Source: Linderina pennispora | Lineage: Eukaryota; Kickxellomycota; Kickxellomycetes; Kickxellales; Kickxellaceae | Assembly: GCF_002104995.1 (NCBI RefSeq) | Contig: NW_024468249.1 | Location: 2,976,001 to 3,040,000, forward strand | DNA: 64,000 nucleotides | Direction of reading: 5' to 3' | In this document: positions 1 through 64,000 of the stretch, piece by piece | How the letters are laid out: every line of letters begins with the position of its first letter | How positions within the stretch are numbered: the first letter of the stretch is position 1 | Made by a program: the position numbers and the translations under genes | The notes under the pieces: generated by a model | Told to the model about the DNA's origin: nothing | The model's input: only the letters and a program-made list of their open reading frames with translations | Databases searched by the model: none

Positions 1-175
1 ATGTGTATTTGTAACGAGCGCAAAAATGCAGGAAAGAGTTTTGAAAACAAAAAATAAAATTCGAAGTGATGGTTTTCAGGGACCACGGCCATTAGCAATC
101 AGAGCCAGTTTATGGAGACTGCTCACCGATCCCTTGCAACCGCTGATTTTCTTGTACAGTATCTCAGAACTCGAC

Positions 176-239
176 TGGTTCAGAACTCCACTGGTTTAGA
201 ACTCCCCTGGTTCAGAACTCCCCTGGTTCAGAACTCCAC
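176..239. repeat. 16-bp tandem repeat, four units
   Basis: Four head-to-tail 16-bp units with consensus TGGTTYAGAACTCCMC fill this stretch, followed by a partial fifth unit. The stop codon and last codons of the GDSL-like gene on the minus strand lie inside the repeat. Slippage here would therefore change the C-terminus of that protein. The remaining 175 bases at the window edge show no gene. Confidence 0.9.
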
Positions 240-1649
240 TGGTGCCGGACGCATGGGGCAGGCATATCCGAGCATCTCCTCTTCGAGCTCCTTCAGCCGT
301 GTTGAGTTCTTCATGGCTGTATCCAAGCTTCCGTGGGCGACACGGTAGTGCCACATCCTCAAGCGCACATTCAGATCGCGCGCCATCCAGTAGTGCACTG
401 CAGTGTTCAAGTTGGTGTCGTCCATCCACACGCGATCAAAGCAGCCCTGCGGCTCATCACCACATGTCTGGTTGACCGCCGACGGGTTGAAGTCAAAGCA
501 CTGCGGGTTCTTTTGGGCATGCTTGATGAAGTGGTAGGCGTCATACACCATTATGTGCAGCTTGGCTTGTGGCGCAGCGGGAGCTGCCATGGCTGGCTTG
601 CTGCGCCTGTGCAGTCTCAGCAGCGGACGGTGCAGATCGTCGGGGGGTGATGTCTTGGAGTGGATTGACAGAGTGCTCTTTGGCGGCGTCGCCAGGGCTG
701 GTGCGGTGGTGTTGGCTTTGGTCCAGCCATTATGCTCGTGCGGCAGCGTGTGCGAGTAATCTTTGGGTAGGTCAACAGAGAGGAAGTGCGAGATCGGCGA
801 GTCGGTCCTGGTTCTGTGGTTCGGCAGAACTCTCTGCCCTGTTGACGGTGTCAGCTGGAACGTATCGGTCATGGTCGCGTAGCCAACTTGGTTGAACTTG
901 TCAAGAAGTAAGCTGGGCAGCTCCTGTACAATGCTCTGCACAGCGCTCTGCACAAGCAGGCGCTTCTCTGACTTTTCGTTGCGCACCATCGGCATGTCCT
1001 CGACCGGCGGCGGCGTCAAAAGAACCACAAAGTTGACCTTGTTGTGAGACTCGTGCTCCATCTGGATGATGTCCTGGAATACACTGTCGATGATATCTTC
1101 GGTGGTGAAGTTTCGATTCCGGTTTGGCGACCCAATCCCGCCCAAAGCCAGGCAGTCATTCATGCCGGTCCACACTGTGTATAGCGTGGTGTCTGTCTCT
1201 GGGTATGCGGCATGCCGTGATTTCAACATGAACCCGCGCACTTGCTGGTGCGTGCTTGGGATGTAATGGCCAAGCAGGCTCCCTGGCAGCAGAGCATTAT
1301 CGGTGGTGGCCCCGCCGTGGGCAAAATTGCGCATCTTGACCTTCTCCAGCCCGCCAAAGTTTGTAATCAGGTTGTCGATCCAGTTTGGTCCGTTGCTGAA
1401 CCGGTGGTGCCAGTAGGAATGGTCGTTCGGGTATTTCCCACCGGTGATGTGAGCGCCGTTGCCGCAGTCCGTCAGCTCGTCGCCGAACGACACGACTGTG
1501 GTCCAGGGCGACGGGAAGTCGTGGTGCCGGAAATGGGATAGGGCTATGATGCGACTGATGATTATTGCCAGAGTGGCAATGGTGATCAGCGGGTAGAACG
1601 CATAGGAGTGTTCGGCGAGCGGCTTCTGCAGCTGGTGGTAGTACCCCAT
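228..1649 (-). CDS. GDSL/SGNH hydrolase-like membrane protein, probably catalytically inactive
   Basis: This 473-aa protein has one hydrophobic segment at about residues 19-38, which fits a signal anchor with the bulk outside the cytosol. The GDSL-family blocks are recognisable. Block I reads SFGDELTDCGN at 54-64, the NFAHGGATT motif is at 108-116, block III is TGMND at 161-165, and block V is WMDDTNLNTAVH at 408-419. In active family members block I is GDS(L) and block V contains D-x-x-H before the TAVH run. Here the serine is Glu58 and the expected histidine is Asn413, so two catalytic positions are replaced. A Pro/Ser/Thr-rich low-complexity stretch lies at about 310-362. The gene is divergent from the coiled-coil gene starting at 2432. 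Fold assignment is good; loss of esterase activity is inferred from the substitutions. Confidence 0.75.
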   Translation of the reverse strand: MGYYHQLQKPLAEHSYAFYPLITIATLAIIISRIIALSHFRHHDFPSPWTTVVSFGDELTDCGNGAHITGGKYPNDHSYWHHRFSNGPNWIDNLITNFGGLEKVKMRNFAHGGATTDNALLPGSLLGHYIPSTHQQVRGFMLKSRHAAYPETDTTLYTVWTGMNDCLALGGIGSPNRNRNFTTEDIIDSVFQDIIQMEHESHNKVNFVVLLTPPPVEDMPMVRNEKSEKRLLVQSAVQSIVQELPSLLLDKFNQVGYATMTDTFQLTPSTGQRVLPNHRTRTDSPISHFLSVDLPKDYSHTLPHEHNGWTKANTTAPALATPPKSTLSIHSKTSPPDDLHRPLLRLHRRSKPAMAAPAAPQAKLHIMVYDAYHFIKHAQKNPQCFDFNPSAVNQTCGDEPQGCFDRVWMDDTNLNTAVHYWMARDLNVRLRMWHYRVAHGSLDTAMKNSTRLKELEEEMLGYACPMRPAPVEF

Positions 1650-2431
1650 CGGCGTGAGTCGGGTTGTGCTGGTCGAAAAGGAATATACAAGAGGATATTG
1701 GCTGTTGCTGGAATATTCAAGACGCCGTTATATGGGCCAGGCACACCCGTCCGCCGGTAGATGTGCACGCTTTATACACCATCCACTAGTTGCCAGAAAT
1801 AACCGTCAGCTTCCAAGGGCCATCACCATGCGCGCATTTGACACCCCGGGCATATTATTAGACCGCTCTTCCAGGGATCGCGGGACAGGGAGCAGAGGAG
1901 GGAAAATAGCAAACTCCTGGCGCGTTACTGCGCACCAGCAAACAGGGCCATCTCGACATGTGAAGGTAGCCCTAAAAAAAGCACAGGCGACATTTCTCCT
2001 CCCAAGCACAGCACCAGCCCTCCTGCACCGCTGCCCTTGTTTTGGCGCCAGTTCCCAGATGCAAGTGCTCCTGATCGCTGCACGGCGAGCATTGGCTGAC
2101 CGCGCAGTTCCGCAAGCACGGCCAATCTATTTGCTTCTACAAACCGCTCTCTTGCTCAGACTCAGCAACACACCAGCACAGCCCTCGCTGTTCTCCCTCT
2201 GCCCCTCAGGCGCCAGTGGAATCGGCGATTGTGCGGCTCTTCTTTGCTTCCTGCGATTTTTAACGGCCCCTCACTCGACTATTAACGACCTTTTCATTTT
2301 GTAACGAGCCTTGCGCCTCCACTATTTCTTCCCCCGCATACCTGCACTATTTTGTTGGCCAACAAACATACAAACACACTATCTCTCTTTCTCTCTCTTC
2401 ACATATTCTTACTCGTGTCTCAATTTGCTTT
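1650..2431. other. divergent intergenic region, no gene seen
   Basis: This 782-bp region separates two divergent genes. A long open frame on the plus strand (about 216 codons) shows no domain and ends before the next gene, so I do not call it. The last 70 bases before 2432 are pyrimidine-rich (CTCTCTTTCTC-type), typical of a fungal core promoter or 5' leader for the downstream plus-strand gene. Confidence 0.5.
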
Positions 2432-3655
2432 ATGGACATTGTACATTCCAGCGATTCCTGGCCACAGCGACGCAGTCCGTTCCCGCTAACACCGCCCATG
2501 GCAGGCTCCCCACGCCGCCGACGCAAACCCCTGCCTGGCCCGCACACGCCGTTTTTTGCCGACACAGTGGACCTGTGGGACACTGAATCTATTGCATCGC
2601 AGTCGTCAACACCAACCCTGCAGTCGCACACACCCCCGTTTAACGATGACGAGTATTTCTTCCAAGTAAAGCAGCACAAACGCACCATCAATGACCTCTC
2701 GCGACAGCTGGACAGCCGTGAGGCCGAGATTGCGCAGTACCTGGATCAGATCGAAAAGCTCCAGGCCGAAATCGACGAGACAAGACGGCGTGCACAGAGC
2801 GACAGAGGCATTCTGGTCAAGGCTGAGAAGCAAGTGCAATGGCACGAGCGCCAGGCAAAAGCACACCAGGACGAGATTGCACATCTGAAGACATCAGCCC
2901 AGGTAGCTGCTAAACAGACTGAGCGGCGGCACCAGCGTGCAGTCGCTCGTATCAAGAGTAAGCTCGCGTTGGCAGAGACCGAGACCCGCGAGCTAGCTGA
3001 GCGTATCAGGGACTTGCATGCCGAGCTGGATGAGGCCAGACGTCGCGAAGAGCGCCAGGGCCAGGAGCTCCAGGCTACTGAGCGCACAGTCACAGAAGCC
3101 AGGAGCGCCACCGCCGAGGCCAATGCGGTTGCTCAGCACCTGCTGGCACGACTAGACGACCGCAAGCAGTACGTCTGCGAGCTCGAGCGGCAAGTCAGCG
3201 CAATGCGTGCTATTATGAACTCAACCATGGACTATGCGCAGCAAGACTCAGCTGCAGCACCTGCCATGGTGCGCCAGCGCTCGCTTTATGCAGAAATGCT
3301 CAGCGTTGCACACGTCCAGGGCCCGTACACACCACCCGCCTCAACAGCAGCTGAAGTGGCCGGCAGCAGTGATGGCCAAGACACAGCAGATGCCAGCATG
3401 CAGGCGACCGCCGATTGCAGCGGATCGGAAGCACCAGTCGCTTTTGGGACAGTGGGCTGGGCTGCTGTGTATTTGCACCTGATCTGGGCCATGTACTGCC
3501 GGCTCTGGCTCCGCCCCCTGTGGCACATGCTAGGCGCCGTTGTGATGGCTGTGCTAGGTGTTCTGGTACTCCAGCCGCTCGAGCTGCTTCTGCCAAAACG
3601 CGTATTCCGGCTGCTGGCTCCCAGCAGCAGGCTGAGGCCGAAGCCGGCCAAATAA
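2432..3655 (+). CDS. coiled-coil protein with C-terminal membrane segment
   Basis: This 407-aa protein begins with a basic Pro/Ser/Arg-rich region (1-60) containing SP/TP sites. A long, highly charged coiled coil follows at about 75-275, rich in Glu, Arg, Gln and Ala in heptad-like spacing. A linker of about 60 residues is rich in Ala, Ser and Thr. Near the C-terminus is a hydrophobic region at about 337-390 with many Trp and Leu residues, which could be one or two membrane segments, followed by a basic tail. The layout resembles tail-anchored tethers or golgins, but I cannot assign a family. A second in-frame Met at residue 23 is an alternative start. It lies between the GDSL-like gene and the UNC93-like gene. 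Confidence 0.7.
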   Translation: MDIVHSSDSWPQRRSPFPLTPPMAGSPRRRRKPLPGPHTPFFADTVDLWDTESIASQSSTPTLQSHTPPFNDDEYFFQVKQHKRTINDLSRQLDSREAEIAQYLDQIEKLQAEIDETRRRAQSDRGILVKAEKQVQWHERQAKAHQDEIAHLKTSAQVAAKQTERRHQRAVARIKSKLALAETETRELAERIRDLHAELDEARRREERQGQELQATERTVTEARSATAEANAVAQHLLARLDDRKQYVCELERQVSAMRAIMNSTMDYAQQDSAAAPAMVRQRSLYAEMLSVAHVQGPYTPPASTAAEVAGSSDGQDTADASMQATADCSGSEAPVAFGTVGWAAVYLHLIWAMYCRLWLRPLWHMLGAVVMAVLGVLVLQPLELLLPKRVFRLLAPSSRLRPKPAK

Positions 3656-4158
3656 TGGCCCTGCGGCATCTGTCGGTGTATTTGTATCGCTCTGTTCCTT
3701 CCTTTCGCTTTCCACCCATTGTATTCTGTGTGAATGCATGATAGCAAACTGTCTGCCGTCTGGTGTCTGTTGGAGAATCATTCCGGGTGCTATGTTGACG
3801 CACTCCTGCTACAAGGCTGTTTGCACGCAGTCTGTTTTGGCCGACTGAATTGGCAGCGCACAGTGAGTGCGTCTTGGCCTGTGGCTTAGCATGCCACCGC
3901 GTATCCCTACTGCCCATCTAGGATCTCTCGGCACGGATGTTCGGCCATGTGGGCTGTGCCACTCCGGCAAACGCAGACACAATGCAGCACATACACAGGC
4001 AGCAGCAACTGCTCGTCAGCTGGGCGCCGACACAGGCTATTAATAATGCTGCATACCCGGTGTTGTGCACAAGAGCCAGTCTTGCTGGAACCCTCTGCCA
4101 TCGCCACACTCTTCCGCATATCTCTCCACTCTCGTCGCCTCTGCTCATATACTTACGC
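3656..4158. other. intergenic region and probable 5' leader of the UNC93-like gene
   Basis: An open frame runs from 3937 into the transporter gene, but its first 74 codons encode a His/Ala/Thr mix unlike any transporter N-terminus. I treat it as an untranslated leader. Nothing else is seen. Confidence 0.45.
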
Positions 4159-5595
4159 ATGGTCCGTTACAACAGTCCGCTGGGGCAGGTGCTCATCATC
4201 AGCAGTGTGTGCTTTCTGTGTCCAGGCATGTTCAACGCGTTGAACGGGCTAGGCGGTGCTGGGCAACTCGACACAAGCACAAGCAACAACGCAAACACAG
4301 CGCTATACGCAACATTCTGCGTGTTTAGCATTCTGGGCGGCGGCATAGTCAATGTCTGCGGTGTTCGATATCCGACAGCAGCAGCCTGCCTCACATATGC
4401 ATTCTACACTGGTTCCTACGTGTTCTACAACCACACTGGCCACAGCTACTTAACCATTGTTGCGGGCTGCGTGCTGGGCATAGGTGCTGGCGTGCTGTGG
4501 GCTGCCCAGGGCGTGGTAATGGTAGCGTATCCTATGGAACACGAAAAGGGACGCTTCATTTCAATATTCTGGGTCATTTTCAATCTAGGCGGCCTGATCG
4601 GCGGCCTGCTCCCATTTGCATTAAACTTTTACCATTCGGGGTCGCTCACAGACGCAGTTTACCTTATGTTTGTCATGCTGGAGTGCTTTGGCGCGCTGAT
4701 GGCGCTGATGCTAGCCCCGTCGACCGAGATCATTCGCAATAATGGCACGCGTGCAAGTGTAGTCGATAGGCACAGCGTGCGACGCGAATCAGTAGAGATA
4801 ATACGTCTACTGGCCAACAAATGGATGCTGTTGCTGCTGCCCATGTCGTTCACCTCAAACTTCTTTTACGGGTACCAGTTCTCACAGTACAATGCTGCTA
4901 TTTTCACACTGCGCACGCGGTCTTTCAACAACTTGCTCTACTGGCTATCCCAGATCATTGGGTCTTTTGTCCTGTCGCTGCTGCTGGATGCCTCGCGGTG
5001 GCCGCGCCAGACACGGGGTCGCTACGCAGTCCTCATAACCTCACTGGCATTTAATGCAGTGTGGGCGGCAACCTTGGTTGTCCAGTTGCGGTACACTCGG
5101 GGAATGCCGGACACCGATTACACAGGCGGCCCAGTAGACTTTCTACAAGGTAGTCGGGCAGTGGGCCCGATCTTCTTGTACTTCTTCATGGGAATGGTTG
5201 ACGCATGGTACCAAAATGTAGCATACTGGGTAATCGGGACGCTTACCAATGACACCAAAATCACCGCGCGATATATTGGTTTTTACAAGGGCGTACAGTC
5301 GCTGGGCGCCGCGGTCTCTTGGCAGATCGGTGCTCGTAAGGTGCCCTTTCTCAACCAAGTAATCGGAAATTGGATACTGCTATTGGCTTCATTGCCCACC
5401 ATGTTTTACACTGTCGCGCAAATCGAGGACAAGCCGATGGAGAGCCAGCTGGCATTTGCCCTGATGGACGATGACAACTCCATCATTGCCAGCACCTTTG
5501 AGAGCGACTTAATTTCTCGCTCACTGGAACGACCGTGCTCAGCCCCTGTCAGCTCACATCGTCACACGCAGCATTTTTACCATGGTAAAACGTAG
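4159..5595 (+). CDS. UNC93-like major-facilitator membrane protein
   Basis: I chose the Met at 4159, giving 478 aa starting MVRYNSPLGQ, because the family begins with a short tail immediately before TM1. The frame extends upstream to 3937 without support. About eleven to twelve hydrophobic segments are visible. TM1 ends in FLCPGMFNALNGLGGAG, a hallmark of fungal UNC93/DUF895 proteins. TM3-TM5 are glycine-rich (GIGAGVLWAAQG). The middle loop is basic and phosphorylatable (about 205-230). The second half starts with the aromatic-rich segment FFYGYQFSQYNAA. UNC93 proteins belong to the MFS superfamily, and most fungal members have no proven substrate. The cytosolic C-tail after about residue 425 is Ser-rich. 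The product is likely in the plasma or an endomembrane. Confidence 0.85.
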   Translation: MVRYNSPLGQVLIISSVCFLCPGMFNALNGLGGAGQLDTSTSNNANTALYATFCVFSILGGGIVNVCGVRYPTAAACLTYAFYTGSYVFYNHTGHSYLTIVAGCVLGIGAGVLWAAQGVVMVAYPMEHEKGRFISIFWVIFNLGGLIGGLLPFALNFYHSGSLTDAVYLMFVMLECFGALMALMLAPSTEIIRNNGTRASVVDRHSVRRESVEIIRLLANKWMLLLLPMSFTSNFFYGYQFSQYNAAIFTLRTRSFNNLLYWLSQIIGSFVLSLLLDASRWPRQTRGRYAVLITSLAFNAVWAATLVVQLRYTRGMPDTDYTGGPVDFLQGSRAVGPIFLYFFMGMVDAWYQNVAYWVIGTLTNDTKITARYIGFYKGVQSLGAAVSWQIGARKVPFLNQVIGNWILLLASLPTMFYTVAQIEDKPMESQLAFALMDDDNSIIASTFESDLISRSLERPCSAPVSSHRHTQHFYHGKT

Positions 5596-6911
5596 AAAAT
5601 AAAGCCTCCGTAGACATGGCAGTATTCCTCCTTTCGCAGTGTTACTGCCATGTGCCTGAGGCAGTGGACCTTGAAGTCGCCTTAGAGGTTGACTCAGCGA
5701 GCCGATAGCTAGGTGCATACGAGCCACTCATCAGTGTATCTTGTGGATGTGAAGGGCCAAAACCATAAAGTAGGAGTGTGGGGCGATGGAAATAGTACTG
5801 TATTTAAAACAAGGTGTCATAACATGTCAAAAATAGCAAATAGCAAATGACATCATACTTTTGAGCTGATGTTATCTTGGGCTACATTTTGTGGAAGCGG
5901 GATATGGACCAAGGGCAAGTGGCCTTTATATGCGATGCATCTATGGTGTCTGGTAGGCTTTTGGTGCTCTGCTATGCTCACGCTAGGTAGGTGCGAAATA
6001 TGTAACCATATGCAGCCGCTGCTGAAAGTGACGAGCATGGTTATTTCCGGTCATTCCTTTTATTGTATTTATTAGGCAGCAATTATATCAACTGCGACCA
6101 GACAAGTAAGCCTTCCATCGGATGGTGCTGTGATTGACTTTGTTAATGCAAATAGCGTTAGTACAAGCCACAGATGTACTTCAGTTGGCTGGAGAATCCA
6201 AGGGTGATACTACACGCGGTGTAAAGTATTTTGATAGCAATTCCAGTAAAAGGCGGAGATATGGCCGCCGCTAACGGGGGCATTAGGGAATGTTTATCTG
6301 TTCAGTTTACTGTGGGGCATTGCAGGCAGCAATGCTGGTGAAAACACCTGGCCAATAAAACTTGACAGAATAAAGCCAGATATAATGTACTCTGGCCAAC
6401 AGGCTCTAGGTTCTCCTGGCGGTATGCATCGAGCCCAGGGTAACAGCGTTGGTATAATACTAGGTGCCTGTGGTATCTGGTTATCCAGCTTTGTATATTC
6501 AAGCGACAAGATTAGTCGGTAAAACAACGACTGTGCATTTCTACGATGCTGCTAATGCCGAACTCGAATGGCATAGCGGCGCACTTTGTACATGTGGGCA
6601 GATGGGAAACTATGTCGCCCGTACAATTCAGGCAACACCATGCAGTAAGCATAGCTCTATGCACCTATGCAGCAGCAGGTGTGCTGTCAGCCGGATTTCT
6701 ACGCAGAGTTGAAAGCGAGCGATGTGTGCGTTGGTGTCGTAATGGCAGCAGTTGAAAAGTCGTTGTGTGCGCCTAAACACAAAGCTGTGGTCACCAGCAA
6801 AGAAGTAGCCGGCAAGGATGGGAGCACTGGCTGATAGAGATGGGGGTGATGGTGGATATGTTGTACTGAGTGATAACCACAGGATATGGCAAATATAGAA
6901 CGACTATAACA
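5596..6911. other. 1.3-kb intergenic region, no gene seen
   Basis: This region lies between the 3' ends of the convergent UNC93-like and SNT1-like genes. Base composition is more AT-rich than the neighbours. The open frames on both strands are under 85 codons and show no recognisable motif. I saw no tRNA-like box A/box B arrangement and no clear repeat. Confidence 0.5.
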
Positions 6912-9900
6912 CTAGCGTGGTCGCTGCTGGTCCGGATACCGCTGCAGATCATCGTATGGCTGCTGGGGCGGCTGCGGCGGCGGATACCGCTGTTGGTGTA
7001 GTGGGGGTGGTGCCTGTGGATGGCCAATTGGCGATCGCTGGTGCATCACCGGCATACGTTGGTGCTGCTGCTGCTGAGACGGTGGCGGGGGTTGCTGCAT
7101 ATAGAAATGCGAGTGAGCTGGCGGGGCTGGAGTATGGCTGGGTGCAGACATCGGGTATGTTTGCGGCAGACTTGCAGGCGGCAGGTATGCAGGCTGGCGA
7201 GATGGCATCTGACCATGCATCTGGGAAACCTGTGGTGACTGGCCAATTACACGTTGCTGATGCTGCTGGACAGGAATATGCGGTGTTGGCTGCGGCTGAG
7301 GCGGCGGCGGTGACGAGTGGGTCATGATGGGAGGCAGCACTGTGGTCTGCTGCCTCCCTTCGCTGCCCATTGGGTGGCCGGGTGGTGGTGGTATGTACCC
7401 GGCGCTTGTGCGAGGTGGGGCGGGCTGGTACATTTGCACTGGAGGCTGCTGGTGCGTGGGGTACGGGTGTGCTGGCGAGGCTAGGCGCGGCTGGAAGGCA
7501 GTGGGGCCAGCAGACGCTGGTCGTGGGCTCACAATCGGAGGTGAGCGACTGTGCACTGGCTGGAAGGCACTGATTGGGGACGACTGTATCGGCTGGCTGT
7601 TGGAAATATGCGAGGTGCCAGCTGGAATATGCGGTGGCACCGGCTCGATCGGGCGATTTGAACTGGGCGGCAACGGCTGCTGCTGTGGTTTGCTGGAAGC
7701 AGGCCGTCCAGCCTCCATCATTGAGGCCAACGCCAACGCAGCCATGCCCGTTGCCTCATCGTCGTTGCTCACAGCAGGTTTTGGTGGAGCAGAGGCTGGC
7801 TCCTGCCACTTGCTGGTCGGTGGGGGTGGCTCATCGTCGTTGAGCAGAGCGTTGATTTTGGTCACGCTCATCTTGCGAGGCTCGCTGTTGGTGATGCTTG
7901 CTATATTCAGCGCACTGTGCGGATGCGGCGGCAGCGACGCTGGGCTGTAGGTGCGAGTGGCATTGATGCGGGGAAGCGGGCTGGAAATACGCGGCCGCTG
8001 ATGCACAGGCGGAGCAGGTGACGATGAGAACCGGGGTAGACCGTCGACCGGGGGCGGGGTGGGCTGGGACGATGGGGTGTCTGAATCGCCGCGATGGGTG
8101 ACTACGGGCAGTCGATCGGGCATATCATGGCCACGCACCATCAATGGAGGCAGGGAGTAGGCTGGCTGGTGCGGCTGTTGCTGGGAGGGCGCATAGGATG
8201 GGGCAATGGGAGAGGGTCGTGGCTGCTGTTGCGCCTGCTGCTGCTGAGGCTGCTGCTGTTGCTGAGTAGCCCACATTGGCCTGGTGGGGTGAGACTGACC
8301 GATCGAGGCCGGGGGCTGATGGTGGAAGGTATGGGCAGTCTGGATCTGCGATGGGGGATATCTCTGCGCTTTGGTAACGCCAGCACTGCGTGGGCCATCC
8401 TGGGCGAACGGCGGTGGAGGGACAGCAACGGATGGGCGCGCAACCACCACCGCCCTGCCGCCATCAATGCCGATGGTCGGGATGCTGGTCAGCGTAGCTG
8501 GCGCAGTGATGGGCTGGGCAGCAATAGGCTGGGCATGGTGGGGCTGGTTGACTGCCAGGCTCATTGCCAGCGGCATGTTCTCAGGCACAGCCGGCGAGGT
8601 TCTGGATTCAGTCTTGCGCTTCCGGCCGCGCTTCTCCTTCCGCGGGGCAGCGCCAGCTGCGTCGGCAGAGGCACCAGCAGGGTGGGTGGAGCTGGAGCCA
8701 GGCACTACATAGGGAGCCATTGGTGGCACAGTGCCAGCAGCCTTGTTGCGCTCGTACTCGGCCAGAACCACATCCAGCTTCAGTTTCTCGCGGTTGGTGC
8801 GGAAGTAGTTGCGGGCCTGAGTGGCGGTCTTGGAGCCAATGGCCTCGGCAATTGCTGCCCAGTCAGGGCCAAGGCGAGCCACGTAGTGCATGAAGGCCGA
8901 GCGCTCATGTACCGACCAGTACGACGAGTAGCCGCTCTTCTTTGCAGTCATGGCGCCTGACGCAGCCGGCGACGGTGTGCGCAGCGGGCCATGGTGGGCA
9001 ACTCCAGTGGGCGACTCGCCAGCAAAGGCGACGCCCGGTGTCATGGGGCTCTTGGAGATGGGCTTCGACGGGAGCACCAGCGACGAGACAGTCTGCGACG
9101 GGGCACCCATTAGCTCAGGGCGAACCTGGGCAATATCGGACATGCGGCGCTGCTGGCTGTGCGCTGGTAGCTGAGCGACAGCAGATAGTGGGCGCGAGCT
9201 GTCGCTGGGCACGCGTGGCGCAGGCAAACCGGCGGGTGCTAGCGGGGTCGGTGACGAGCGGCAGCTGGCAGCCAGCACAGCGGCTTCCTCAGCACCCTGG
9301 GCGGCCAGAACCTCAGCAAGCTGGGCAGCTAACGGGGTCTCGTCATCGTCGTCATCGTCGTCGTCTGAATTGGCGTTTGAGCGCAAATGCTGCGGACGAT
9401 ACTCTGGCTCGGGTGGAGACATGGCGCGTGGGCGCTTAGCAGCAGGCTCGGCTGCCGTATCGCTGCTGGCAGGCGGGGGCAAGACCAGTGGGTGGGGAAT
9501 GTGGGTGGCCTTTGACAAGCTGCTCCTGGGCTTTGGCGGCTTAGGCTTTGTGTTGGCCTGTGGCAGCACAAGAGGGATGGTCGCTTGAAGCCGGCGGAGG
9601 CGACGCCAGGGGCTTTGGTGTCACAGCAGCACCGGCGGACCGACTCGGCAGTGATGGGGATGATCTCGCTGACCATCTTGCCGCCAGGGGTGCGGTAGTG
9701 GTAATAAAAGTAGCGGCACTGGGCCATGGTCTTTGTTGGCATCAGCGACGCAACCTGGGCAAAGTCAATGGCAAACTTGTGGAAGGCCCGCAGCACGCGT
9801 CGGCGGTCGTCACGACCCCACACGGCAGCACCGACCAGCACCTTATCTTCGGCACCAGCCAGCTCCTCGACCAAAGCGTCCAGCAAGGGGGCTGAGGCCG

Positions 9901-12900
9901 ATGCCTGGCCACTGGTAGCACGGTGAGCAGCGACAAAGTTCATGGATGGGACACGCTCAGCCATGCTGGTAGTCTTGGCCTCCGCCAGCGTATTGCCAGC
10001 GGGGCTACCGCTGCCGCACATAAGCAGGGTTTCATATGAGCTGATGGCCCGCTGCAAGACCGATGGCTCCTCGGTGACGAAGCGATCCAGGGCGGACTCC
10101 TTGGGTGGCGACAGCTCAGCTGAGGACGGCACTGGGCTGAGCGAGCGGGGACGCACATCGGCTCGCTTAGCACTGTCGGCGACAGGCACAGCAGAGCTGT
10201 CGACGATGGTGGTCAGCGTGGCGACCAAAGCCGCGACGAGCTCTTGCGGGAAATGACGCGCGGCAGGGCCTGCGGTGTGGCCAGGGCTGGCTGCAATCGG
10301 TCGGCAACGATACCGCTGGCCTCGATGATCTCCTCCTCCTCGACAGCAGCGTCACCAGCATCAGCAGGGGCCGAGGCGGCGGTAGTGCGCATATACAGGG
10401 CGGAGTCCTCGTCATCATCGGATGCGGGGCTGGGCGGGTCGTCGTCCAACTCACGGGCGCGGCGTGTGCGAACAATGCTGCCGCCCATGGCGTAGGCGTT
10501 GAGCTCTGACAGGCGGTGCTGCGACTTTGCGCGGTTGGCGCGTGGTCGGTGTGGCTCCCAGTGCGAGTCTTCGACAAGCTCGCCTTCCTCCTCATCGTCC
10601 ATCTCCTCCAGCTCCTCGGCGTCCTCATCAACCTCCATTAGTTGCTGCTGGCTGCTGCTGGCTGGGCCGGATCCGACAGGGGCTGGCTCATCGGCTCATC
10701 GCTGCCCTGAGGTCTGGGCTGTGGTTGCACTGGCGACGCTGGTGAAGACGGGGCGGGCTGCTCACGGCCGCTTGCCGATGCTGCGTCGTCATCAGCATCG
10801 CCGAGCCGACGGCGGGCGCTCAGCGACGGTCTGCGCTGTGATGCCCAGCGACGCGCGGGCGTCGAGGGGCCTGGCGATCGGGGACGTCACGGCCTTGCGC
10901 TGGCGGTTGGCGGCGATGATGCTGCGCAGCAGGGCGTTGCTGCGGGTGCGCTGCTCAAGGATGTCGCAGGCATCGGCTGGCTGTGGTGTCATCGTCGCTA
11001 GGCAGGGCACTGGATCGCGCGTGCGAGGCCGACGCATCGTCCAGCAGTGTAGGCATCGCATCGCTGGGAGCACACTCGGCCGCTGCCTCCATGGCCATTT
11101 TCTCGCGCTCCTCACGCGCGCGGCGCTCGCGGCGCTCCTTGGCACGCTCCTTGCGCTTGCGGCCGCCAGACGAGCTGGCTTGGCGCGACCGACGCGCGCG
11201 CTTGGAGCTTTTGGCTTCCAGTGCCTTGAGCCGCAGCGGCTTCTTGTTGCGGTAGTAGAAGAGCACGCAGTCATTCATCGACTTGTGTGGGATGTACGAC
11301 GCAATCTTTCCGAACTGCTTAGGGTGCGCCAGGTATGCCGCCACAAACGCACTGACCTCCGCCTGCGTCCAGTAGTGGTCGGTGTCGCCGTTGTTTCCGT
11401 AGGCCACCCGCCGGTACTCGGCCGACCCGGGCTCTGCCATCTGCACGTGATAGAACGCCACTGGGTCGTCGATGCGGTGGCTGTTGTTGTTGAACCGCAG
11501 CAGCGCCCGCTCCTTCTCGCCCACAACCATGTCAGGGATGGTTGCTGCTGTGCGCTGGCTGCGGAAGTCTGGGTTGCGTGCGTCGTCGTACTGCAGCCGC
11601 TCGATGATGGCCTGCAGTTCGGCCTCCGAGTGCACCGCGTCCGAAGTGAACAGCTCGTCGGCCCGTCCTACGCCCTCGTGAGCCGTCGCCAGCGTCGCCG
11701 ACGCCGTGAACAGCGGCCCGGTGCTGAATCCGAAACTCGTCCACTGCTGGGTTCGATGGGCCACTGCCGTGCCGCCGCCGGTGGAACGTCGACCCGAACT
11801 GCGCTCCGCTGCCGCTGTTGGCTGAGCTGAGGTTGGTGCTGCTGCTGCCCGCCGATCCTGTCGCCCCAAACTTGGTCCCTCCGCCGCTAGCTGCCCGGTG
11901 CTTGGCTTCGCGCTGCCGGTCCAGCTTCTCCACACGCTTGCGCCATTTGGCATACAGATCCGCATACTGCTCCTGCAGCTGCCGTGCATGCGCCGTGCGC
12001 TTGGCCTTTTCCCTGCCAAGAATCCGGACCAGGAATGGCTTCAGCTTCTCATGCACCCGCTGGTTCTCGGCCCAGAACGGCCAGTCGCTGGGACTCGGGT
12101 ATGATCCTGGAACAAAGCTGGGGAAGGCAGTCAGGAACGGCGCCGCCATCGACGCTTGCACCTCGGCCTGCCTTGCGCTGGTTCTCGCTGTACACGTCGT
12201 TGATGATTGCCCGCATGCTGTCTTTGCGGTGCCGAACCCGGCGCCTGCTGCTGTCGCCGTCGCCGTCGCTGTCGTCCGCATCACTGCTGCTATCAAGCCC
12301 GAACCCGCCTGCATCACCCTCGCCCAACTGTGCCTCATCGTCCGCTGCCATCTGATGCGTGTCCCCCTGAAAATGCTGCCTTGGTCTTGTCCGACACAAC
12401 CTGTGGAACAACTGAAGCTGCGTGCTCCGACTCGTCCTTCTCCCCTCCCGCATCTGCTTGGGCACCGGATCCACCTCCTTCTCCACGGCTAGACCCATCG
12501 ATGATCTCCACACCCGACTCGGCTGCCCTGGCGCCCGGGCCACTAGCTTTGATTGGTGGTGATGCGGGTACTGCGCGGTCATTGGAGCCGCGCTGCTGGC
12601 TTGCCGGTGCTGCCGCTGGTGCTTTCGAACTGGTCGACGAGATCATCACTAGCTTCTCCTGGCACTCGGCAATTTCCCGGTCAATGTCAGATAGCCGCGT
12701 CTCCAAGTGGCGCCGTGGTAACTCTGATGTGCTTGCTGCAGGTGCATTTGCTGTGCGCTCGCCCTCATCACCGCTGGGTGCTTGGCTATCGGTGATCCTG
12801 ATTTCCTCTGTCTCAGGCGACTCGACTAGAGGCGTGTGCCGCCGCGGTGAAGGCGTATTCTGTCTGCTCGCCTGTGTTGATCGTGGTGCTGATCCCGAGC

Positions 12901-13620
12901 CCGACGATCTCCGCCGGTCGATGAATGCCGGCTGTGAACTGAACGCCGACTCCTGGCTTGCCAGTGGCCGAGGCGACCGCCGCTCGTTCCTAAATCCTAG
13001 TCCTGTCCTGCGCTGGCTTGGACTCACCGTCTCGCGTCCAGCTCTGAACTGCCGAGGCGCTACCGGAATTGCATTTGGGTTGCTGGTCCTGCGCGAGATG
13101 CGGTCGTCAATGTCCAGCTCGCCCTCCTCTAGCGAGTCGCTCGGTTCGGTGCTCCGCCGCATGTACGCTGGCACCTGGTACCGCGAGCTGCGCGCATACG
13201 GGTCCTGGCTGCGCGCCCCACGCCCGTAGTGCCGTGCCTGCGAGTCGTGGAACCCGCCATCGTAGCTCTGCATGCGTCCACTGATACCGCCCGCCGCTGC
13301 GGTCCCACTCGCGGTCGCGCTCGTAGTCTCCACGGAGCCGGTCGCGTTCGTACCCCACGCCCCGCGCCTGTGCTGGTGATGGCCGCCCGTAGCCCGTGCG
13401 CCCTTCGGAATATGGTCCGGGCCCATGCCGTCCACGATCGGCCGACCGCGACCGCGCCCGGTCTCGCACTACGCCTTGCGACAGGCTGCAACTGCTGTCG
13501 CGGTGGTCCACCTCCACCGACCCGATCACGATACCCTCGGTCCCAGTCCCGCGAGCCACGGTACCGCCCACCACCGCCCTGCGAATATGCTGAATCGGGA
13601 GGCTGCCGATTGTTTGTCAT
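6912..13620 (-). CDS. SNT1/NCoR-SMRT-like corepressor with three SANT domains, frame interrupted
   Basis: One gene is spread over all three minus-strand frames. The start is the Met at 13620 (MTNNRQPPDSAYSQ), followed by an Arg/Asp/Gly-rich region and an acidic/Ser-rich region. A Lys-rich helix-forming segment lies near 12190-11900. SANT 1 lies near 11385-11235 (DHYWTQAEVSAFV ... FYYRNKK). SANT 2 is near 9830-9690 (WGRDDRRRVLRAF ... FYYHYR). SANT 3 is near 8930-8770 (YWSVHERSAFMHYV ... YFRTNREKL). An Asp run is near 9350, and the last 600 residues are a Gln/Pro-rich tail. Fungal Snt1 and animal NCoR/SMRT use SANT pairs to bind and activate class I histone deacetylase in Set3C-type complexes. 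About ten single-base frame changes break the frame, for example a G5 run near 12370 where four G would restore it. No splice signals fit these junctions, so this is either sequence error or a decaying gene. Confidence 0.75.
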
Positions 13621-13899
13621 TACCGAGTACCACTAGCGAAATAAATGGAATAAAAATAAATGGCCGTGAATGAATAATTAGAGTCAAAAAGAGCAAAAGC
13701 AGGAATTCGCAAATGGGAAATATCAAAGAAAAAGAATATTTTTTCCTACGCGTTCGTCCCCACCCACGCCTTGCATCACGTGCTGTATTTCATTCCACTC
13801 TGAAAATTTCATTGCGCCAAAGGCCTCTTGCTTGCCGCAAATTCAACCACCGAATTAGCACCACTTTTTCACTCTAATCGTGCCTTTGCCCTCTTGCTG
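13621..13899. promoter_or_regulatory. short divergent promoter region, SNT1-like / TRAPPC1
   Basis: Only 279 bp separate the start codons of two divergent genes, so their core promoters must lie here. The sequence is AT-rich compared with both genes. No specific factor site is claimed. Confidence 0.5.
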
Positions 13900-14529
13900 A
13901 TGACCATCATTTACAACATTTACATTTTCGACCGCCATTGCGAATGCATTTTCTACACCGAGTGGGCCTGCCAGAACTCGCCGCTCACCACACGTCCCGG
14001 TCAGCCAGCTGACTCCAGCACTGTCCAGGCGACGGCACGTGGAGCGAGCAGTGATACCCAGGACCGGAACTCGCTCGACCAGCACCGCCCCACTGTGTGG
14101 CCCTCGTCCGCCAACTCCACACATGGCTCTGCCCAGCGGAACTTGCCCATGGAAGAAGAAGCCAAGCTGGTCTACGGCGTCGCCTTCTCTACACGAAACA
14201 TTGTCAACAAGCTCAGCGGCAAAGACGGCCCGCAAGGTGGCAACCCGGGCGGCTTCATGTCCTTTGCCACAAATACCTACCGCATGCACTACTATGAGTC
14301 ACCGACCGGTGTTAAATTCATCCTCAACACTGATCCTCACACGGCATCCATGCAGCAGGTACTGGAGATGATATACCGGAACATCTACGTCGAGTACGTA
14401 ACCAAGAACCCGCTGTTTAATCCAAATCCTGCCACATCTGCTCCCATCGAGAACGACTACTTCCGCGCAGTTTTGAACAACTACATCCGTGAGATAACCA
14501 CTTTCATCACAAGCCGCTGCTTAAGATAA
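13900..14529 (+). CDS. BET5: TRAPP complex subunit TRAPPC1/Bet5
   Basis: I start this at the Met at 13900 (MTIIYNIYIFDRHCEC), which matches the conserved TRAPPC1 start. The open frame reaches back to 13828 without similarity. The 209-aa product shows the longin-like core of the family: IYIFDRHCECIFYTEW, then KLVYGVAFSTRN, GGFMSFATNTYRMHYYE, PTGVKFILNTDP and IYRNIYVEYVTKNPLF. An insertion of about 55 Ser/Thr-rich residues (roughly 35-85) sits between the first strands, as is common in fungal Bet5. TRAPP is the Rab-activating tethering complex for ER-Golgi traffic (GEF for Ypt1), and Bet5 is a core subunit. It is divergent from the SNT1-like gene. Its last dozen codons are repeated at the edge of the inverted duplication at 54.03 kb. 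Confidence 0.9.
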   Translation: MTIIYNIYIFDRHCECIFYTEWACQNSPLTTRPGQPADSSTVQATARGASSDTQDRNSLDQHRPTVWPSSANSTHGSAQRNLPMEEEAKLVYGVAFSTRNIVNKLSGKDGPQGGNPGGFMSFATNTYRMHYYESPTGVKFILNTDPHTASMQQVLEMIYRNIYVEYVTKNPLFNPNPATSAPIENDYFRAVLNNYIREITTFITSRCLR

Positions 14530-15846
14530 TAAACGCTGTGCTTGACTTTGGCGTGGTAACCAAATGCGCCATTCGCGCTAAATGCGCTCGACTTGCCATA
14601 TATGGAATCTGCCAGCTTCTGGTTCATATGTGCTTGAGGATTTGGGCGCATGCGCAAAGGCTGCACTGGAGAGGCTGGTCTGCCAAGGCCCACCCGGTCC
14701 CGCTGCGCAGTGTTGACATGGGCGCCACCGCGTCTCCCCCATGCCAGATGCCTGCCCGCCCGGCCAAACACACCAGACAATGTGAGGACACAGATAGAGG
14801 CGCCCAAGTTCAGCTCGAACCATGTTTTGTTCCAAAATCCTCAAAAACACCACCTGGTGGCCGCAAACACGCCTGGCCTTGGGGAATAGAGTGGTTGAGA
14901 AGGCTGGGAGGCGGATGAATCAAAAGTGGATATGCGAGCAGCCAAGCGCTCGAGGGCAAAGGGGCTTGGTTGGTGGATTTGGCGAGTGTCAAACATCCCC
15001 CGCCAAACCCCTCGTTGTGGAAGGGTGCCACGCATTGTTCTCAGCTGGAGCTTCAAGCACTAGTTGCGTGCAGCAAGGAACGTGGTAAAAAGCCAGGCAC
15101 CAAGCACCGAGCTCAGTCCCTACCCTTCCCGATACTGCTGCATTTCGACGGCGCAGCACTGCAGGCCCTATTAATAGCAGGCGCAATATATTAGCTACTA
15201 TATCGTGCATATAAGCGCCCTTTCCATGCTGCTCTCCCATCCTAGGCACTGGTGTAGGGCTTACATTCCCCAGGTTGGAGCCTGGGGAACCGGGCTGCGT
15301 GTGGACCGCGGCTTCCTGTTCAGGACCGAATGCAAGCGAGCCTTGACAAGCAGAACCGCTTCTGATTTGTTTGTAGCCGGTTAAGGTTCTGACCGCAACT
15401 GCGCATTGTGCTTGGCTGCGTCGCTTGGCTCAACCATGCACCACCGCCTTTCCTATTCGGGCGAGAGTAGTTTGTAGATTCATTCAGCAGATTTAGAGTG
15501 TAAACAGTGATAGCCTTGCTTTGTCCTCGCCCACCCATCGTGCTCCAACCATCTTGTGTCCACCACCAACAATTAGCGGCCGCTGTGAGAACTCGCATGT
15601 GCCTTGTATTCTCCAGACCGTTTTGACCTGGATTCTCTGAACTTGTTGTTTCCGTTGCGATGAGGTTGCCCGCCAGCGCAGCGGAGCAGCAAACATGCTG
15701 GATGCCAATGCATTCTTCTGCTTACGAGCGGCTAAAAGCTAGAAAGGTTTTTTAGCCAGCCTCCCCACGCATTCACATTACGGGCCATTGTTTGCTGCTT
15801 GCAAGTGTGCTCGTGGGACCGGCGCGGGACCGTCTCCCAGGCCATG

Positions 15847-15853
15847 TATAAAT
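15847..15853 (+). promoter_or_regulatory. TATA box of zinc-finger gene, left copy
   Basis: TATAAAT lies 130 bp before the start codon of the left zinc-finger gene and is preserved in the right copy. It supports placing the start at 15983 rather than at the upstream end of the open frame. Confidence 0.55.
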
Positions 15854-15982
15854 GGCTCCTGTGCAGCCCTGGGTTCTGCACTATACCCTCAGATTGTTCC
15901 ACATCGCATCCGACATCACCGCATCCTCCATTCCCTGCACACTCAGACCTACCAAACCACACCACCATCACCTGCTCAAGCG

Positions 15983-16565
15983 ATGTATTCGACCTCTACC
16001 GCACCACTTGGTCTGCCCAGCATGCCCCGCAACATCTGCCATCGCTCATTCTCGGTCACAAGTGCCAACGGGACTCGTGTCAGCCTGCTCAACGAGGACA
16101 CCCCTCAAGACCTTAGCTGCCGCTCGTCGATTCCTGGGCTGACACCCGACCAGTCGCCTCTCCTGCGCAGCTGCTCCAACTCACCGCTTCCCTTCCCACC
16201 GCTCAACTTTTTAGGCCGATGCATGCCACATGGCCAGCTCGTGTGCCAAGCCGCTGCACAGGCAACCGCAAAGGGTCCTGAACCCTATGCCCCTGGTACT
16301 CCCGCCATGCACTCGCATCATTCCCCGGACAATTACAGTGCGCAAGTACAAGTGCTCGCACCCCGGCTGCGGAAAGGCATTTACGACCAGTGGCCATCTC
16401 TCACGCCACCATCGCATCCACACAGGCGAGAAGAACTTTGTATGCCTGCATCCCAGCTGCAATAGCCGCTTCTCGCGCCAGGACAACATGATGCAGCATT
16501 ACCGCACACACCTCTCCCCTGGAAGCCGCCGTCCACGCAGCACGCACGCTCCCCACCCGTTCTAA
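15983..16565 (+). pseudogene. NRG1-like C2H2 zinc-finger gene, frameshifted copy
   Basis: The sequence matches the intact 193-aa gene in the right duplication copy (52554-51973), except for one additional G at about 16214 (TTTTTAGGCC against TTTTTAGCC). That insertion moves the second half out of frame. The N-terminal part reads on to a stop at 16465. The two zinc fingers (CSHPGCGKAF ... HLSRHHRIH and CLHPSCNSRF ... NMMQHYRTH) are open only in another frame from 16230. A fingerless product would not bind DNA. The fingers are the NRG1/MIG type that represses glucose- or stress-regulated genes in yeasts; that role is inference by family. Confidence 0.8.
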
Positions 16566-16774
16566 TTGAAATGTTCACCCTTGTCATGCGCTCCATTCCT
16601 CCAATGTGGCATATAGTATCCGTTGTTAATAATATAGTATTCTATTGTCCAATTTCCATTGCATTTGTAAGCATTGCAGAGATAGCCATATTCGCAGTAT
16701 ATCATGGATAGTACAAGAGTATGACGAGTAATATAGACCTATGAATGCACAGCACATGGTAAAGGCAGCTATCT

Positions 16775-16864
16775 CTGTGAACACTAGGTGGCATAATTGA
16801 GTAATAATAGATTTTTTATTTATTTATTTAAACTTTTGATATCTTGATCATCTCATATGATATA
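16775..16864. other. left edge of AT-rich transposon island
   Basis: From here composition drops sharply to AT-rich DNA that continues to about 32.9 kb. A degenerate Tc1-like tip (CACTAGGTGGCATAATTGAG) starts near 16783, just outside the better conserved tip at 16865. Confidence 0.5.
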
Positions 16865-17461
16865 CACTGAGTGGCAAAATTGAGTCACAAAATTTTTTTT
16901 TCAACTTTTACTTTCTTTATCTCATTCATCAGATAACGTAGATACTTCTATTCATTATATGTTCAATGGGGCTTAGCATAGTATAACTATATGCAGTCAA
17001 AAGTTCGCTAAGCATTGTACTTTGTATGATATCGAAGTAATAGTAAAAAAGTAGAAAAATTTAAGTGGCAAAAATTTGACTTACTTTGACTTCATAGTGC
17101 TATTTCTATACCTTATCATTGTTTGAATAGTGTGAAATCTCTGCCCATAACTCTGCTGCACTCCCTCTTCTATATTAATATCTCATTCACAATGTTACTC
17201 AACAATGCATGGTACTATCATATATTCAATATGAGATGAAATAATATGAAGGAAATGATCAATGCTTCAGTGCTGTCCCTATATGTATAGATGATGAATA
17301 TATAGCTGATACTTATGTGACTAGTATTCAACACTGAAGAGAAATGAGATTGATAGCTAGTTCATAAAAGGGATAATCAACTATAAATATTGAGCAACTA
17401 TGCTTATGCTCTCCTTTAAAGCAATATAATTCTATGATATGATTTTTTATAGTATCAGTAT
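16865..17461 (+). repeat. left long inverted arm of the island (first part)
   Basis: It begins with a Tc1-like tip, CACTGAGTGGCAAAATTGA, preceded by TA. It runs about 600 bp and continues after element A at 21606-21722. The reverse complement, roughly 90 percent identical by eye, is at 31801-32881. The arm is non-coding. Confidence 0.8.
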
Positions 17462-17923
17462 GGAGGTCATTCAGAGTTTGTTATCTGCACAACAATTATT
17501 TATACATGTTTAAACTATTGGCAATTTCAGTGAAATAAAAATTTCACCCAAACCGCCATTGGCATCTTGGAAAAGTTTCAGTGAACATAATTTCAACCAG
17601 AAAGAAAAACCTTTGCATATTTGGGGTTAATTATCATTGGGCAACAAAAGTCAATATCTCAATAGATGTGGCTAAGCAACCACAAGGAAATTATGTTCAC
17701 TGAAACTTTTCCAAGATGCCGATGGCGGTTTGGGTGAAATGGCAAAAAAAATATTTGTATTTTTAAAATCAATTATACACACAAAAACATTCTGGACACA
17801 ACAATTATAAATATCTGTTACAAAAATATCTAGTAGCAAAAAATAGTTCTGAAAACGATTATTCAAATAACTATCTAACAAAATTGTAATTTACTAAAAT
17901 TTACAAGTCCAGGAATGACCCCC
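17462..17923 (+). repeat. terminal repeat A-left, with 54-bp-arm hairpin
   Basis: The 462-bp repeat contains inverted arms at 17541-17594 and 17687-17740 with at most one mismatch. They enclose a 92-nt loop at 17595-17686. The inner end, GAATGACCCCC, contains the start codon of ORF1, so the repeat probably supplies the promoter, as an LTR would. Apart from the loop, by eye it differs from A-right at about one base. Confidence 0.9.
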
Positions 17924-19549
17924 TTCCAAAGTGAACTAAGAGCATTACTAACAAGAGTGTTGTCAGAAAGAAGAAATATGCCTGATGTTGCTGATGCTAG
18001 GTATACTGCTAGAGGTGTAGAGCAACTTGGATTTAAGCACTCTTCTGAAATATTTGTTGACTCATTCATTGTTGAGGTTGTTGTTGAGAAATGCATTGAA
18101 TCAGATATAAAGGTAAAGCAGAAGTCAGCTAGTGTTAGATTGCATAAAGTATTTGGAGAAGGTTTTGGTTATAAGTATGTTAGAAGCAAGATTAGTGAGC
18201 AATATGGACCAGTTGCTATTTACAAAGTATCTACCCCAAACATTGCAATAACTAGTTCTTTGTTAACAGTGAAGTTTGCTACTATGGCTGATCACAAAAT
18301 ATTTCTACAGAATTATGACATCACAATGGATTGTATGAATATCTCATCTAGAAATATTATCTATAAATACCTTTTAGAAAGAGGAGTTGAAAAGAAAGAT
18401 GTTGTAGATGATTTACGCAAGTCTGGCTCTAACTGTATTAGCTGGTATACAAAGAAAGGAGATGTTAAAGTTAAGAACAAAATTTACAACAAGTTTATTC
18501 AGCTTCTTGAGAGTGGTGAAGTTCGTAATCCTCTTAGTTCCAAACTTTCTGAATTTGTAATGCCAACTTTGCACAACTTTGGAGAAACATTGTATGCTTG
18601 CAGAAACTCTGGTTTGACTAGGATAGAACTAACTGTACATTCTTCTCAGATGCAAACAGTTGAATGGAATAGTAACTTGCTTCTTAACACAGTTCAGTTC
18701 ATGAATGAATGCAGAACATTTGCAACTTCTTATGAAAAGCAGTGGATAGCACTTGTTGATAAAGTTAGTAGTTGTTATACAGTTTGCATTTATGTGAGAC
18801 AACAGCATACTCTAGCATATTGTCATTGGTTTAACTCTATCACATCAAAGAAGCAAGGAATTATTAAGAAACTAAACAAGAATGATGATCCAATGGTAGT
18901 TGTTGCTAATCTCTCATTCAACAACAGACCTACACTTTATCAAATATATGATTCACTTGAGAGTGGTCTTGAAACAGAAAAAGTTCTTAGAAGAGTTGAT
19001 GAGAATATAACTATTGTTCCAAGTCAGAGAAACTCCTTCTGGTCAACTTATCCTACAACTAAGCAGTATCACACTTTTGAAGAGATGGGATTAGTTAACT
19101 ATAAAGGAATGCATATTGGTTGGATAGATAGTAAGCAAGCAAAGAGTAAGATATGTCTATCAAAAATGTCAGAGGATAAATATTCTGCAAAAGAGGAAAA
19201 CATCAATGCATTAACAACAGCAATAGACAATATCACACTTGATGAAACTAGCCATATATTTATCAAAGAGAATACAGATCTGAAACCTTCATTGTATAGA
19301 GTTGCTTACAATGTTCTTCAGTTAGGTGATGAATTTACAGCTACACATTATGCACTCCATACTTTTAGAGGACATTCATACTTCTATGTTGATATTCTTA
19401 TTAAAGGGAGAGATAAACAGCCAACTCTTATTAGGACACCAGTTGACAGTTCTATTGGAAAAGCAATTTCTCAACAGTTAGGAGAAAGAAAGCAACAAAT
19501 ATATCTAAGAGTTATAAGTGTGGGATATAGAACAATCACAGTTGAATAG
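17915..19549 (+). CDS. element A ORF1, 544-aa protein of unknown function
   Basis: An intact 544-aa frame whose ATG lies in the last nine bases of the left terminal repeat. It is clearly related to ORF1 of element B; about half the residues match by eye. The most conserved blocks are MPDxxDARYT (near 23-32), NYDITMDCxNISSR, NCISWxT, KxYNKFxQLLESGEVRN, RxELTVHS, FATSYEKQW, TIVPSQRNSFW and GLVNYxGMHI. The spacing of a D-x-T-x-D strand, a K-x-YNK motif and an R-x-E strand recalls rolling-circle Rep and relaxase folds (Rep_trans / phage CRI type). I see no classical HUH triad, so this is only a hypothesis. It is the largest gene of the element. It ends 8 bp before the tail of antisense ORF2. Confidence 0.8.
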   Translation: MTPFQSELRALLTRVLSERRNMPDVADARYTARGVEQLGFKHSSEIFVDSFIVEVVVEKCIESDIKVKQKSASVRLHKVFGEGFGYKYVRSKISEQYGPVAIYKVSTPNIAITSSLLTVKFATMADHKIFLQNYDITMDCMNISSRNIIYKYLLERGVEKKDVVDDLRKSGSNCISWYTKKGDVKVKNKIYNKFIQLLESGEVRNPLSSKLSEFVMPTLHNFGETLYACRNSGLTRIELTVHSSQMQTVEWNSNLLLNTVQFMNECRTFATSYEKQWIALVDKVSSCYTVCIYVRQQHTLAYCHWFNSITSKKQGIIKKLNKNDDPMVVVANLSFNNRPTLYQIYDSLESGLETEKVLRRVDENITIVPSQRNSFWSTYPTTKQYHTFEEMGLVNYKGMHIGWIDSKQAKSKICLSKMSEDKYSAKEENINALTTAIDNITLDETSHIFIKENTDLKPSLYRVAYNVLQLGDEFTATHYALHTFRGHSYFYVDILIKGRDKQPTLIRTPVDSSIGKAISQQLGERKQQIYLRVISVGYRTITVE

Positions 19550-19557
19550 CAGCCATT

Positions 19558-19797
19558 TTAAAACATAGTATAAGCAACCATTCTCTCCATATCTCTATGG
19601 AAAGTATGACAAACATCATACACATGTTCAACCCTTACCTCACAATCAGTAGCAATATGTTGGATCCAATTACGCACTTGTATTGCTAAGTCATCACTCA
19701 TATCAAAGTCATGAATAAGTAGCAGAGTAAGCATATCTCTTTCTTCCTCACACATCTCAGCTAAATGTTGCTTGAAGAAGTTCTGGAATGATCCCAT
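19558..19797 (-). CDS. element A ORF2, conserved 79-aa antisense protein
   Basis: This 79-aa frame lies between ORF1 and ORF3 on the opposite strand. Its partner in element B has exactly the same length and place, with conserved positions MGxFxxFF, ExER, LL, MSxxL, RxWI, HVxDVC and MExMVA. That conservation at the same site on the opposite strand shows it is a real gene, not a shadow. The sequence is acidic and helical, without Cys/His metal motifs or membrane segments. It could be a small regulator or partner of ORF1 or ORF3; no family is recognised. Its start lies 51 bp from that of ORF3, so the two must share a divergent promoter. Confidence 0.75.
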   Translation of the reverse strand: MGSFQNFFKQHLAEMCEEERDMLTLLLIHDFDMSDDLAIQVRNWIQHIATDCEVRVEHVYDVCHTFHRDMERMVAYTMF

Positions 19798-19848
19798 TTT
19801 CTAAAATTGATAAAAGTTGAAATTTTTATTTATGACTACCTCACACAG

Positions 19849-20916
19849 ATGGACAATCAATTACAAGAATTAAGAGAGAAGGAGTGGAATGTGCTCTACA
19901 CAACAAAGTGGAGATTTCTTGATGAAGACTGGTTAGTACATAAACAACAGAAGTACTATAGGAGTGAAGCTCATGAAGTGAAAGAAATAAAGCTCATCAA
20001 AGATACACTTGTAAAGCAACTTGGAATGATCCCTGTGTTCTTCTTCTTAAATGTTCTATTTGGTGGAAAGCAGTATCCATGTCCTTACAGAAATGTTGAG
20101 AAAGGACTCTTGATTTTGTACCAGTTAGTTGCTGGGCTATCAATCAATGAGATGGAGAGGTTTATTCCTAAGAGCAGCTACCAAGTAATTCATAATATGT
20201 TCTATATCTCAGAGTTAAGTGAGTTGAACAAGAAGCTTTCACACTACTTGCACACAATGTTCTCCACTCCAGAACTAAGAGTGATCTCAGCAAAGATTCA
20301 GAATCCAACAAACTTTAAGCATATAACTCTTATGTTAGATGGACATGACTCACGAGCTCTACATAATGGTGCATACAAACCAAATCTTTATTCCTTCAAG
20401 TTGAAGAAGTCAGGATATAGAACACAAGTTTGCATTGATTTGAATGGAATGGTTGTCCTTGTTTCACCAACTGAGGAATGTAAAGACCACCCAGACTCTA
20501 AGATGATTAAGAATATGTCACTATTGAAATACATCTCTCCAGTAGATTGTGTTGTTTTAGATGGTGGTTATCCTCAAAGTATTCTGGAAGAGTTAACAGA
20601 AGCAGAAGAGAATGAGAATTTTGGAATGCATAACTTTTGCTTACCAGTTAGAAAGCCAAGAGGAACCAACTTAAGTGAAGCAGAGTTAGAATATAATAGC
20701 AAACTTGGGTCATTTAGATCAATGGTTGAGAGCACATTTGGAGAACTAGGTAACACATTTAAGAGACTATCAAATAGAGAAGTTGTGAGAATTAGAAACA
20801 CAACTGTATACAATGTGCAGTTTAAACTCTGTTGCTTACTCTACAATATGAAGAAGATCCTAGCAGCTAGTAAAGTTCCTGTTGAACATCACCACACACT
20901 TTGGGTTCTGATCTAA
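19849..20916 (+). CDS. element A ORF3, Harbinger-like DDE nuclease, C-terminus lost by frameshift
   Basis: I start at the ATG at 19849 (MDNQLQELREKEW), which aligns with the start of the element B homologue. The 355-aa product keeps all three DDE_Tnp_4-like blocks: MLDGHDSRA, VVLDGGYP and FRSMVESTFGELGNTFKRL. These supply the acidic triad of PIF/Harbinger-type transposases. After HHHTLWVL the frame ends prematurely. The partial copy at 26.2 kb reads GGTTCTATCTAAC where this has GGTTCTGATCTAAC. The single additional G at about 20911 removes about 53 C-terminal residues, whose frame would end at 21079. The B homologue has 409 aa. Catalytic residues remain, so activity cannot be excluded. Confidence 0.8.
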   Translation: MDNQLQELREKEWNVLYTTKWRFLDEDWLVHKQQKYYRSEAHEVKEIKLIKDTLVKQLGMIPVFFFLNVLFGGKQYPCPYRNVEKGLLILYQLVAGLSINEMERFIPKSSYQVIHNMFYISELSELNKKLSHYLHTMFSTPELRVISAKIQNPTNFKHITLMLDGHDSRALHNGAYKPNLYSFKLKKSGYRTQVCIDLNGMVVLVSPTEECKDHPDSKMIKNMSLLKYISPVDCVVLDGGYPQSILEELTEAEENENFGMHNFCLPVRKPRGTNLSEAELEYNSKLGSFRSMVESTFGELGNTFKRLSNREVVRIRNTTVYNVQFKLCCLLYNMKKILAASKVPVEHHHTLWVLI

Positions 20917-21140
20917 CTTTGACTACCCAAGCAACAACCAGGAGAGATCAACACATGCTGAAGTTGGAAGTACTTTACCACAAAAAGTAGAGTTAGAAGC
21001 TTCAATGAGAGAACTACAAGATAGACTGATTCAAGCTAAAATTGATGAGTCAATGAACTTCTATGTAGACATGTCATAAGTAACTTTTAAAATAGGAATT
21101 CTCAGTAAGAAATTTGCATTGATAGAAAATGCTTCAATAA

Positions 21141-21602
21141 GGAGGTCATTCAGAGTTTGTTATCTGCACAACAATTATTTATACATGTTTAAACTATTGG
21201 CAATTTCAGTGAAATAAAAATTTCACCCAAACCGCCATCGGCATCTTGGAAAAGTTTCAGTGAACATAATTTCCTTGTGGTTGCTTAGCCACATCTATTG
21301 AGATATTGACTTTTGTTGCCCAATGATAATTAACCCCAAATATGCAAAGGTTTTTCTTTCTGGTTGAAATTATGTTCACTGAAACTTTTCCAAGATGCCG
21401 ATGGCGGTTTGGGTGAAATGGCAAAAAAAATATTTGTATTTTTAAAATCAATTATACACACAAAAACATTCTGGACACAACAATTATAAATATCTGTTAC
21501 AAAAATATCTAGTAGCAAAAAATAGTTCTGAAAACGATTATTCAAATAACTATCTAACAAAATTGTAATTTACTAAAATTTACAAGTCCAGGAATGACCC
21601 CC
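21141..21602 (+). repeat. terminal repeat A-right, loop inverted
   Basis: Direct 462-bp repeat of 17462-17923. The hairpin arms are at 21220-21273 and 21366-21419. The 92-nt loop at 21274-21365 is the exact reverse complement of the loop in the left repeat, while everything outside the arms stays in direct orientation. Confidence 0.9.
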
Positions 21603-21605
21603 TAT

Positions 21606-21722
21606 ATAGATAGGTAGAGAGGTTACTACTGTGGCTATCCACTCTATATTGTGAGATATCTATATGTAACCTTTGTGCCAAATAATAAGCTATTTAATCT
21701 GAATCACAAATTTTGCAACTTT
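21606..21722 (+). repeat. left long inverted arm, second part
   Basis: Continuation of the arm that starts at 16865, displaced by insertion of element A. It matches the reverse complement of about 31801-31920. Confidence 0.75.
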
Positions 21723-22117
21723 GGAGATCAGCCAGAGTTTGGTAGCTATTTAATAATTATTAATATTTCTATTATTTTCTTATTCAGATGCCAAATATGG
21801 TGCTTCTCCAAAACCCCCTTCGGCATCCTGAAAAATATCAGTTGATACATAATTAATATGCTTCTACAGAGATAGAGGCTGGGTCACAAGAAATCAACTG
21901 AAATTTTTCAGGATGCTAAAGGGGGTTTCATAGAAGCACCATATTTGGTATCTTTGTTTATTTGTTAATCTAATTGCTAGAATCTTTTTAGCTAGTACTA
22001 GATATTCTAATTTTTAATACTTTTTGGCTAGCAGTAATTAATTTATTAATTATTAATTAGTTATTCAGATAATAGATAATTAGTTTCTTTAAACTTTTTT
22101 GCTTTAGAATGGCCTCC
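21723..22117 (-). mobile_element. solo B-type hairpin repeat
   Basis: A full-length copy (395 bp) of the element B terminal repeat, in reverse orientation. It has both ends (GGAGATCAGCC and GAATGGCCTCC), diverged arms and the loop. It sits alone, without element genes, like a MITE or solo LTR. Flanking triplets are TTT and TAT, close to the TAT duplication of element A. Confidence 0.8.
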
Positions 22118-22457
22118 TATATTCTTATATAATTGTAGTTTTTTTTAAGCATAGCTTAAAAGGGGATGAGATATGGATATTGAAGAGAACACTGTTGTAT
22201 TGATGGCTAAATTTTTGAATTTTTCTGTTGATTATTTGGGCATAAAACTAGTTATCAAAAGTAGGAAAGGTCAAAAATGAGCACAATTAAAAATTACTGC
22301 TTTTCAAAAGATAGTAATTTCTAGAGAGTGCAATATTCATCATTATAAGCAAGTGATATGCATACCCCACTCTCAAGGGTATCATATTACTGCTTTTTTG
22401 AAATCAACTATTTTCTGAAGTACAATTTTCTGTTGCTCAATTTTGGCACTCAGTATA
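22118..22457. repeat. degraded right end of a Tc1-like element
   Basis: The sequence parallels 24880-25251, the terminal part of the better preserved Tc1-like element. Shared patches include GGAAAGGTCAAAAATGA and GTGATATGCATACCCCACT. It ends in a decayed tip, CTCAATTTTGGCACTCAGT. Confidence 0.65.
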
Positions 22458-23551
22458 TATTACATTTGTATTTCAATTTCAAATTACTATGCTTTTTTAT
22501 TGATGCATATTCAATATTAGTTATATATTTTAATATATGAATATACTGCTATTCACTGAAAATTCTGTTATAATTATATCACATATTTGTATAAAGCACT
22601 TTCTACGAACTGCATATATAAATGTCTCTTACTCTAGGAAACAAACAATATTATATTATTAAATTTTTATTATGAAATGAATATATTACTTTTTACTCTA
22701 TATTTCTTATATGCTATATCTCTATGTAGGTCACTAGGCCTAACTGCCATAGTAGGTAATGGTAGTAATAAGGATAGCCAGAGATATTTCCTACCATTTA
22801 TTAAATTCCCATTTTCCTTAGAGATCCCCTTCTGGAAACAAATACCACATTCTAATGTAGTAATGCTTTCTACATTTTCCAAGACATTGACACACTTAGG
22901 GATATGTGATACAAGTGATGATGAATTTTTCCCATCAAATTGCACACCAACACCTATTGGAGAAACACTAACAACATATCCTGGGCCAGATATACTAGCA
23001 AAAGAATCATCAGAAATAGTACTGGTATCATCTACAGTACCTTTGAATCATGATGTACAAGCACTACCAATGCCATACCCTAAAACTACTAGAGGACTAT
23101 ATAAAAGGCGTAGTGTTGAAGTGACAATTGATATAGTTACTCCCTTTCGAAAGGCTCCTTCTCCAAATACCATTCATAGCACTTAATATCATTCGTAATA
23201 GTGTGCTGCTTGCATTTGAGGCACCATTGCTATTGCTAGGACTAGTATAAATGACCACTTATGATTTACAGTAGTACCATTACCATTGGGGTAGATAGAA
23301 CATGATATTTTCGTGTTTTATAGTATGGATTTTATGGTGAAGGAGCATTAATAAACTATGATCTGTAACAAAGTGATGTAGTTAATTACTTCAAAAATCA
23401 TTTCAAATAGAGGCAGTAAGTGTGATATACCTAGATATCTACTACTCAATGTGTAATATCAGAAGGAGTAGTAATGCTATACCCTTAAGGATGGAGCATT
23501 ATAGATAGCAGTTAAAAATATACTGAATAGAAAAATCGAGTCAGAGAAATA
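22458..23551. other. AT-rich stretch with one orphan open frame
   Basis: The only notable content is a 169-codon plus-strand frame at 22677-23186. It starts with a hydrophobic leader-like stretch and continues with a Pro/Ser/Thr-rich part. It matches nothing I recognise and could be a transposon remnant. The rest shows no repeats tied to the other elements. Confidence 0.35.
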
Positions 23552-23669
23552 CACTGAGCGGCAAAATTGAGTCACAAAATTTTTTTTCAACTATTTGATG
23601 CAATATCTTCATCATCAGATAACGTAGATACTTCCATTCGACATATGTTTGATGGGGCTTGATATAGTA
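23552..23669 (+). repeat. fragment of the long inverted arm tip
   Basis: A Tc1-like tip followed by about 100 bp that matches the start of the arm at 16865 (shared AGATAACGTAGATACTTC). It is cut by the Tc1 element that starts at 23670. Confidence 0.65.
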
Positions 23670-25251
23670 CACTGAGTGGCAAAATTGAGTCACAAAAATG
23701 GAATTCATCGAAAATCTTCAATAGCTTCTCAGATTATTGTGCAGTCCACATGAGAAATTTATTTTATAATCTATGCAATGCCCAACCATAGCATACAAAG
23801 TTATAAGCACGTCGCTCAAGAAATCACTGAGAAACTGATTTTTAAAAATTGTATTTTTTGACTCAATTTTGCTCACAAAAATTCGACGATTTATCGCTCA
23901 ATATCTGGTATGGCCACCATGGGCTTTTTTGACAGCTGCGATACGCGAAGGCATCGAGTTCACCAGCTGTGAGCAAATGGTTTCATTTACTTGCTCACAC
24001 CAGATGTCCTGGACCTGCTCCCAGAGGGTGTTGAGATCTTCGATTTCAGGCCCATTACGGATCTCATGCTTAATGAAGTCCCACAAATGCTCAATGGGGT
24101 TGAGATCAGGGGACTGCGCTGGCCATGGTAGCACTGAAATGGAGTTCTCAGCAAACCACCTCCTTGTCCTAGAAGCCATATGGCATGAAGCATTGTCCTG
24201 TTGGAAGATGATGTCACCCTTGTCCAGCCCATATATCTCAATTGTTTGCAGTAGTTCCTCCTGCAGGACACCCACATAGACCGCTGTGTCAATTCCCCCC
24301 TCAAGCCAGCAGAGTTGGCCAGGGCCACATGAAGTTATGCATCCCCAAACCATGATCCCACCTCCACCATATTTTTGGGTTGGGGTAATGTGGTGATCCT
24401 GGAGGACTCCGCCTGGTTTACGTAAGCATCTTTCACATCCATCTGCTCCATTGAGGTGTATTCTTGTCTCATCTGACCAAATTACCTGACTCCAATCGGT
24501 GTCTGTCTAGCTCCCAAAGGCCATAGCGAATTGGCGTCGATCCTTACGATGGCGATCTTTCAGTTGAGGGACTTTTATTCTGCGCATAGATCGAATCCCT
24601 TGGCGACGTAGTGCGCGTCTGATAGTGTACACTGAGATGTGTATACCAGAGTATTGTGCCAGCTGTTGTCGGATCTGCGTTGCTGTGGAACATGCACCAG
24701 TAGTAGCAAGTCGACAAATATATGTCTCATCATGTGGTGATAGCAGCCGACTACGACCAGCATGGAAGTTCCTCTTTACGCTATGTTGTGCTCAGGCAAT
24801 GCGTGATACTGTGGATTGGGAGACTCCTGTGTCCAATGCAATTTGCCGGGTTGAGAGAGGATTTGATAGAAGAAATTTGATGTGATTTTTATGTGATGAT
24901 TGTAACTTTATAGGCATAGCTAGAATAGAAATGAGATGTGGATGTGGATGAGAGAATGCTGTTGTCCTGTTGGCTAAAATTTGGAATTTGTCCACTGCTG
25001 TTTTGGGTATAAAACTAAACATCGAAAGTAGGAAAGGTCAAAAATGACCACTACCAAAAATTACTACTTTTTCAAAAGACAGTAATATCAAGGGAGTGCG
25101 ACATTCTAGGAACATTAGTCTTACACAATTCTCATCATCGCATGCAAGTGATATGCATACCCCACTATCAAGGGTATTGCATCACTGCTTTATCAGATAT
25201 CAAACATTTTCAGAAGAAAAAATTTTTGTGACTCAATTTTGCCGCTCAGTG
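23670..25251 (-). mobile_element. Tc1/mariner-type element, decayed
   Basis: A 1582-bp element with inverted tips CACTGAGTGGCAAAATTGA and its complement at 25233-25251, flanked by TA on both sides as expected for Tc1/mariner. It carries a broken transposase gene on the minus strand. Its coding part is more GC-rich than the surrounding island. Confidence 0.85.
23898..24917 (-). pseudogene. Tc1-type transposase, broken
   Basis: The Met at 24917 opens a helix-turn-helix segment (STRQIALDTGVSQSTVSR), as in Tc1 transposases, and the total length of about 340 codons is normal. A frameshift follows near 24790 and an in-frame stop near 24510. The last 151 codons are open and hold the catalytic blocks FQQDNASCH and SPDLNPIEHLW, ending in GGHTRY. 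This is a dead gene that keeps recognisable DDE motifs. Confidence 0.85.
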
Positions 25252-25253
25252 TA

Positions 25254-25533
25254 TTAGCAGAATAACCAATTAACAAATAAGAAATCAATTACTAGCAGTA
25301 GATAAATATTTTAATATACAGAATGTTTAGCAGTGGCCAAAAAGATTCTAGCAACTAGATTAACAAATAAACAAAGATGACAAATATGGTGCTTCTCCGA
25401 AACCCCCTTCAGTATCCTGAAAAATTTCAGTTGATACACAATTAATATGCTTCTACTGAGATAGAGGCTGGGTCACAAGAAATCAACTGAAATTTTTCTG
25501 GATGCCAATAGGGGTTTCATAGAAGTGCCCTTT
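25254..25533 (+). repeat. partial B-type hairpin repeat
   Basis: Both ends are missing, but the internal part of the B terminal repeat, including diverged hairpin arms and loop, is present. The loop orientation equals that of B-right. The left end was removed where the Tc1-like element inserted. Confidence 0.75.
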
Positions 25534-25988
25534 GGAGGTCATTCTTGGAGTTGTAAATTTTAGTATATTACAATTTTGGTAGTTAAATATTAGAATATTC
25601 GTTTTCAGTACTGTTTTTGCTACCAATTATTTTTCAAAGCTATGATATATTATTGTGTCCAGAATGTTTTTGAGTGTATAATTGATTTTAAAAATACAAA
25701 TATTTTTCAATTTCACCTAAACTGCCATCGGCAACTTGGAAAAGTTTCAGTGAACATAATTTCAACCAGAAAGAAAAACCTTTGCATATTTGGGGTTAAT
25801 TATCATTGGGCAACAAAAGTCAATATCTCAATAGATGTGGCTAAGCAACCACAAGGAAATTATGTTCGCTGAAACTTTTCCAAGATGCCGATGGCAGTTT
25901 GAGGGAAATTTTTATTTCACTGAAATTGCCAATTGTTTCAACATGTGTATATAATTGTTGTGCAATTAATTAACTCAGAATGGCTTCC
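25534..25988 (-). repeat. A-type terminal repeat, reverse copy
   Basis: A diverged full-length copy (455 bp) of the A terminal repeat in reverse orientation, ending in GAATGGCTTCC. It is the terminal repeat of the truncated A-like element whose ORF3 end lies just to the right. Confidence 0.8.
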
Positions 25989-26498
25989 ATATTGAAGCAT
26001 TTTCTATCAATGCAAATTTCTTACTGAAAATTCCTATTTTAAAAGTTGCTTATGACATGTCTACATAGAAGTTCATTGACTCATCAATTTTAGCTTGAAT
26101 AAGTTTATCTTGTAGTTCTCTCATTGAAGCCTCTAGTTCTACTTTTTGTGGTAAACTACTTCCAACTTCAGCATGTGTTGATCTCTCCTGGTTGTTGCTT
26201 GGGTAGTCAAAGTTAGATAGAACCCAAAGTGTGTGGTGATGCTCAACAGGAACTTTACTAGCTGCTAGGATCTTCTTCATATTGTAGAGGAAGCAACAGA
26301 GTTTAAACTGCACATTGTACACAGTTGTGTTTCTAATTCTCACAACTTCTCTATTTGATAGTCTCTTAAAGGTGATACCTAGTTCTCAAAATGTGCTCTC
26401 AACCATTGATCTAAATGTCCCAAGTTTGCTATTATATTCTAACTCTGCTTCACTTAAGTTGGTTCCTCTTGGCTTTCTAACTGGTAAGCAAAAGTTAT
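25989..26498 (-). pseudogene. 3' half of an A-like element: ORF3 C-terminal fragment
   Basis: The last part of ORF3 is readable on the minus strand. The open part, 26343-26050, ends in the frame lost from element A (SNFDYPSNNQERSTHAE ... FYVDMS). Upstream codons are partly out of frame. The fragment stops abruptly at 26498, where another A-type repeat begins after TAT. Confidence 0.75.
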
Positions 26499-26838
26499 GG
26501 AGGTCATTCAGAGTTTGTTATCTGCACAACAATTATTTATATATGTTTAAACTATTGGCAATTTCAGTGAAATAAAAATTTCACCCAAACCGCCATCGGC
26601 ATCTTGGAAAAGTTTCAGTGAACATAATTTCCTTGTGGTTGCTTAGCCACATCTATTGAGATATTGACTTTTGTTGCCCAATGATAATTAACCCCAAATA
26701 TGCAAAGGTTTTTCTTTCTGGTTGAAATTATGTTCACTGAAACTTTTCCAAGATGCCGATGGCGGTTTGGGTGAAATGGCAAAAAAAATATTTGTATTTT
26801 TAAAATCAATTATACACACAAAAACATTCTGGACACAA
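26499..26838 (+). repeat. A-type terminal repeat, 3'-truncated
   Basis: The first 340 bp of the A repeat, with complete hairpin (loop orientation as A-right), joined to unrelated AT-rich DNA shortly before element B. Confidence 0.8.
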
Positions 26839-26853
26839 TAACAAATAATAACT

Positions 26854-27250
26854 GGAGGCCATTCACAAATATAAATAGTTAAAGAAACTAAATAACTATT
26901 ATCAGAATAACCAATTAACAAATAAGAAATCAATTACTAGCAGTAGATAAATATTTTAAAATACAGAATGTTTAGTAGTGGCCAAAAAGATTCTAGCAAC
27001 TAGATTAACAAATAAACAAAGATGCCAAATATGGTGCTTCTACGAAACCCCCTTCGGCATCCTGAAAAATTTCAGTTGATTTCTTGGGACACAGCCTCTA
27101 TCTCAGTAGAAGCATATTAATTGTGTATCAACTGAAATTTTTCAGGATGCCGAAGGGGGTTTCGTAGAAGCACCATATTTGGCATCAGAACAAGAAAACA
27201 ATAAAAATATTAATAATTATGAAATAGCTAACCAATTCTGACTGATCTCC
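26854..27250 (+). repeat. terminal repeat B-left, with 60-bp-arm hairpin
   Basis: The ends are GGAGGCCATTC and GACTGATCTCC. Hairpin arms at 27021-27080 and 27127-27186 enclose a 46-nt loop at 27081-27126. The arms look perfectly complementary over 60 bp. Confidence 0.9.
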
Positions 27251-27278
27251 TTATAGAACTAGACTTAATCAAAAGGTT

Positions 27279-27605
27279 CCATTTTAAAACATCATGTTCA
27301 AGTCATCAAGTCATTATCATCCTATTTATAACTATTTTTCTAATACCAAGTAATCATATATATTATCAATTTTAAAAAGAATCAAACTATGCCATTTTAA
27401 AAAATCGTAATAAATTCATCAAGTTGTTAGAACCCCATCTGTAATAAGTAGATATGCACCAAGCAATCATATATACAATCATTTTTAGAAAGATTCAAAC
27501 TGTGCCATTTTAAAACATCATATTCAAGTCATCAAGTCATTAGTACTCCATCTGTAATTAATCAATATGCACCAAGCAATCATATGTATCATCAATTTTA
27601 GATTG
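27279..27605. repeat. three imperfect tandem repeats at the 3' end of element B
   Basis: Units of about 113 bp start near 27279, 27391 and 27504, each with CCATTTTAAAA followed by a CATCAAG-containing part and an AATCATAT-containing part. The last unit contains the final codons and stop of ORF3, so the two outer units are duplicated gene ends. Confidence 0.7.
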
Positions 27606-28787
27606 AAGGAATCGATTTTGAATTTCAACAATAGATGCTTCTAACTCTGCTTTTTGGGGCAAAGTATGTATTGGTTCCACTTGTGTTGACTTATCATGTG
27701 TATCAGGGTAATCAAAGTTACTCATAACCCAGAGTGAGTGATGATGATCAATATGTACATCACTGTTTGCTAGTAACTTCTTCATATTATAGAGTAAGCA
27801 GCATAACTTCATTTGCACATTGTAAACATTCCTATTCTTTACTCTAACAATCTCCCTGTTTGACAGCCTTTTGAATGTATTGCCTAGTTCTCCAAATGTA
27901 TTTTCTACCATTGAACGGAATGATCCAAGATGGGAATTATATTCAGCTTCTGTTTCTGATAAACTTGTTCCTCTCTGCTTTCTTACTGGTAAACAAAAGT
28001 TGTGCAGTCCAAAAGTATCCTGCTCTTCTTCCTCAGTCATCTCTTCCAAAATACTTTGTGGATAGCCACCATCAAGCACAATGCAATCAATAGGTGATAT
28101 GTTCTTCAGTAGCCCCATGTTCTTAATCATTCTTGAGTCTGGGTGATCTCTACAGTCTTCAGTTGGTGAAACAAGTAGAACCATTCCATTCACATCAATG
28201 CATACTTGTGTGCGATATCCTGATTTTTTCAATTTGAATGAATAGAGATCTGGTTTGTATGCTCCATTGTGTAGTGCTCTTGAGTCATGGCCATCTAACA
28301 TTAGTGTTACATGTTTAAACCCTTGTGGATTCTGTATCTTTGCTGCAAAGACTCGTAGTTCTGGAGTTGAAAACATTGTTTGTAGATAGTATGTTAGCTT
28401 CTTGTTCAAATCTTTCATTTCAGAAATATAGAACATATTGTGAATAGCTTGATAGCTGCTTCTTGGAATGAATCTTTCCATTTCATTGATTGACAATCCT
28501 TCAACAAGTTGGTACAAGATGAGCAATCCTTTCTCTACACTTCTGTAAGGACATGGATAATGAGTGCAACCAAACAAAACATTCAGAAAGAAGAAAACAG
28601 GAATCATCCCTAGATGTTTAAGAAGTGTATCTTTTATATGCTTAATTTCTCTTACTTCATGAACTTCACTTCTGTGATATTTTGTGGGCTTTAAAATTAC
28701 CCAGTCATCATTCAGAAACTTCCATTTGTTTGTGTACAGCTTATGAAACTCCCTTTCTCTGAGTTCTTGTAATTGATGATTCATCAT
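27558..28787 (-). CDS. element B ORF3, intact Harbinger-like DDE nuclease
   Basis: A complete 409-aa protein starting MMNHQLQELRERE. The DDE blocks are MLDGHDSRA (Asp165), IVLDGGYP (Asp239) and FRSMVENTFGELGNTFKRL (Glu295), matching the DDE_Tnp_4 / PIF-Harbinger superfamily of transposases. A hydrophobic block at 61-73 (MIPVFFFLNVLFG) and an HTH-like block at about 96-120 precede the catalytic domain. The C-terminal 55 residues are charged and helical (ELEASIVEIQ) and are missing in element A. It probably cuts and joins the element ends. Its start lies 40 bp from that of ORF2, leaving a very small shared promoter. Confidence 0.85.
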   Translation of the reverse strand: MMNHQLQELREREFHKLYTNKWKFLNDDWVILKPTKYHRSEVHEVREIKHIKDTLLKHLGMIPVFFFLNVLFGCTHYPCPYRSVEKGLLILYQLVEGLSINEMERFIPRSSYQAIHNMFYISEMKDLNKKLTYYLQTMFSTPELRVFAAKIQNPQGFKHVTLMLDGHDSRALHNGAYKPDLYSFKLKKSGYRTQVCIDVNGMVLLVSPTEDCRDHPDSRMIKNMGLLKNISPIDCIVLDGGYPQSILEEMTEEEEQDTFGLHNFCLPVRKQRGTSLSETEAEYNSHLGSFRSMVENTFGELGNTFKRLSNREIVRVKNRNVYNVQMKLCCLLYNMKKLLANSDVHIDHHHSLWVMSNFDYPDTHDKSTQVEPIHTLPQKAELEASIVEIQNRFLQSKIDDTYDCLVHID

Positions 28788-28827
28788 TGTGAGGCACTCA
28801 TAAATTTAAAAGTTGTCATTTATTACA

Positions 28828-29067
28828 ATGGGCCCATTCTACACTTTCTTCACTACAAAACTTGCTGACCTTGATGAGCAAGAGAGAGAAAAGCTTGCAC
28901 AACTACTAACTAAGAATTTCAGTATGAGCAGGAAATTGTCAGTATATATCAGAGCATGGATTGAGAGTGTTTCAGAAGATAAGGGTGTTACTATTAAGCA
29001 TGTGTTTGATGTATGCAACTACAGTTGTGCAGATATGGAAGTAATGGTTGCTAACTGCCCATTTTAA
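28828..29067 (+). CDS. element B ORF2, conserved 79-aa antisense protein
   Basis: The ATG at 28828 gives 79 aa, the same length as ORF2 of element A. Shared features are MGxFxxFF at the start, an ExER motif, MSxxL, an RxWI block, HVxDVC, MExMVA and a final Phe. It ends 2 bp before the tail of ORF1 on the other strand. The shared tail-to-tail junction reads CCATTTTAAAAC in both elements. Function unknown; a helical acidic partner or regulator is a guess. Confidence 0.75.
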   Translation: MGPFYTFFTTKLADLDEQEREKLAQLLTKNFSMSRKLSVYIRAWIESVSEDKGVTIKHVFDVCNYSCADMEVMVANCPF

Positions 29068-29069
29068 AA

Positions 29070-30713
29070 CTAGATCCTCGCAATATGGATAATACGATTA
29101 TGAATTCTAGCTACTTTAAGTACTACTTCTTGATTTGGTTCACCAATAATAGAAGCAATATATTCACCAAATGGACTACTTGCTTGTATTTTGATATGAG
29201 TGTGAGTACTGCTAACTACTTCATTGTGAATCATATAGATATCTAGATAGTAGAATGGCAACCCTCTAAAAGTATATAAGAAATAATGACTAACTAGGAA
29301 CTCATCTCCAGCATGAAGTATGTTATAAGCAACTTTGTATCTAGCTGGCCTAAGATCAGTATTTTCTCTTATGTATATGGGTTCTAGATCATCAAGTTCA
29401 ATGTTGCTGATATCAGCAATAAGATCATCTATTCCTAGGTCATCAGCATCCTCACTAATACTTGAGAGAGTTGAGAGACAAACTTTCTCTCTTGCTTGTT
29501 GAGCAGTTAGCCAATCAATATGCATCCCACGATAGTTTACAAGTCCCATTTCAGCAAATGTGTGTTGTTGTCTTTCTCTTGAAGCAACAGGCCAGAAAGA
29601 ATTCCTCTGACTTGGAACAATGGTGATGTTTGTGTTATCTCTTCTTAGAACAACTTCTGATTCAACAGGACCACTGCTGGTAGCATATGTTAGAAGAACA
29701 GTTGGGTGCCCATTAAATGTAAGATTGGAAACAACAGTCATCACATCCTCATTCTCTTTCAACTTTTTAGCTATTCCTTGTTTCTTCATAGTTGTCCTAT
29801 TGAACCAATGGCAGTAACCAAGAGCATGTTCTTTATGGAAGTAAATGCATAACATATTTTTGTTATAAATCTGATCAACTAGTGCCATCCATTGCTTTTC
29901 ATAAGATGTTGCAAATGTCCTACAATCACTAAGAAACTCCAGTGTACTAGCAATTAAGTTTATGTTCCATTCTACTTCTTTCAACTCAGGAGAGTGAACA
30001 GTAAGCTCAAGTCTCATTAATCCTTCATTCCTGCAAGCAACAAGTGTTTCACCAAATTGCTGAGAAGTTGGCATCACTAGCTCTGATAGCTTAGAAGTAA
30101 GTTGATTACGAACCTCACCACTTTCTAGAAGTTGAACAAATTTATTATACAACTTGTTCCTAATTTTTATTTCATCTTCATCAGTAAACCAGCTAATACA
30201 GTTTGCTCCAACTTTATCTTCATCATCAAGAATATCATTGCTACTGATTTCATTATCAAGAAGAAATTCCTTAATCACAGCCCTAGAAGATATGTTTAAA
30301 CAATCCATTGTAATATCATAGTTCAGAAGAAATACATGTTCCTGATGCATCCTAAGAAAGATATCAGTTAGTGCAGGATCAGCTATTGCAACATTTGGAG
30401 CAGATACTTTGTAAACAGAGACTTTACCATTTCTTGCACTTGTCATGCACTTCATATACTTAAATCTGTATCCATCACCAAAAACTCTATGCAATCTAAC
30501 AAATGGAGTAATATTGTTAATCTGATCTATAAGAGCATATGATTCAGGTATCTCAACAACACATGAATCCATAAAGATATCAGATTGCTGAACAAATCCT
30601 TGTTGTTCAATGCCATTACTAGTATATCTTGCATCAGATATATCAGGCATATTATCTCTATTCTTCAACTGAAGTCCCAAAAGGGAGTTAAGATGTACTC
30701 CCAAGGAGGCCAT
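29070..30713 (-). CDS. element B ORF1, 547-aa protein of unknown function
   Basis: An intact 547-aa frame. Its ATG is the complement of CAT in the repeat end GGAGGCCATTC, so it starts within the right terminal repeat, exactly as in element A. Conserved points are MPDISDARYT at 22-31, YDITMD at 132-137, NCISW at 171-175, KLYNK at 187-191, LLESGEVRN at 195-203, RLELTVHS at 234-241, and SQRNSFW further on. The D-x-T-x-D, K-x-YNK and R-x-E order is suggestive of Rep/relaxase folds, but HUH and catalytic Tyr positions cannot be fixed by eye. No membrane segment is seen. It shows no sign of decay. Confidence 0.8.
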   Translation of the reverse strand: MASLGVHLNSLLGLQLKNRDNMPDISDARYTSNGIEQQGFVQQSDIFMDSCVVEIPESYALIDQINNITPFVRLHRVFGDGYRFKYMKCMTSARNGKVSVYKVSAPNVAIADPALTDIFLRMHQEHVFLLNYDITMDCLNISSRAVIKEFLLDNEISSNDILDDEDKVGANCISWFTDEDEIKIRNKLYNKFVQLLESGEVRNQLTSKLSELVMPTSQQFGETLVACRNEGLMRLELTVHSPELKEVEWNINLIASTLEFLSDCRTFATSYEKQWMALVDQIYNKNMLCIYFHKEHALGYCHWFNRTTMKKQGIAKKLKENEDVMTVVSNLTFNGHPTVLLTYATSSGPVESEVVLRRDNTNITIVPSQRNSFWPVASRERQQHTFAEMGLVNYRGMHIDWLTAQQAREKVCLSTLSSISEDADDLGIDDLIADISNIELDDLEPIYIRENTDLRPARYKVAYNILHAGDEFLVSHYFLYTFRGLPFYYLDIYMIHNEVVSSTHTHIKIQASSPFGEYIASIIGEPNQEVVLKVARIHNRIIHIARI

Positions 30714-31101
30714 TCACAAATATAAATAGTTAAAGAAACTAAATAACTATTATCAGAATAACCAATTAACAAATAAGAAATCAATTACTAGCAGTAGATA
30801 AATATTTTAAAATACAGAATGTTTAGTAGTGGCCAAAAAGATTCTAGCAACTAGATTAACAAATAAACAAAGATGCCAAATATGGTGCTTCTACGAAACC
30901 CCCTTCGGCATCCTGAAAAATTTCAGTTGATACACAATTAATATGCTTCTACTGAGATAGAGGCTGTGTCCCAAGAAATCAACTGAAATTTTTCAGGATG
31001 CCGAAGGGGGTTTCGTAGAAGCACCATATTTGGCATCAGAACAAGAAAACAATAAAAATATTAATAATTATGAAATAGCTAACCAATTCTGACTGATCTC
31101 C
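30705..31101 (+). repeat. terminal repeat B-right, loop inverted
   Basis: Direct 397-bp repeat of 26854-27250. Hairpin arms are at 30872-30931 and 30978-31037. The 46-nt loop at 30932-30977 is the exact reverse complement of the B-left loop. Being upstream of ORF1, this copy probably acts as its promoter. Confidence 0.9.
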
Positions 31102-31800
31102 ATTGACTTTTTGAAAAATATATTTTTGACTTTGTTTTGCTCACAAAAATTTGTCGATTTATCTCTCAACAACTAGCATAGCCACCATAGGCTTTTTTTG
31201 ACTGCAGCGATAGGCCCATGCATCGAGTTCACTAGCCACGAATAAACGGTTTCATTTACTTTCTCATGTACAATTTCCTAGACCAATGCAACGTAGGTGC
31301 CAAAAACGATGAATTTTGGCCATTATCAGATCATACGCATAGTGAAGCCCTATATGTGAGTAGCGCATCGTATCTAGGAGATGCCACTGACCATCGTACA
31401 ATAGAAACAGTACACACATCTAGTCAATTTATAACCCAAATTGCCATTTATGTAATGAAGACTATTTCAGACATAATCTTTGCACTCTCCTACTGCATAT
31501 CCTAAGTATGTAATCAAGGTAAGTTATATACCATCATATGCACACTGGTCAGCATGTCACATCCCCCTCTACTAAGGAAGCAATAGCCACAGCTGTATGG
31601 AGATATACTACTCTAAACTCAGAATCTACTTTTTCCAATTTTCTTAGAATCTAGTTTTCCTCTCAATGTTGGCAGAACAGAGTATATTGATTAGGATTTT
31701 TCATTCCCACTATCACCAGTAGGGCATGTACTTTGTATAGCAAGTATATTTGATTTGATCTATTGTGTATTTGATCAGAAATCGCTGCTTAAAGAAGGAT
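31102..31800. other. Tc1-like fragment and AT-rich filler
   Basis: The first 170 bp match the inner right part of the Tc1-like element (compare 23840-24000; shared GATTTATC and TTTCATTTACT) but are more decayed. The rest up to the inverted arm has only an 80-codon frame without similarity. Confidence 0.55.
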
Positions 31801-32881
31801 TAAGAAAGTTGCAAAATTTGTGATTCAGATTAAATGGCTTATCATTAGGCACAGAGGATACATATAGATATCTCACAGTATAGAGTGGATAGCCACAGTA
31901 GTAACCTCTCTACCTATCTATATACTGATACTATAAAAAATCATGTCATAGAAATACATTGCTTCAAAGGAGAGCATAAGTGTAGTTGCACATTATTTAT
32001 AGTTGATTACTCCTTCAGTGAACTAGCTATCAATCTCATTTCTCTTCAGCGTTGAATACTAGTCATGTGAATATCAATCATGCAATCTACATCTATAAGA
32101 GTGAAGGCAGCACTGAAGCATTGATCATTTCCTTCATATTTTTCATCTCATGTTGAATACATGATAGTACCATGCGTAGTTGAGCAACATTGTGAATGAG
32201 ATATTTATATAGAAGAGGGAGTGCAGCAGAGTTATGGGTAGAGATTTCACATCATTCAAAAAATGATAAGGTATAGAAATAGCACTATGAAGCCAAAGTT
32301 GGTAAAAATTTTGCCTCTCAAATTTTTCTAGTTTTTTACTCTTGTATCGATATCATACGAAGTATGATGTTTAATGAACATCTGTCATGCTGCTAGGGTG
32401 GTTCCGACTCACCCAAGGCGGATTACTCACTGAGAGTGGCGCAGCTTTATCCAGGGCCGTACGCGGCTTAGATGAGGGCTCAGTATGCGCACTCGGCCCT
32501 TGCTTAAATACCCCTTGCTGGCTCCTAGCAGCAGGGATTCCTTCTGGTTTTTCCAATATATCTTGGTGAACGCCTACTTTTGGTTTTATCAGCACATTTA
32601 TAATCATCATTAGGAGAACACGCTACCTAGTTTCCTCTTCCCTGACATTTGACCTAGGTCGTTTTAGGCGCGTACTGTATTATTTAAGTGTATTTTGTGG
32701 GCTATGATGAGTGCTGACAGAAGAAAGGCACCCGGCACCACACATCTAACTTCATACGTTTATACTATGTCAAGCCCCATCAAACATATGTCGAATGGAA
32801 GTATCTACGTTATCTGATGATGAAGATATAGCATCAAAATGTTGAAAAAAATTTTTTGTGACTCAATTTTGCCGCCCAGTG
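31801..32881 (-). repeat. right long inverted arm of the island
   Basis: Reverse complement of 16865-17461 joined to 21606-21722, ending in the tip CCCAGTG followed by TA. It keeps the site into which element A inserted on the other arm. It is interrupted by the insert at 32384-32741. A second, more decayed tip follows at about 32925. Confidence 0.8.
32384..32741. mobile_element. candidate solo LTR or small insertion with ACATCT duplication
   Basis: This GC-richer block of about 358 bp is absent from the matching left arm and is flanked on both sides by ACATCT. On the minus strand it contains a TATTTAAG box. These features fit a solo LTR or other small insertion with a 5-6-bp target duplication. 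Ends are not clear TG..CA, so the class remains open. Confidence 0.55.
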
Positions 32882-32935
32882 TATAAGCTGAAAAAATTTT
32901 GTGACTCAATTTTACTGCTCAGTGTAGTACTCAGC

Positions 32936-33174
32936 ATATAATCCTGTATTGTATGGGCAGGTGAGACTAGTCACAAGGGAGTGAAGCCCACCCCCAGAAC
33001 ATACAGATAAAAGGCTATATACATCAGAGAAACAGCTTGTTTCCACAGGTTTATTCTTTTACTCAAATTACAAACACATCAATCCAAGTAAAAACATTTC
33101 TACACAACGAGTGCATAGTTCATGATACGGCGTTGATAGCAATGAGTTTATAAAACAACTAAAGTATTTGCAAC
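32936..33174. other. right flank of the island and 3' region of the P5B ATPase gene
   Basis: Base composition returns towards host values. No gene is seen; this probably holds the 3' untranslated region of the ATPase. Confidence 0.4.
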
Positions 33175-36100
33175 TTACAGCTTGATCTTCAAACGACGCA
33201 GCGGCTTCTTCTTCCGCAGGAGGCTGCGCATAGGACCATTGATGACGAACACCTGCCAGAAATTGGTTGCAGCCATGTTACCGAGACAGTATCCCCACAG
33301 TGCCCAGCGGCTGTTCCTAGGGATAACATTGTGGCCAAGTGGGCTGTTGTATGGCTCGATTTTCCATGTGGGCTTAGGGTAGTGCAGGCTCTCGAGGACA
33401 GTATCGGTTCCACAGTTGAGGCGGAATGCACAGCCCACCCGGTTCGGATTAGCTAGAAGCATATACGACACAAAGGTCATCAAGAAGGCCCAGATGACAA
33501 GCAGCGAGTAGTTTTTGTACCAACGGGCACGGTAGAGGTGACCGTAGTTGACAACGAACCCGTTGTTAATGAACTGGAATGTGGAGACAAACGACAGAAT
33601 TGATGCCTCGTAGTTGTCGCCCAACAACCACCACTTGGTCACATCTACCTCAGCAGACGCGTGCTCGTTGCAGCGGAACCAGGGTTGCTGGAAGAGCCAG
33701 ACATAGGCCATTGCAGAGAAGAGCCAGTTGATCAGAGCAATGCCGCCAACGGAGGCCAGCATCTGAGGACCGAGAATGCGTGTGGTTGGCCGATACGGCG
33801 CCAGCTTTTTAGCGGGGCCAGACATGGAAACTGTCATAGCCAGACCAGTGGCGATAGCACCATCAATAAGCATCCACAGGTTCTGCGTCAGACTGATGGC
33901 AAAGTAGAAGCTGGCCATTTTGACCATTCCCGACATGATCTGACCGTAGCAGATGAGGGCGGCAAAGTTGGCAAACGATGTGGCCAAGCCAGCACGACTC
34001 TGAATCAGCAGCTCAACACACGAATAGATAGAACGGTTGGCAGACGAGAAGGGCGATACAATCGAGGCCTCAGCATCGGAGAGGGCGATACCAACATGCG
34101 CAGCACGCAGGGCACCGCAATCATTGCCGCCATCACCACACATTGCCGTGATGCCGTACTTCATATGCAGCTCGATGCATTCGACCTTGTTGACCGGCTT
34201 CATACGCGCAAATACGCGAGTATGGAACAGGATGCTGTCGATGGCGCCCGTGTTGTTGAGACGCGAGAATGCAGTGCCTGTAAGCGCCAGCTCCGTTGTC
34301 GGATATCCATCTTGGCCAAGCTCTGCCAGGTACGGGGCAATGTCGCTGACAGCCTCCATCGTGTCGACATCAATCCACTGGACATCGTCCATGGTCGATT
34401 TGCAGTCACCTAGCAGGACCTTGTTGTTGGGCGGGATCATACCGCACTGGCGCGCAATATAGACGCCAGTTAGAGCGGTGTCCCCGGTGATCATGACAGT
34501 ACGGGTTGAGCCACCCTTCAGCTCGCCAATGGCGGACTCAGTGTCGCTCTTGAGCATGTTCTTGAACACCAGCAGGCCAAGCAGATTGCAGTCACCCTCA
34601 AGCTCGTCCTGCGTCAGGTCCTTGATCTTTTCGAGTGGAATGTCCAGCTCCTTGTGGGCAATCGATAGGACATAGCAGCCCTCACGGGCCAGACCGGCGC
34701 AGGTATCATCGTAGTCGGATGGCACAGAACTGCTGTTCGCGATCTGCCTGATGCGCTCAAACGAACCCTTGACAAACACATGCAGCTTACCAGTGGTTTC
34801 ATCCAGAATGGCGACCGACATGGAGGCACGGGCATGGACGAACTCGAAGCGGCGAACAACGTGCAAGATCCCATGCTTGGCGCTATCAGCGGGAATGATC
34901 GCATCGAGATACCTGGGGGCTGGATCAATGGTAGATTTTGACGCACGGAACTGCTCAATGTCGACGGGGTTACCGATGAGCTGCCCGTTGAGGTCAGTGA
35001 CAGCATGGCAGCTGGCAACAGCCTGCTGGAAGAGAACATCATTGTCGCCCAACGTGTTCTGGAACTTGTTGAAAGCGCCTGTCTGCTTGTCAATGCACTG
35101 GCCGCCGTAGTACTCGAGGCCCTCCTTGGTCAGCGTGCCAGTCTTGTCGAAGCAGAAGATCTGGACCTTGCCAGCAATCATGATGCGCTGAGGGTCGACA
35201 CAGAAGATCTGCTTCTTGCGCAGACGCGCAGCAGCAATCGACTGGCCGATGACCAGAGCAGCAGGCAGTAGCGGTGAGAGCAGCTGGGCAATGGCAAACA
35301 CGCCGTAGAAGACAATGGCGACGTTATTGCCCTTGTACAGGTATGCCGCCATGGCCATGACGAAGACTGAGTACAGGATTAGAATGAACACCACAATGCG
35401 CATCTGCTCGTTGAAGATGAATGAGATCGGATTCGGGAACAGGATCTTGCGCACCAGCTGGCCCTTGTCAGACGAGGTACCCGTGCGGTTGACCAGCGCC
35501 AGCACACGGTCGCTCTCGAGCTGGTCGGTGGCATGCAGGATGGGCTGCACTTGCGATACGATTGTACCTGCGTACAGGGTAGACATCTTTCCGGCGCCTT
35601 CGGGGTCGTAATGCCCCTCGTCCAGGCGGAGCGGGAACTTGCGTATCGGCAGCGGCTCACCCGTCAGTGATGACTCGTCCATGATGGCACTTCCAGAAAG
35701 CAAGATGCAATCGCACGACATGTGTGAGCCAGAGATGATCTCAATGACATCGCCAGGCACGAGACCTTTTGTCGAAGTCTCGATCCACTGGCCGTCACGC
35801 TTCACGCTGATCATTTCCTCTTGCTCGGCCATGCGCTTCAGGCGCTTCTCTGAGCCCATGCGCAAGAGGACCTTGATAGTGGCCGAGATCATGATCACGC
35901 CAGTGTCGACAAGACCGACCTGGTAGTAGGCGTAAAAGTAGAAGGCCCACAGAAAGATGAACTGGTAGATGTAGAAGAACGAGACCAGCTCGCGCACAAA
36001 GGCCATGAAGACGCCGGGCACTTCGACCTGGATAAAGTTGGGACCCACCAGCTCGGAGCGGTACAGTGCATCCTCAGAGGACAAGCCACCCGCCTGCGAG

Positions 36101-37624
36101 ATCAGACTGCGGTTGGTGGCTCCCAGATCAAAATCGAACGGCGCGTACTGGCCAATCTGGTCGTCAAACACGTAGCGTGTGCACTGGTACGTAAAGTAGA
36201 TGCGGCCCTCGCTGGTGCGCTCGACGGGACAAGTGGTGTAGGTCCTATCCTGGCTCATCACAATGCTCAGCCTCTCGGTGATCCGGTTGATGGCCTCCTG
36301 CAGCACGTTGGGCTGCTCAGCTACAAGCTTGACCTCATGCACAGGACGCACCACGCAGACGTACTGCCCTGTGGCCGGCAGGGTCTGCACACGGAAAAAG
36401 TTGCGCAGGTGGGGCTTGAGGATGTAGAGCACGATCAGGAAAAGGAACGACAGCCCCCAGACGATCAGGAAGGTGGCCAGCTCCAGGTAGTCATCTTTGT
36501 ACGCCAGGCTTGAAACCACGCCGTGGCGCCAGCCGGGCATCGAGCCGTAGTAGTCGGTAGTCCACACGCCCAAGTAGCAGATCCACAGAATCATCACTCC
36601 GCCGATCGACCAGATCCCCAATGTGCCGAGGAAATGGTCGCGGTAGCCCTTGAGGCTGATGTCGCGCTGCAGGCTATCTGTAGTCTCCAGAAGCGACGGG
36701 CTTGCCCCGTTGATCGTGGTAGCACCGGGCCGGGCAGTCTTGTCCAGCGTGTTGCGCTCATCTGAATCGTCATCGAAAGCAATTGCCGCACCCTTCTCGG
36801 CCTTGACGTCATCAATCGGTGTGTTGGCGGCGGCGGCAGCAGCGGCGGCTGAGCGCTTGGCCTCTGAGGCATCGAGCGTGTGGGAGGCAATTTGGTGCAC
36901 GCCGCGCTCGGCCCAGCGCTTGTACAGCGACCACACGCCGATTATAAAGGCCAGGGCACCGTTGACGGCAAAGGTGGCAATCCAGTAGCCCTCATTGTAC
37001 TTGTAGTTGGCATGTGGCGCCGCTGGGCAGTCAGCCCACACCCCGATCATATCGCCGGTTGCCCACATGCTGCCCCAGATACCTACAGATTGGCTCTGGT
37101 CGGTGATGCCGGCCCACTCACCACACCTGTTGCGGATGTCGGGTTTCGGGTCCCATGGATGGAACTGGGTGATGTTGACCTTGGGGATCGGCCCGCAAGG
37201 GACCAGCGACAGGGCTTCGGAGGGGATCTTACTGGGCTTTTGCTTGCAAAAGCACGGGTTGGCCGCATTGATCTCGGCTGTGCATTCGTCGTGGCAATGG
37301 CCATCGGCACAGAAGCTCTGTCCTTCGGGGCAGGCTGGCCGTACATTGCCGGGGCACTTTGACAGATCGGATACGCAGAGCGAATAGCACGTCTGGTTGT
37401 ATGCCTGCCTCAGCGGGCATTCGGCGCCGTTCTCATCGTAGCGGTTAACTATGATGCTGGTACTACGGCGTTAGCATGTGTTATTTTGCTGCGGGGGAGG
37501 GAGGGCGTCCAGCTGTTCGGGCCAGGCGGCTTCGTCACGTACCTTGGTGCCAGAGCTGGTTTGCAGTAGCGATTTGCGCGCACAGCAGCGTGCCCAGGAC
37601 CAGAAGCGTCTTTCGCAGTTCCAT
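33175..37624 (-). CDS. P5B-type ATPase (ATP13A2/Ypk9-like) with signal peptide; one intron
   Basis: I build this from two exons: 37624-37543 and 37448-33175, 1451 aa. The 94-bp intron starts GTACGT, has branch site TGCTAAC and ends CATAG. Exon 1 encodes a signal peptide (MELRKTLLVLGTLLCAQ). A luminal or extracellular Cys-rich domain of about 130 residues follows. The ATPase core has SSLTGEP, LLPAAL before the phosphorylation site (a P5B mark), DKTGTLT near residue 795 and GDGGNDCGALRAA. About ten to twelve membrane segments are spread over the protein. P5B pumps export polyamines from lysosomes or vacuoles in animals and yeast; substrate and location here are inferred. The uninterrupted frame would start at 37068 and miss the secretory part. 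Confidence 0.85.
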
Positions 37625-39049
37625 GGCGATGGGTCGTTGCGGTTGGAATAATTACAGTTGTACCAGTGAACAGGAGTAGAGAGTGCAGAAAACAGAGCAG
37701 CTGGGCGGAAGCAAAGCAGAAAGGGGGTTGGTTAGGGAACTGGTGCACGCTTTCATTGTGTTCCTCCCCTGGCCGATTCAGTCCCTTTAAATAATTGCGG
37801 GCGGCTAATCACAAACGGCGCCCCGTGGGCAAACAGTAGCAGGCGCGCAGCGGCAGATGGGGAGGGGCGCATTGCAGGTTGACTTTTTCTTGCCGAGGAA
37901 CGGTGGGCAATTTGCCCATTGGCGCAACGCGGAGAATAAGGGCGCCAGTTTGGCCCGTGAACACTGGGCCGCGGGCCATAGAGCAGAGGCGGGCGGATCG
38001 CGCTGCCGCGACGGTTGCAGAATGGCCCATCAAAGCGCCTTCCTAAAGCGGCAGCCATGCACTGCCAATCCTGAGCCCCGCACTTCAAAGCGTCAGGCTG
38101 GCCAGCGGGCGCGCACCCAGCCTTTCGATGATGCAAAAGCGCTCGGCTGCCCCGTAATTTCCTGTCTGGCTTATCTCGCCAGCAGGGTAGCGTGGTTTTT
38201 TTTACTCCACATGGCTGGGACGCCAGATAATCGACTGGGCGCGTGAAATACGGCTGCAGCTGCTAGTCCGGGCGCGTCCATGCGCACCGTCCTTATCGCC
38301 GGTCAATTTCTCGACCAGAATAATATCCGCCGCGCTGTTGCAAGAAATCCACGATTGCTCCGGCGCACCAAGCCAGGCGCTGGCAGCAGCAGGCAATTCC
38401 CTCTCGCCCTCTGACGTCAGCGGTGGCAATCGTTTTTACATGGCTTTGCCCAGGAAGGACGCTTCACAGCAGGATGTGCAACGTATGCAGCGCTGGCAAG
38501 TCCTGCGACTGTACGCCTGTCCGACGCGCAAGCAGCATGCGAGCTTTTTATGGCAATCAGCCCACATCCCACCCACAAAAACCTACGCCAGCACCAGCTG
38601 GCTGGCACCGCACAGGGCTATGCCATGAGAATTCCCTCTGTGTATCGGCAGGCGACCAGGGCGGGGCGCGCTGTAGAGCGGAATCTGGGGCACTCGTTTT
38701 TCTGGGTGCGGCACGCACAGGAGCATGCTTGTGCATAATCAATAGCCCGTTCGGACCCTCTCAACAGCAGACATGCCAGGTTTCTGCCCAGGAGCAAGAT
38801 GGACGTCTTCTTCATTTTGGGGGAGCGAGCGAGGCCGGAGATAGGAGGTTTCAGGCCGCCGAACAAGCTCCTGTAGAGGAAAAAAAATCAAGTTCAACAA
38901 GAAATTCTGCCTCCATATTCATCCGGATCGCCCGGCTTATTTTATTATCAGGAAACTACGTGTAGACCATTCGGCAGCGAGCCCGCTTGATTTCATAGCC
39001 CCTCTGCCCCTAGCCAACCCTGCACTCTCTTCCCACTACATGACACGAC
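37625..39049. other. 1.4-kb divergent intergenic region
   Basis: Promoter region between the divergent P5B and CTC1-like genes. Several open frames of 75-180 codons exist on both strands but overlap each other and have no domain, as expected for GC-rich non-coding DNA. Confidence 0.5.
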
Positions 39050-42000
39050 ATGGGGCCATCAGCCGTGGTAGATATTCGCCGCCTGGACGATGTGCGAAGG
39101 CAGCAGGCGCTGAGCAAGGATGGCTTTGTCGGCGGGGCGCTGTTGGGGAAGCTGCGCGTGGCTAGTCGGACAGAGCAGCTGGCCACTGAGCCGTTCCACC
39201 TGCCCGCTGGATCCATCGTGCTGGTCGACTCCTGTGGAGCGCAGATCCGATGCTGCGCTGTGGATCCCCACCCATCATGGTTTGCCGACCACGTATATGT
39301 GCTGCTCACACGCTGGCGGTACATCCCGCCGCCTCGCCAGTTAAGCGGCAGAGAGCGCCTTGCCTGGGCATATATAGAGATCCTGGCTGACCCCGTACTG
39401 GTGCCATCGCAAATGGACATGCCCAAAAACAAGCAGCCGTACTCATGGTGGACCGCTCAGCAGGCCCCTGTGCCCGACACTACTGACCAGATCCAATCGG
39501 CAATTCGTGTATCGCCTCCTATCAGTGCAACCCGTGGGGCACATATATTGCAACAGGCACAGCGCAGTCCAAGTCCGGACCCAACGCACCACCACAGCCA
39601 TGCTGTATATGGGCGAGTTGATGCAATGGGGTCGCTGCTAGTCACCGCATCGGAGGACGTTGGGTTTTTTGTCTGCATCGCCGTCGAATCATCGGCCATG
39701 GACCCAATTAGCAGCTTCTCAGTGCTGCTGGTTGGTGCGCGATTTCTGGGCCTCTTTGCATCACTGCGCGCCGGCGACTCGCTGTTTGTCGACCATCTGC
39801 GTGCCAGAGCGCCCTTCGCTGAAAGCGATCACTCGCAGGCAATCTTCATTACATCACTCGACTCCCAGGCATTCCGCATCGAGGATTCTGTGGCTTTTGT
39901 TTGGGGCGACCAGCAGCCCTCGTCGCAGCGGTCGTCGCACTTTACGCAGTCCTCGCAGAACATGCTGCTGGAGCAGATTGCCGATAGCTCGCAGAGGACA
40001 GACACGTCGCAGGCACCGGGAAATTGGGCTTCGCGGCCTGAGCGCGTGCCAGCCGGACCGCCCTTAAACACATGGCGTGACCCCCACTTGTTTGTGAACC
40101 AGGGCAAGCTTGAGAGCTACGCTGGAGTCGTAACCAGGATTGTCGACCTGGTGCTCGGCATCTACGTCGTCGATGACTGCCATATGCTGATCCTCACATA
40201 CTGGCCACTGCTGTCACCGCTGACGGTTCTGCGGACAGGGACAAGAATACTGGTGGAGAACTCGCATATCATTCTTTTGTCAAACTCGGCTGGCTACCAG
40301 TGGGAGTGGATCAAGCGAGCACTGCCTGGCGACACTGCCGAGCCCAGCAAGCAGCGGCTGCTGGTTTTTGGTGCCTGCGCACGGACGTCTGTGCGGGTCA
40401 CCGACTTTTCTGGCACCGGCAATTCTGCTGCTATGGCAACGGCCATTGACAGCGAGATGGCGTCTTTGCTGGCGAGAAACGCGCAAGGGCTAGTGCAGAT
40501 GATTGAGACGGCAGAGGCGTTCTGGAAGCTCAGCAAAAAGTTCCCTCGCGGCATGGTGGCGGGCTACGATCCGCAGGCTGACGGCAAGCTGATACGCCGG
40601 GAGCTGCTCGATTCTGCCATGCGCTGGGCTGGCGTGCCCACCGTCGCTGGAGCCCCTGCCACGTCGAGGAACCTGTACGCAGAATTCCTCGCCCACGACG
40701 CCAGCTGCCGAGCTGAGACGCCACGGTCGCACTTTCCTACCCGCATCGTTGCTCTGAGCGACGTCGCATCGCGCTTCATCAAGTGGAGCCGGGAGAATCT
40801 TTCGAGTCTGCCCCTTGCATCTGCAGCAAGCGACGAGGACATGCCAGAGTTTAGTGTCAGCCACGTCAGCCCCGAGGATCTTCAACAAACGACCACGGCT
40901 CTGGTAGGCCGGCTCACCTTGGATACCCGCGGATCGCTGTACCTGGCAGACGCAACAGCGAGGATCCGGGTCCATCCGGATGCAAGCTGCATTGGCGACA
41001 CTCACCGGGTGCTCTTCCCGGGCCAGGCACTGATCGGCCATGTCGCTGCATGGATGCATTGGCAATTCTCCGTCGAACGCATCGCCAAGCATGGCGTCAA
41101 TCCCTTCGACCTCGTATATGCGGCCGCTTCTTCGCCAGTACTCCTTCACTTTGACACATCGTTTGGCCATGCGATCAGCAGTGATCCTCTGCTGAGCTCC
41201 GCCGAATGCCTCCTTGTAGTAGTGCATGCACGTGGCAATGCAGCGCCAGTAAACAGGACACGCCATGCGGGTCCCGAAGGCGCAAAAGTCACAGAGGCAG
41301 CCGACAGCCAGCGGTCAATGGGATACACAGCAAAGGGCATTGCTGTTCCAGTCACCAAACAGGATGCGCAAGCCGTGCTGGCATCTTTGGGCGGTGAAGT
41401 AGACGAGCCCTTTGATCTCGGCGATATCCCTGCCGCCAGCGTTCGGAGGTGTCTGCTCATGGTTGACTTCAAGCGCCAGTCTGTGCTGCTGGCCCCTGGC
41501 AGTGCCTACCTCATCTGCATCAAAAGCACAGCATCGCTGCAGTATGTGCGCAGCGGCGACAGCAGCCAGCATGAGCAGGTCCTGCTCATCACACTTGGCT
41601 CTGCCGACTCTGCGATCCCAGTGCAGGCTGAGTTTAGGGCTAGCGGCAGTCCAGCGGACCTGCCGTGGCAAACAGTCAGCGTGGTGCCGTTCATTGTAGA
41701 CGTCTCGACACAGCCCGTACACCTGCCAGCCGTGCAGTGCAATGTCACCACCGACGCTGCAGCGGCCCTGAGCCTGATCAGTGGCCCCAAGGTGTACTCT
41801 GTAGCTGAAGTGCTGCAGGCCAAGGACGGGTGCTCGCCAAATAGCCTGATCACTGTACGCGGAACGGTGGTCGACCGCAGTGTGTCCGACATTGTGTTCC
41901 TGGAGCCGCTTTTACCCGAGCCGAATACGGTGGCAGACAGCGCATCGCCTCGACCAGTCTCGGGCGTGTTCAGTAATCGCATTACGCTATGTGACGAGGA

Positions 42001-42877
42001 CAGTCCAGAGCAATCTATCCCTGTCTACCTCAAGCTTGCCAGCTTCTCGCACCCGCTTGCAGTGGTGCAAGGCGCTCGGTTTGTGGTCCACGACCTGATC
42101 GTCAGTGTGTCGCAAACGCGCAAAAGCATCTACCTGTCAGGCACGCTGTCAACGTTTGCCCAGGCGATCGTGCCACCGCTGCAGCAGGCAGACCTCTCGG
42201 GTACACCTTCATCAGGCGGCGAACGGCCATCCCAGAGCACCACACCAGCACGCCGGTGGTGCATTGGCGACCTGCACATGTCGTCTGCAGCAGACCGTGC
42301 ATACCCAGTAGAGCTGATCTGCCAGATCACCAAGATCGAGCATGTGGCTATCTCTGTCGCGTGCCGTAAATGCAAGCAGCGTGTTTGTGCAATGCGCTGC
42401 TCGTGCCCAAGCAAGCGACACCGGCTGTCGTCATCGGCATCTGGCCAGACGATCGCTTGCATCACCGAAGCGTGCTGCTGGGCCACGGACGGTAGCGGGA
42501 TTTCATGTCTGGTACTGAGCCGCAGGTGCGATGTTGCCCTCATGCTCGGCATGACTGACCAGGACTTCGACGGCATATGCTGCTCAGCTGCCCAATCGTG
42601 GAATGGCCAGCTCATGTGGAATCCGCAGTCAGAGCACTCGCCAATTACTGCAGCTGCCAGTCGCGCAGTGGCGAGCAGTAGGCGCTTGCGTGTTGTTGGC
42701 TGGGCAGAGGCAGCACCAAACGGCCCGCAGGCAATCAGACAGCAGCCGCTGCGGCTCAACCGCCAGAATGTGCTCGTGAACCAGCGAACCCCGCCCCGAA
42801 TTTCTGTGCGCTCTGTGTCCAACATCAACACTCTGGACATGTGCAGCAGGCTACTCAAGGATCTGTATAGCTCTTAG
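39050..42877 (+). CDS. CTC1-like OB-fold protein (CST telomere complex candidate)
   Basis: A 1275-aa uninterrupted frame. The protein looks like a chain of OB folds: strand-rich blocks such as YGRVDAMGSLLVTAS (around 187), YAGVVTRIVDLVLGIYVVDDC (around 359), ALVGRLTLDTRGSLYLADATARI (around 616) and VRGTVVDRSV (around 938), each with the small-barrel pattern of nucleic-acid binding proteins. Near the C-terminus (about 1103-1160) is a Cys cluster (CRKCKQRVCAMRCSC, then CCWATDGSGISC) placed in an OB fold, as in RPA70 and CTC1. CTC1 is the large CST subunit, which binds telomeric single strands and helps polymerase-alpha fill-in. Size, OB chain and zinc site support CTC1, but an RPA-like alternative remains possible. 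It is convergent with the nucleoporin gene. Confidence 0.55.
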   Translation: MGPSAVVDIRRLDDVRRQQALSKDGFVGGALLGKLRVASRTEQLATEPFHLPAGSIVLVDSCGAQIRCCAVDPHPSWFADHVYVLLTRWRYIPPPRQLSGRERLAWAYIEILADPVLVPSQMDMPKNKQPYSWWTAQQAPVPDTTDQIQSAIRVSPPISATRGAHILQQAQRSPSPDPTHHHSHAVYGRVDAMGSLLVTASEDVGFFVCIAVESSAMDPISSFSVLLVGARFLGLFASLRAGDSLFVDHLRARAPFAESDHSQAIFITSLDSQAFRIEDSVAFVWGDQQPSSQRSSHFTQSSQNMLLEQIADSSQRTDTSQAPGNWASRPERVPAGPPLNTWRDPHLFVNQGKLESYAGVVTRIVDLVLGIYVVDDCHMLILTYWPLLSPLTVLRTGTRILVENSHIILLSNSAGYQWEWIKRALPGDTAEPSKQRLLVFGACARTSVRVTDFSGTGNSAAMATAIDSEMASLLARNAQGLVQMIETAEAFWKLSKKFPRGMVAGYDPQADGKLIRRELLDSAMRWAGVPTVAGAPATSRNLYAEFLAHDASCRAETPRSHFPTRIVALSDVASRFIKWSRENLSSLPLASAASDEDMPEFSVSHVSPEDLQQTTTALVGRLTLDTRGSLYLADATARIRVHPDASCIGDTHRVLFPGQALIGHVAAWMHWQFSVERIAKHGVNPFDLVYAAASSPVLLHFDTSFGHAISSDPLLSSAECLLVVVHARGNAAPVNRTRHAGPEGAKVTEAADSQRSMGYTAKGIAVPVTKQDAQAVLASLGGEVDEPFDLGDIPAASVRRCLLMVDFKRQSVLLAPGSAYLICIKSTASLQYVRSGDSSQHEQVLLITLGSADSAIPVQAEFRASGSPADLPWQTVSVVPFIVDVSTQPVHLPAVQCNVTTDAAAALSLISGPKVYSVAEVLQAKDGCSPNSLITVRGTVVDRSVSDIVFLEPLLPEPNTVADSASPRPVSGVFSNRITLCDEDSPEQSIPVYLKLASFSHPLAVVQGARFVVHDLIVSVSQTRKSIYLSGTLSTFAQAIVPPLQQADLSGTPSSGGERPSQSTTPARRWCIGDLHMSSAADRAYPVELICQITKIEHVAISVACRKCKQRVCAMRCSCPSKRHRLSSSASGQTIACITEACCWATDGSGISCLVLSRRCDVALMLGMTDQDFDGICCSAAQSWNGQLMWNPQSEHSPITAAASRAVASSRRLRVVGWAEAAPNGPQAIRQQPLRLNRQNVLVNQRTPPRISVRSVSNINTLDMCSRLLKDLYSS

Positions 42878-42944
42878 GACTGCCAATTTTACGAACAAAA
42901 TGCTGATATATTGATAACCAAGCAAGTACAAGCAGCGACCCTCC

Positions 42945-45900
42945 TCAGTCAGACTCGTCGCCGAGCTCTGCCTCTGAGTTGTCCTCGTAGTCACTCCCCT
43001 CGATCATCCTGCGCACTGGATCGTCCATGCCGTTGCCTGGCTTGCCTGGCTTTTGCGTGTTCTTGCTTGTCGTCCTCGGAGACGCAACATTTGGCGACAC
43101 AGCTGCAGGGTTCGGGCCACCCAAAGCCTGGTCTGACGATGCCTCCTTGTACTTGTCGAACGGATTGATCGAGGCGTCAGACGCAGCTCCAAATCCAGAC
43201 GACTTGCTGCCGAATGTCCCCATCGCTGCACCAGCAGTGGGCGACACAATGCGCTTCACTTGAGTCATTGACGCCACGCCAAACGCTGGCTTGCCGAGTT
43301 TCGAGCCAAACTCCGGCATGCGTGTCCTCCCGGCTGTGCTCGAGAATGCGTTGGGCAGTCCGGACGTGCTGGCGTCCGTTGAAGCAACGACATACTTGGG
43401 GTTTCCTCCAAAGCTGCCCAAGTTCCCGAATGCACCCTTTTTGAACACACCCGACGAAGTACTAGGCGCCGGCGCCGAAGGCTTCTGGCCAAACGCTGAT
43501 GGCTCTCTGAAGAGAGACGACTGTTTGAAAAGAGACGATGCGCCAGGAGCTGGTGATGGAGACATGCCAGGCGGAGGCGTCTCGGCAGCAATATTCGGCA
43601 CGTCGTCGTCGTCGTCGCTTTCCTCGACTTCTTCGGTATCTGCATCAGACACGATATTTGCCGCTGCATCATCAAGGCTCGACGAAATGGCATCCATACC
43701 AAACAGCGCTGCTGGTGCCGACTCTGCCCTGAGATCGGCCTGGGATATGCGGCCAGTGCCATCAAAGCTGTCTGGGTGTGACAAGAATTCGAAATCATCC
43801 GACGGCTGCGATTCATCGACATCAGCTTCTGTAGCAATGTGGCTCATAGGCTGTTCCGCAGCATCATTTTCGACGGATGCCGCATCCACTACATTCGTAG
43901 AGCCACTCTCAACGATGCCCTCCACAGCAGCACTACCCGCCTGCTGGCGTGCGTGCTCCGGTGCCTCCAGCACAGACGACGAACAGATAAGTGCAGGAAC
44001 TGCGGCAGCAACAATATCCTCGACGGAGACACCACGAACTAGCTGATCGACATCCACGCGCTCCAGCTCTGACAGCTCATTAGTCTGCTCTGCGCTGCTT
44101 TCGCCAGAAGCATCAGCAGCACTAGACCCAGTGATAGCAGCAACAGCCTGGATCGCACCGCCCGCATCGGGTGCCATTCTGTCAGCAATTTCCTCGACCT
44201 GGCTCTCTGCCTGCTGGCTAACATGGATAAAATCGTCCGATTCATTATCTGACGCAGTCGAATCAGTTCCCTCTGTGTCCTCCTTGGCCTCAGACTCCGT
44301 CTTGGGTTCCGCGACGTCGGCCAACTGTGTAGCGTCCTCGCTAGTGGCCACATCTGCGGACGGCTTCTGGGCGCCATTGGCGGCATCGTCACTCTTGATG
44401 GTCACATCGACTCCAGTGCAAATAGTATCGTTGGCGCCAGGCTGACCGGCAACCTCAGCAACTGCCTGCTCGAATACAGCAGCAGCATCGTCCTCACTGC
44501 CCACATCAGCAGCAGAGCGAAGTGCCGATTCAACTACGTCCTCAACCAAAGCACCTGCAATAGCATCAACGGCTCGAGCCTCTTCAGGAACAACCTGGTC
44601 CAAACAGCTGCCCTCGGCAGCCTTCTGTTGCTCAGTCGTTAGCGACTCGTTGGGAGTGCTGATCTTGTCGTAGTCAGCGTTTAGCTGAACTTTGGCCGAT
44701 TCAGAAATCTCCAATGCAGGCTTGCCTTTGCCTGCTGGCAGCGCCAACTCTACAATATCCTCAACCTTCGCCTTCTCAACAATTGGCAAAGTAGCAGGCA
44801 CGTCGCTGTGCTCGTTTTGCGCATCGCTGCCAACTGCCAATGCCGATTTGGCAATATCCTCGACCCTTGCGCTCTCAACAGTAATCGCAGCCGATGGCAC
44901 CTCCACTCTGTCGAGTCCAGCCTGTGCAACCTTTCCCTGGCTGATCCGGTCGTAATCCGTGTCCAACGGCGCAGATTCAGCCAGCGCTAGAGACATTTGC
45001 ACATCCTTGGTAGGTGCCGGCCTTGAAGCAGAGTCCTGCTTAGACTCCTCGCCATCCGATTCCGCTGGTTCGTCAGCGATGTCCTCAGCCTGGCTCTCTG
45101 TCTGCTGACTAACATGGGCAAAATCGTCCGATCCACTTTCCGAATCATGGCTTTCCTTTTTTTGATCCACTTCACCACCCACCTCAAGCACGTCTGCATC
45201 AGCATCAGCCGTCTTGCCTTCATCCGGTGCACCAGCACGCTTCGAATCCTCCTCGATAGTAGGTTTCTCTGCACTGGGCGGCACGAATCCACGGAACAGT
45301 GGCTTGGAGATACCAACACCACTTGACCCAGGTACACCCGCATCAGCATCAGCCGTCTTGCTTTCATGCCGTGCTGCAGTGTCCTTCGAACTCTTATCTG
45401 CAGCAGCCTTCTCTGCACCAGGCGGCACGAATCCACGGAACAGTGGCGTGGAGATACCAGCACCACTTGACCCAGGAACGCCTACACCGGTACCAGTGGT
45501 CATGCCTGCCAGCGAGGTTACATCCTGCCCAGCGGCAGGTTTCTCGGCCCCAGGCGGCACGAATCCAGGGAACGATCTCTTGAACCCGCCAGTATCACTG
45601 AGTGTGGCCTGAAACACCGATGTGTTGCTGGTCCCAAACTGCAATCCACCAGTAGGTTTAAAGCTGCCAAATGAAGGCATAGCTGGTGTGCCAGCCTTCG
45701 TCGCCTCATCGGTAACCGCTCCAGGCTTTGGCGCTTCGCAGACAGTGCACTTGGATGCAGAGTTAGGACTGAGCAGGTCGCATGTCGAACACTTCCACTT
45801 GCCATCCTCGACCGCCGCCACCTTGAAACCACTGGCTGACAGAGGTGTAAAAGCCCTCTCTGTTGCATCCGCAGCATCCGCCTTTACCGCAAGCTTGGGT

Positions 45901-48900
45901 TCTTCGGATTTGGCCTCGCTCGTCGCTGAGGGCTTTGGTGCATTGCAGCGACTGCATTTGCTCCAAGGGCCAGTGTTCGACATGCTGCACTTCTCGCACT
46001 GCCAAACGGTGCCTGCCGGGAGATTGGGTACAGGGCTGCTGAACGCTACCGTCTTGGAAGCCACGGCCGGTGCAGCGGTGTCCTTTGCCGAGCCTCCATC
46101 TACAGGCTCCTTGCCACCATCACTCTCGGCTGTCTTTTTCTGCCTTCCCTCTTGCTCCTCCCCAGACTCGGATTCTGCGCTCTGCTCCCCATCCGACTCC
46201 TCCTCAGTCTCTGTCTCAGACTCCCCCTCAGTCTCTGTCTCCCACTCCGTACTTGGCCTTTCCTCTTCGTCATCTTCGTAGTCGGAAACCGGTTCGACCT
46301 GCGGCCACTGGGCACCATCTGCCTCAGCCTCTTCTACTGCCTGCTCAGAATCGGAAGTCTCCTCGTAGTCCGATTCCAGACCGGCACCCACCGTTTCCCC
46401 ACCATCAGGATTCAGCCTTCCAAAAGCCTCGACATACCGCTCCATGTTTGGCATGAGCAGAGGCTCTGGTACTATGCTCTCCTCGCCGTCCATTGCCAGA
46501 TACCGTGCACTCTTTGGCGTCTTTGCGATCAGGACGACTGCTGCGCTACGCGCGTTACCAGTCAGGGCCTCACTCACCAAGGCGCGACGGCGTCGAGCCT
46601 GGATAAACGCCGTTGCTGCAGATGGCTTCGACACCTTGTTGCCGACGTCTCCAGTAGCCATCAGCTCGAGATCTGCTATCTCGCTATCGGGAACCAACGA
46701 CTGGCGGCGAGTGGGCTTAACCGAGCGGCGCGTCAGTGTGCGCACTCGCGTGTGCGGATAGTGCGGATTCTGCGTCGGACTTCTGATCGGCGTACGCAGC
46801 GGGTCGGCAGATTCGCCTTCATCAGCAGCAGCAAATGGCAGCGCGTGTGGCGACCAGGGCTGGCCGTCGGTAGCAGCCCGCAGCGGGGCTCCCGTATCAG
46901 CCTGCGCGGGAGTCGCGATCACCCGGTCCAGAGTTTCACGCGCCATGCGCGAGCTCCTCTGGGCCTCCTCGGCCGACAGCTCACTCACCTTCATCTCGTT
47001 GAGCTCCTTGGCAATCCTATCGAGCGCATCCTTGTTCGTGGCCAGCGACTTGTCGATGCTCTTCATCTTTCGATCGATCGATTCGGGCGATGGGCCAAGC
47101 AGGCTGCTGCCAAGCAAGCCATCAGAGCACTGGCGATTGGCCTCCACAGCCTCGACCAGCTCCCTAGCGCGCTCCGAGCTGTCCTTGATGGCAGTGAGGT
47201 TCTTTTGGAGGCGCCTATGGATTTCGCGCTGCAGCGGGTTCATTCCGCCATCGACAGTCGCATTGGGCGCTGCACGCATCGAATTGGCAGACTCCAGAAT
47301 GCGCTTGATCTCACTGCCGCGGGTGTCGATTCGAGACAGATCTGCCTGCTCGTCTCGTATCCCCTTGTAGCTGCTCTCCAGGTCTTTGCGCGACTGCAAC
47401 AGAGCACCAGCCAGCACATCGGCAAAGCTGTTCCAGGCCCCGGTATCCCCGATGCTCAAAGACTCGAGGCGCACCGTAGCTGACGCCAGCTTGGTCACCG
47501 ACTCGTCGATCTCGATCGGCGGCAGAGTGGCTGCATGGACTCCCTTGATCGTCTGGCGAGACCGCCGCACCGACTTCTTGAACTGCTTCAGCTCGCTGTC
47601 AAACTTGTTCAGGGTCAAAACAAACTGGTTTCTGACCAGCTGGCTGGACATACGCCTGAGGTCCTGACGCAGCTCACCGCGGCGCCTCCTCTCGGCGCGG
47701 CGCTCATCCGCCTCGTGACGCTTCTGCTCCTGGATTAGGCGGTGCTCCTCGCGCTCCTTGGCCCGCTGTTCTTTCTCGGCGCGTTTCTGCTCCTCAGCAG
47801 CCAGTCTCTCCACCTCGGCTTGCTTTGCGCGGCGCTCCTTGTCAATCCGCTTCTGCTCGGCCTCTGCAAGCTTCTTCGCCTCTGCAATCTCCTCGGCAGT
47901 GGGCGGCTTGGGCGCATCGGTCTTCTTCGACGGGATAGGAGCAAAGGAGACGTGCTTCTCGATCGCCTCAGGTGACTTCTTAATCGCAAAGGGACTGGCA
48001 ACATCGCCCTTGCCTTGCTTGGGGGATTTGAACAAGCTGGGCTTCAATAGGTTGGCAGTCGAGAACATCGGCATCGAGGTCACGGGCTTGGTTTCAGCTA
48101 CCGCTGTGTCTGCTGGTTTCGACTCACCAACCTTGCGCGACTGCGCAAACACCGATCCCTTTACTACCCCAGCACCAGTTGCACTGCCAAAGGCAACACT
48201 GGCCGGTATATTGGCACCAGCCTTTGAGCTGGTGGTCGATGCAGGCTCGGGCTTCTTGGCAGGCGCCACTACAACTGGTTCCCCCCAGAACGACTGCTTC
48301 TTGGCCATGCTCGAGCCGAACTTTGACGGTGGCTGGTCAAAAAGCGACGGGCCGCTGGCTGGCTGGTCAAATATGCTGCCGGATGACCCTGAATTCTTCT
48401 CTGCCAGTGCTGCAAACGACGTCGCACCAGCGGCCCCTGCCGATGCCCCCACCTGACCGAACGTGCGCTGCCCACTGATACCAAACGTCGTAGGCGCGTT
48501 AGAGTTTGGCGCCACCTTCGTTGTCATCCCAAACGCTGAAGCGCCCGCTGGCCCAAACGACGGCTTAAACTCCTTGGGCGTGCCAAATCCTGGCGTCCTA
48601 CCCAAGCCACTGCTGGGTTTTGGAGCAAGAATCGACGAGAAAGTACCGCCAAATGCCTTGGACTTGACGAATCCAGATATCAGCGATGACTCCTCCTCTT
48701 TCTCCGCAGCCGGTGCCTGAGTTTTGGCGGAAGTGGCCGGCAATACTGCGGCTCCAGGCAGTGGCTGCACCTGCTTGACCATGCCCGTGCACTGCTGGCC
48801 GCGCTCAATCTCGACCGTGTTGTAGACATAATACCCAAGCAGACAGCCGTCAGTGGTTAGGATCCATAGGATGGGCTGCGGTGGCATGGGCGCCGTCGAA

Positions 48901-50093
48901 TCCTCGGGGTTAAGCGGCGGCAGATCACGAGTGCTGGTGAAGTCAATGGCCATGCCTAGCGACGTCGTATCATTTTCTTCGGTGTTGACCACCGCTAGTG
49001 GGAACTGCCCACGGAACGGGTCAGTATCCAGATCGCACCAGTCAGGCCCATCGCTACCAGCATCACCGCCCTCAAGCACGCCTGGCAGGCAGTGTGCAAT
49101 CGTCTTGACATCGGTCGAGCCCGTGCTCGTCAAAAACTGCATGTGCGGCACGCTTGCTCCCCAATCGTAGATGCTAGCAAAGTGGAAGCCCGGGTAGCGC
49201 ATTGGGAAATCCATTGCCGTGCATGGATCCTCGATATACTTCCAGTGCATGGGCGCCTGCTTCTTGGCCTGCGTGATAATGTACGCTGCAGTTTGGACTT
49301 GTTCAAACTCGTCCTCGTCATCAGCCGATCCATTACCGCCGCCGCCATTGCCAGACACGAAACCGCCAGGCGGGAACTCGCCATAGATGGCCATGAACGT
49401 GTAGGTCTCGATCCAGTCGACGGCCAACACAGCGAATGAACTGGGATGGTTCTCTGTGGCCGGTGGTTGAATGGTGCGCTTGGCTGCGCCGTCGTTGGGT
49501 GCCCGCTGCGTGAGAACACCATCGGTATCTCCACACACAATCTGCTTGCCCTTCCGGGACCAACAAATAGCAGTAACCCTTGAGTCTGCATTGCTGGTGA
49601 TCCTCGTTGTCGTCCCTTGTGCGATATCCGCCATCAGAACGGCACCGCTCAGCGTCAGTACTGCTACCAGCGTTGGCATCTCCAGTGGATTGGGTCGCAA
49701 GTCGCGGATCTCGTCGTCCACATCGATGGTCATGGATGGCTTCGCATCGGGGCTGACAAGCAGGTCGCCCACCGCGAACACCAGAACCGAGCCAGTCGCC
49801 AATGCCACAATGACCGAGAGCTCGTCAGCACTGAGAGCTACATGCGTGACCTTGCCCACACTGATCTCGCTTCGCTTCGCCAGAACAACGGGCTCACCGT
49901 CACCAGGCGCGTCACCGCTGACAAGTGCTGCTTCCGCATCTGCAGTCGTAAAAACGCTGATTCCTGAAGGTGCCCCGACAGCAATATACCCGTATTTGTT
50001 AGACAGCGCCAAGAGCCGGGAATATGCGGGCGTGCTGCGCCGTGCCGACGAGAATGGCTCGCTGGTAACGCGCACGCAGGTATCAGCCTTCAC
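42945..50093 (-). CDS. giant FG nucleoporin: Nup159/Nup214-type propeller plus RanBP2-type zinc fingers
   Basis: An uninterrupted 2382-aa protein. Residues 1-400 form a WD-like propeller of Nup159/Nup214 type (LLALSNKYGYIAVGAPSG), the known docking site for the mRNA export helicase Dbp5. FG and FGxx repeats follow at about 480-690. A charged coiled coil is at about 718-840 with further helices to 1050. An acidic linker leads to two RanBP2-type zinc fingers, WQCEKCSMSN...CSRC near 1361 and WKCSTCDLLS...CTVC near 1430. Three FxGFVPPGAEK-type repeats lie at about 1510-1620, then a long Glu/Ala/Asp-rich region and a C-terminal FG tail. It acts at the nuclear pore. Zinc fingers of this kind are known from animal Nup153 and RanBP2, where they bind Ran; their presence here is unusual. 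Confidence 0.85.
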   Translation of the reverse strand: MKADTCVRVTSEPFSSARRSTPAYSRLLALSNKYGYIAVGAPSGISVFTTADAEAALVSGDAPGDGEPVVLAKRSEISVGKVTHVALSADELSVIVALATGSVLVFAVGDLLVSPDAKPSMTIDVDDEIRDLRPNPLEMPTLVAVLTLSGAVLMADIAQGTTTRITSNADSRVTAICWSRKGKQIVCGDTDGVLTQRAPNDGAAKRTIQPPATENHPSSFAVLAVDWIETYTFMAIYGEFPPGGFVSGNGGGGNGSADDEDEFEQVQTAAYIITQAKKQAPMHWKYIEDPCTAMDFPMRYPGFHFASIYDWGASVPHMQFLTSTGSTDVKTIAHCLPGVLEGGDAGSDGPDWCDLDTDPFRGQFPLAVVNTEENDTTSLGMAIDFTSTRDLPPLNPEDSTAPMPPQPILWILTTDGCLLGYYVYNTVEIERGQQCTGMVKQVQPLPGAAVLPATSAKTQAPAAEKEEESSLISGFVKSKAFGGTFSSILAPKPSSGLGRTPGFGTPKEFKPSFGPAGASAFGMTTKVAPNSNAPTTFGISGQRTFGQVGASAGAAGATSFAALAEKNSGSSGSIFDQPASGPSLFDQPPSKFGSSMAKKQSFWGEPVVVAPAKKPEPASTTSSKAGANIPASVAFGSATGAGVVKGSVFAQSRKVGESKPADTAVAETKPVTSMPMFSTANLLKPSLFKSPKQGKGDVASPFAIKKSPEAIEKHVSFAPIPSKKTDAPKPPTAEEIAEAKKLAEAEQKRIDKERRAKQAEVERLAAEEQKRAEKEQRAKEREEHRLIQEQKRHEADERRAERRRRGELRQDLRRMSSQLVRNQFVLTLNKFDSELKQFKKSVRRSRQTIKGVHAATLPPIEIDESVTKLASATVRLESLSIGDTGAWNSFADVLAGALLQSRKDLESSYKGIRDEQADLSRIDTRGSEIKRILESANSMRAAPNATVDGGMNPLQREIHRRLQKNLTAIKDSSERARELVEAVEANRQCSDGLLGSSLLGPSPESIDRKMKSIDKSLATNKDALDRIAKELNEMKVSELSAEEAQRSSRMARETLDRVIATPAQADTGAPLRAATDGQPWSPHALPFAAADEGESADPLRTPIRSPTQNPHYPHTRVRTLTRRSVKPTRRQSLVPDSEIADLELMATGDVGNKVSKPSAATAFIQARRRRALVSEALTGNARSAAVVLIAKTPKSARYLAMDGEESIVPEPLLMPNMERYVEAFGRLNPDGGETVGAGLESDYEETSDSEQAVEEAEADGAQWPQVEPVSDYEDDEEERPSTEWETETEGESETETEEESDGEQSAESESGEEQEGRQKKTAESDGGKEPVDGGSAKDTAAPAVASKTVAFSSPVPNLPAGTVWQCEKCSMSNTGPWSKCSRCNAPKPSATSEAKSEEPKLAVKADAADATERAFTPLSASGFKVAAVEDGKWKCSTCDLLSPNSASKCTVCEAPKPGAVTDEATKAGTPAMPSFGSFKPTGGLQFGTSNTSVFQATLSDTGGFKRSFPGFVPPGAEKPAAGQDVTSLAGMTTGTGVGVPGSSGAGISTPLFRGFVPPGAEKAAADKSSKDTAARHESKTADADAGVPGSSGVGISKPLFRGFVPPSAEKPTIEEDSKRAGAPDEGKTADADADVLEVGGEVDQKKESHDSESGSDDFAHVSQQTESQAEDIADEPAESDGEESKQDSASRPAPTKDVQMSLALAESAPLDTDYDRISQGKVAQAGLDRVEVPSAAITVESARVEDIAKSALAVGSDAQNEHSDVPATLPIVEKAKVEDIVELALPAGKGKPALEISESAKVQLNADYDKISTPNESLTTEQQKAAEGSCLDQVVPEEARAVDAIAGALVEDVVESALRSAADVGSEDDAAAVFEQAVAEVAGQPGANDTICTGVDVTIKSDDAANGAQKPSADVATSEDATQLADVAEPKTESEAKEDTEGTDSTASDNESDDFIHVSQQAESQVEEIADRMAPDAGGAIQAVAAITGSSAADASGESSAEQTNELSELERVDVDQLVRGVSVEDIVAAAVPALICSSSVLEAPEHARQQAGSAAVEGIVESGSTNVVDAASVENDAAEQPMSHIATEADVDESQPSDDFEFLSHPDSFDGTGRISQADLRAESAPAALFGMDAISSSLDDAAANIVSDADTEEVEESDDDDDVPNIAAETPPPGMSPSPAPGASSLFKQSSLFREPSAFGQKPSAPAPSTSSGVFKKGAFGNLGSFGGNPKYVVASTDASTSGLPNAFSSTAGRTRMPEFGSKLGKPAFGVASMTQVKRIVSPTAGAAMGTFGSKSSGFGAASDASINPFDKYKEASSDQALGGPNPAAVSPNVASPRTTSKNTQKPGKPGNGMDDPVRRMIEGSDYEDNSEAELGDESD

Positions 50094-51763
50094 TTGGTGA
50101 AGCTGGATACGCTACACACTGAAAACAAGACACTTGCTCATTTTAATTGAGAAGAAAACTATACCACATTGGGCTTCTGGCGACGAGCATCGCTTTTGGA
50201 CTGAACTCGACAAACCCACACTTGCCTTTGTTTCATTCTCACCAATCGTGGTGAGCACGTAATTGGCTCCCAATAGGCCGTCAGAACCTTGCATGGTTCA
50301 ATATTTTCGCTTGGTTGATTTTCAATTACAAAACCTAAGAATGAGCAAGCGAAAATGGAGAAGCTGAGGAGAAAACCGCCGTCGTCACTGCTGGTTTGTT
50401 TTCAGCCCTGAGTGGCTGAGGCACCGATTTTTTATTTTTCGACTCAGCTCGTCGAGCCAAGAAAATGGCTGCGGCTCAGCTGGCCTGATCACATACACGT
50501 TTTTTTCAGAGCTTGTGTTGAACTCCCCTTGTTGCGCAGCCGGCGACACGTAACATGCCAATGCCATGTCAGCCAACGCAATTGCTACCTGCACCCATTT
50601 ATAACCATGGCAGCAGTGTCTTTGCTATTGTCTAACTAGACCTCTGGTGCTCGCGATGCGAGCTCAGCTAGTCCGTATGGTTTAGACAGTTTGTAATGTG
50701 GCAGGAAATCTAGCATACGACTTCACCGCTCAAGGCCGATAGCAATTTCCCAGAAAGCTCAAAAACTCCTGGTGAGGGCTTGATCAGCACTGGCGTTACT
50801 GCATTGGCTTGCCGTTGCTGGCAGCGGCTGGGCGCTTCTTGGCTTGCCTGCCTGCTTACTTGCAATCTGGGTGGCACCAGACCCATCAGGAGCAGAATCA
50901 GTAGCGAAACCTTGCAGGAGTATTGCCTGTCTGGCATAGCAGGAGGTATGTGCCCAAGAGAGCTCAATGCAGCCAGCCTGTAGGTATGGTATAACAATGT
51001 TTATTGCGGAAGGTTGCAGAGCAAAAGTGGTGTTTCATCCCATTGTCCAGGGCGGGTGATTCTTGCGTAGTCAGACGTATCCATCGAGTGGCTGCCCATA
51101 CACGTCACGGAGACAAGCCCGGTACCGAGGTATGCCACGGCTGGTACCCACGAAGATTAAATAACGGAATCTAAAGGAGGGGTTTGTAGGGAAGTCAGAA
51201 TGTGTGGAGGGGAAGGAGGTATTAGAAAAGGTGGGCGATACAGGGAATGCCGCTTTTATATGTAGGATATGTGTTGGCCAGCAAGCCAGTGGTTCCAAGT
51301 TTGAGTGCCGAGGATGCAGGGATTGGGTGGTTTGCTTAGTACAGTACTGCATCTACAAAATGCGAACTGAAATGAATGGTACTTTGGTATAACTACGGTT
51401 CCGGATTCGATTTTTCTAGTGCTTTGAAGAAATATTTGTCACCTTAAGGTCTGAATCCATCGGCCATAAAAGAACCCTGTTAAGAGTTTACAGAGCGAGT
51501 CGCACATGCTCGCTTTGAGGCTCAAAAGAGCCTGAATTGTTCAATTAAAGAGGTTCTAGCGGACGGTTGGTTACTTTTTGGACTATAAAATCTTATATAT
51601 GGGTAAAGATACTGGTAGGATAAGAAGAAAGTGAAAGATAACTATGAACAAAAGGTGATTTACGCGCAAACCAGATAGTTTACAAGTTGGTGCGAATGCA
51701 GACGGTTCACTTTTGCCATCAGAACTACACATAAAATTCAACTGTTCATGAATATATACCCAC
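50094..51763. other. 1.7-kb intergenic region, no gene seen
   Basis: This region holds the promoter of the nucleoporin gene near 50.1-50.4 kb and otherwise unassigned sequence. Frames under 95 codons on both strands have no similarity that I recognise. I found no tRNA-like element. Composition becomes more AT-rich from 51.3 kb towards the duplication edge. Confidence 0.45.
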
Positions 51764-51972
51764 AGATAGCTGCCTTTACCATATGCTGTGCATTCATAGG
51801 TCTATATTACTCGTCATACTCTTGTACTATCCATGATATACTGCGAATATGGCTATCTCTGCAATGCTTACAAATGCAATGGAAATTGGACAATAGAATA
51901 CTATATTAATAACAACGGATACTATATGCCACATTGGAGGAATGGAGCGCATGACAAGGGTGAACATTTCAA

Positions 51973-52554
51973 TTAGAACGGGTGGGGAGCGTGCGTGCTG
52001 CGTGGACGGCGGCTTCCAGGGGAGAGGTGTGTGCGGTAATGCTGCATCATGTTGTCCTGGCGCGAGAAGCGGCTATTGCAGCTGGGATGCAGGCATACAA
52101 AGTTCTTCTCGCCTGTGTGGATGCGATGGTGGCGTGAGAGATGGCCACTGGTCGTAAATGCCTTTCCGCAGCCGGGGTGCGAGCACTTGTACTTGCGCAC
52201 TGTAATTGTCCGGGGAATGATGCGAGTGCATGGCGGGAGTACCAGGGGCATAGGGTTCAGGACCCTTTGCGGTTGCCTGTGCAGCGGCTTGGCACACGAG
52301 CTGGCCATGTGGCATGCATCGGCTAAAAAGTTGAGCGGTGGGAAGGGAAGCGGTGAGTTGGAGCAGCTGCGCAGGAGAGGCGACTGGTCGGGTGTCAGCC
52401 CAGGAATCGACGAGCGGCAGCTAAGGTCTTGAGGGGTGTCCTCGTTGAGCAGGCTGACACGAGTCCCGTTGGCACTTGTGACCGAGAATGAGCGATGGCA
52501 GATGTTGCGGGGCATGCTGGGCAGACCAAGTGGTGCGGTAGAGGTCGAATACAT
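51973..52554 (-). CDS. NRG1-like C2H2 zinc-finger protein, intact copy
   Basis: I start at the Met at 52554 (MYSTSTAPLGLPSMPRN), giving 193 aa. The frame is open back to 52749, but a TATA box at 52684-52690 argues that the upstream part is promoter. The N-terminal 120 residues are Ser/Pro-rich. Two C2H2 fingers close the protein at about residues 130-180: CSHPGCGKAFTTSGHLSRHH and CLHPSCNSRFSRQDNMMQHY, joined by a classic HTGEKN linker. This finger pair resembles yeast Nrg1/Nrg2 repressors, which act in carbon and stress responses. The role here is inferred from the family only. The sister copy at 15983 is broken by one base. Confidence 0.85.
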   Translation of the reverse strand: MYSTSTAPLGLPSMPRNICHRSFSVTSANGTRVSLLNEDTPQDLSCRSSIPGLTPDQSPLLRSCSNSPLPFPPLNFLADACHMASSCAKPLHRQPQRVLNPMPLVLPPCTRIIPRTITVRKYKCSHPGCGKAFTTSGHLSRHHRIHTGEKNFVCLHPSCNSRFSRQDNMMQHYRTHLSPGSRRPRSTHAPHPF

Positions 52555-52683
52555 CGCTTGAGCAGGTGATGGTGGTGTGGTTTGGTAGGTCTGAGTGTGC
52601 AGGGAATGGAGGATGCGGTGATGTCGGATGCGATGTGGAACAATCTGAGGGTATAGTGCAGAACCCAGGGCTGCACAGGAGCC

Positions 52684-52690
52684 ATTTATA
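52684..52690 (-). promoter_or_regulatory. TATA box of zinc-finger gene, right copy
   Basis: TATAAAT on the minus strand, 130 bp upstream of the chosen start codon. It is identical in the left duplication copy. Confidence 0.55.
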
Positions 52691-54181
52691 CATGGCCTGG
52701 GAGACGGTCCCACGCCGGTCCCACGAGCACACTTGCAAGCAGCAAACAATGGCCCGTAATGTGAATGCGTGGGGAGGCTGGCTAAAAAACCTTTCTAGCT
52801 TTTAGCCGCTCGTAAGCAGAAGAATGCATTGGCATCCAGCATGTTTGCTGCTCCGCTGCGCTGGCGGGCAACCTCATCGCAACGGAAACAACAAGTTCAG
52901 AGAATCCAGGTCAAAACGGTCTGGAGAATACAAGGCACATGCGAGTTCTCACAGCGGCCGCTAATTGTTGGTGGTGGACACAAGATGGTTGGAGCACGAT
53001 GGGTGGGCGAGGACAAAGCAAGGCTATCACTGTTTACACTCTAAATCTGCTGAATGAATCTACAAACTACTCTCGCCCGAATAGGAAAGGCGGTGGTGCA
53101 TGGTTGAGCCAAGCGACGCAGCCAAGCACAATGCGCAGTTGCGGTCAGAACCTTAACCGGCTACAAACAAATCAGAAGCGGTTCTGCTTGTCAAGGCTCG
53201 CTTGCATTCGGTCCTGAACAGGAAGCCGCGGTCCACACGCAGCCCGGTTCCCCAGGCTCCAACCTGGGGAATGTAAGCCCTACACCAGTGCCTAGGATGG
53301 GAGAGCAGCATGGAAAGGGCGCTTATATGCACGATATAGTAGCTAATATATTGCGCCTGCTATTAATAGGGCCTGCAGTGCTGCGCCGTCGAAATGCAGC
53401 AGTATCGGGAAGGGTAGGGACTGAGCTCGGTGCTTGGTGCCTGGCTTTTTACCACGTTCCTTGCTGCACGCAACTAGTGCTTGAAGCTCCAGCTGAGAAC
53501 AATGCGTGGCACCCTTCCACAACGAGGGGTTTGGCGGGGGATGTTTGACACTCGCCAAATCCACCAACCAAGCCCCTTTGCCCTCGAGCGCTTGGCTGCT
53601 CGCATATCCACTTTTGATTCATCCGCCTCCCAGCCTTCTCAACCACTCTATTCCCCAAGGCCAGGCGTGTTTGCGGCCACCAGGTGGTGTTTTTGAGGAT
53701 TTTGGAACAAAACATGGTTCGAGCTGAACTTGGGCGCCTCTATCTGTGTCCTCACATTGTCTGGTGTGTTTGGCCGGGCGGGCAGGCATCTGGCATGGGG
53801 GAGACGCGGTGGCGCCCATGTCAACACTGCGCAGCGGGACCGGGTGGGCCTTGGCAGACCAGCCTCTCCAGTGCAGCCTTTGCGCATGCGCCCAAATCCT
53901 CAAGCACATATGAACCAGAAGCTGGCAGATTCCATATATGGCAAGTCGAGCGCATTTAGCGCGAATGGCGCATTTGGTTACCACGCCAAAGTCAAGCACA
54001 GCGTTTATTATCTTAAGCAGCGGCTTGTGATGAAGTGGTTATCTCATGCAGTTCTCGATGAGCGTCGACTTGGAGATGCTGCAAAATCAACCCACTGCTG
54101 AAAGCTCTCTTTAATCACGGATAGAGGCTTAAAAACAGAGCTACTACAATGCGAGACCGAGCAGGACATTTATATGTTATT

Positions 54182-55183
54182 TTAGGTAGTGTGACTGAAC
54201 CACTTGTGTAGGCCCATCGCAATGGTACATCCAACAATGACAGCTGCACCCAGGACACTAATCCAGTCTGGCACCTCGTCAAACAGCGTGATGCCAAACA
54301 GGAAAGCGAAAACAACGTCCATGTTGCGCATCAGGGTGCCTGGACCAGCAGGGGCAAGCTGGAGCCCGCGGTTCAGTAGGACCTGGCCCAGATATGCGAA
54401 CGAGCCAACCATGGCCATCACCGTCCACTCGTAGGTAGTCTGTGGCAGGCGTGGATTCTGGAACGCAAACATGGCGATAGACGAGCCAACAAACGACAGG
54501 AACCCAAAGTACACGACATGCACCATGGCATGCACGCCGCGGCCAACCTTGCGAACCACGCAATAGGCTAGAGCACCAGACATGGCGCCGATCAGGGCAG
54601 CAGCAGCACCGCGCACCTGGTGCATCTCGCCAAGCATACCAAGATGCTCGGAGAAGAGTGCACTGGGCTTGAGCACAAGCACAATGCCCAACATGCAGAC
54701 GGCTGACGCAATCTTGTCGAACCCGTCGTAGGGCTCGCCAAGCATGATATTGGCGAAAATCGCACTGAACACTGGGCCGGTGAAGAATACAACAGTGGCA
54801 TCGGCGAGCGTCATGACCGAGACCGCATAGAAGAAGCAGGCGTTTCCGAATGCGCCGGCGGCACCACGCAGAACCAGCCATTTGCGGAGCCCATTCGCGT
54901 TGCTTGGGCCCATGGGGCTCACACGGTAGTACAGGCAGCCAAGAAGACCCAGCGCGAGTTGAACAACGCTGCGGGCGAACACGATCTCGAGGGACGGGAA
55001 GTTTGCAATGGCCAGCGCCTTGACACAAGCCGAGTTTGTTGCGAACCCGAGTGCAGAGAGCGCCATGAAAACGTACCCCTTGAGCTCATCGCGCCTGCGC
55101 TGGCTGGCTGCCTCGAGCTCTGCAGCAGATGTGTTCCCGACCAGGGGCGTTGTCTCAGTAGCTGCCTCTTCGCGATTCGTCAT
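54182..55183 (-). CDS. EamA/DMT-family (SLC35G-like) membrane transporter
   Basis: I start at the Met at 55183 (MTNREEAATETTPLVG), giving 333 aa. The frame continues upstream to 55384 with no transporter-like sequence. After an acidic N-terminal tail carrying a TTPLVG motif, about ten membrane segments follow in two EamA repeats. Repeat one starts with LGFATNSACVKAL and FPSLEIVFARS. Repeat two starts near GAMSGALAYCVVRKVG and ends GAAVIVGCTIAMGL. The ALADATVVFFTGPVF-like segment (TLADATVVFFTGP) is typical of this family. DMT-superfamily members carry small metabolites or nucleotide sugars; the substrate cannot be told from sequence. It is divergent from the gene starting at 55598. Confidence 0.85.
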   Translation of the reverse strand: MTNREEAATETTPLVGNTSAAELEAASQRRRDELKGYVFMALSALGFATNSACVKALAIANFPSLEIVFARSVVQLALGLLGCLYYRVSPMGPSNANGLRKWLVLRGAAGAFGNACFFYAVSVMTLADATVVFFTGPVFSAIFANIMLGEPYDGFDKIASAVCMLGIVLVLKPSALFSEHLGMLGEMHQVRGAAAALIGAMSGALAYCVVRKVGRGVHAMVHVVYFGFLSFVGSSIAMFAFQNPRLPQTTYEWTVMAMVGSFAYLGQVLLNRGLQLAPAGPGTLMRNMDVVFAFLFGITLFDEVPDWISVLGAAVIVGCTIAMGLHKWFSHTT

Positions 55184-55597
55184 GATACGGGCAGTACAAG
55201 CAGTAGTATACGGGGAATGCAAGGAGGAAAACTGCGTGGGGTGGTGGGAAAGGCGGCCGGTCTGGAAGGCGCGGGAGGATATAAAGTCGCGCAGCAAGCG
55301 GGTGGTCGGACAAGGCAAAATTCCGTCCACTGAGAACTCCAGGATCACCAGATTTCGGCCGTGATTAGCCCGAAAATGCGGCACACTGGAGCTTTTTTTA
55401 CGTGGCAGGCTGGAATGCGCCGTGTCGACAGCCAGTGTGAGCGGCGCGCTGTAGGCCTTTTTCTCTTCTCCAAAAAAGTTATCCGTAGGCCAGATAGCGT
55501 AAACTACTCAACGTTCCCTTTCCTCTAGCTTCTGCTGTCTTCCTTATCGCTATTTGTAGTACACAGTTTTATTGCAAAGGAGAATTCGGAGAGGAAA
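55184..55597. promoter_or_regulatory. divergent promoter region
   Basis: This 414-bp gap between two divergent start codons must contain both promoters. A GGATATAAAG sequence near 55276 is TATA-like on the plus strand. It lies too far from 55598 to be a sure core promoter. Confidence 0.35.
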
Positions 55598-58500
55598 ATG
55601 GCTGTTGCCCGGTATGCTCACGATTCCAACACACGCCCTGCGGATGCAAAGGTACGCACAGCTTGCTCGTCAATACGATGCAAACCCATACGCGGTGGTC
55701 CTGAACAGCACGAGGCGAGGCAGTAGTGTGTTGCAATTTCTGGCTAACGACGAAAACCGCGTTTTATTCCCCTGTAGAGTGGACGCAAAGGCGGCTGGTT
55801 GGGATGGCTGTTGCGACGTTTGTTTTTGATGTACGTGGTATTCATTACGCTGACTACGTGTCCGTCGAATCCGGGGCACCTAGTGTGCAGAACAGAGGCA
55901 GCGGTGAGGGAGGTCATCAATGGCCCGGTTCACGGGCTGTTTGTTAGCACTGAGACTGGCGCGCGCATCAGCAACGCATACAATGCGCACCTGGTGCCGC
56001 TATACGAGAGGCACGCAGAACCGCTCCTAGACAACACGCGCGTTTTCGTTGCGGAGACCGTGGCCCCGGCCCTGTCCAAAGCATCGAAGCCTGCGTGCGA
56101 CGCCTTGCACCGGGCTGTTGATCCATACACGGATAAGGCATATGCCGCATATAGCGCACATGCCAAACCCACGGTAGACATGGTTGCTGGCTGGGTCAAG
56201 CAGACTGTGAGCCAGGCCGTGGTGCCTGTAGTGACGGCTACCAAAGAGGTTGTTGTTCGGGTGGGCGGCGACTACGTCCTGCCGCTGGCCAAGAGTGGGT
56301 GGAGTGACTATATTGTTCCTCTGCACGTCAACCATGTGCAGCCCCTGTGGGCCAAGCAGGTGTACCCCGCGATCTGCAAGTACTCCAAGATTGCGCTGCA
56401 GTCCGTGCGCGAAAATCTGCTCCCTGGAATCGTGTCTGGCACGGCCCGTGCGTCCAGTGCCTCGTGGGCATTCGCCCAAGAACACATTGTGCCGTATGCC
56501 AAGCGTGGTGCCGTACACGCGTATCTGTTCTTTACTCGCCACGTGTCACCGCCGGTGCGGTCCCTCTATGACCAGCACATGCGCCAGTACGTGGACCGTG
56601 TGGTTCCTTGGGACCAGGTTGAGGTTGTCTACGACAAGTCGGTGCTGATTGGATCGACGCTGTTTGACATTGCGTGCAGCTTCACCGAAGAGTTCTACTA
56701 CATGTGCTACACAATTTTCACCGGCGACGAGCACCCGACTGTCATCCAGCGTCACCACGAAGAACAGCTGGCCAAGGCCGACCAGTCCACGACCCAGACC
56801 GTCTTTTCGACCCCGGCGGAGCATGCGCAAAACATTGCCCGCAAGATTTCGGGCTCGGCGCGCCAGTGGTTCCAGGTGGCCCGCGGATGGGTTGCGCCTG
56901 CCAACCAGCAGTACGTCTATGACAAGGCCACCGATTTCTACCACCGTGCCACCAAGGCGGTTGTGGAGCGCATTCCCAAGCAGCAACCAGTTGCTTTGAC
57001 GTCATCCGTTTCTGTCGTCGAACTTACTCTGTCGGTCACAATGTCCGCTTCACCTGCGTCTACTCTGGAACCGATTTCTTCTGAGCAGCCCTCGACTGAG
57101 GAAGAGCCTGTGGTTGTGAAGACCATAGTCAAGGAGTCTGTTGCTGAGGATATTGTTGCTGAGGAGACTGCTGTTGAGGAGACTGCTGCTGAGGAGACTG
57201 CTGCTGAGGAAACTGTTGCCGACGAAGCCACTTTGGAGGAGATTGTTGTCGAGGTGACCGCAGTGGAGGAGCCCCGCATCGTCGAGGTAGTCGCTGAAGA
57301 CACCGTTATTGTTGTCGAGGCTGATGCCGAAATGTCCGATGTTGTCGATGCTGCTATTGAAGAGACCCTTGCTACCACCGAGTCTGCTGTCGCGGAAGAG
57401 CCTGTCATCGTCGAGGAACTAGTAGCCACCATTGCGACTGCTCCTGAGCAGCCCCTGGTTGCCACCGAGATCCCTGTCAAGGAGACCATCCTTGAGGAGG
57501 CTACGCTGACTGAGGTCGTTCCAGAGCAGAAGCCCGTTGTCGAGACTGCTCCTGCTGTCGAGAAATCGCCTTCTACTGATTCTGTTGGTGCATCTTCCTC
57601 GGACAAGCCTGAGATCGATGCCAACCAGGCAGCTTCTGCTGTCTACGATGCTCGTGAGGCCATGGCTGGTGTTGGTGTGGACGAGCAGCAGAAGAAGGAG
57701 TTTGAGGACCTGGTCGGTGCGGCCAAGGACAGGGATGCGGCAAATCTGGAGAAGATGCCCCAGATTGTCAACGACATTGAGCCCAAGGAGGATGACAAAA
57801 CCGTCGGTGCCGCCACTACTGCGCCAGCTGCTGCTGAAGACGACCAGCAGGTGCGCGTGGCCACGACGCTCCCTGCCCCGGAGACTGCCAGTGCTGCTGG
57901 TGTGGAGGCAACGTCTGCGGCCGAGCCTGTCGAAGAGCACAGCACCTCAGCCAAGGCCGCCGAGGTCAAGCGCGAACTCAACGAGTCCGGCGAGTCGATC
58001 AGCCAGTCTGCCTCCCTGGTTGCGCAGGGGTCTACCACGACAGTGACGGCCCAGACAACCGCCACGCGCACAGTGAACAAGGTAGTCACTGTGGAGCAGC
58101 CCGTGCAGCCGCCCAAGGAATCGGCCGAAACGACCACCCAGGCAGTAGTGACCCAGTATCTCACCAAGACCGTACGCAAGCAGAGCACCGTGACGTCGCA
58201 GGTCACCACCACTGTCAAGACCACTCGTTCAGTGACAGTGAACTCGACGCTGCTCGAGACGCTGACCACGGACAAGCAGCAGGTTGTGGCCACCACCGCA
58301 GCCAGCGAGAAGACTGAACCGGAGGCTGCCAAGGCCAAGCATGAGACGTCGCAGGCCGCCGGTGAGCAGCAGCAGGATGGTCTCAAGGAGGCGACGGCCA
58401 TGTCGGCTGTTGACACAGAGCCTGCTGCCGAGCTGCCGGCAGCCAAGGCTCCGCTGGTAGAAGAGCCTGTGGTCTTGGATAGCCAGTCGGTTGATTCCAG

Positions 58501-58990
58501 CCCGAAGGCAGAGGACGCGGCCAAGGAGGAGGAAGTAGTGGAGGAGACAAGCCCGCTGCTGTCGATTGTTGTGCCGGTTGACGACGAGGTGCGCAAGGCG
58601 GCTTCGAACTGGGTCAAGGACGCGCGCAAGTCGATTTCGAAGGAGGTTGCGCAGGAGCGCACCCGCCAGAGCACCTCGGCTACTGAGGAGGAGCAGGTCG
58701 AGCAGGAGACGGTCGCTGCGGCGGTCGAATCGCAAGCCGAGCCGTCGCCGGCTGCTTCGGAGCCCTCGCACGTGAAGGCGGCGGCCAGCACGGCGGCTGT
58801 GGAACGTGCGGTGGCCGAATCCGCTGTGCAGCCCAAGAAGGAGGAGGCCGTGGTGGCGCCAGGGTCGGCGGCCAAGCCAGCAGCGAGCCGGCGGATGAAG
58901 AAGGCCGACGAGAAGCAGGCGCAAGCCACAAGGGGTCCGCGCAAGATCAAGGTCAAGAAGCGCCGTTCCGCAGCACGCGATGAGCTCTGA
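55598..58990 (+). CDS. 1088-aa membrane-anchored helical repeat protein with acidic tail; one intron
   Basis: I build this from exons 55598-55651 and 55778-58990. The 126-bp intron starts GTACGC, has a GGCTAACG branch site and ends CTGTAG. Exon 1 supplies MAVARYAHDSNTRPADAK and exon 2 continues SGRKGGWLGWLLRR into one membrane segment (LFLMYVVFITL). Residues about 50-360 are helical repeats with recurring PLY/PYxxH or PLLxN patterns. This resembles a fungal family often mislabelled 'hoxa13-like' in databases. The rest is low complexity: a run of EETA/VEET-type repeats at about 400-470, then Thr/Val-rich and Glu-rich stretches and a basic end. Function is unknown. It is convergent with the 113-aa secreted protein gene. 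Confidence 0.75.
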
Positions 58991-59058
58991 ACAAACAAAA
59001 TTATTCACTTTTTTTTCCCGTATATTCACTTCAAACTCCCAATTCAATTCCAACTGGC

Positions 59059-59400
59059 TTACAAGAGGTTCGATTCAAAGTACTTTGCGACCTTGTTGAG
59101 CTTGATCTTCTGCTCCTGCATGGAGAAGCTGCTGGTTGACAGGAAGAGCAGGGTGTCGTAGATGGCGTCGTAGGCGGCCTTGGCGTCGGGCGAGTCTTTG
59201 TACAGCTTGCTGGCGGAGTTGCGCATCCCAAGGCTCACTGCCAGATCGTGGACCAGCTCGACGTTGGTTTTGCCGCCCTTCTTGCCGACATTTTTGGTGT
59301 CCTCAAGGAACTGATCAACGGCGGTTGATTCGGCAGCAGTGAGTGCCAAGACAGTCGTGACTAGCGCCAAGAACGCGGGAACGAGGAAAGCAAGTCTCAT
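59059..59400 (-). CDS. small secreted protein, 113 aa
   Basis: I start at the Met at 59400 (MRLAFLVPAFLALVTTVLAL), a clear signal peptide likely cut near residue 19-22. The frame reaches back to 59667 without support. The mature part of about 92 residues is helical and Lys/Ala-rich with no Cys, including KKGGKTNVELVHDLAVS and an amphipathic C-terminal helix. No family is recognised. Fungal secreted proteins of this size may act at the cell wall or on hosts, but nothing here shows that. Its 3' end faces that of the 1088-aa gene. Confidence 0.65.
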   Translation of the reverse strand: MRLAFLVPAFLALVTTVLALTAAESTAVDQFLEDTKNVGKKGGKTNVELVHDLAVSLGMRNSASKLYKDSPDAKAAYDAIYDTLLFLSTSSFSMQEQKIKLNKVAKYFESNLL

Positions 59401-61001
59401 TTCTTCTTGAATAACAAAAAATAAGTGATGTGCTACTGCTTTATTTAGGCTGGCTATAGAGTGCAGAATGATCTCTGGAGGTGCGTCTTGGCATACAGGA
59501 GGGCTGCGGCGTTCCATAGGCCGGCTTATATGCGGCACCTTGGCAAATACATGTGGGTGGTGGGTGGCGATGTTTCGCTGGCACATGGACAGTGCCCTGG
59601 GGACATGTGGTGGTATTAGCATTGGGCTCGAGGTAGCGAGGGGATGGCCAGTGGTTCCGCGCCACATGCAAGGTGTCTCAGTCAGAGGAGGGCGCAGAGG
59701 CGAAAAAGCATATGATGGCCGGCAGCCGCCACCAGAGCTGAAAGTGAGAGCTGGGCTGCCTGTATGTGCGAGGGGGTCGGTTTTACCACGGGGAAATGGG
59801 GAGCATGATGTTCAGCCAGTTTCCAGAAGGAACCCAGAAACATCAGCGAGGGAGACGATTGGGGGAATGCTCGGGCTGCGTGTGGTCAGACCGCCAGGCA
59901 CATCAGGACGATTAACTCGTTCCAAAGCCGAGCAGTCCAGGAGCGCGCCATCACAGGCATTGGGGAGTGCAAATGGGATTCGTGCTTGGCGCATAAAGCA
60001 CTGATTTCCTAAGCAGCAGGAATAAGGGGGCGGTGGGCTTCTGGACTCCGCACCCGGGGCGGAGACCGACATTGCGCCGTTGACAAACAGGCGACGCCTC
60101 GTGCGATGGAAAATGACAGGGGACAAGGCAGAGCGCGGGCATCGGGGGTTGTGTGGCAAAAGCTTGAAAAACAACAATGCAAAGGCTGTTTGTTTTGTTT
60201 TCCTTCAATGGCGTGTGTGCGGCAGGAGAGGGTGAACAAGGGCAGGCGCTATACTACTGCCGGTTCTGCTGGCCTTTTTCCCTGGCTTTCGACAGCAGAA
60301 GCGTATAGGTGCGATGCCATTGGGCATGGGGCGGCAAGGGCTTGGCGTGCATGGATGTCTGGGCGGACATTGGCATATCGACGGGTTGCGCGCTGGCGAT
60401 TGAGACACGCGTGTAGATGGAAGCAGAGGAAAGGCGAGATATGCCATCAGCAGACATACCTGGCGTATGCAAGTGCGGATTGGTGGAGAACGGGGAGGAA
60501 GCAAGAGATTACACGGGGTCCTTACGTTCATAGTCGGCCCCCAACAGGCAGCTCTCCGAGCGCTTGGAGATGGACGGCTGGGCAGCATTGCGGATCGGCC
60601 AGTTGCGCCCATGCAGCAGTGACGCCAGGCGCTGTATAAAGGCGGCTGTGGTACAGATGCTGATTTCTTCTTCTGCGCGCGTTTGTACCTTTTTGTTTTT
60701 CTTCGTGTTTATATCAGCACTTTGCTCTGTTAGGGAAATAAGCTAGCCCCCACCCCAGCGCTGGCCATCCAAAAACAGCGCATATTACTTTCAGCAGCCA
60801 GAACAAGGGGCTGTATTAACGACAGAAAGAGGGGCAGAGGAAAACTGTCCAACGCGCAGAGCCGACCCCATTTCCGGATGGCCAAAAGGCAGCAGCATCG
60901 CTTTCTCCCGCTTTCCTCGCCTGTGTCCCTTCATCGTATCGGTATTTATTCGTTCTAATTTGCACAAAACAAAATATTGTTTTTTCTTCGCTCGGGGGCT
61001 C
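59401..61001. other. 1.6-kb intergenic region between divergent genes
   Basis: Open frames of 75-178 codons overlap on both strands and have no features of real proteins. The region contains a TATA box at 60635 and pyrimidine-rich DNA after it. Confidence 0.45.
60635..60640 (+). promoter_or_regulatory. TATA box, plus strand
   Basis: TATAAA in a GC-rich setting, followed by T-rich DNA. The nearest plus-strand gene starts at 61002, so a leader of about 330 bases, perhaps with an intron, would be needed. Assignment to that gene is tentative. Confidence 0.35.
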
Positions 61002-61499
61002 ATGGTCCGGTTATCGTTTGCAGTGACGGCCAGCATCCTGGTGTTCTGGATATCGGCTATGGGGTCGAGCAACTACCTGCTGTACACATGGCGGTCAGGC
61101 ACCAAGGCGCTGTCGCCGCAGGTGTTTTCGCTGATGCTGTGGTCGCGGGGCTGGCAGGTGCGCCAGCAAGAGACATTGCGGGCGGCGGGTACAGCGCAGG
61201 CAGAGCAGGCAGAGGAGCAGGTGCCGACGGGCGCCATGTCCGATGTGCTGGAGGAGCAGGTGTCGGTGGGCGTCATGTCCAGCGTGCTGGAGGCGGGACG
61301 GGTGGACACCGCGTACCGAGAGGCACAGTACCGGAAGCGCGCATTGGCGCTGCGGCGGGCATCGGGGACGGCAGCGCGAGTGCTGGTGGCGCCCGAGGAC
61401 GTGTCGGCGAAGGACATACTGCCCGAGGGCCATAATGGGTTCACGTCGATGGTTGCGATTTCCTGCGTGCTTGTATTTGCTACATTTGTTGCCTTTTAA
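61002..61499 (+). CDS. small two-span membrane protein, 165 aa
   Basis: I start at the Met at 61002 (MVRLSFAVTASILVFW). The frame opens at 60960 with an additional 14 codons of no clear meaning. A membrane segment lies at about 3-22 and another at the very C-terminus (about 147-165, SMVAISCVLVFATFVAF). Between them is a soluble stretch with two near-repeats (MSDVLEEQVSVG and MSSVLEAG). No family is recognised. It is convergent with the P450 reductase gene, 63 bp away. Codon usage is GC-rich like other host genes here. Confidence 0.6.
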   Translation: MVRLSFAVTASILVFWISAMGSSNYLLYTWRSGTKALSPQVFSLMLWSRGWQVRQQETLRAAGTAQAEQAEEQVPTGAMSDVLEEQVSVGVMSSVLEAGRVDTAYREAQYRKRALALRRASGTAARVLVAPEDVSAKDILPEGHNGFTSMVAISCVLVFATFVAF

Positions 61500-61562
61500 T
61501 CATATTAATCTTTAGAGTATGTGTATTGCAAAACGTGTTTTTGGACTGGGAGAGATTATCGG

Positions 61563-63869
61563 CTACGACCACACGTCCTCCTGGTAGCGGGAGGCCTTGC
61601 GCATCTCGGCCAGCCACTGGGCAGCAGTGTCCACTGGCACGCCGGCCTTGTCGGCGATCAGAGCAGCCAGGGCTCGGGTCACGTCCTTGGCCATGGCCTT
61701 GGCGTCGCCGCACACGTAGATGTGGGCCCGCGGCGGACCGGTGAGCTTGTCCTGGCCCGCCAGCAAGGCCTCGAAGACAGCGTCGGCGTGCTCGGCCAGA
61801 CGGTGCTGCACGTAGATCTTGTTGGCCTGGTCGCGCGAGAAGGCCGTGATGACCTGCGACTGCGGAGCCACGGTGCGGATGTCGTCGAACAGACGCGCCA
61901 GCTCGTCCTCATACATGTAGTCGTGGACAGCCGTGCGCGCGCCGAAGAACAGCAGCGCCGTGCCCTGCGCCGACTCGGGGTTGGCACGTGCCTGGTGGGC
62001 GCGCTCCTGCACAAAGCCGCGCATGGGCGCCAGGCCAGTGCCGGGCCCAATCATGATGATCGGCACCGCGGGGTCGGTGGGCAGACGGAACTGCGACTTG
62101 CGGATATACACCGGCAGGGCCAGCTGGCGGTCGACCGGCGGATGGATGGTGTAGGAGCCCAGCACATGGCCCTTGTTGTCCGCCACCACTGGAGCACCGG
62201 ACGCGTCGTGCGTCGGCAGCGCAGCATTCTCGCTGACCAGCACTCCATCGGGCAGCGACACCGCACGGTCGCCCTGCAGATAGCGCTTGACACCCAGCAA
62301 AAAGTTCGTGGCCACGCCGGAGCGCGTCAGACCAAGCTTGGCGTCGGCGGGCCCGGCGGCTGCCTCATACTGCAGAACCACAGCAGTGATGCTGGGCGTC
62401 TCGGGCGCCACGCGCGCGCTGGACGAGATGGAGTAGAAGCGCGGCTGCATACGCGGGCACAGCTCGAACACCGCGGCCGGCGGCAGCATCAGCAGGTCGG
62501 TTTCGCCGGCCGTGCGTTCGGCGGCATGCACAGCGTTAAGCAGCCGCGCCAGCGACAGGCACCCGGCGCCCACCTTCTGCGCATGCGCGTCCTTGTCGTT
62601 GGCCAGTGGGCCCAGGAAATCACGGGCGGCGGCGCTGGTCGCAAACGGCAGCACCAGCGACTTGATCTGCGCGCGTGGCACCGGCAGCGCTATCTCCAGG
62701 TAGTGCCGCAGCGCCGCGCGGTATGTGGTTACGTGCGGGAACAGCGCCTGCTGCGCTGCGTGCGGGTCTGCCGCTGCCACGCTGATCGCCTGATCCGCGC
62801 GGTCCAGCAGCCCCAGCGCCGCCAGCAGCAGATCAACCTCCTCGTCCGAGTTCTGCGCATAAACGCCGATGTGGTCGCCGGCCTCGTACCGCATGCCCGA
62901 CCCCGCCAGGTCCACCTCCACGTGCAGCACGTGGCGGTCGGCCCCTGGCGTCAGCTCCGCCGCTGCCTTGACCGGCGCCTGGAACGGGTGCCGTGCGTCG
63001 AACGCCTCAGCCGACGCATACAGCTGCCCCGCCGTCCACGCGTCGCTACCGCCGGTCTCGGTGACCGTCCATGTGAGCGCCGGCGCTCCGCCTGCGTCCT
63101 CATCGGGCGTGGCCGACCCGAACATGGCGCGGATCAGCGGCAGCGTCTTGTCCTTCCACTGAGCAAAGTCCTCCTCAATGTCGACGTCGTCGTCTCCCTC
63201 GCCGCGCTCGCCAATGCGCTGCGCCCCCAGCGCCTGCAGCCGGCTGTCCATGATGCGCGCGTGCGAGTTGAACTGCTCATACGTGTTGTTGCCCAGCCCA
63301 AACACTGCAAACCGCACGTCCGCCAGGGGCTGCTCCATGTCCAGCATCCCCGCCTTGTCCTCTGGCTCGCGGAACTCGGGCACCTCCGACTCCTCGGGCG
63401 ACTCGCGGTTCGACACAAATGCATCGTACCACTGCTCCATGTTGTCAGTCGGCTCGCCCTCGCCCGTCGTCGCCAGAATCAGCACCGCCAGCTCGTCCTC
63501 GTTCAGCGCCGCCATCCCGTGGAAGTCGTACAGCTCCGGGTCCAGCACCAGCGGACGCACTGCCGCCGACTGCAGCTCCTTCGCCAGCCGCGTCGCAAAG
63601 TCCTCCGCCGTGCCCGTCTGCGACCCGTAGAATATCACCACGTTCTTGCCCGCATTGCGCATCTTCAGCACAAAGTCCCGCTCCTCGTTGTACTCGTCCG
63701 CCCCGCTGCTGCCGTCAGCACCCCCCGCCAGCGCCGCCTTCTGCGCTATCGTCATCTCGGGCTTGCGCGCCCCAAACAGCGTCTTGCGGAACAGGAACGT
63801 TGCCGCTCCCACCAGCACCCCCGAGACAATCACCATGTCGCCCCACTCCACCTTTGACGATGTGCTCAT
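61563..63869 (-). CDS. NCP1: NADPH-cytochrome P450 reductase
   Basis: A complete 768-aa protein. One N-terminal membrane anchor lies at about 12-28. The FMN-binding flavodoxin domain starts with IFYGSQTGTAEDFATRLAKE near 79 and includes ATTGEGEPTDN and FGLGNNTYEQFN. A linker domain follows. The FAD domain has FYSISSSARVAP, and the NADPH domain has MIGPGTGLAPMRGFVQER and YVCGDAKAMAKDV. It ends YQEDVWS, with the conserved penultimate Trp that stacks on FAD. The enzyme passes electrons from NADPH to ER cytochromes P450, including those of sterol synthesis. An acidic insertion (VSNRESPEESEVPE) is near 150. Confidence 0.95.
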   Translation of the reverse strand: MSTSSKVEWGDMVIVSGVLVGAATFLFRKTLFGARKPEMTIAQKAALAGGADGSSGADEYNEERDFVLKMRNAGKNVVIFYGSQTGTAEDFATRLAKELQSAAVRPLVLDPELYDFHGMAALNEDELAVLILATTGEGEPTDNMEQWYDAFVSNRESPEESEVPEFREPEDKAGMLDMEQPLADVRFAVFGLGNNTYEQFNSHARIMDSRLQALGAQRIGERGEGDDDVDIEEDFAQWKDKTLPLIRAMFGSATPDEDAGGAPALTWTVTETGGSDAWTAGQLYASAEAFDARHPFQAPVKAAAELTPGADRHVLHVEVDLAGSGMRYEAGDHIGVYAQNSDEEVDLLLAALGLLDRADQAISVAAADPHAAQQALFPHVTTYRAALRHYLEIALPVPRAQIKSLVLPFATSAAARDFLGPLANDKDAHAQKVGAGCLSLARLLNAVHAAERTAGETDLLMLPPAAVFELCPRMQPRFYSISSSARVAPETPSITAVVLQYEAAAGPADAKLGLTRSGVATNFLLGVKRYLQGDRAVSLPDGVLVSENAALPTHDASGAPVVADNKGHVLGSYTIHPPVDRQLALPVYIRKSQFRLPTDPAVPIIMIGPGTGLAPMRGFVQERAHQARANPESAQGTALLFFGARTAVHDYMYEDELARLFDDIRTVAPQSQVITAFSRDQANKIYVQHRLAEHADAVFEALLAGQDKLTGPPRAHIYVCGDAKAMAKDVTRALAALIADKAGVPVDTAAQWLAEMRKASRYQEDVWS

Positions 63870-64000
63870 CTCTTTCTGCGAGCCTGTACTGTCTTGCCGC
63901 TTGCCCTGGTCAGCTGCTGTGCTGCTGTCCGATGTTAAATGGAAATACCCAAGAACGATGCCCAGGAACCCGATTCCCCGGAACCCTGTACTTGTTGAGA
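63870..64000. other. upstream region of the P450 reductase gene
   Basis: Window end; presumably the promoter or 5' leader of the reductase gene. No other feature is seen. Confidence 0.35.

Follow-up and report, generated by a model that had tools for sequence, protein, structure and literature searches.

The window, the whole 64,000 bp stretch of Linderina pennispora DNA analysed here (RefSeq assembly GCF_002104995.1, contig NW_024468249.1, positions 2,976,001–3,040,000), contains two related elements, element A (17462–21602, plus strand) and element B (26854–31101, minus strand). Both follow one plan, in which direct repeats (LTDRs), each with a near-perfect hairpin, flank ORF1, an antisense ORF2 and a DDE transposase. 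In element A, sequence comparison places the 5′ LTDR, with the ends GGAGGTCATTC..GAATGACCCCC, at 17462–17923 on the plus strand, and the 3′ LTDR lies at 21141–21602 on the same strand, both being 462 bp in length. The hairpin of the 5′ LTDR (17541–17740) consists of arms at 17541–17594 and 17687–17740 around a loop at 17595–17686, and that of the 3′ LTDR (21220–21419) consists of arms at 21220–21273 and 21366–21419 around a loop at 21274–21365, which is inverted relative to the loop of the 5′ LTDR. A 33 bp core of the arm (17550–17582) is common to the arm of element B, with agreement at 28 of 33 positions, a level reached in none of 2000 shuffles. ORF1 (17915–19549, plus strand, 544 amino acids) starts with an ATG within the final 9 bp of the 5′ LTDR and is followed by ORF2 (19558–19797, minus strand, 79 amino acids) and by the transposase (19849–20916, plus strand), the open frame of which comprises 374 amino acids compared with 428 amino acids in many sibling copies. 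The element is bordered by the target duplication TAT at 17459–17461 on the left and at 21603–21605 on the right, and a related copy of its flanks without the insertion, an empty site, lies at 31805–32384 on the minus strand. When duplication lengths of 0–8 bp were tried on the joined flanks against this empty site, 3 bp gave the best fit.

Element B carries its 5′ LTDR, at the ORF1 end, at 30705–31101 and its 3′ LTDR, at the transposase end, at 26854–27250 (both minus strand, 397 bp), and here too the loop of the one is inverted relative to that of the other. The hairpin at the ORF1 end spans 30872–31037 (arms 30872–30931 and 30978–31037, loop 30932–30977) and that at the transposase end spans 27021–27186 (arms 27021–27080 and 27127–27186, loop 27081–27126). 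ORF1 (29070–30713, minus strand, 547 amino acids) again has its start codon within the LTDR, ORF2 (28828–29067, plus strand, 79 amino acids) is antisense to the other two genes and the transposase (409 amino acids) occupies 27558–28787 on the minus strand. A target duplication was sought at the outer ends of element B and none was found. The preliminary description of this DNA had given equal repeat lengths (462/462 and 397/397 bp), hairpin arms of 54–60 bp and three genes in each element; these coordinates and lengths are exact, the arms measure 54 bp in A and 60 bp in B, and ORF1, antisense ORF2 and the nuclease are all present in both. The inversion of the loop, the LTDR's own inverted ends, the 3 bp duplications, the start of ORF1 inside the repeat, the minus-strand position of element B and its lack of a target duplication, and the shortened transposase frame of A are observations beyond that description.

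Copies, ends and relation to known systems

A genome search gave 79 matches to ORF1, 83 matches to the transposase and, under a fixed spacing rule, 32 pairs of LTDRs with the expected spacing and strand, in agreement with the earlier proposal of a single mobile family with many copies. Each LTDR bears its own short inverted ends (GGAG..). A 3 bp target duplication was read in 13 of the 17 spans checked, target duplications accompany six of 13 putative solo LTDRs, and the target TAA/TTA occurs in one of these 19 duplications. One contig (C133) carries a tandem dimer, one end of which is at the contig end. All three genes are conserved between A and B, where dN/dS is 0.29 for ORF1, 0.32 for ORF2 and 0.09 for the transposase, values that are rough as dS is about 1.5. 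The family of A and B is a composite-like DNA transposon with an LTDR–INT–LTDR plan, found in a fungus and with a partner set of its own.

The transposases match the Pfam family PF13359 (DDE_Tnp_4) over the cut-off at 8.7e-14 (A) and 6.3e-14 (B), and DDE_Tnp_1 and, weakly, Plant_tran were also matched among the Pfam families compared. Residues D165, D239 and E295 (element B transposase) are invariant among 16 aligned sequences, and the predicted fold is RNase H-like. The viral contigs gave no match to the transposase alignment or to P0053. The DDE_Tnp_4 domain is present in other groups too and is insufficient for an assignment to PIF/Harbinger. The family resembles PIF/Harbinger elements in this transposase, in the 3 bp target duplication and in the possession of a second protein, but a TWA target is found in only one of 19 duplications, no Myb-like partner was found and the direct repeats are long and bear hairpins, so that the term 'Harbinger-like' applied to the nuclease holds at the domain level only. 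LTR retrotransposons are alike in their long equal terminal direct repeats, in the concerted evolution of the pairs and in their solo repeats, whereas here a DDE transposase of the DNA-transposon type is encoded and the termini of the LTDR are short inverted repeats. An LTR retroelement was rejected: ORF1 and the transposase are the only frames of at least 120 amino acids inside both elements, neither matches a reverse transcriptase, and the absence of this enzyme, claimed earlier, is borne out by the ORF and Pfam checks.

The earlier statement that neither known plan fits overlooked KolobokP, a DNA-transposon lineage of animal phyla described with an LTDR–INT–LTDR structure (Kojima & Bao, 2022; PMC9587614). 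As described there, the LTDRs of KolobokP are approximately 450 (or 660) bp long and bear their own inverted ends of 11–18 bp and RR..YY termini, and short target duplications accompany both its multimers and its solo LTDRs, traits with parallels in the present family, including its solos and its dimer. KolobokP encodes a Kolobok transposase with a His-Me finger nuclease; the transposase here matches DDE_Tnp_4 and is accompanied by an ORF1 and ORF2 that lack known domains. In the main text of that paper neither the term 'hairpin' nor the term 'stem-loop' occurs. The KolobokP paper was the sole close match in our literature searches, Repbase lying outside their scope, so that an uncited catalogue entry is possible; no paper combining Linderina and Harbinger was found, and a term search of PMC12730594 gave no occurrence of Linderina. 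What is new here is the loop-inverting hairpin, the concerted LTDR pairs and the ORF1 partner, a relative of which also lies beside a related transposase in Rhizomucor. After KolobokP, the family appears to be the second example of a DDE transposon bounded by retrovirus-like direct repeats, this time in a different kingdom and with different partners, and for this reason the LTDR plan would be a recurrent solution and not a freak of Kolobok.

As a partner protein, ORF1 occurs in no fewer than two fungal phyla, and no described relatives of it were found here. It gave no significant match in Pfam, PHROG, NCBIfam or the PDB, and no Pfam family was over the cut-off for ORF1 or ORF2 of either element, hence no Myb/SANT-like and no His-Me finger match. 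Two peptide patterns for ORF1 relatives retrieved none from the viral contigs or the GTDB contigs, and none were found in plasmids or phages.

Hairpins, loop orientation and concerted repeats

Single-strand folding of the left LTDRs gave z-values of −10.6 (A) and −16.3 (B), with none of 100 shuffles as good in either case. The preliminary description regarded the repeats of each element as nearly identical. In plain alignment their identity is 87.5% (A) and 91% (B), as the loops of the two LTDRs are in opposite orientations in both elements; with the loop turned, the claim holds, with one substitution in A and none in B. Loop inversions were also seen between 4.1 kb copies without any other substitution. 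In A-type repeats the loop is about as conserved as the arms (1.7%), and the arms therefore need not be the sole constrained part of the hairpin. Within elements the LTDRs differ by 0–2 substitutions, and between elements by up to 34, consistent with the earlier suggestion that the repeats are young or kept alike. Host gene conversion and unequal exchange are alternative sources of concerted evolution.

The loops are concordant in 22 of the 32 pairs, somewhat above expectation (P = 0.046; when two looser pairs are included, 23 of 34 and P = 0.043), where the pairs are not fully independent as copies share ancestry. The ten discordant pairs comprise four of 16 in A (P = 0.067) and six of 16 in B (P = 0.34), neither being significant alone. 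Because of this discordance, and because neither type is significant alone, loops also turn apart from the copying of pairs, and as evidence for a single template the loops are weak. The pair list allowed nested insertions (nested discordant pairs lie in C144 and C212) and counted the C133 dimer once, and two candidates were left out: C24:720707/725728, the true partner being at 724850, and C212:220680/224815, with the transposase on the wrong strand. A near-constant concordance of about 14 of 16, judged by eye, was dropped; searches with flipped repeats added discordant pairs.

Proposed regeneration of the terminal repeats

On balance, it is probable that the whole unit is inserted by the transposase, that both LTDRs are regenerated from one template and that opening of the hairpin turns the loop. 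The DDE transposase would recognise the short inverted ends and insert either LTDR–INT–LTDR or a lone LTDR, with a 3 bp duplication. The LTDR contains the first codons of ORF1 and probably the promoter region. As the concerted evolution suggests, one template would yield both LTDRs in each round or soon after, and dimers and solo LTDRs would be by-products; the simplest route may be a one-LTDR circle or a replicated form in tandem, with a unit bounded by two LTDRs then cut out by the transposase. ORF1, the transposase or both may bind or process the DNA at the hairpin, which contains the conserved core, and its opening and re-joining could turn the loop round. The turning loop is a built-in marker of the history of each end since the last copying, faster than substitution, and makes the regeneration of both ends in composite elements directly testable.

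It is possible, although we consider it rather improbable, that an ordinary cut-and-paste composite is present, in which the transposase moves the unit and host recombination homogenises the repeats and turns the loops by gene conversion, unequal crossing-over and cruciform-driven inversion. The solos, the dimers and the 10 discordant pairs among 32 are explained in this way without a special intermediate, and unequal exchange is among the routes to multimers proposed by the KolobokP authors (PMC9587614). However, both LTDRs must then turn in elements that lack any substitution across 4.1 kb, homogenisation is needed repeatedly in every lineage seen, and the loop concordance stands somewhat above expectation.

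Rolling-circle or rolling-hairpin replication, with ORF1 as a Rep_trans/Phage_CRI tyrosine nickase cutting at the LTDR hairpin and a DDE transposase that merely integrates the product, seems unlikely. The two-way loops recall hairpin (rolling-hairpin) replicons, the loops of which occur in two orientations (flip-flop); such replicons are alike also in a partial motif match with ORF1 and unlike in the DDE transposase found here. The Rep_trans/Phage_CRI motifs are given as D, YxKxxE and W/LxRxE in PMC5714925, and D133, Y189-x-K191 and [LM]-x-R234-x-E236 are invariant in five ORF1 sequences and are also present in the Rhizomucor relative, with a spacing (56 and 45) near to that of IKe-type replication proteins (54 and 46), but ORF1 has Q at the motif III position of E. 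The combined pattern, which was drawn after the sequences had been seen, occurs in 10 of 20000 ORF1 shuffles. Against this reading, hhalign of ORF1 with Rep_trans/Phage_CRI was non-significant (E = 0.15, probability 0.4%), although with motif IV in register, the ORF1 segment alone gave E = 0.087 out of register and the PF02486 profile had no match anywhere in the genome. The ORF1 fold model is poor, with a mean pLDDT of 39.7. ORF1 as an established Rep_trans protein was rejected, as the match is one of motifs and the profile similarity is non-significant.

Equally doubtful is a eukaryotic transposon with two engines, in which ORF1, as a Rep_trans/Phage_CRI-like tyrosine nickase, would copy the element by a rolling-circle or hairpin mechanism from a single-LTDR cruciform, with the loop turning at re-joining, and the DDE transposase would release a two-LTDR unit from the resulting tandem DNA and integrate it; if this were true, DNA transposons would have acquired LTR-like ends as a signature of replication without reverse transcription. 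Independent hairpin MITEs flanking unrelated genes by chance, the alternative raised in the preliminary description, would suit the solo LTDRs with target duplications (six of 13) but are extremely improbable and were ruled out by the 32 spaced pairs of one plan, the duplications at the outer ends (13 of 17 spans), the ORF1 frame that begins in the LTDR and the concerted evolution of the pairs.

Between the two elements, the window also contains a diverged B-type solo LTDR (21723–22117, plus strand), for which no target duplication was read, and rearranged A-type fragments at 25534–26854, which consist of an LTDR (25534–25988, minus strand), internal sequence (25990–26499) and a piece of a further LTDR (26499–26854, plus strand).

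Element plan, genomic setting and ends

The coordinates that the preliminary description had assigned to the two related mobile elements, 17462–21602 for element A (plus strand) and 26854–31101 for element B (minus strand), were reproduced exactly. In coding order, both elements consist of a long terminal direct repeat (LTDR), ORF1 (544/547 amino acids), an antisense ORF2 (79 amino acids), a transposase gene and a second LTDR. The ATG of ORF1 of element A lies within the final 9 bp of the upstream LTDR, and that of element B occupies the same position; the LTDR is therefore part of the ORF1 gene. The proteins of A and B are 50% (ORF1), 43% (ORF2) and 79% (transposase) identical, with dN/dS values of 0.29, 0.32 and 0.09, respectively, at a dS near saturation. 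The only relatives of ORF1 returned by the protein search were three proteins of Linderina pennispora, with identities of 94, 88 and 51%. In element B, a 113-bp unit occurs three times in tandem (27260–27570) in the stretch that separates an LTDR from the end of the transposase gene.

The AT-rich island at 16 to 34 kb of the window has a GC content of 31–45% in 2-kb steps, compared with 52–67% outside it, except for one 2-kb step at 47%. The same island contains a separate DDE_3 transposase fragment of the Tc1/mariner type (23898–24353) and related repeat pieces at 16863, 23550, 23668, 23836 and 31104; the right flank of element B resembles part of this set. Six-frame searches of the genome (26.17 Mb, 222 contigs) gave at least 83 matches to the transposase and at least 79 to ORF1, and 42 of the 79 ORF1 matches listed are stop-free and span at least 535 of the 547 positions. 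Several copies of A are identical across the whole 3216-bp internal region, and the family has therefore moved very recently. On contigs C35, C144, C178 and C196, A and B elements form nests, inserted into one another and into themselves.

Every LTDR terminates in short inverted sequences of its own (GGAGGTCATTC and GGGGGTCATTC in A, GGAGATCAGTC and GGAGGCCATTC in B). A perfect 3-bp direct target duplication was found in 13 of the 17 spans examined; the four spans without it (element B of the window, C35:13190–21508 and two C196 spans with a common right end) are all located in nested or rearranged stretches. The duplication also flanks six of the 13 LTDRs classed as putative solos; among the remaining seven, some are not clean solos. 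The duplicated targets are mostly AT-rich, with TWA in one of 19. An inverted copy at 31805–32384 represents an empty site for element A, and when the joined flanks of A were compared with it, 3 bp was the best fit among the duplications of 0–8 bp tried. Contig C133 contains a tandem dimer whose three LTDRs lie at 5513, 9191 and 12869; that at 12869 reaches the contig end.

Concerted evolution of the LTDRs and their hairpins

Once all loops are brought into the same orientation, 17 pairs show 0–2 substitutions between the two LTDRs of the element. LTDR comparisons across lineages, in contrast, reach 34 substitutions in A and 19 in B, and the internal regions of these lineages are about 4–5% different. 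Separate descent of the two ends from the time the element arose would have made differences within elements as large as those between elements; thus, either one end repeatedly templates both or the ends are repeatedly homogenized. Concerted terminal repeats are the signature of an LTR retrotransposon, but here they occur without a reverse transcriptase.

Among the LTDRs compared, the hairpin arms are free of mismatches in 21 of 31 (A) and 18 of 24 (B); the 5' LTDR of element A in the window has one arm mismatch, and one LTDR of the B set has an arm of only 39 bp. With partial LTDRs and those shorter than 380 bp excluded, the mean pairwise divergence is 1.3–2.7% in the arms versus 4.3–6.1% in the flanks, and loop divergence is 1.7% for A and 3.8% for B. 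The arms of A and B have a common 33-bp core, alike at 28 of 33 positions and with the same orientation within the hairpin, and the best local alignment between whole A and B LTDRs also falls within the hairpin. Such conservation is the pattern to be expected of a protein-binding or processing site.

Turning of the hairpin loop

In both elements of the window, the two LTDRs carry their loops in opposite orientation, as reverse complements of each other, and genome-wide both orientations are present at both element ends. Pairs were formed among the LTDRs of a contig on the basis of strand and inner spacing, and solo or full elements nested within were permitted; the pairs were drawn from the best 40 LTDR matches per search, with older pairs missing, and numbered 32 after removal of two rows and with the C133 dimer counted once. 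Within this set, the A pairs comprise four same/same, eight flipped/flipped and four discordant, and the B pairs seven, three and six, respectively. Concordant loops were found in 22 of the 32 pairs, compared with 16.5 expected when loop states are shuffled separately in A and in B (P = 0.046 overall; P = 0.067 for A alone and P = 0.34 for B alone), and in 23 of 34 when two looser pairs were added (P = 0.043). The excess of concordance is therefore modest, and the discordance seen in both elements of the window is not unusual. The elements on C178 and at C35:14 have loop states opposite at both ends to those at C35:16005 and on C133, and these four show no substitutions in the 3216-bp internal region and LTDRs, apart from two gap columns in one of the C133 LTDRs. 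As read from the assembled contigs, fast turning of the loop appears firm; it may proceed via hairpin-based copying or via host recombination.

Relation to known systems

The family should not be classed as PIF/Harbinger, since its targets are rarely TWA and no Myb-like partner protein was found. The overall plan is that of KolobokP, an animal DNA-transposon lineage whose authors call its long repeats 'Unlike any other DNA transposons' and its molecular pathway unknown (PMC9587614). Compared with KolobokP, the present family is fungal, has other partner genes and adds hairpins with turning loops. It should not be classed as KolobokP either, since no match to a His-Me nuclease was found in ORF1 or ORF2 and any assignment of its transposase to Kolobok would be putative. 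No published name for the family was found in the literature searched, which did not cover Repbase.

A chromodomain is present in many of the relatives listed and was absent from the Linderina copies scanned. In Cunninghamella blakesleeana, a related DDE_Tnp_4 transposase shares one gene model (P0042) with an aspartyl protease of retroviral type and a chromodomain. A gene model of Rhizomucor pusillus (P0053) contains a transposase followed by an ORF1-like part, the reverse of the Linderina order, as would be expected if the model crossed from one unit of a tandem multimer into the next.
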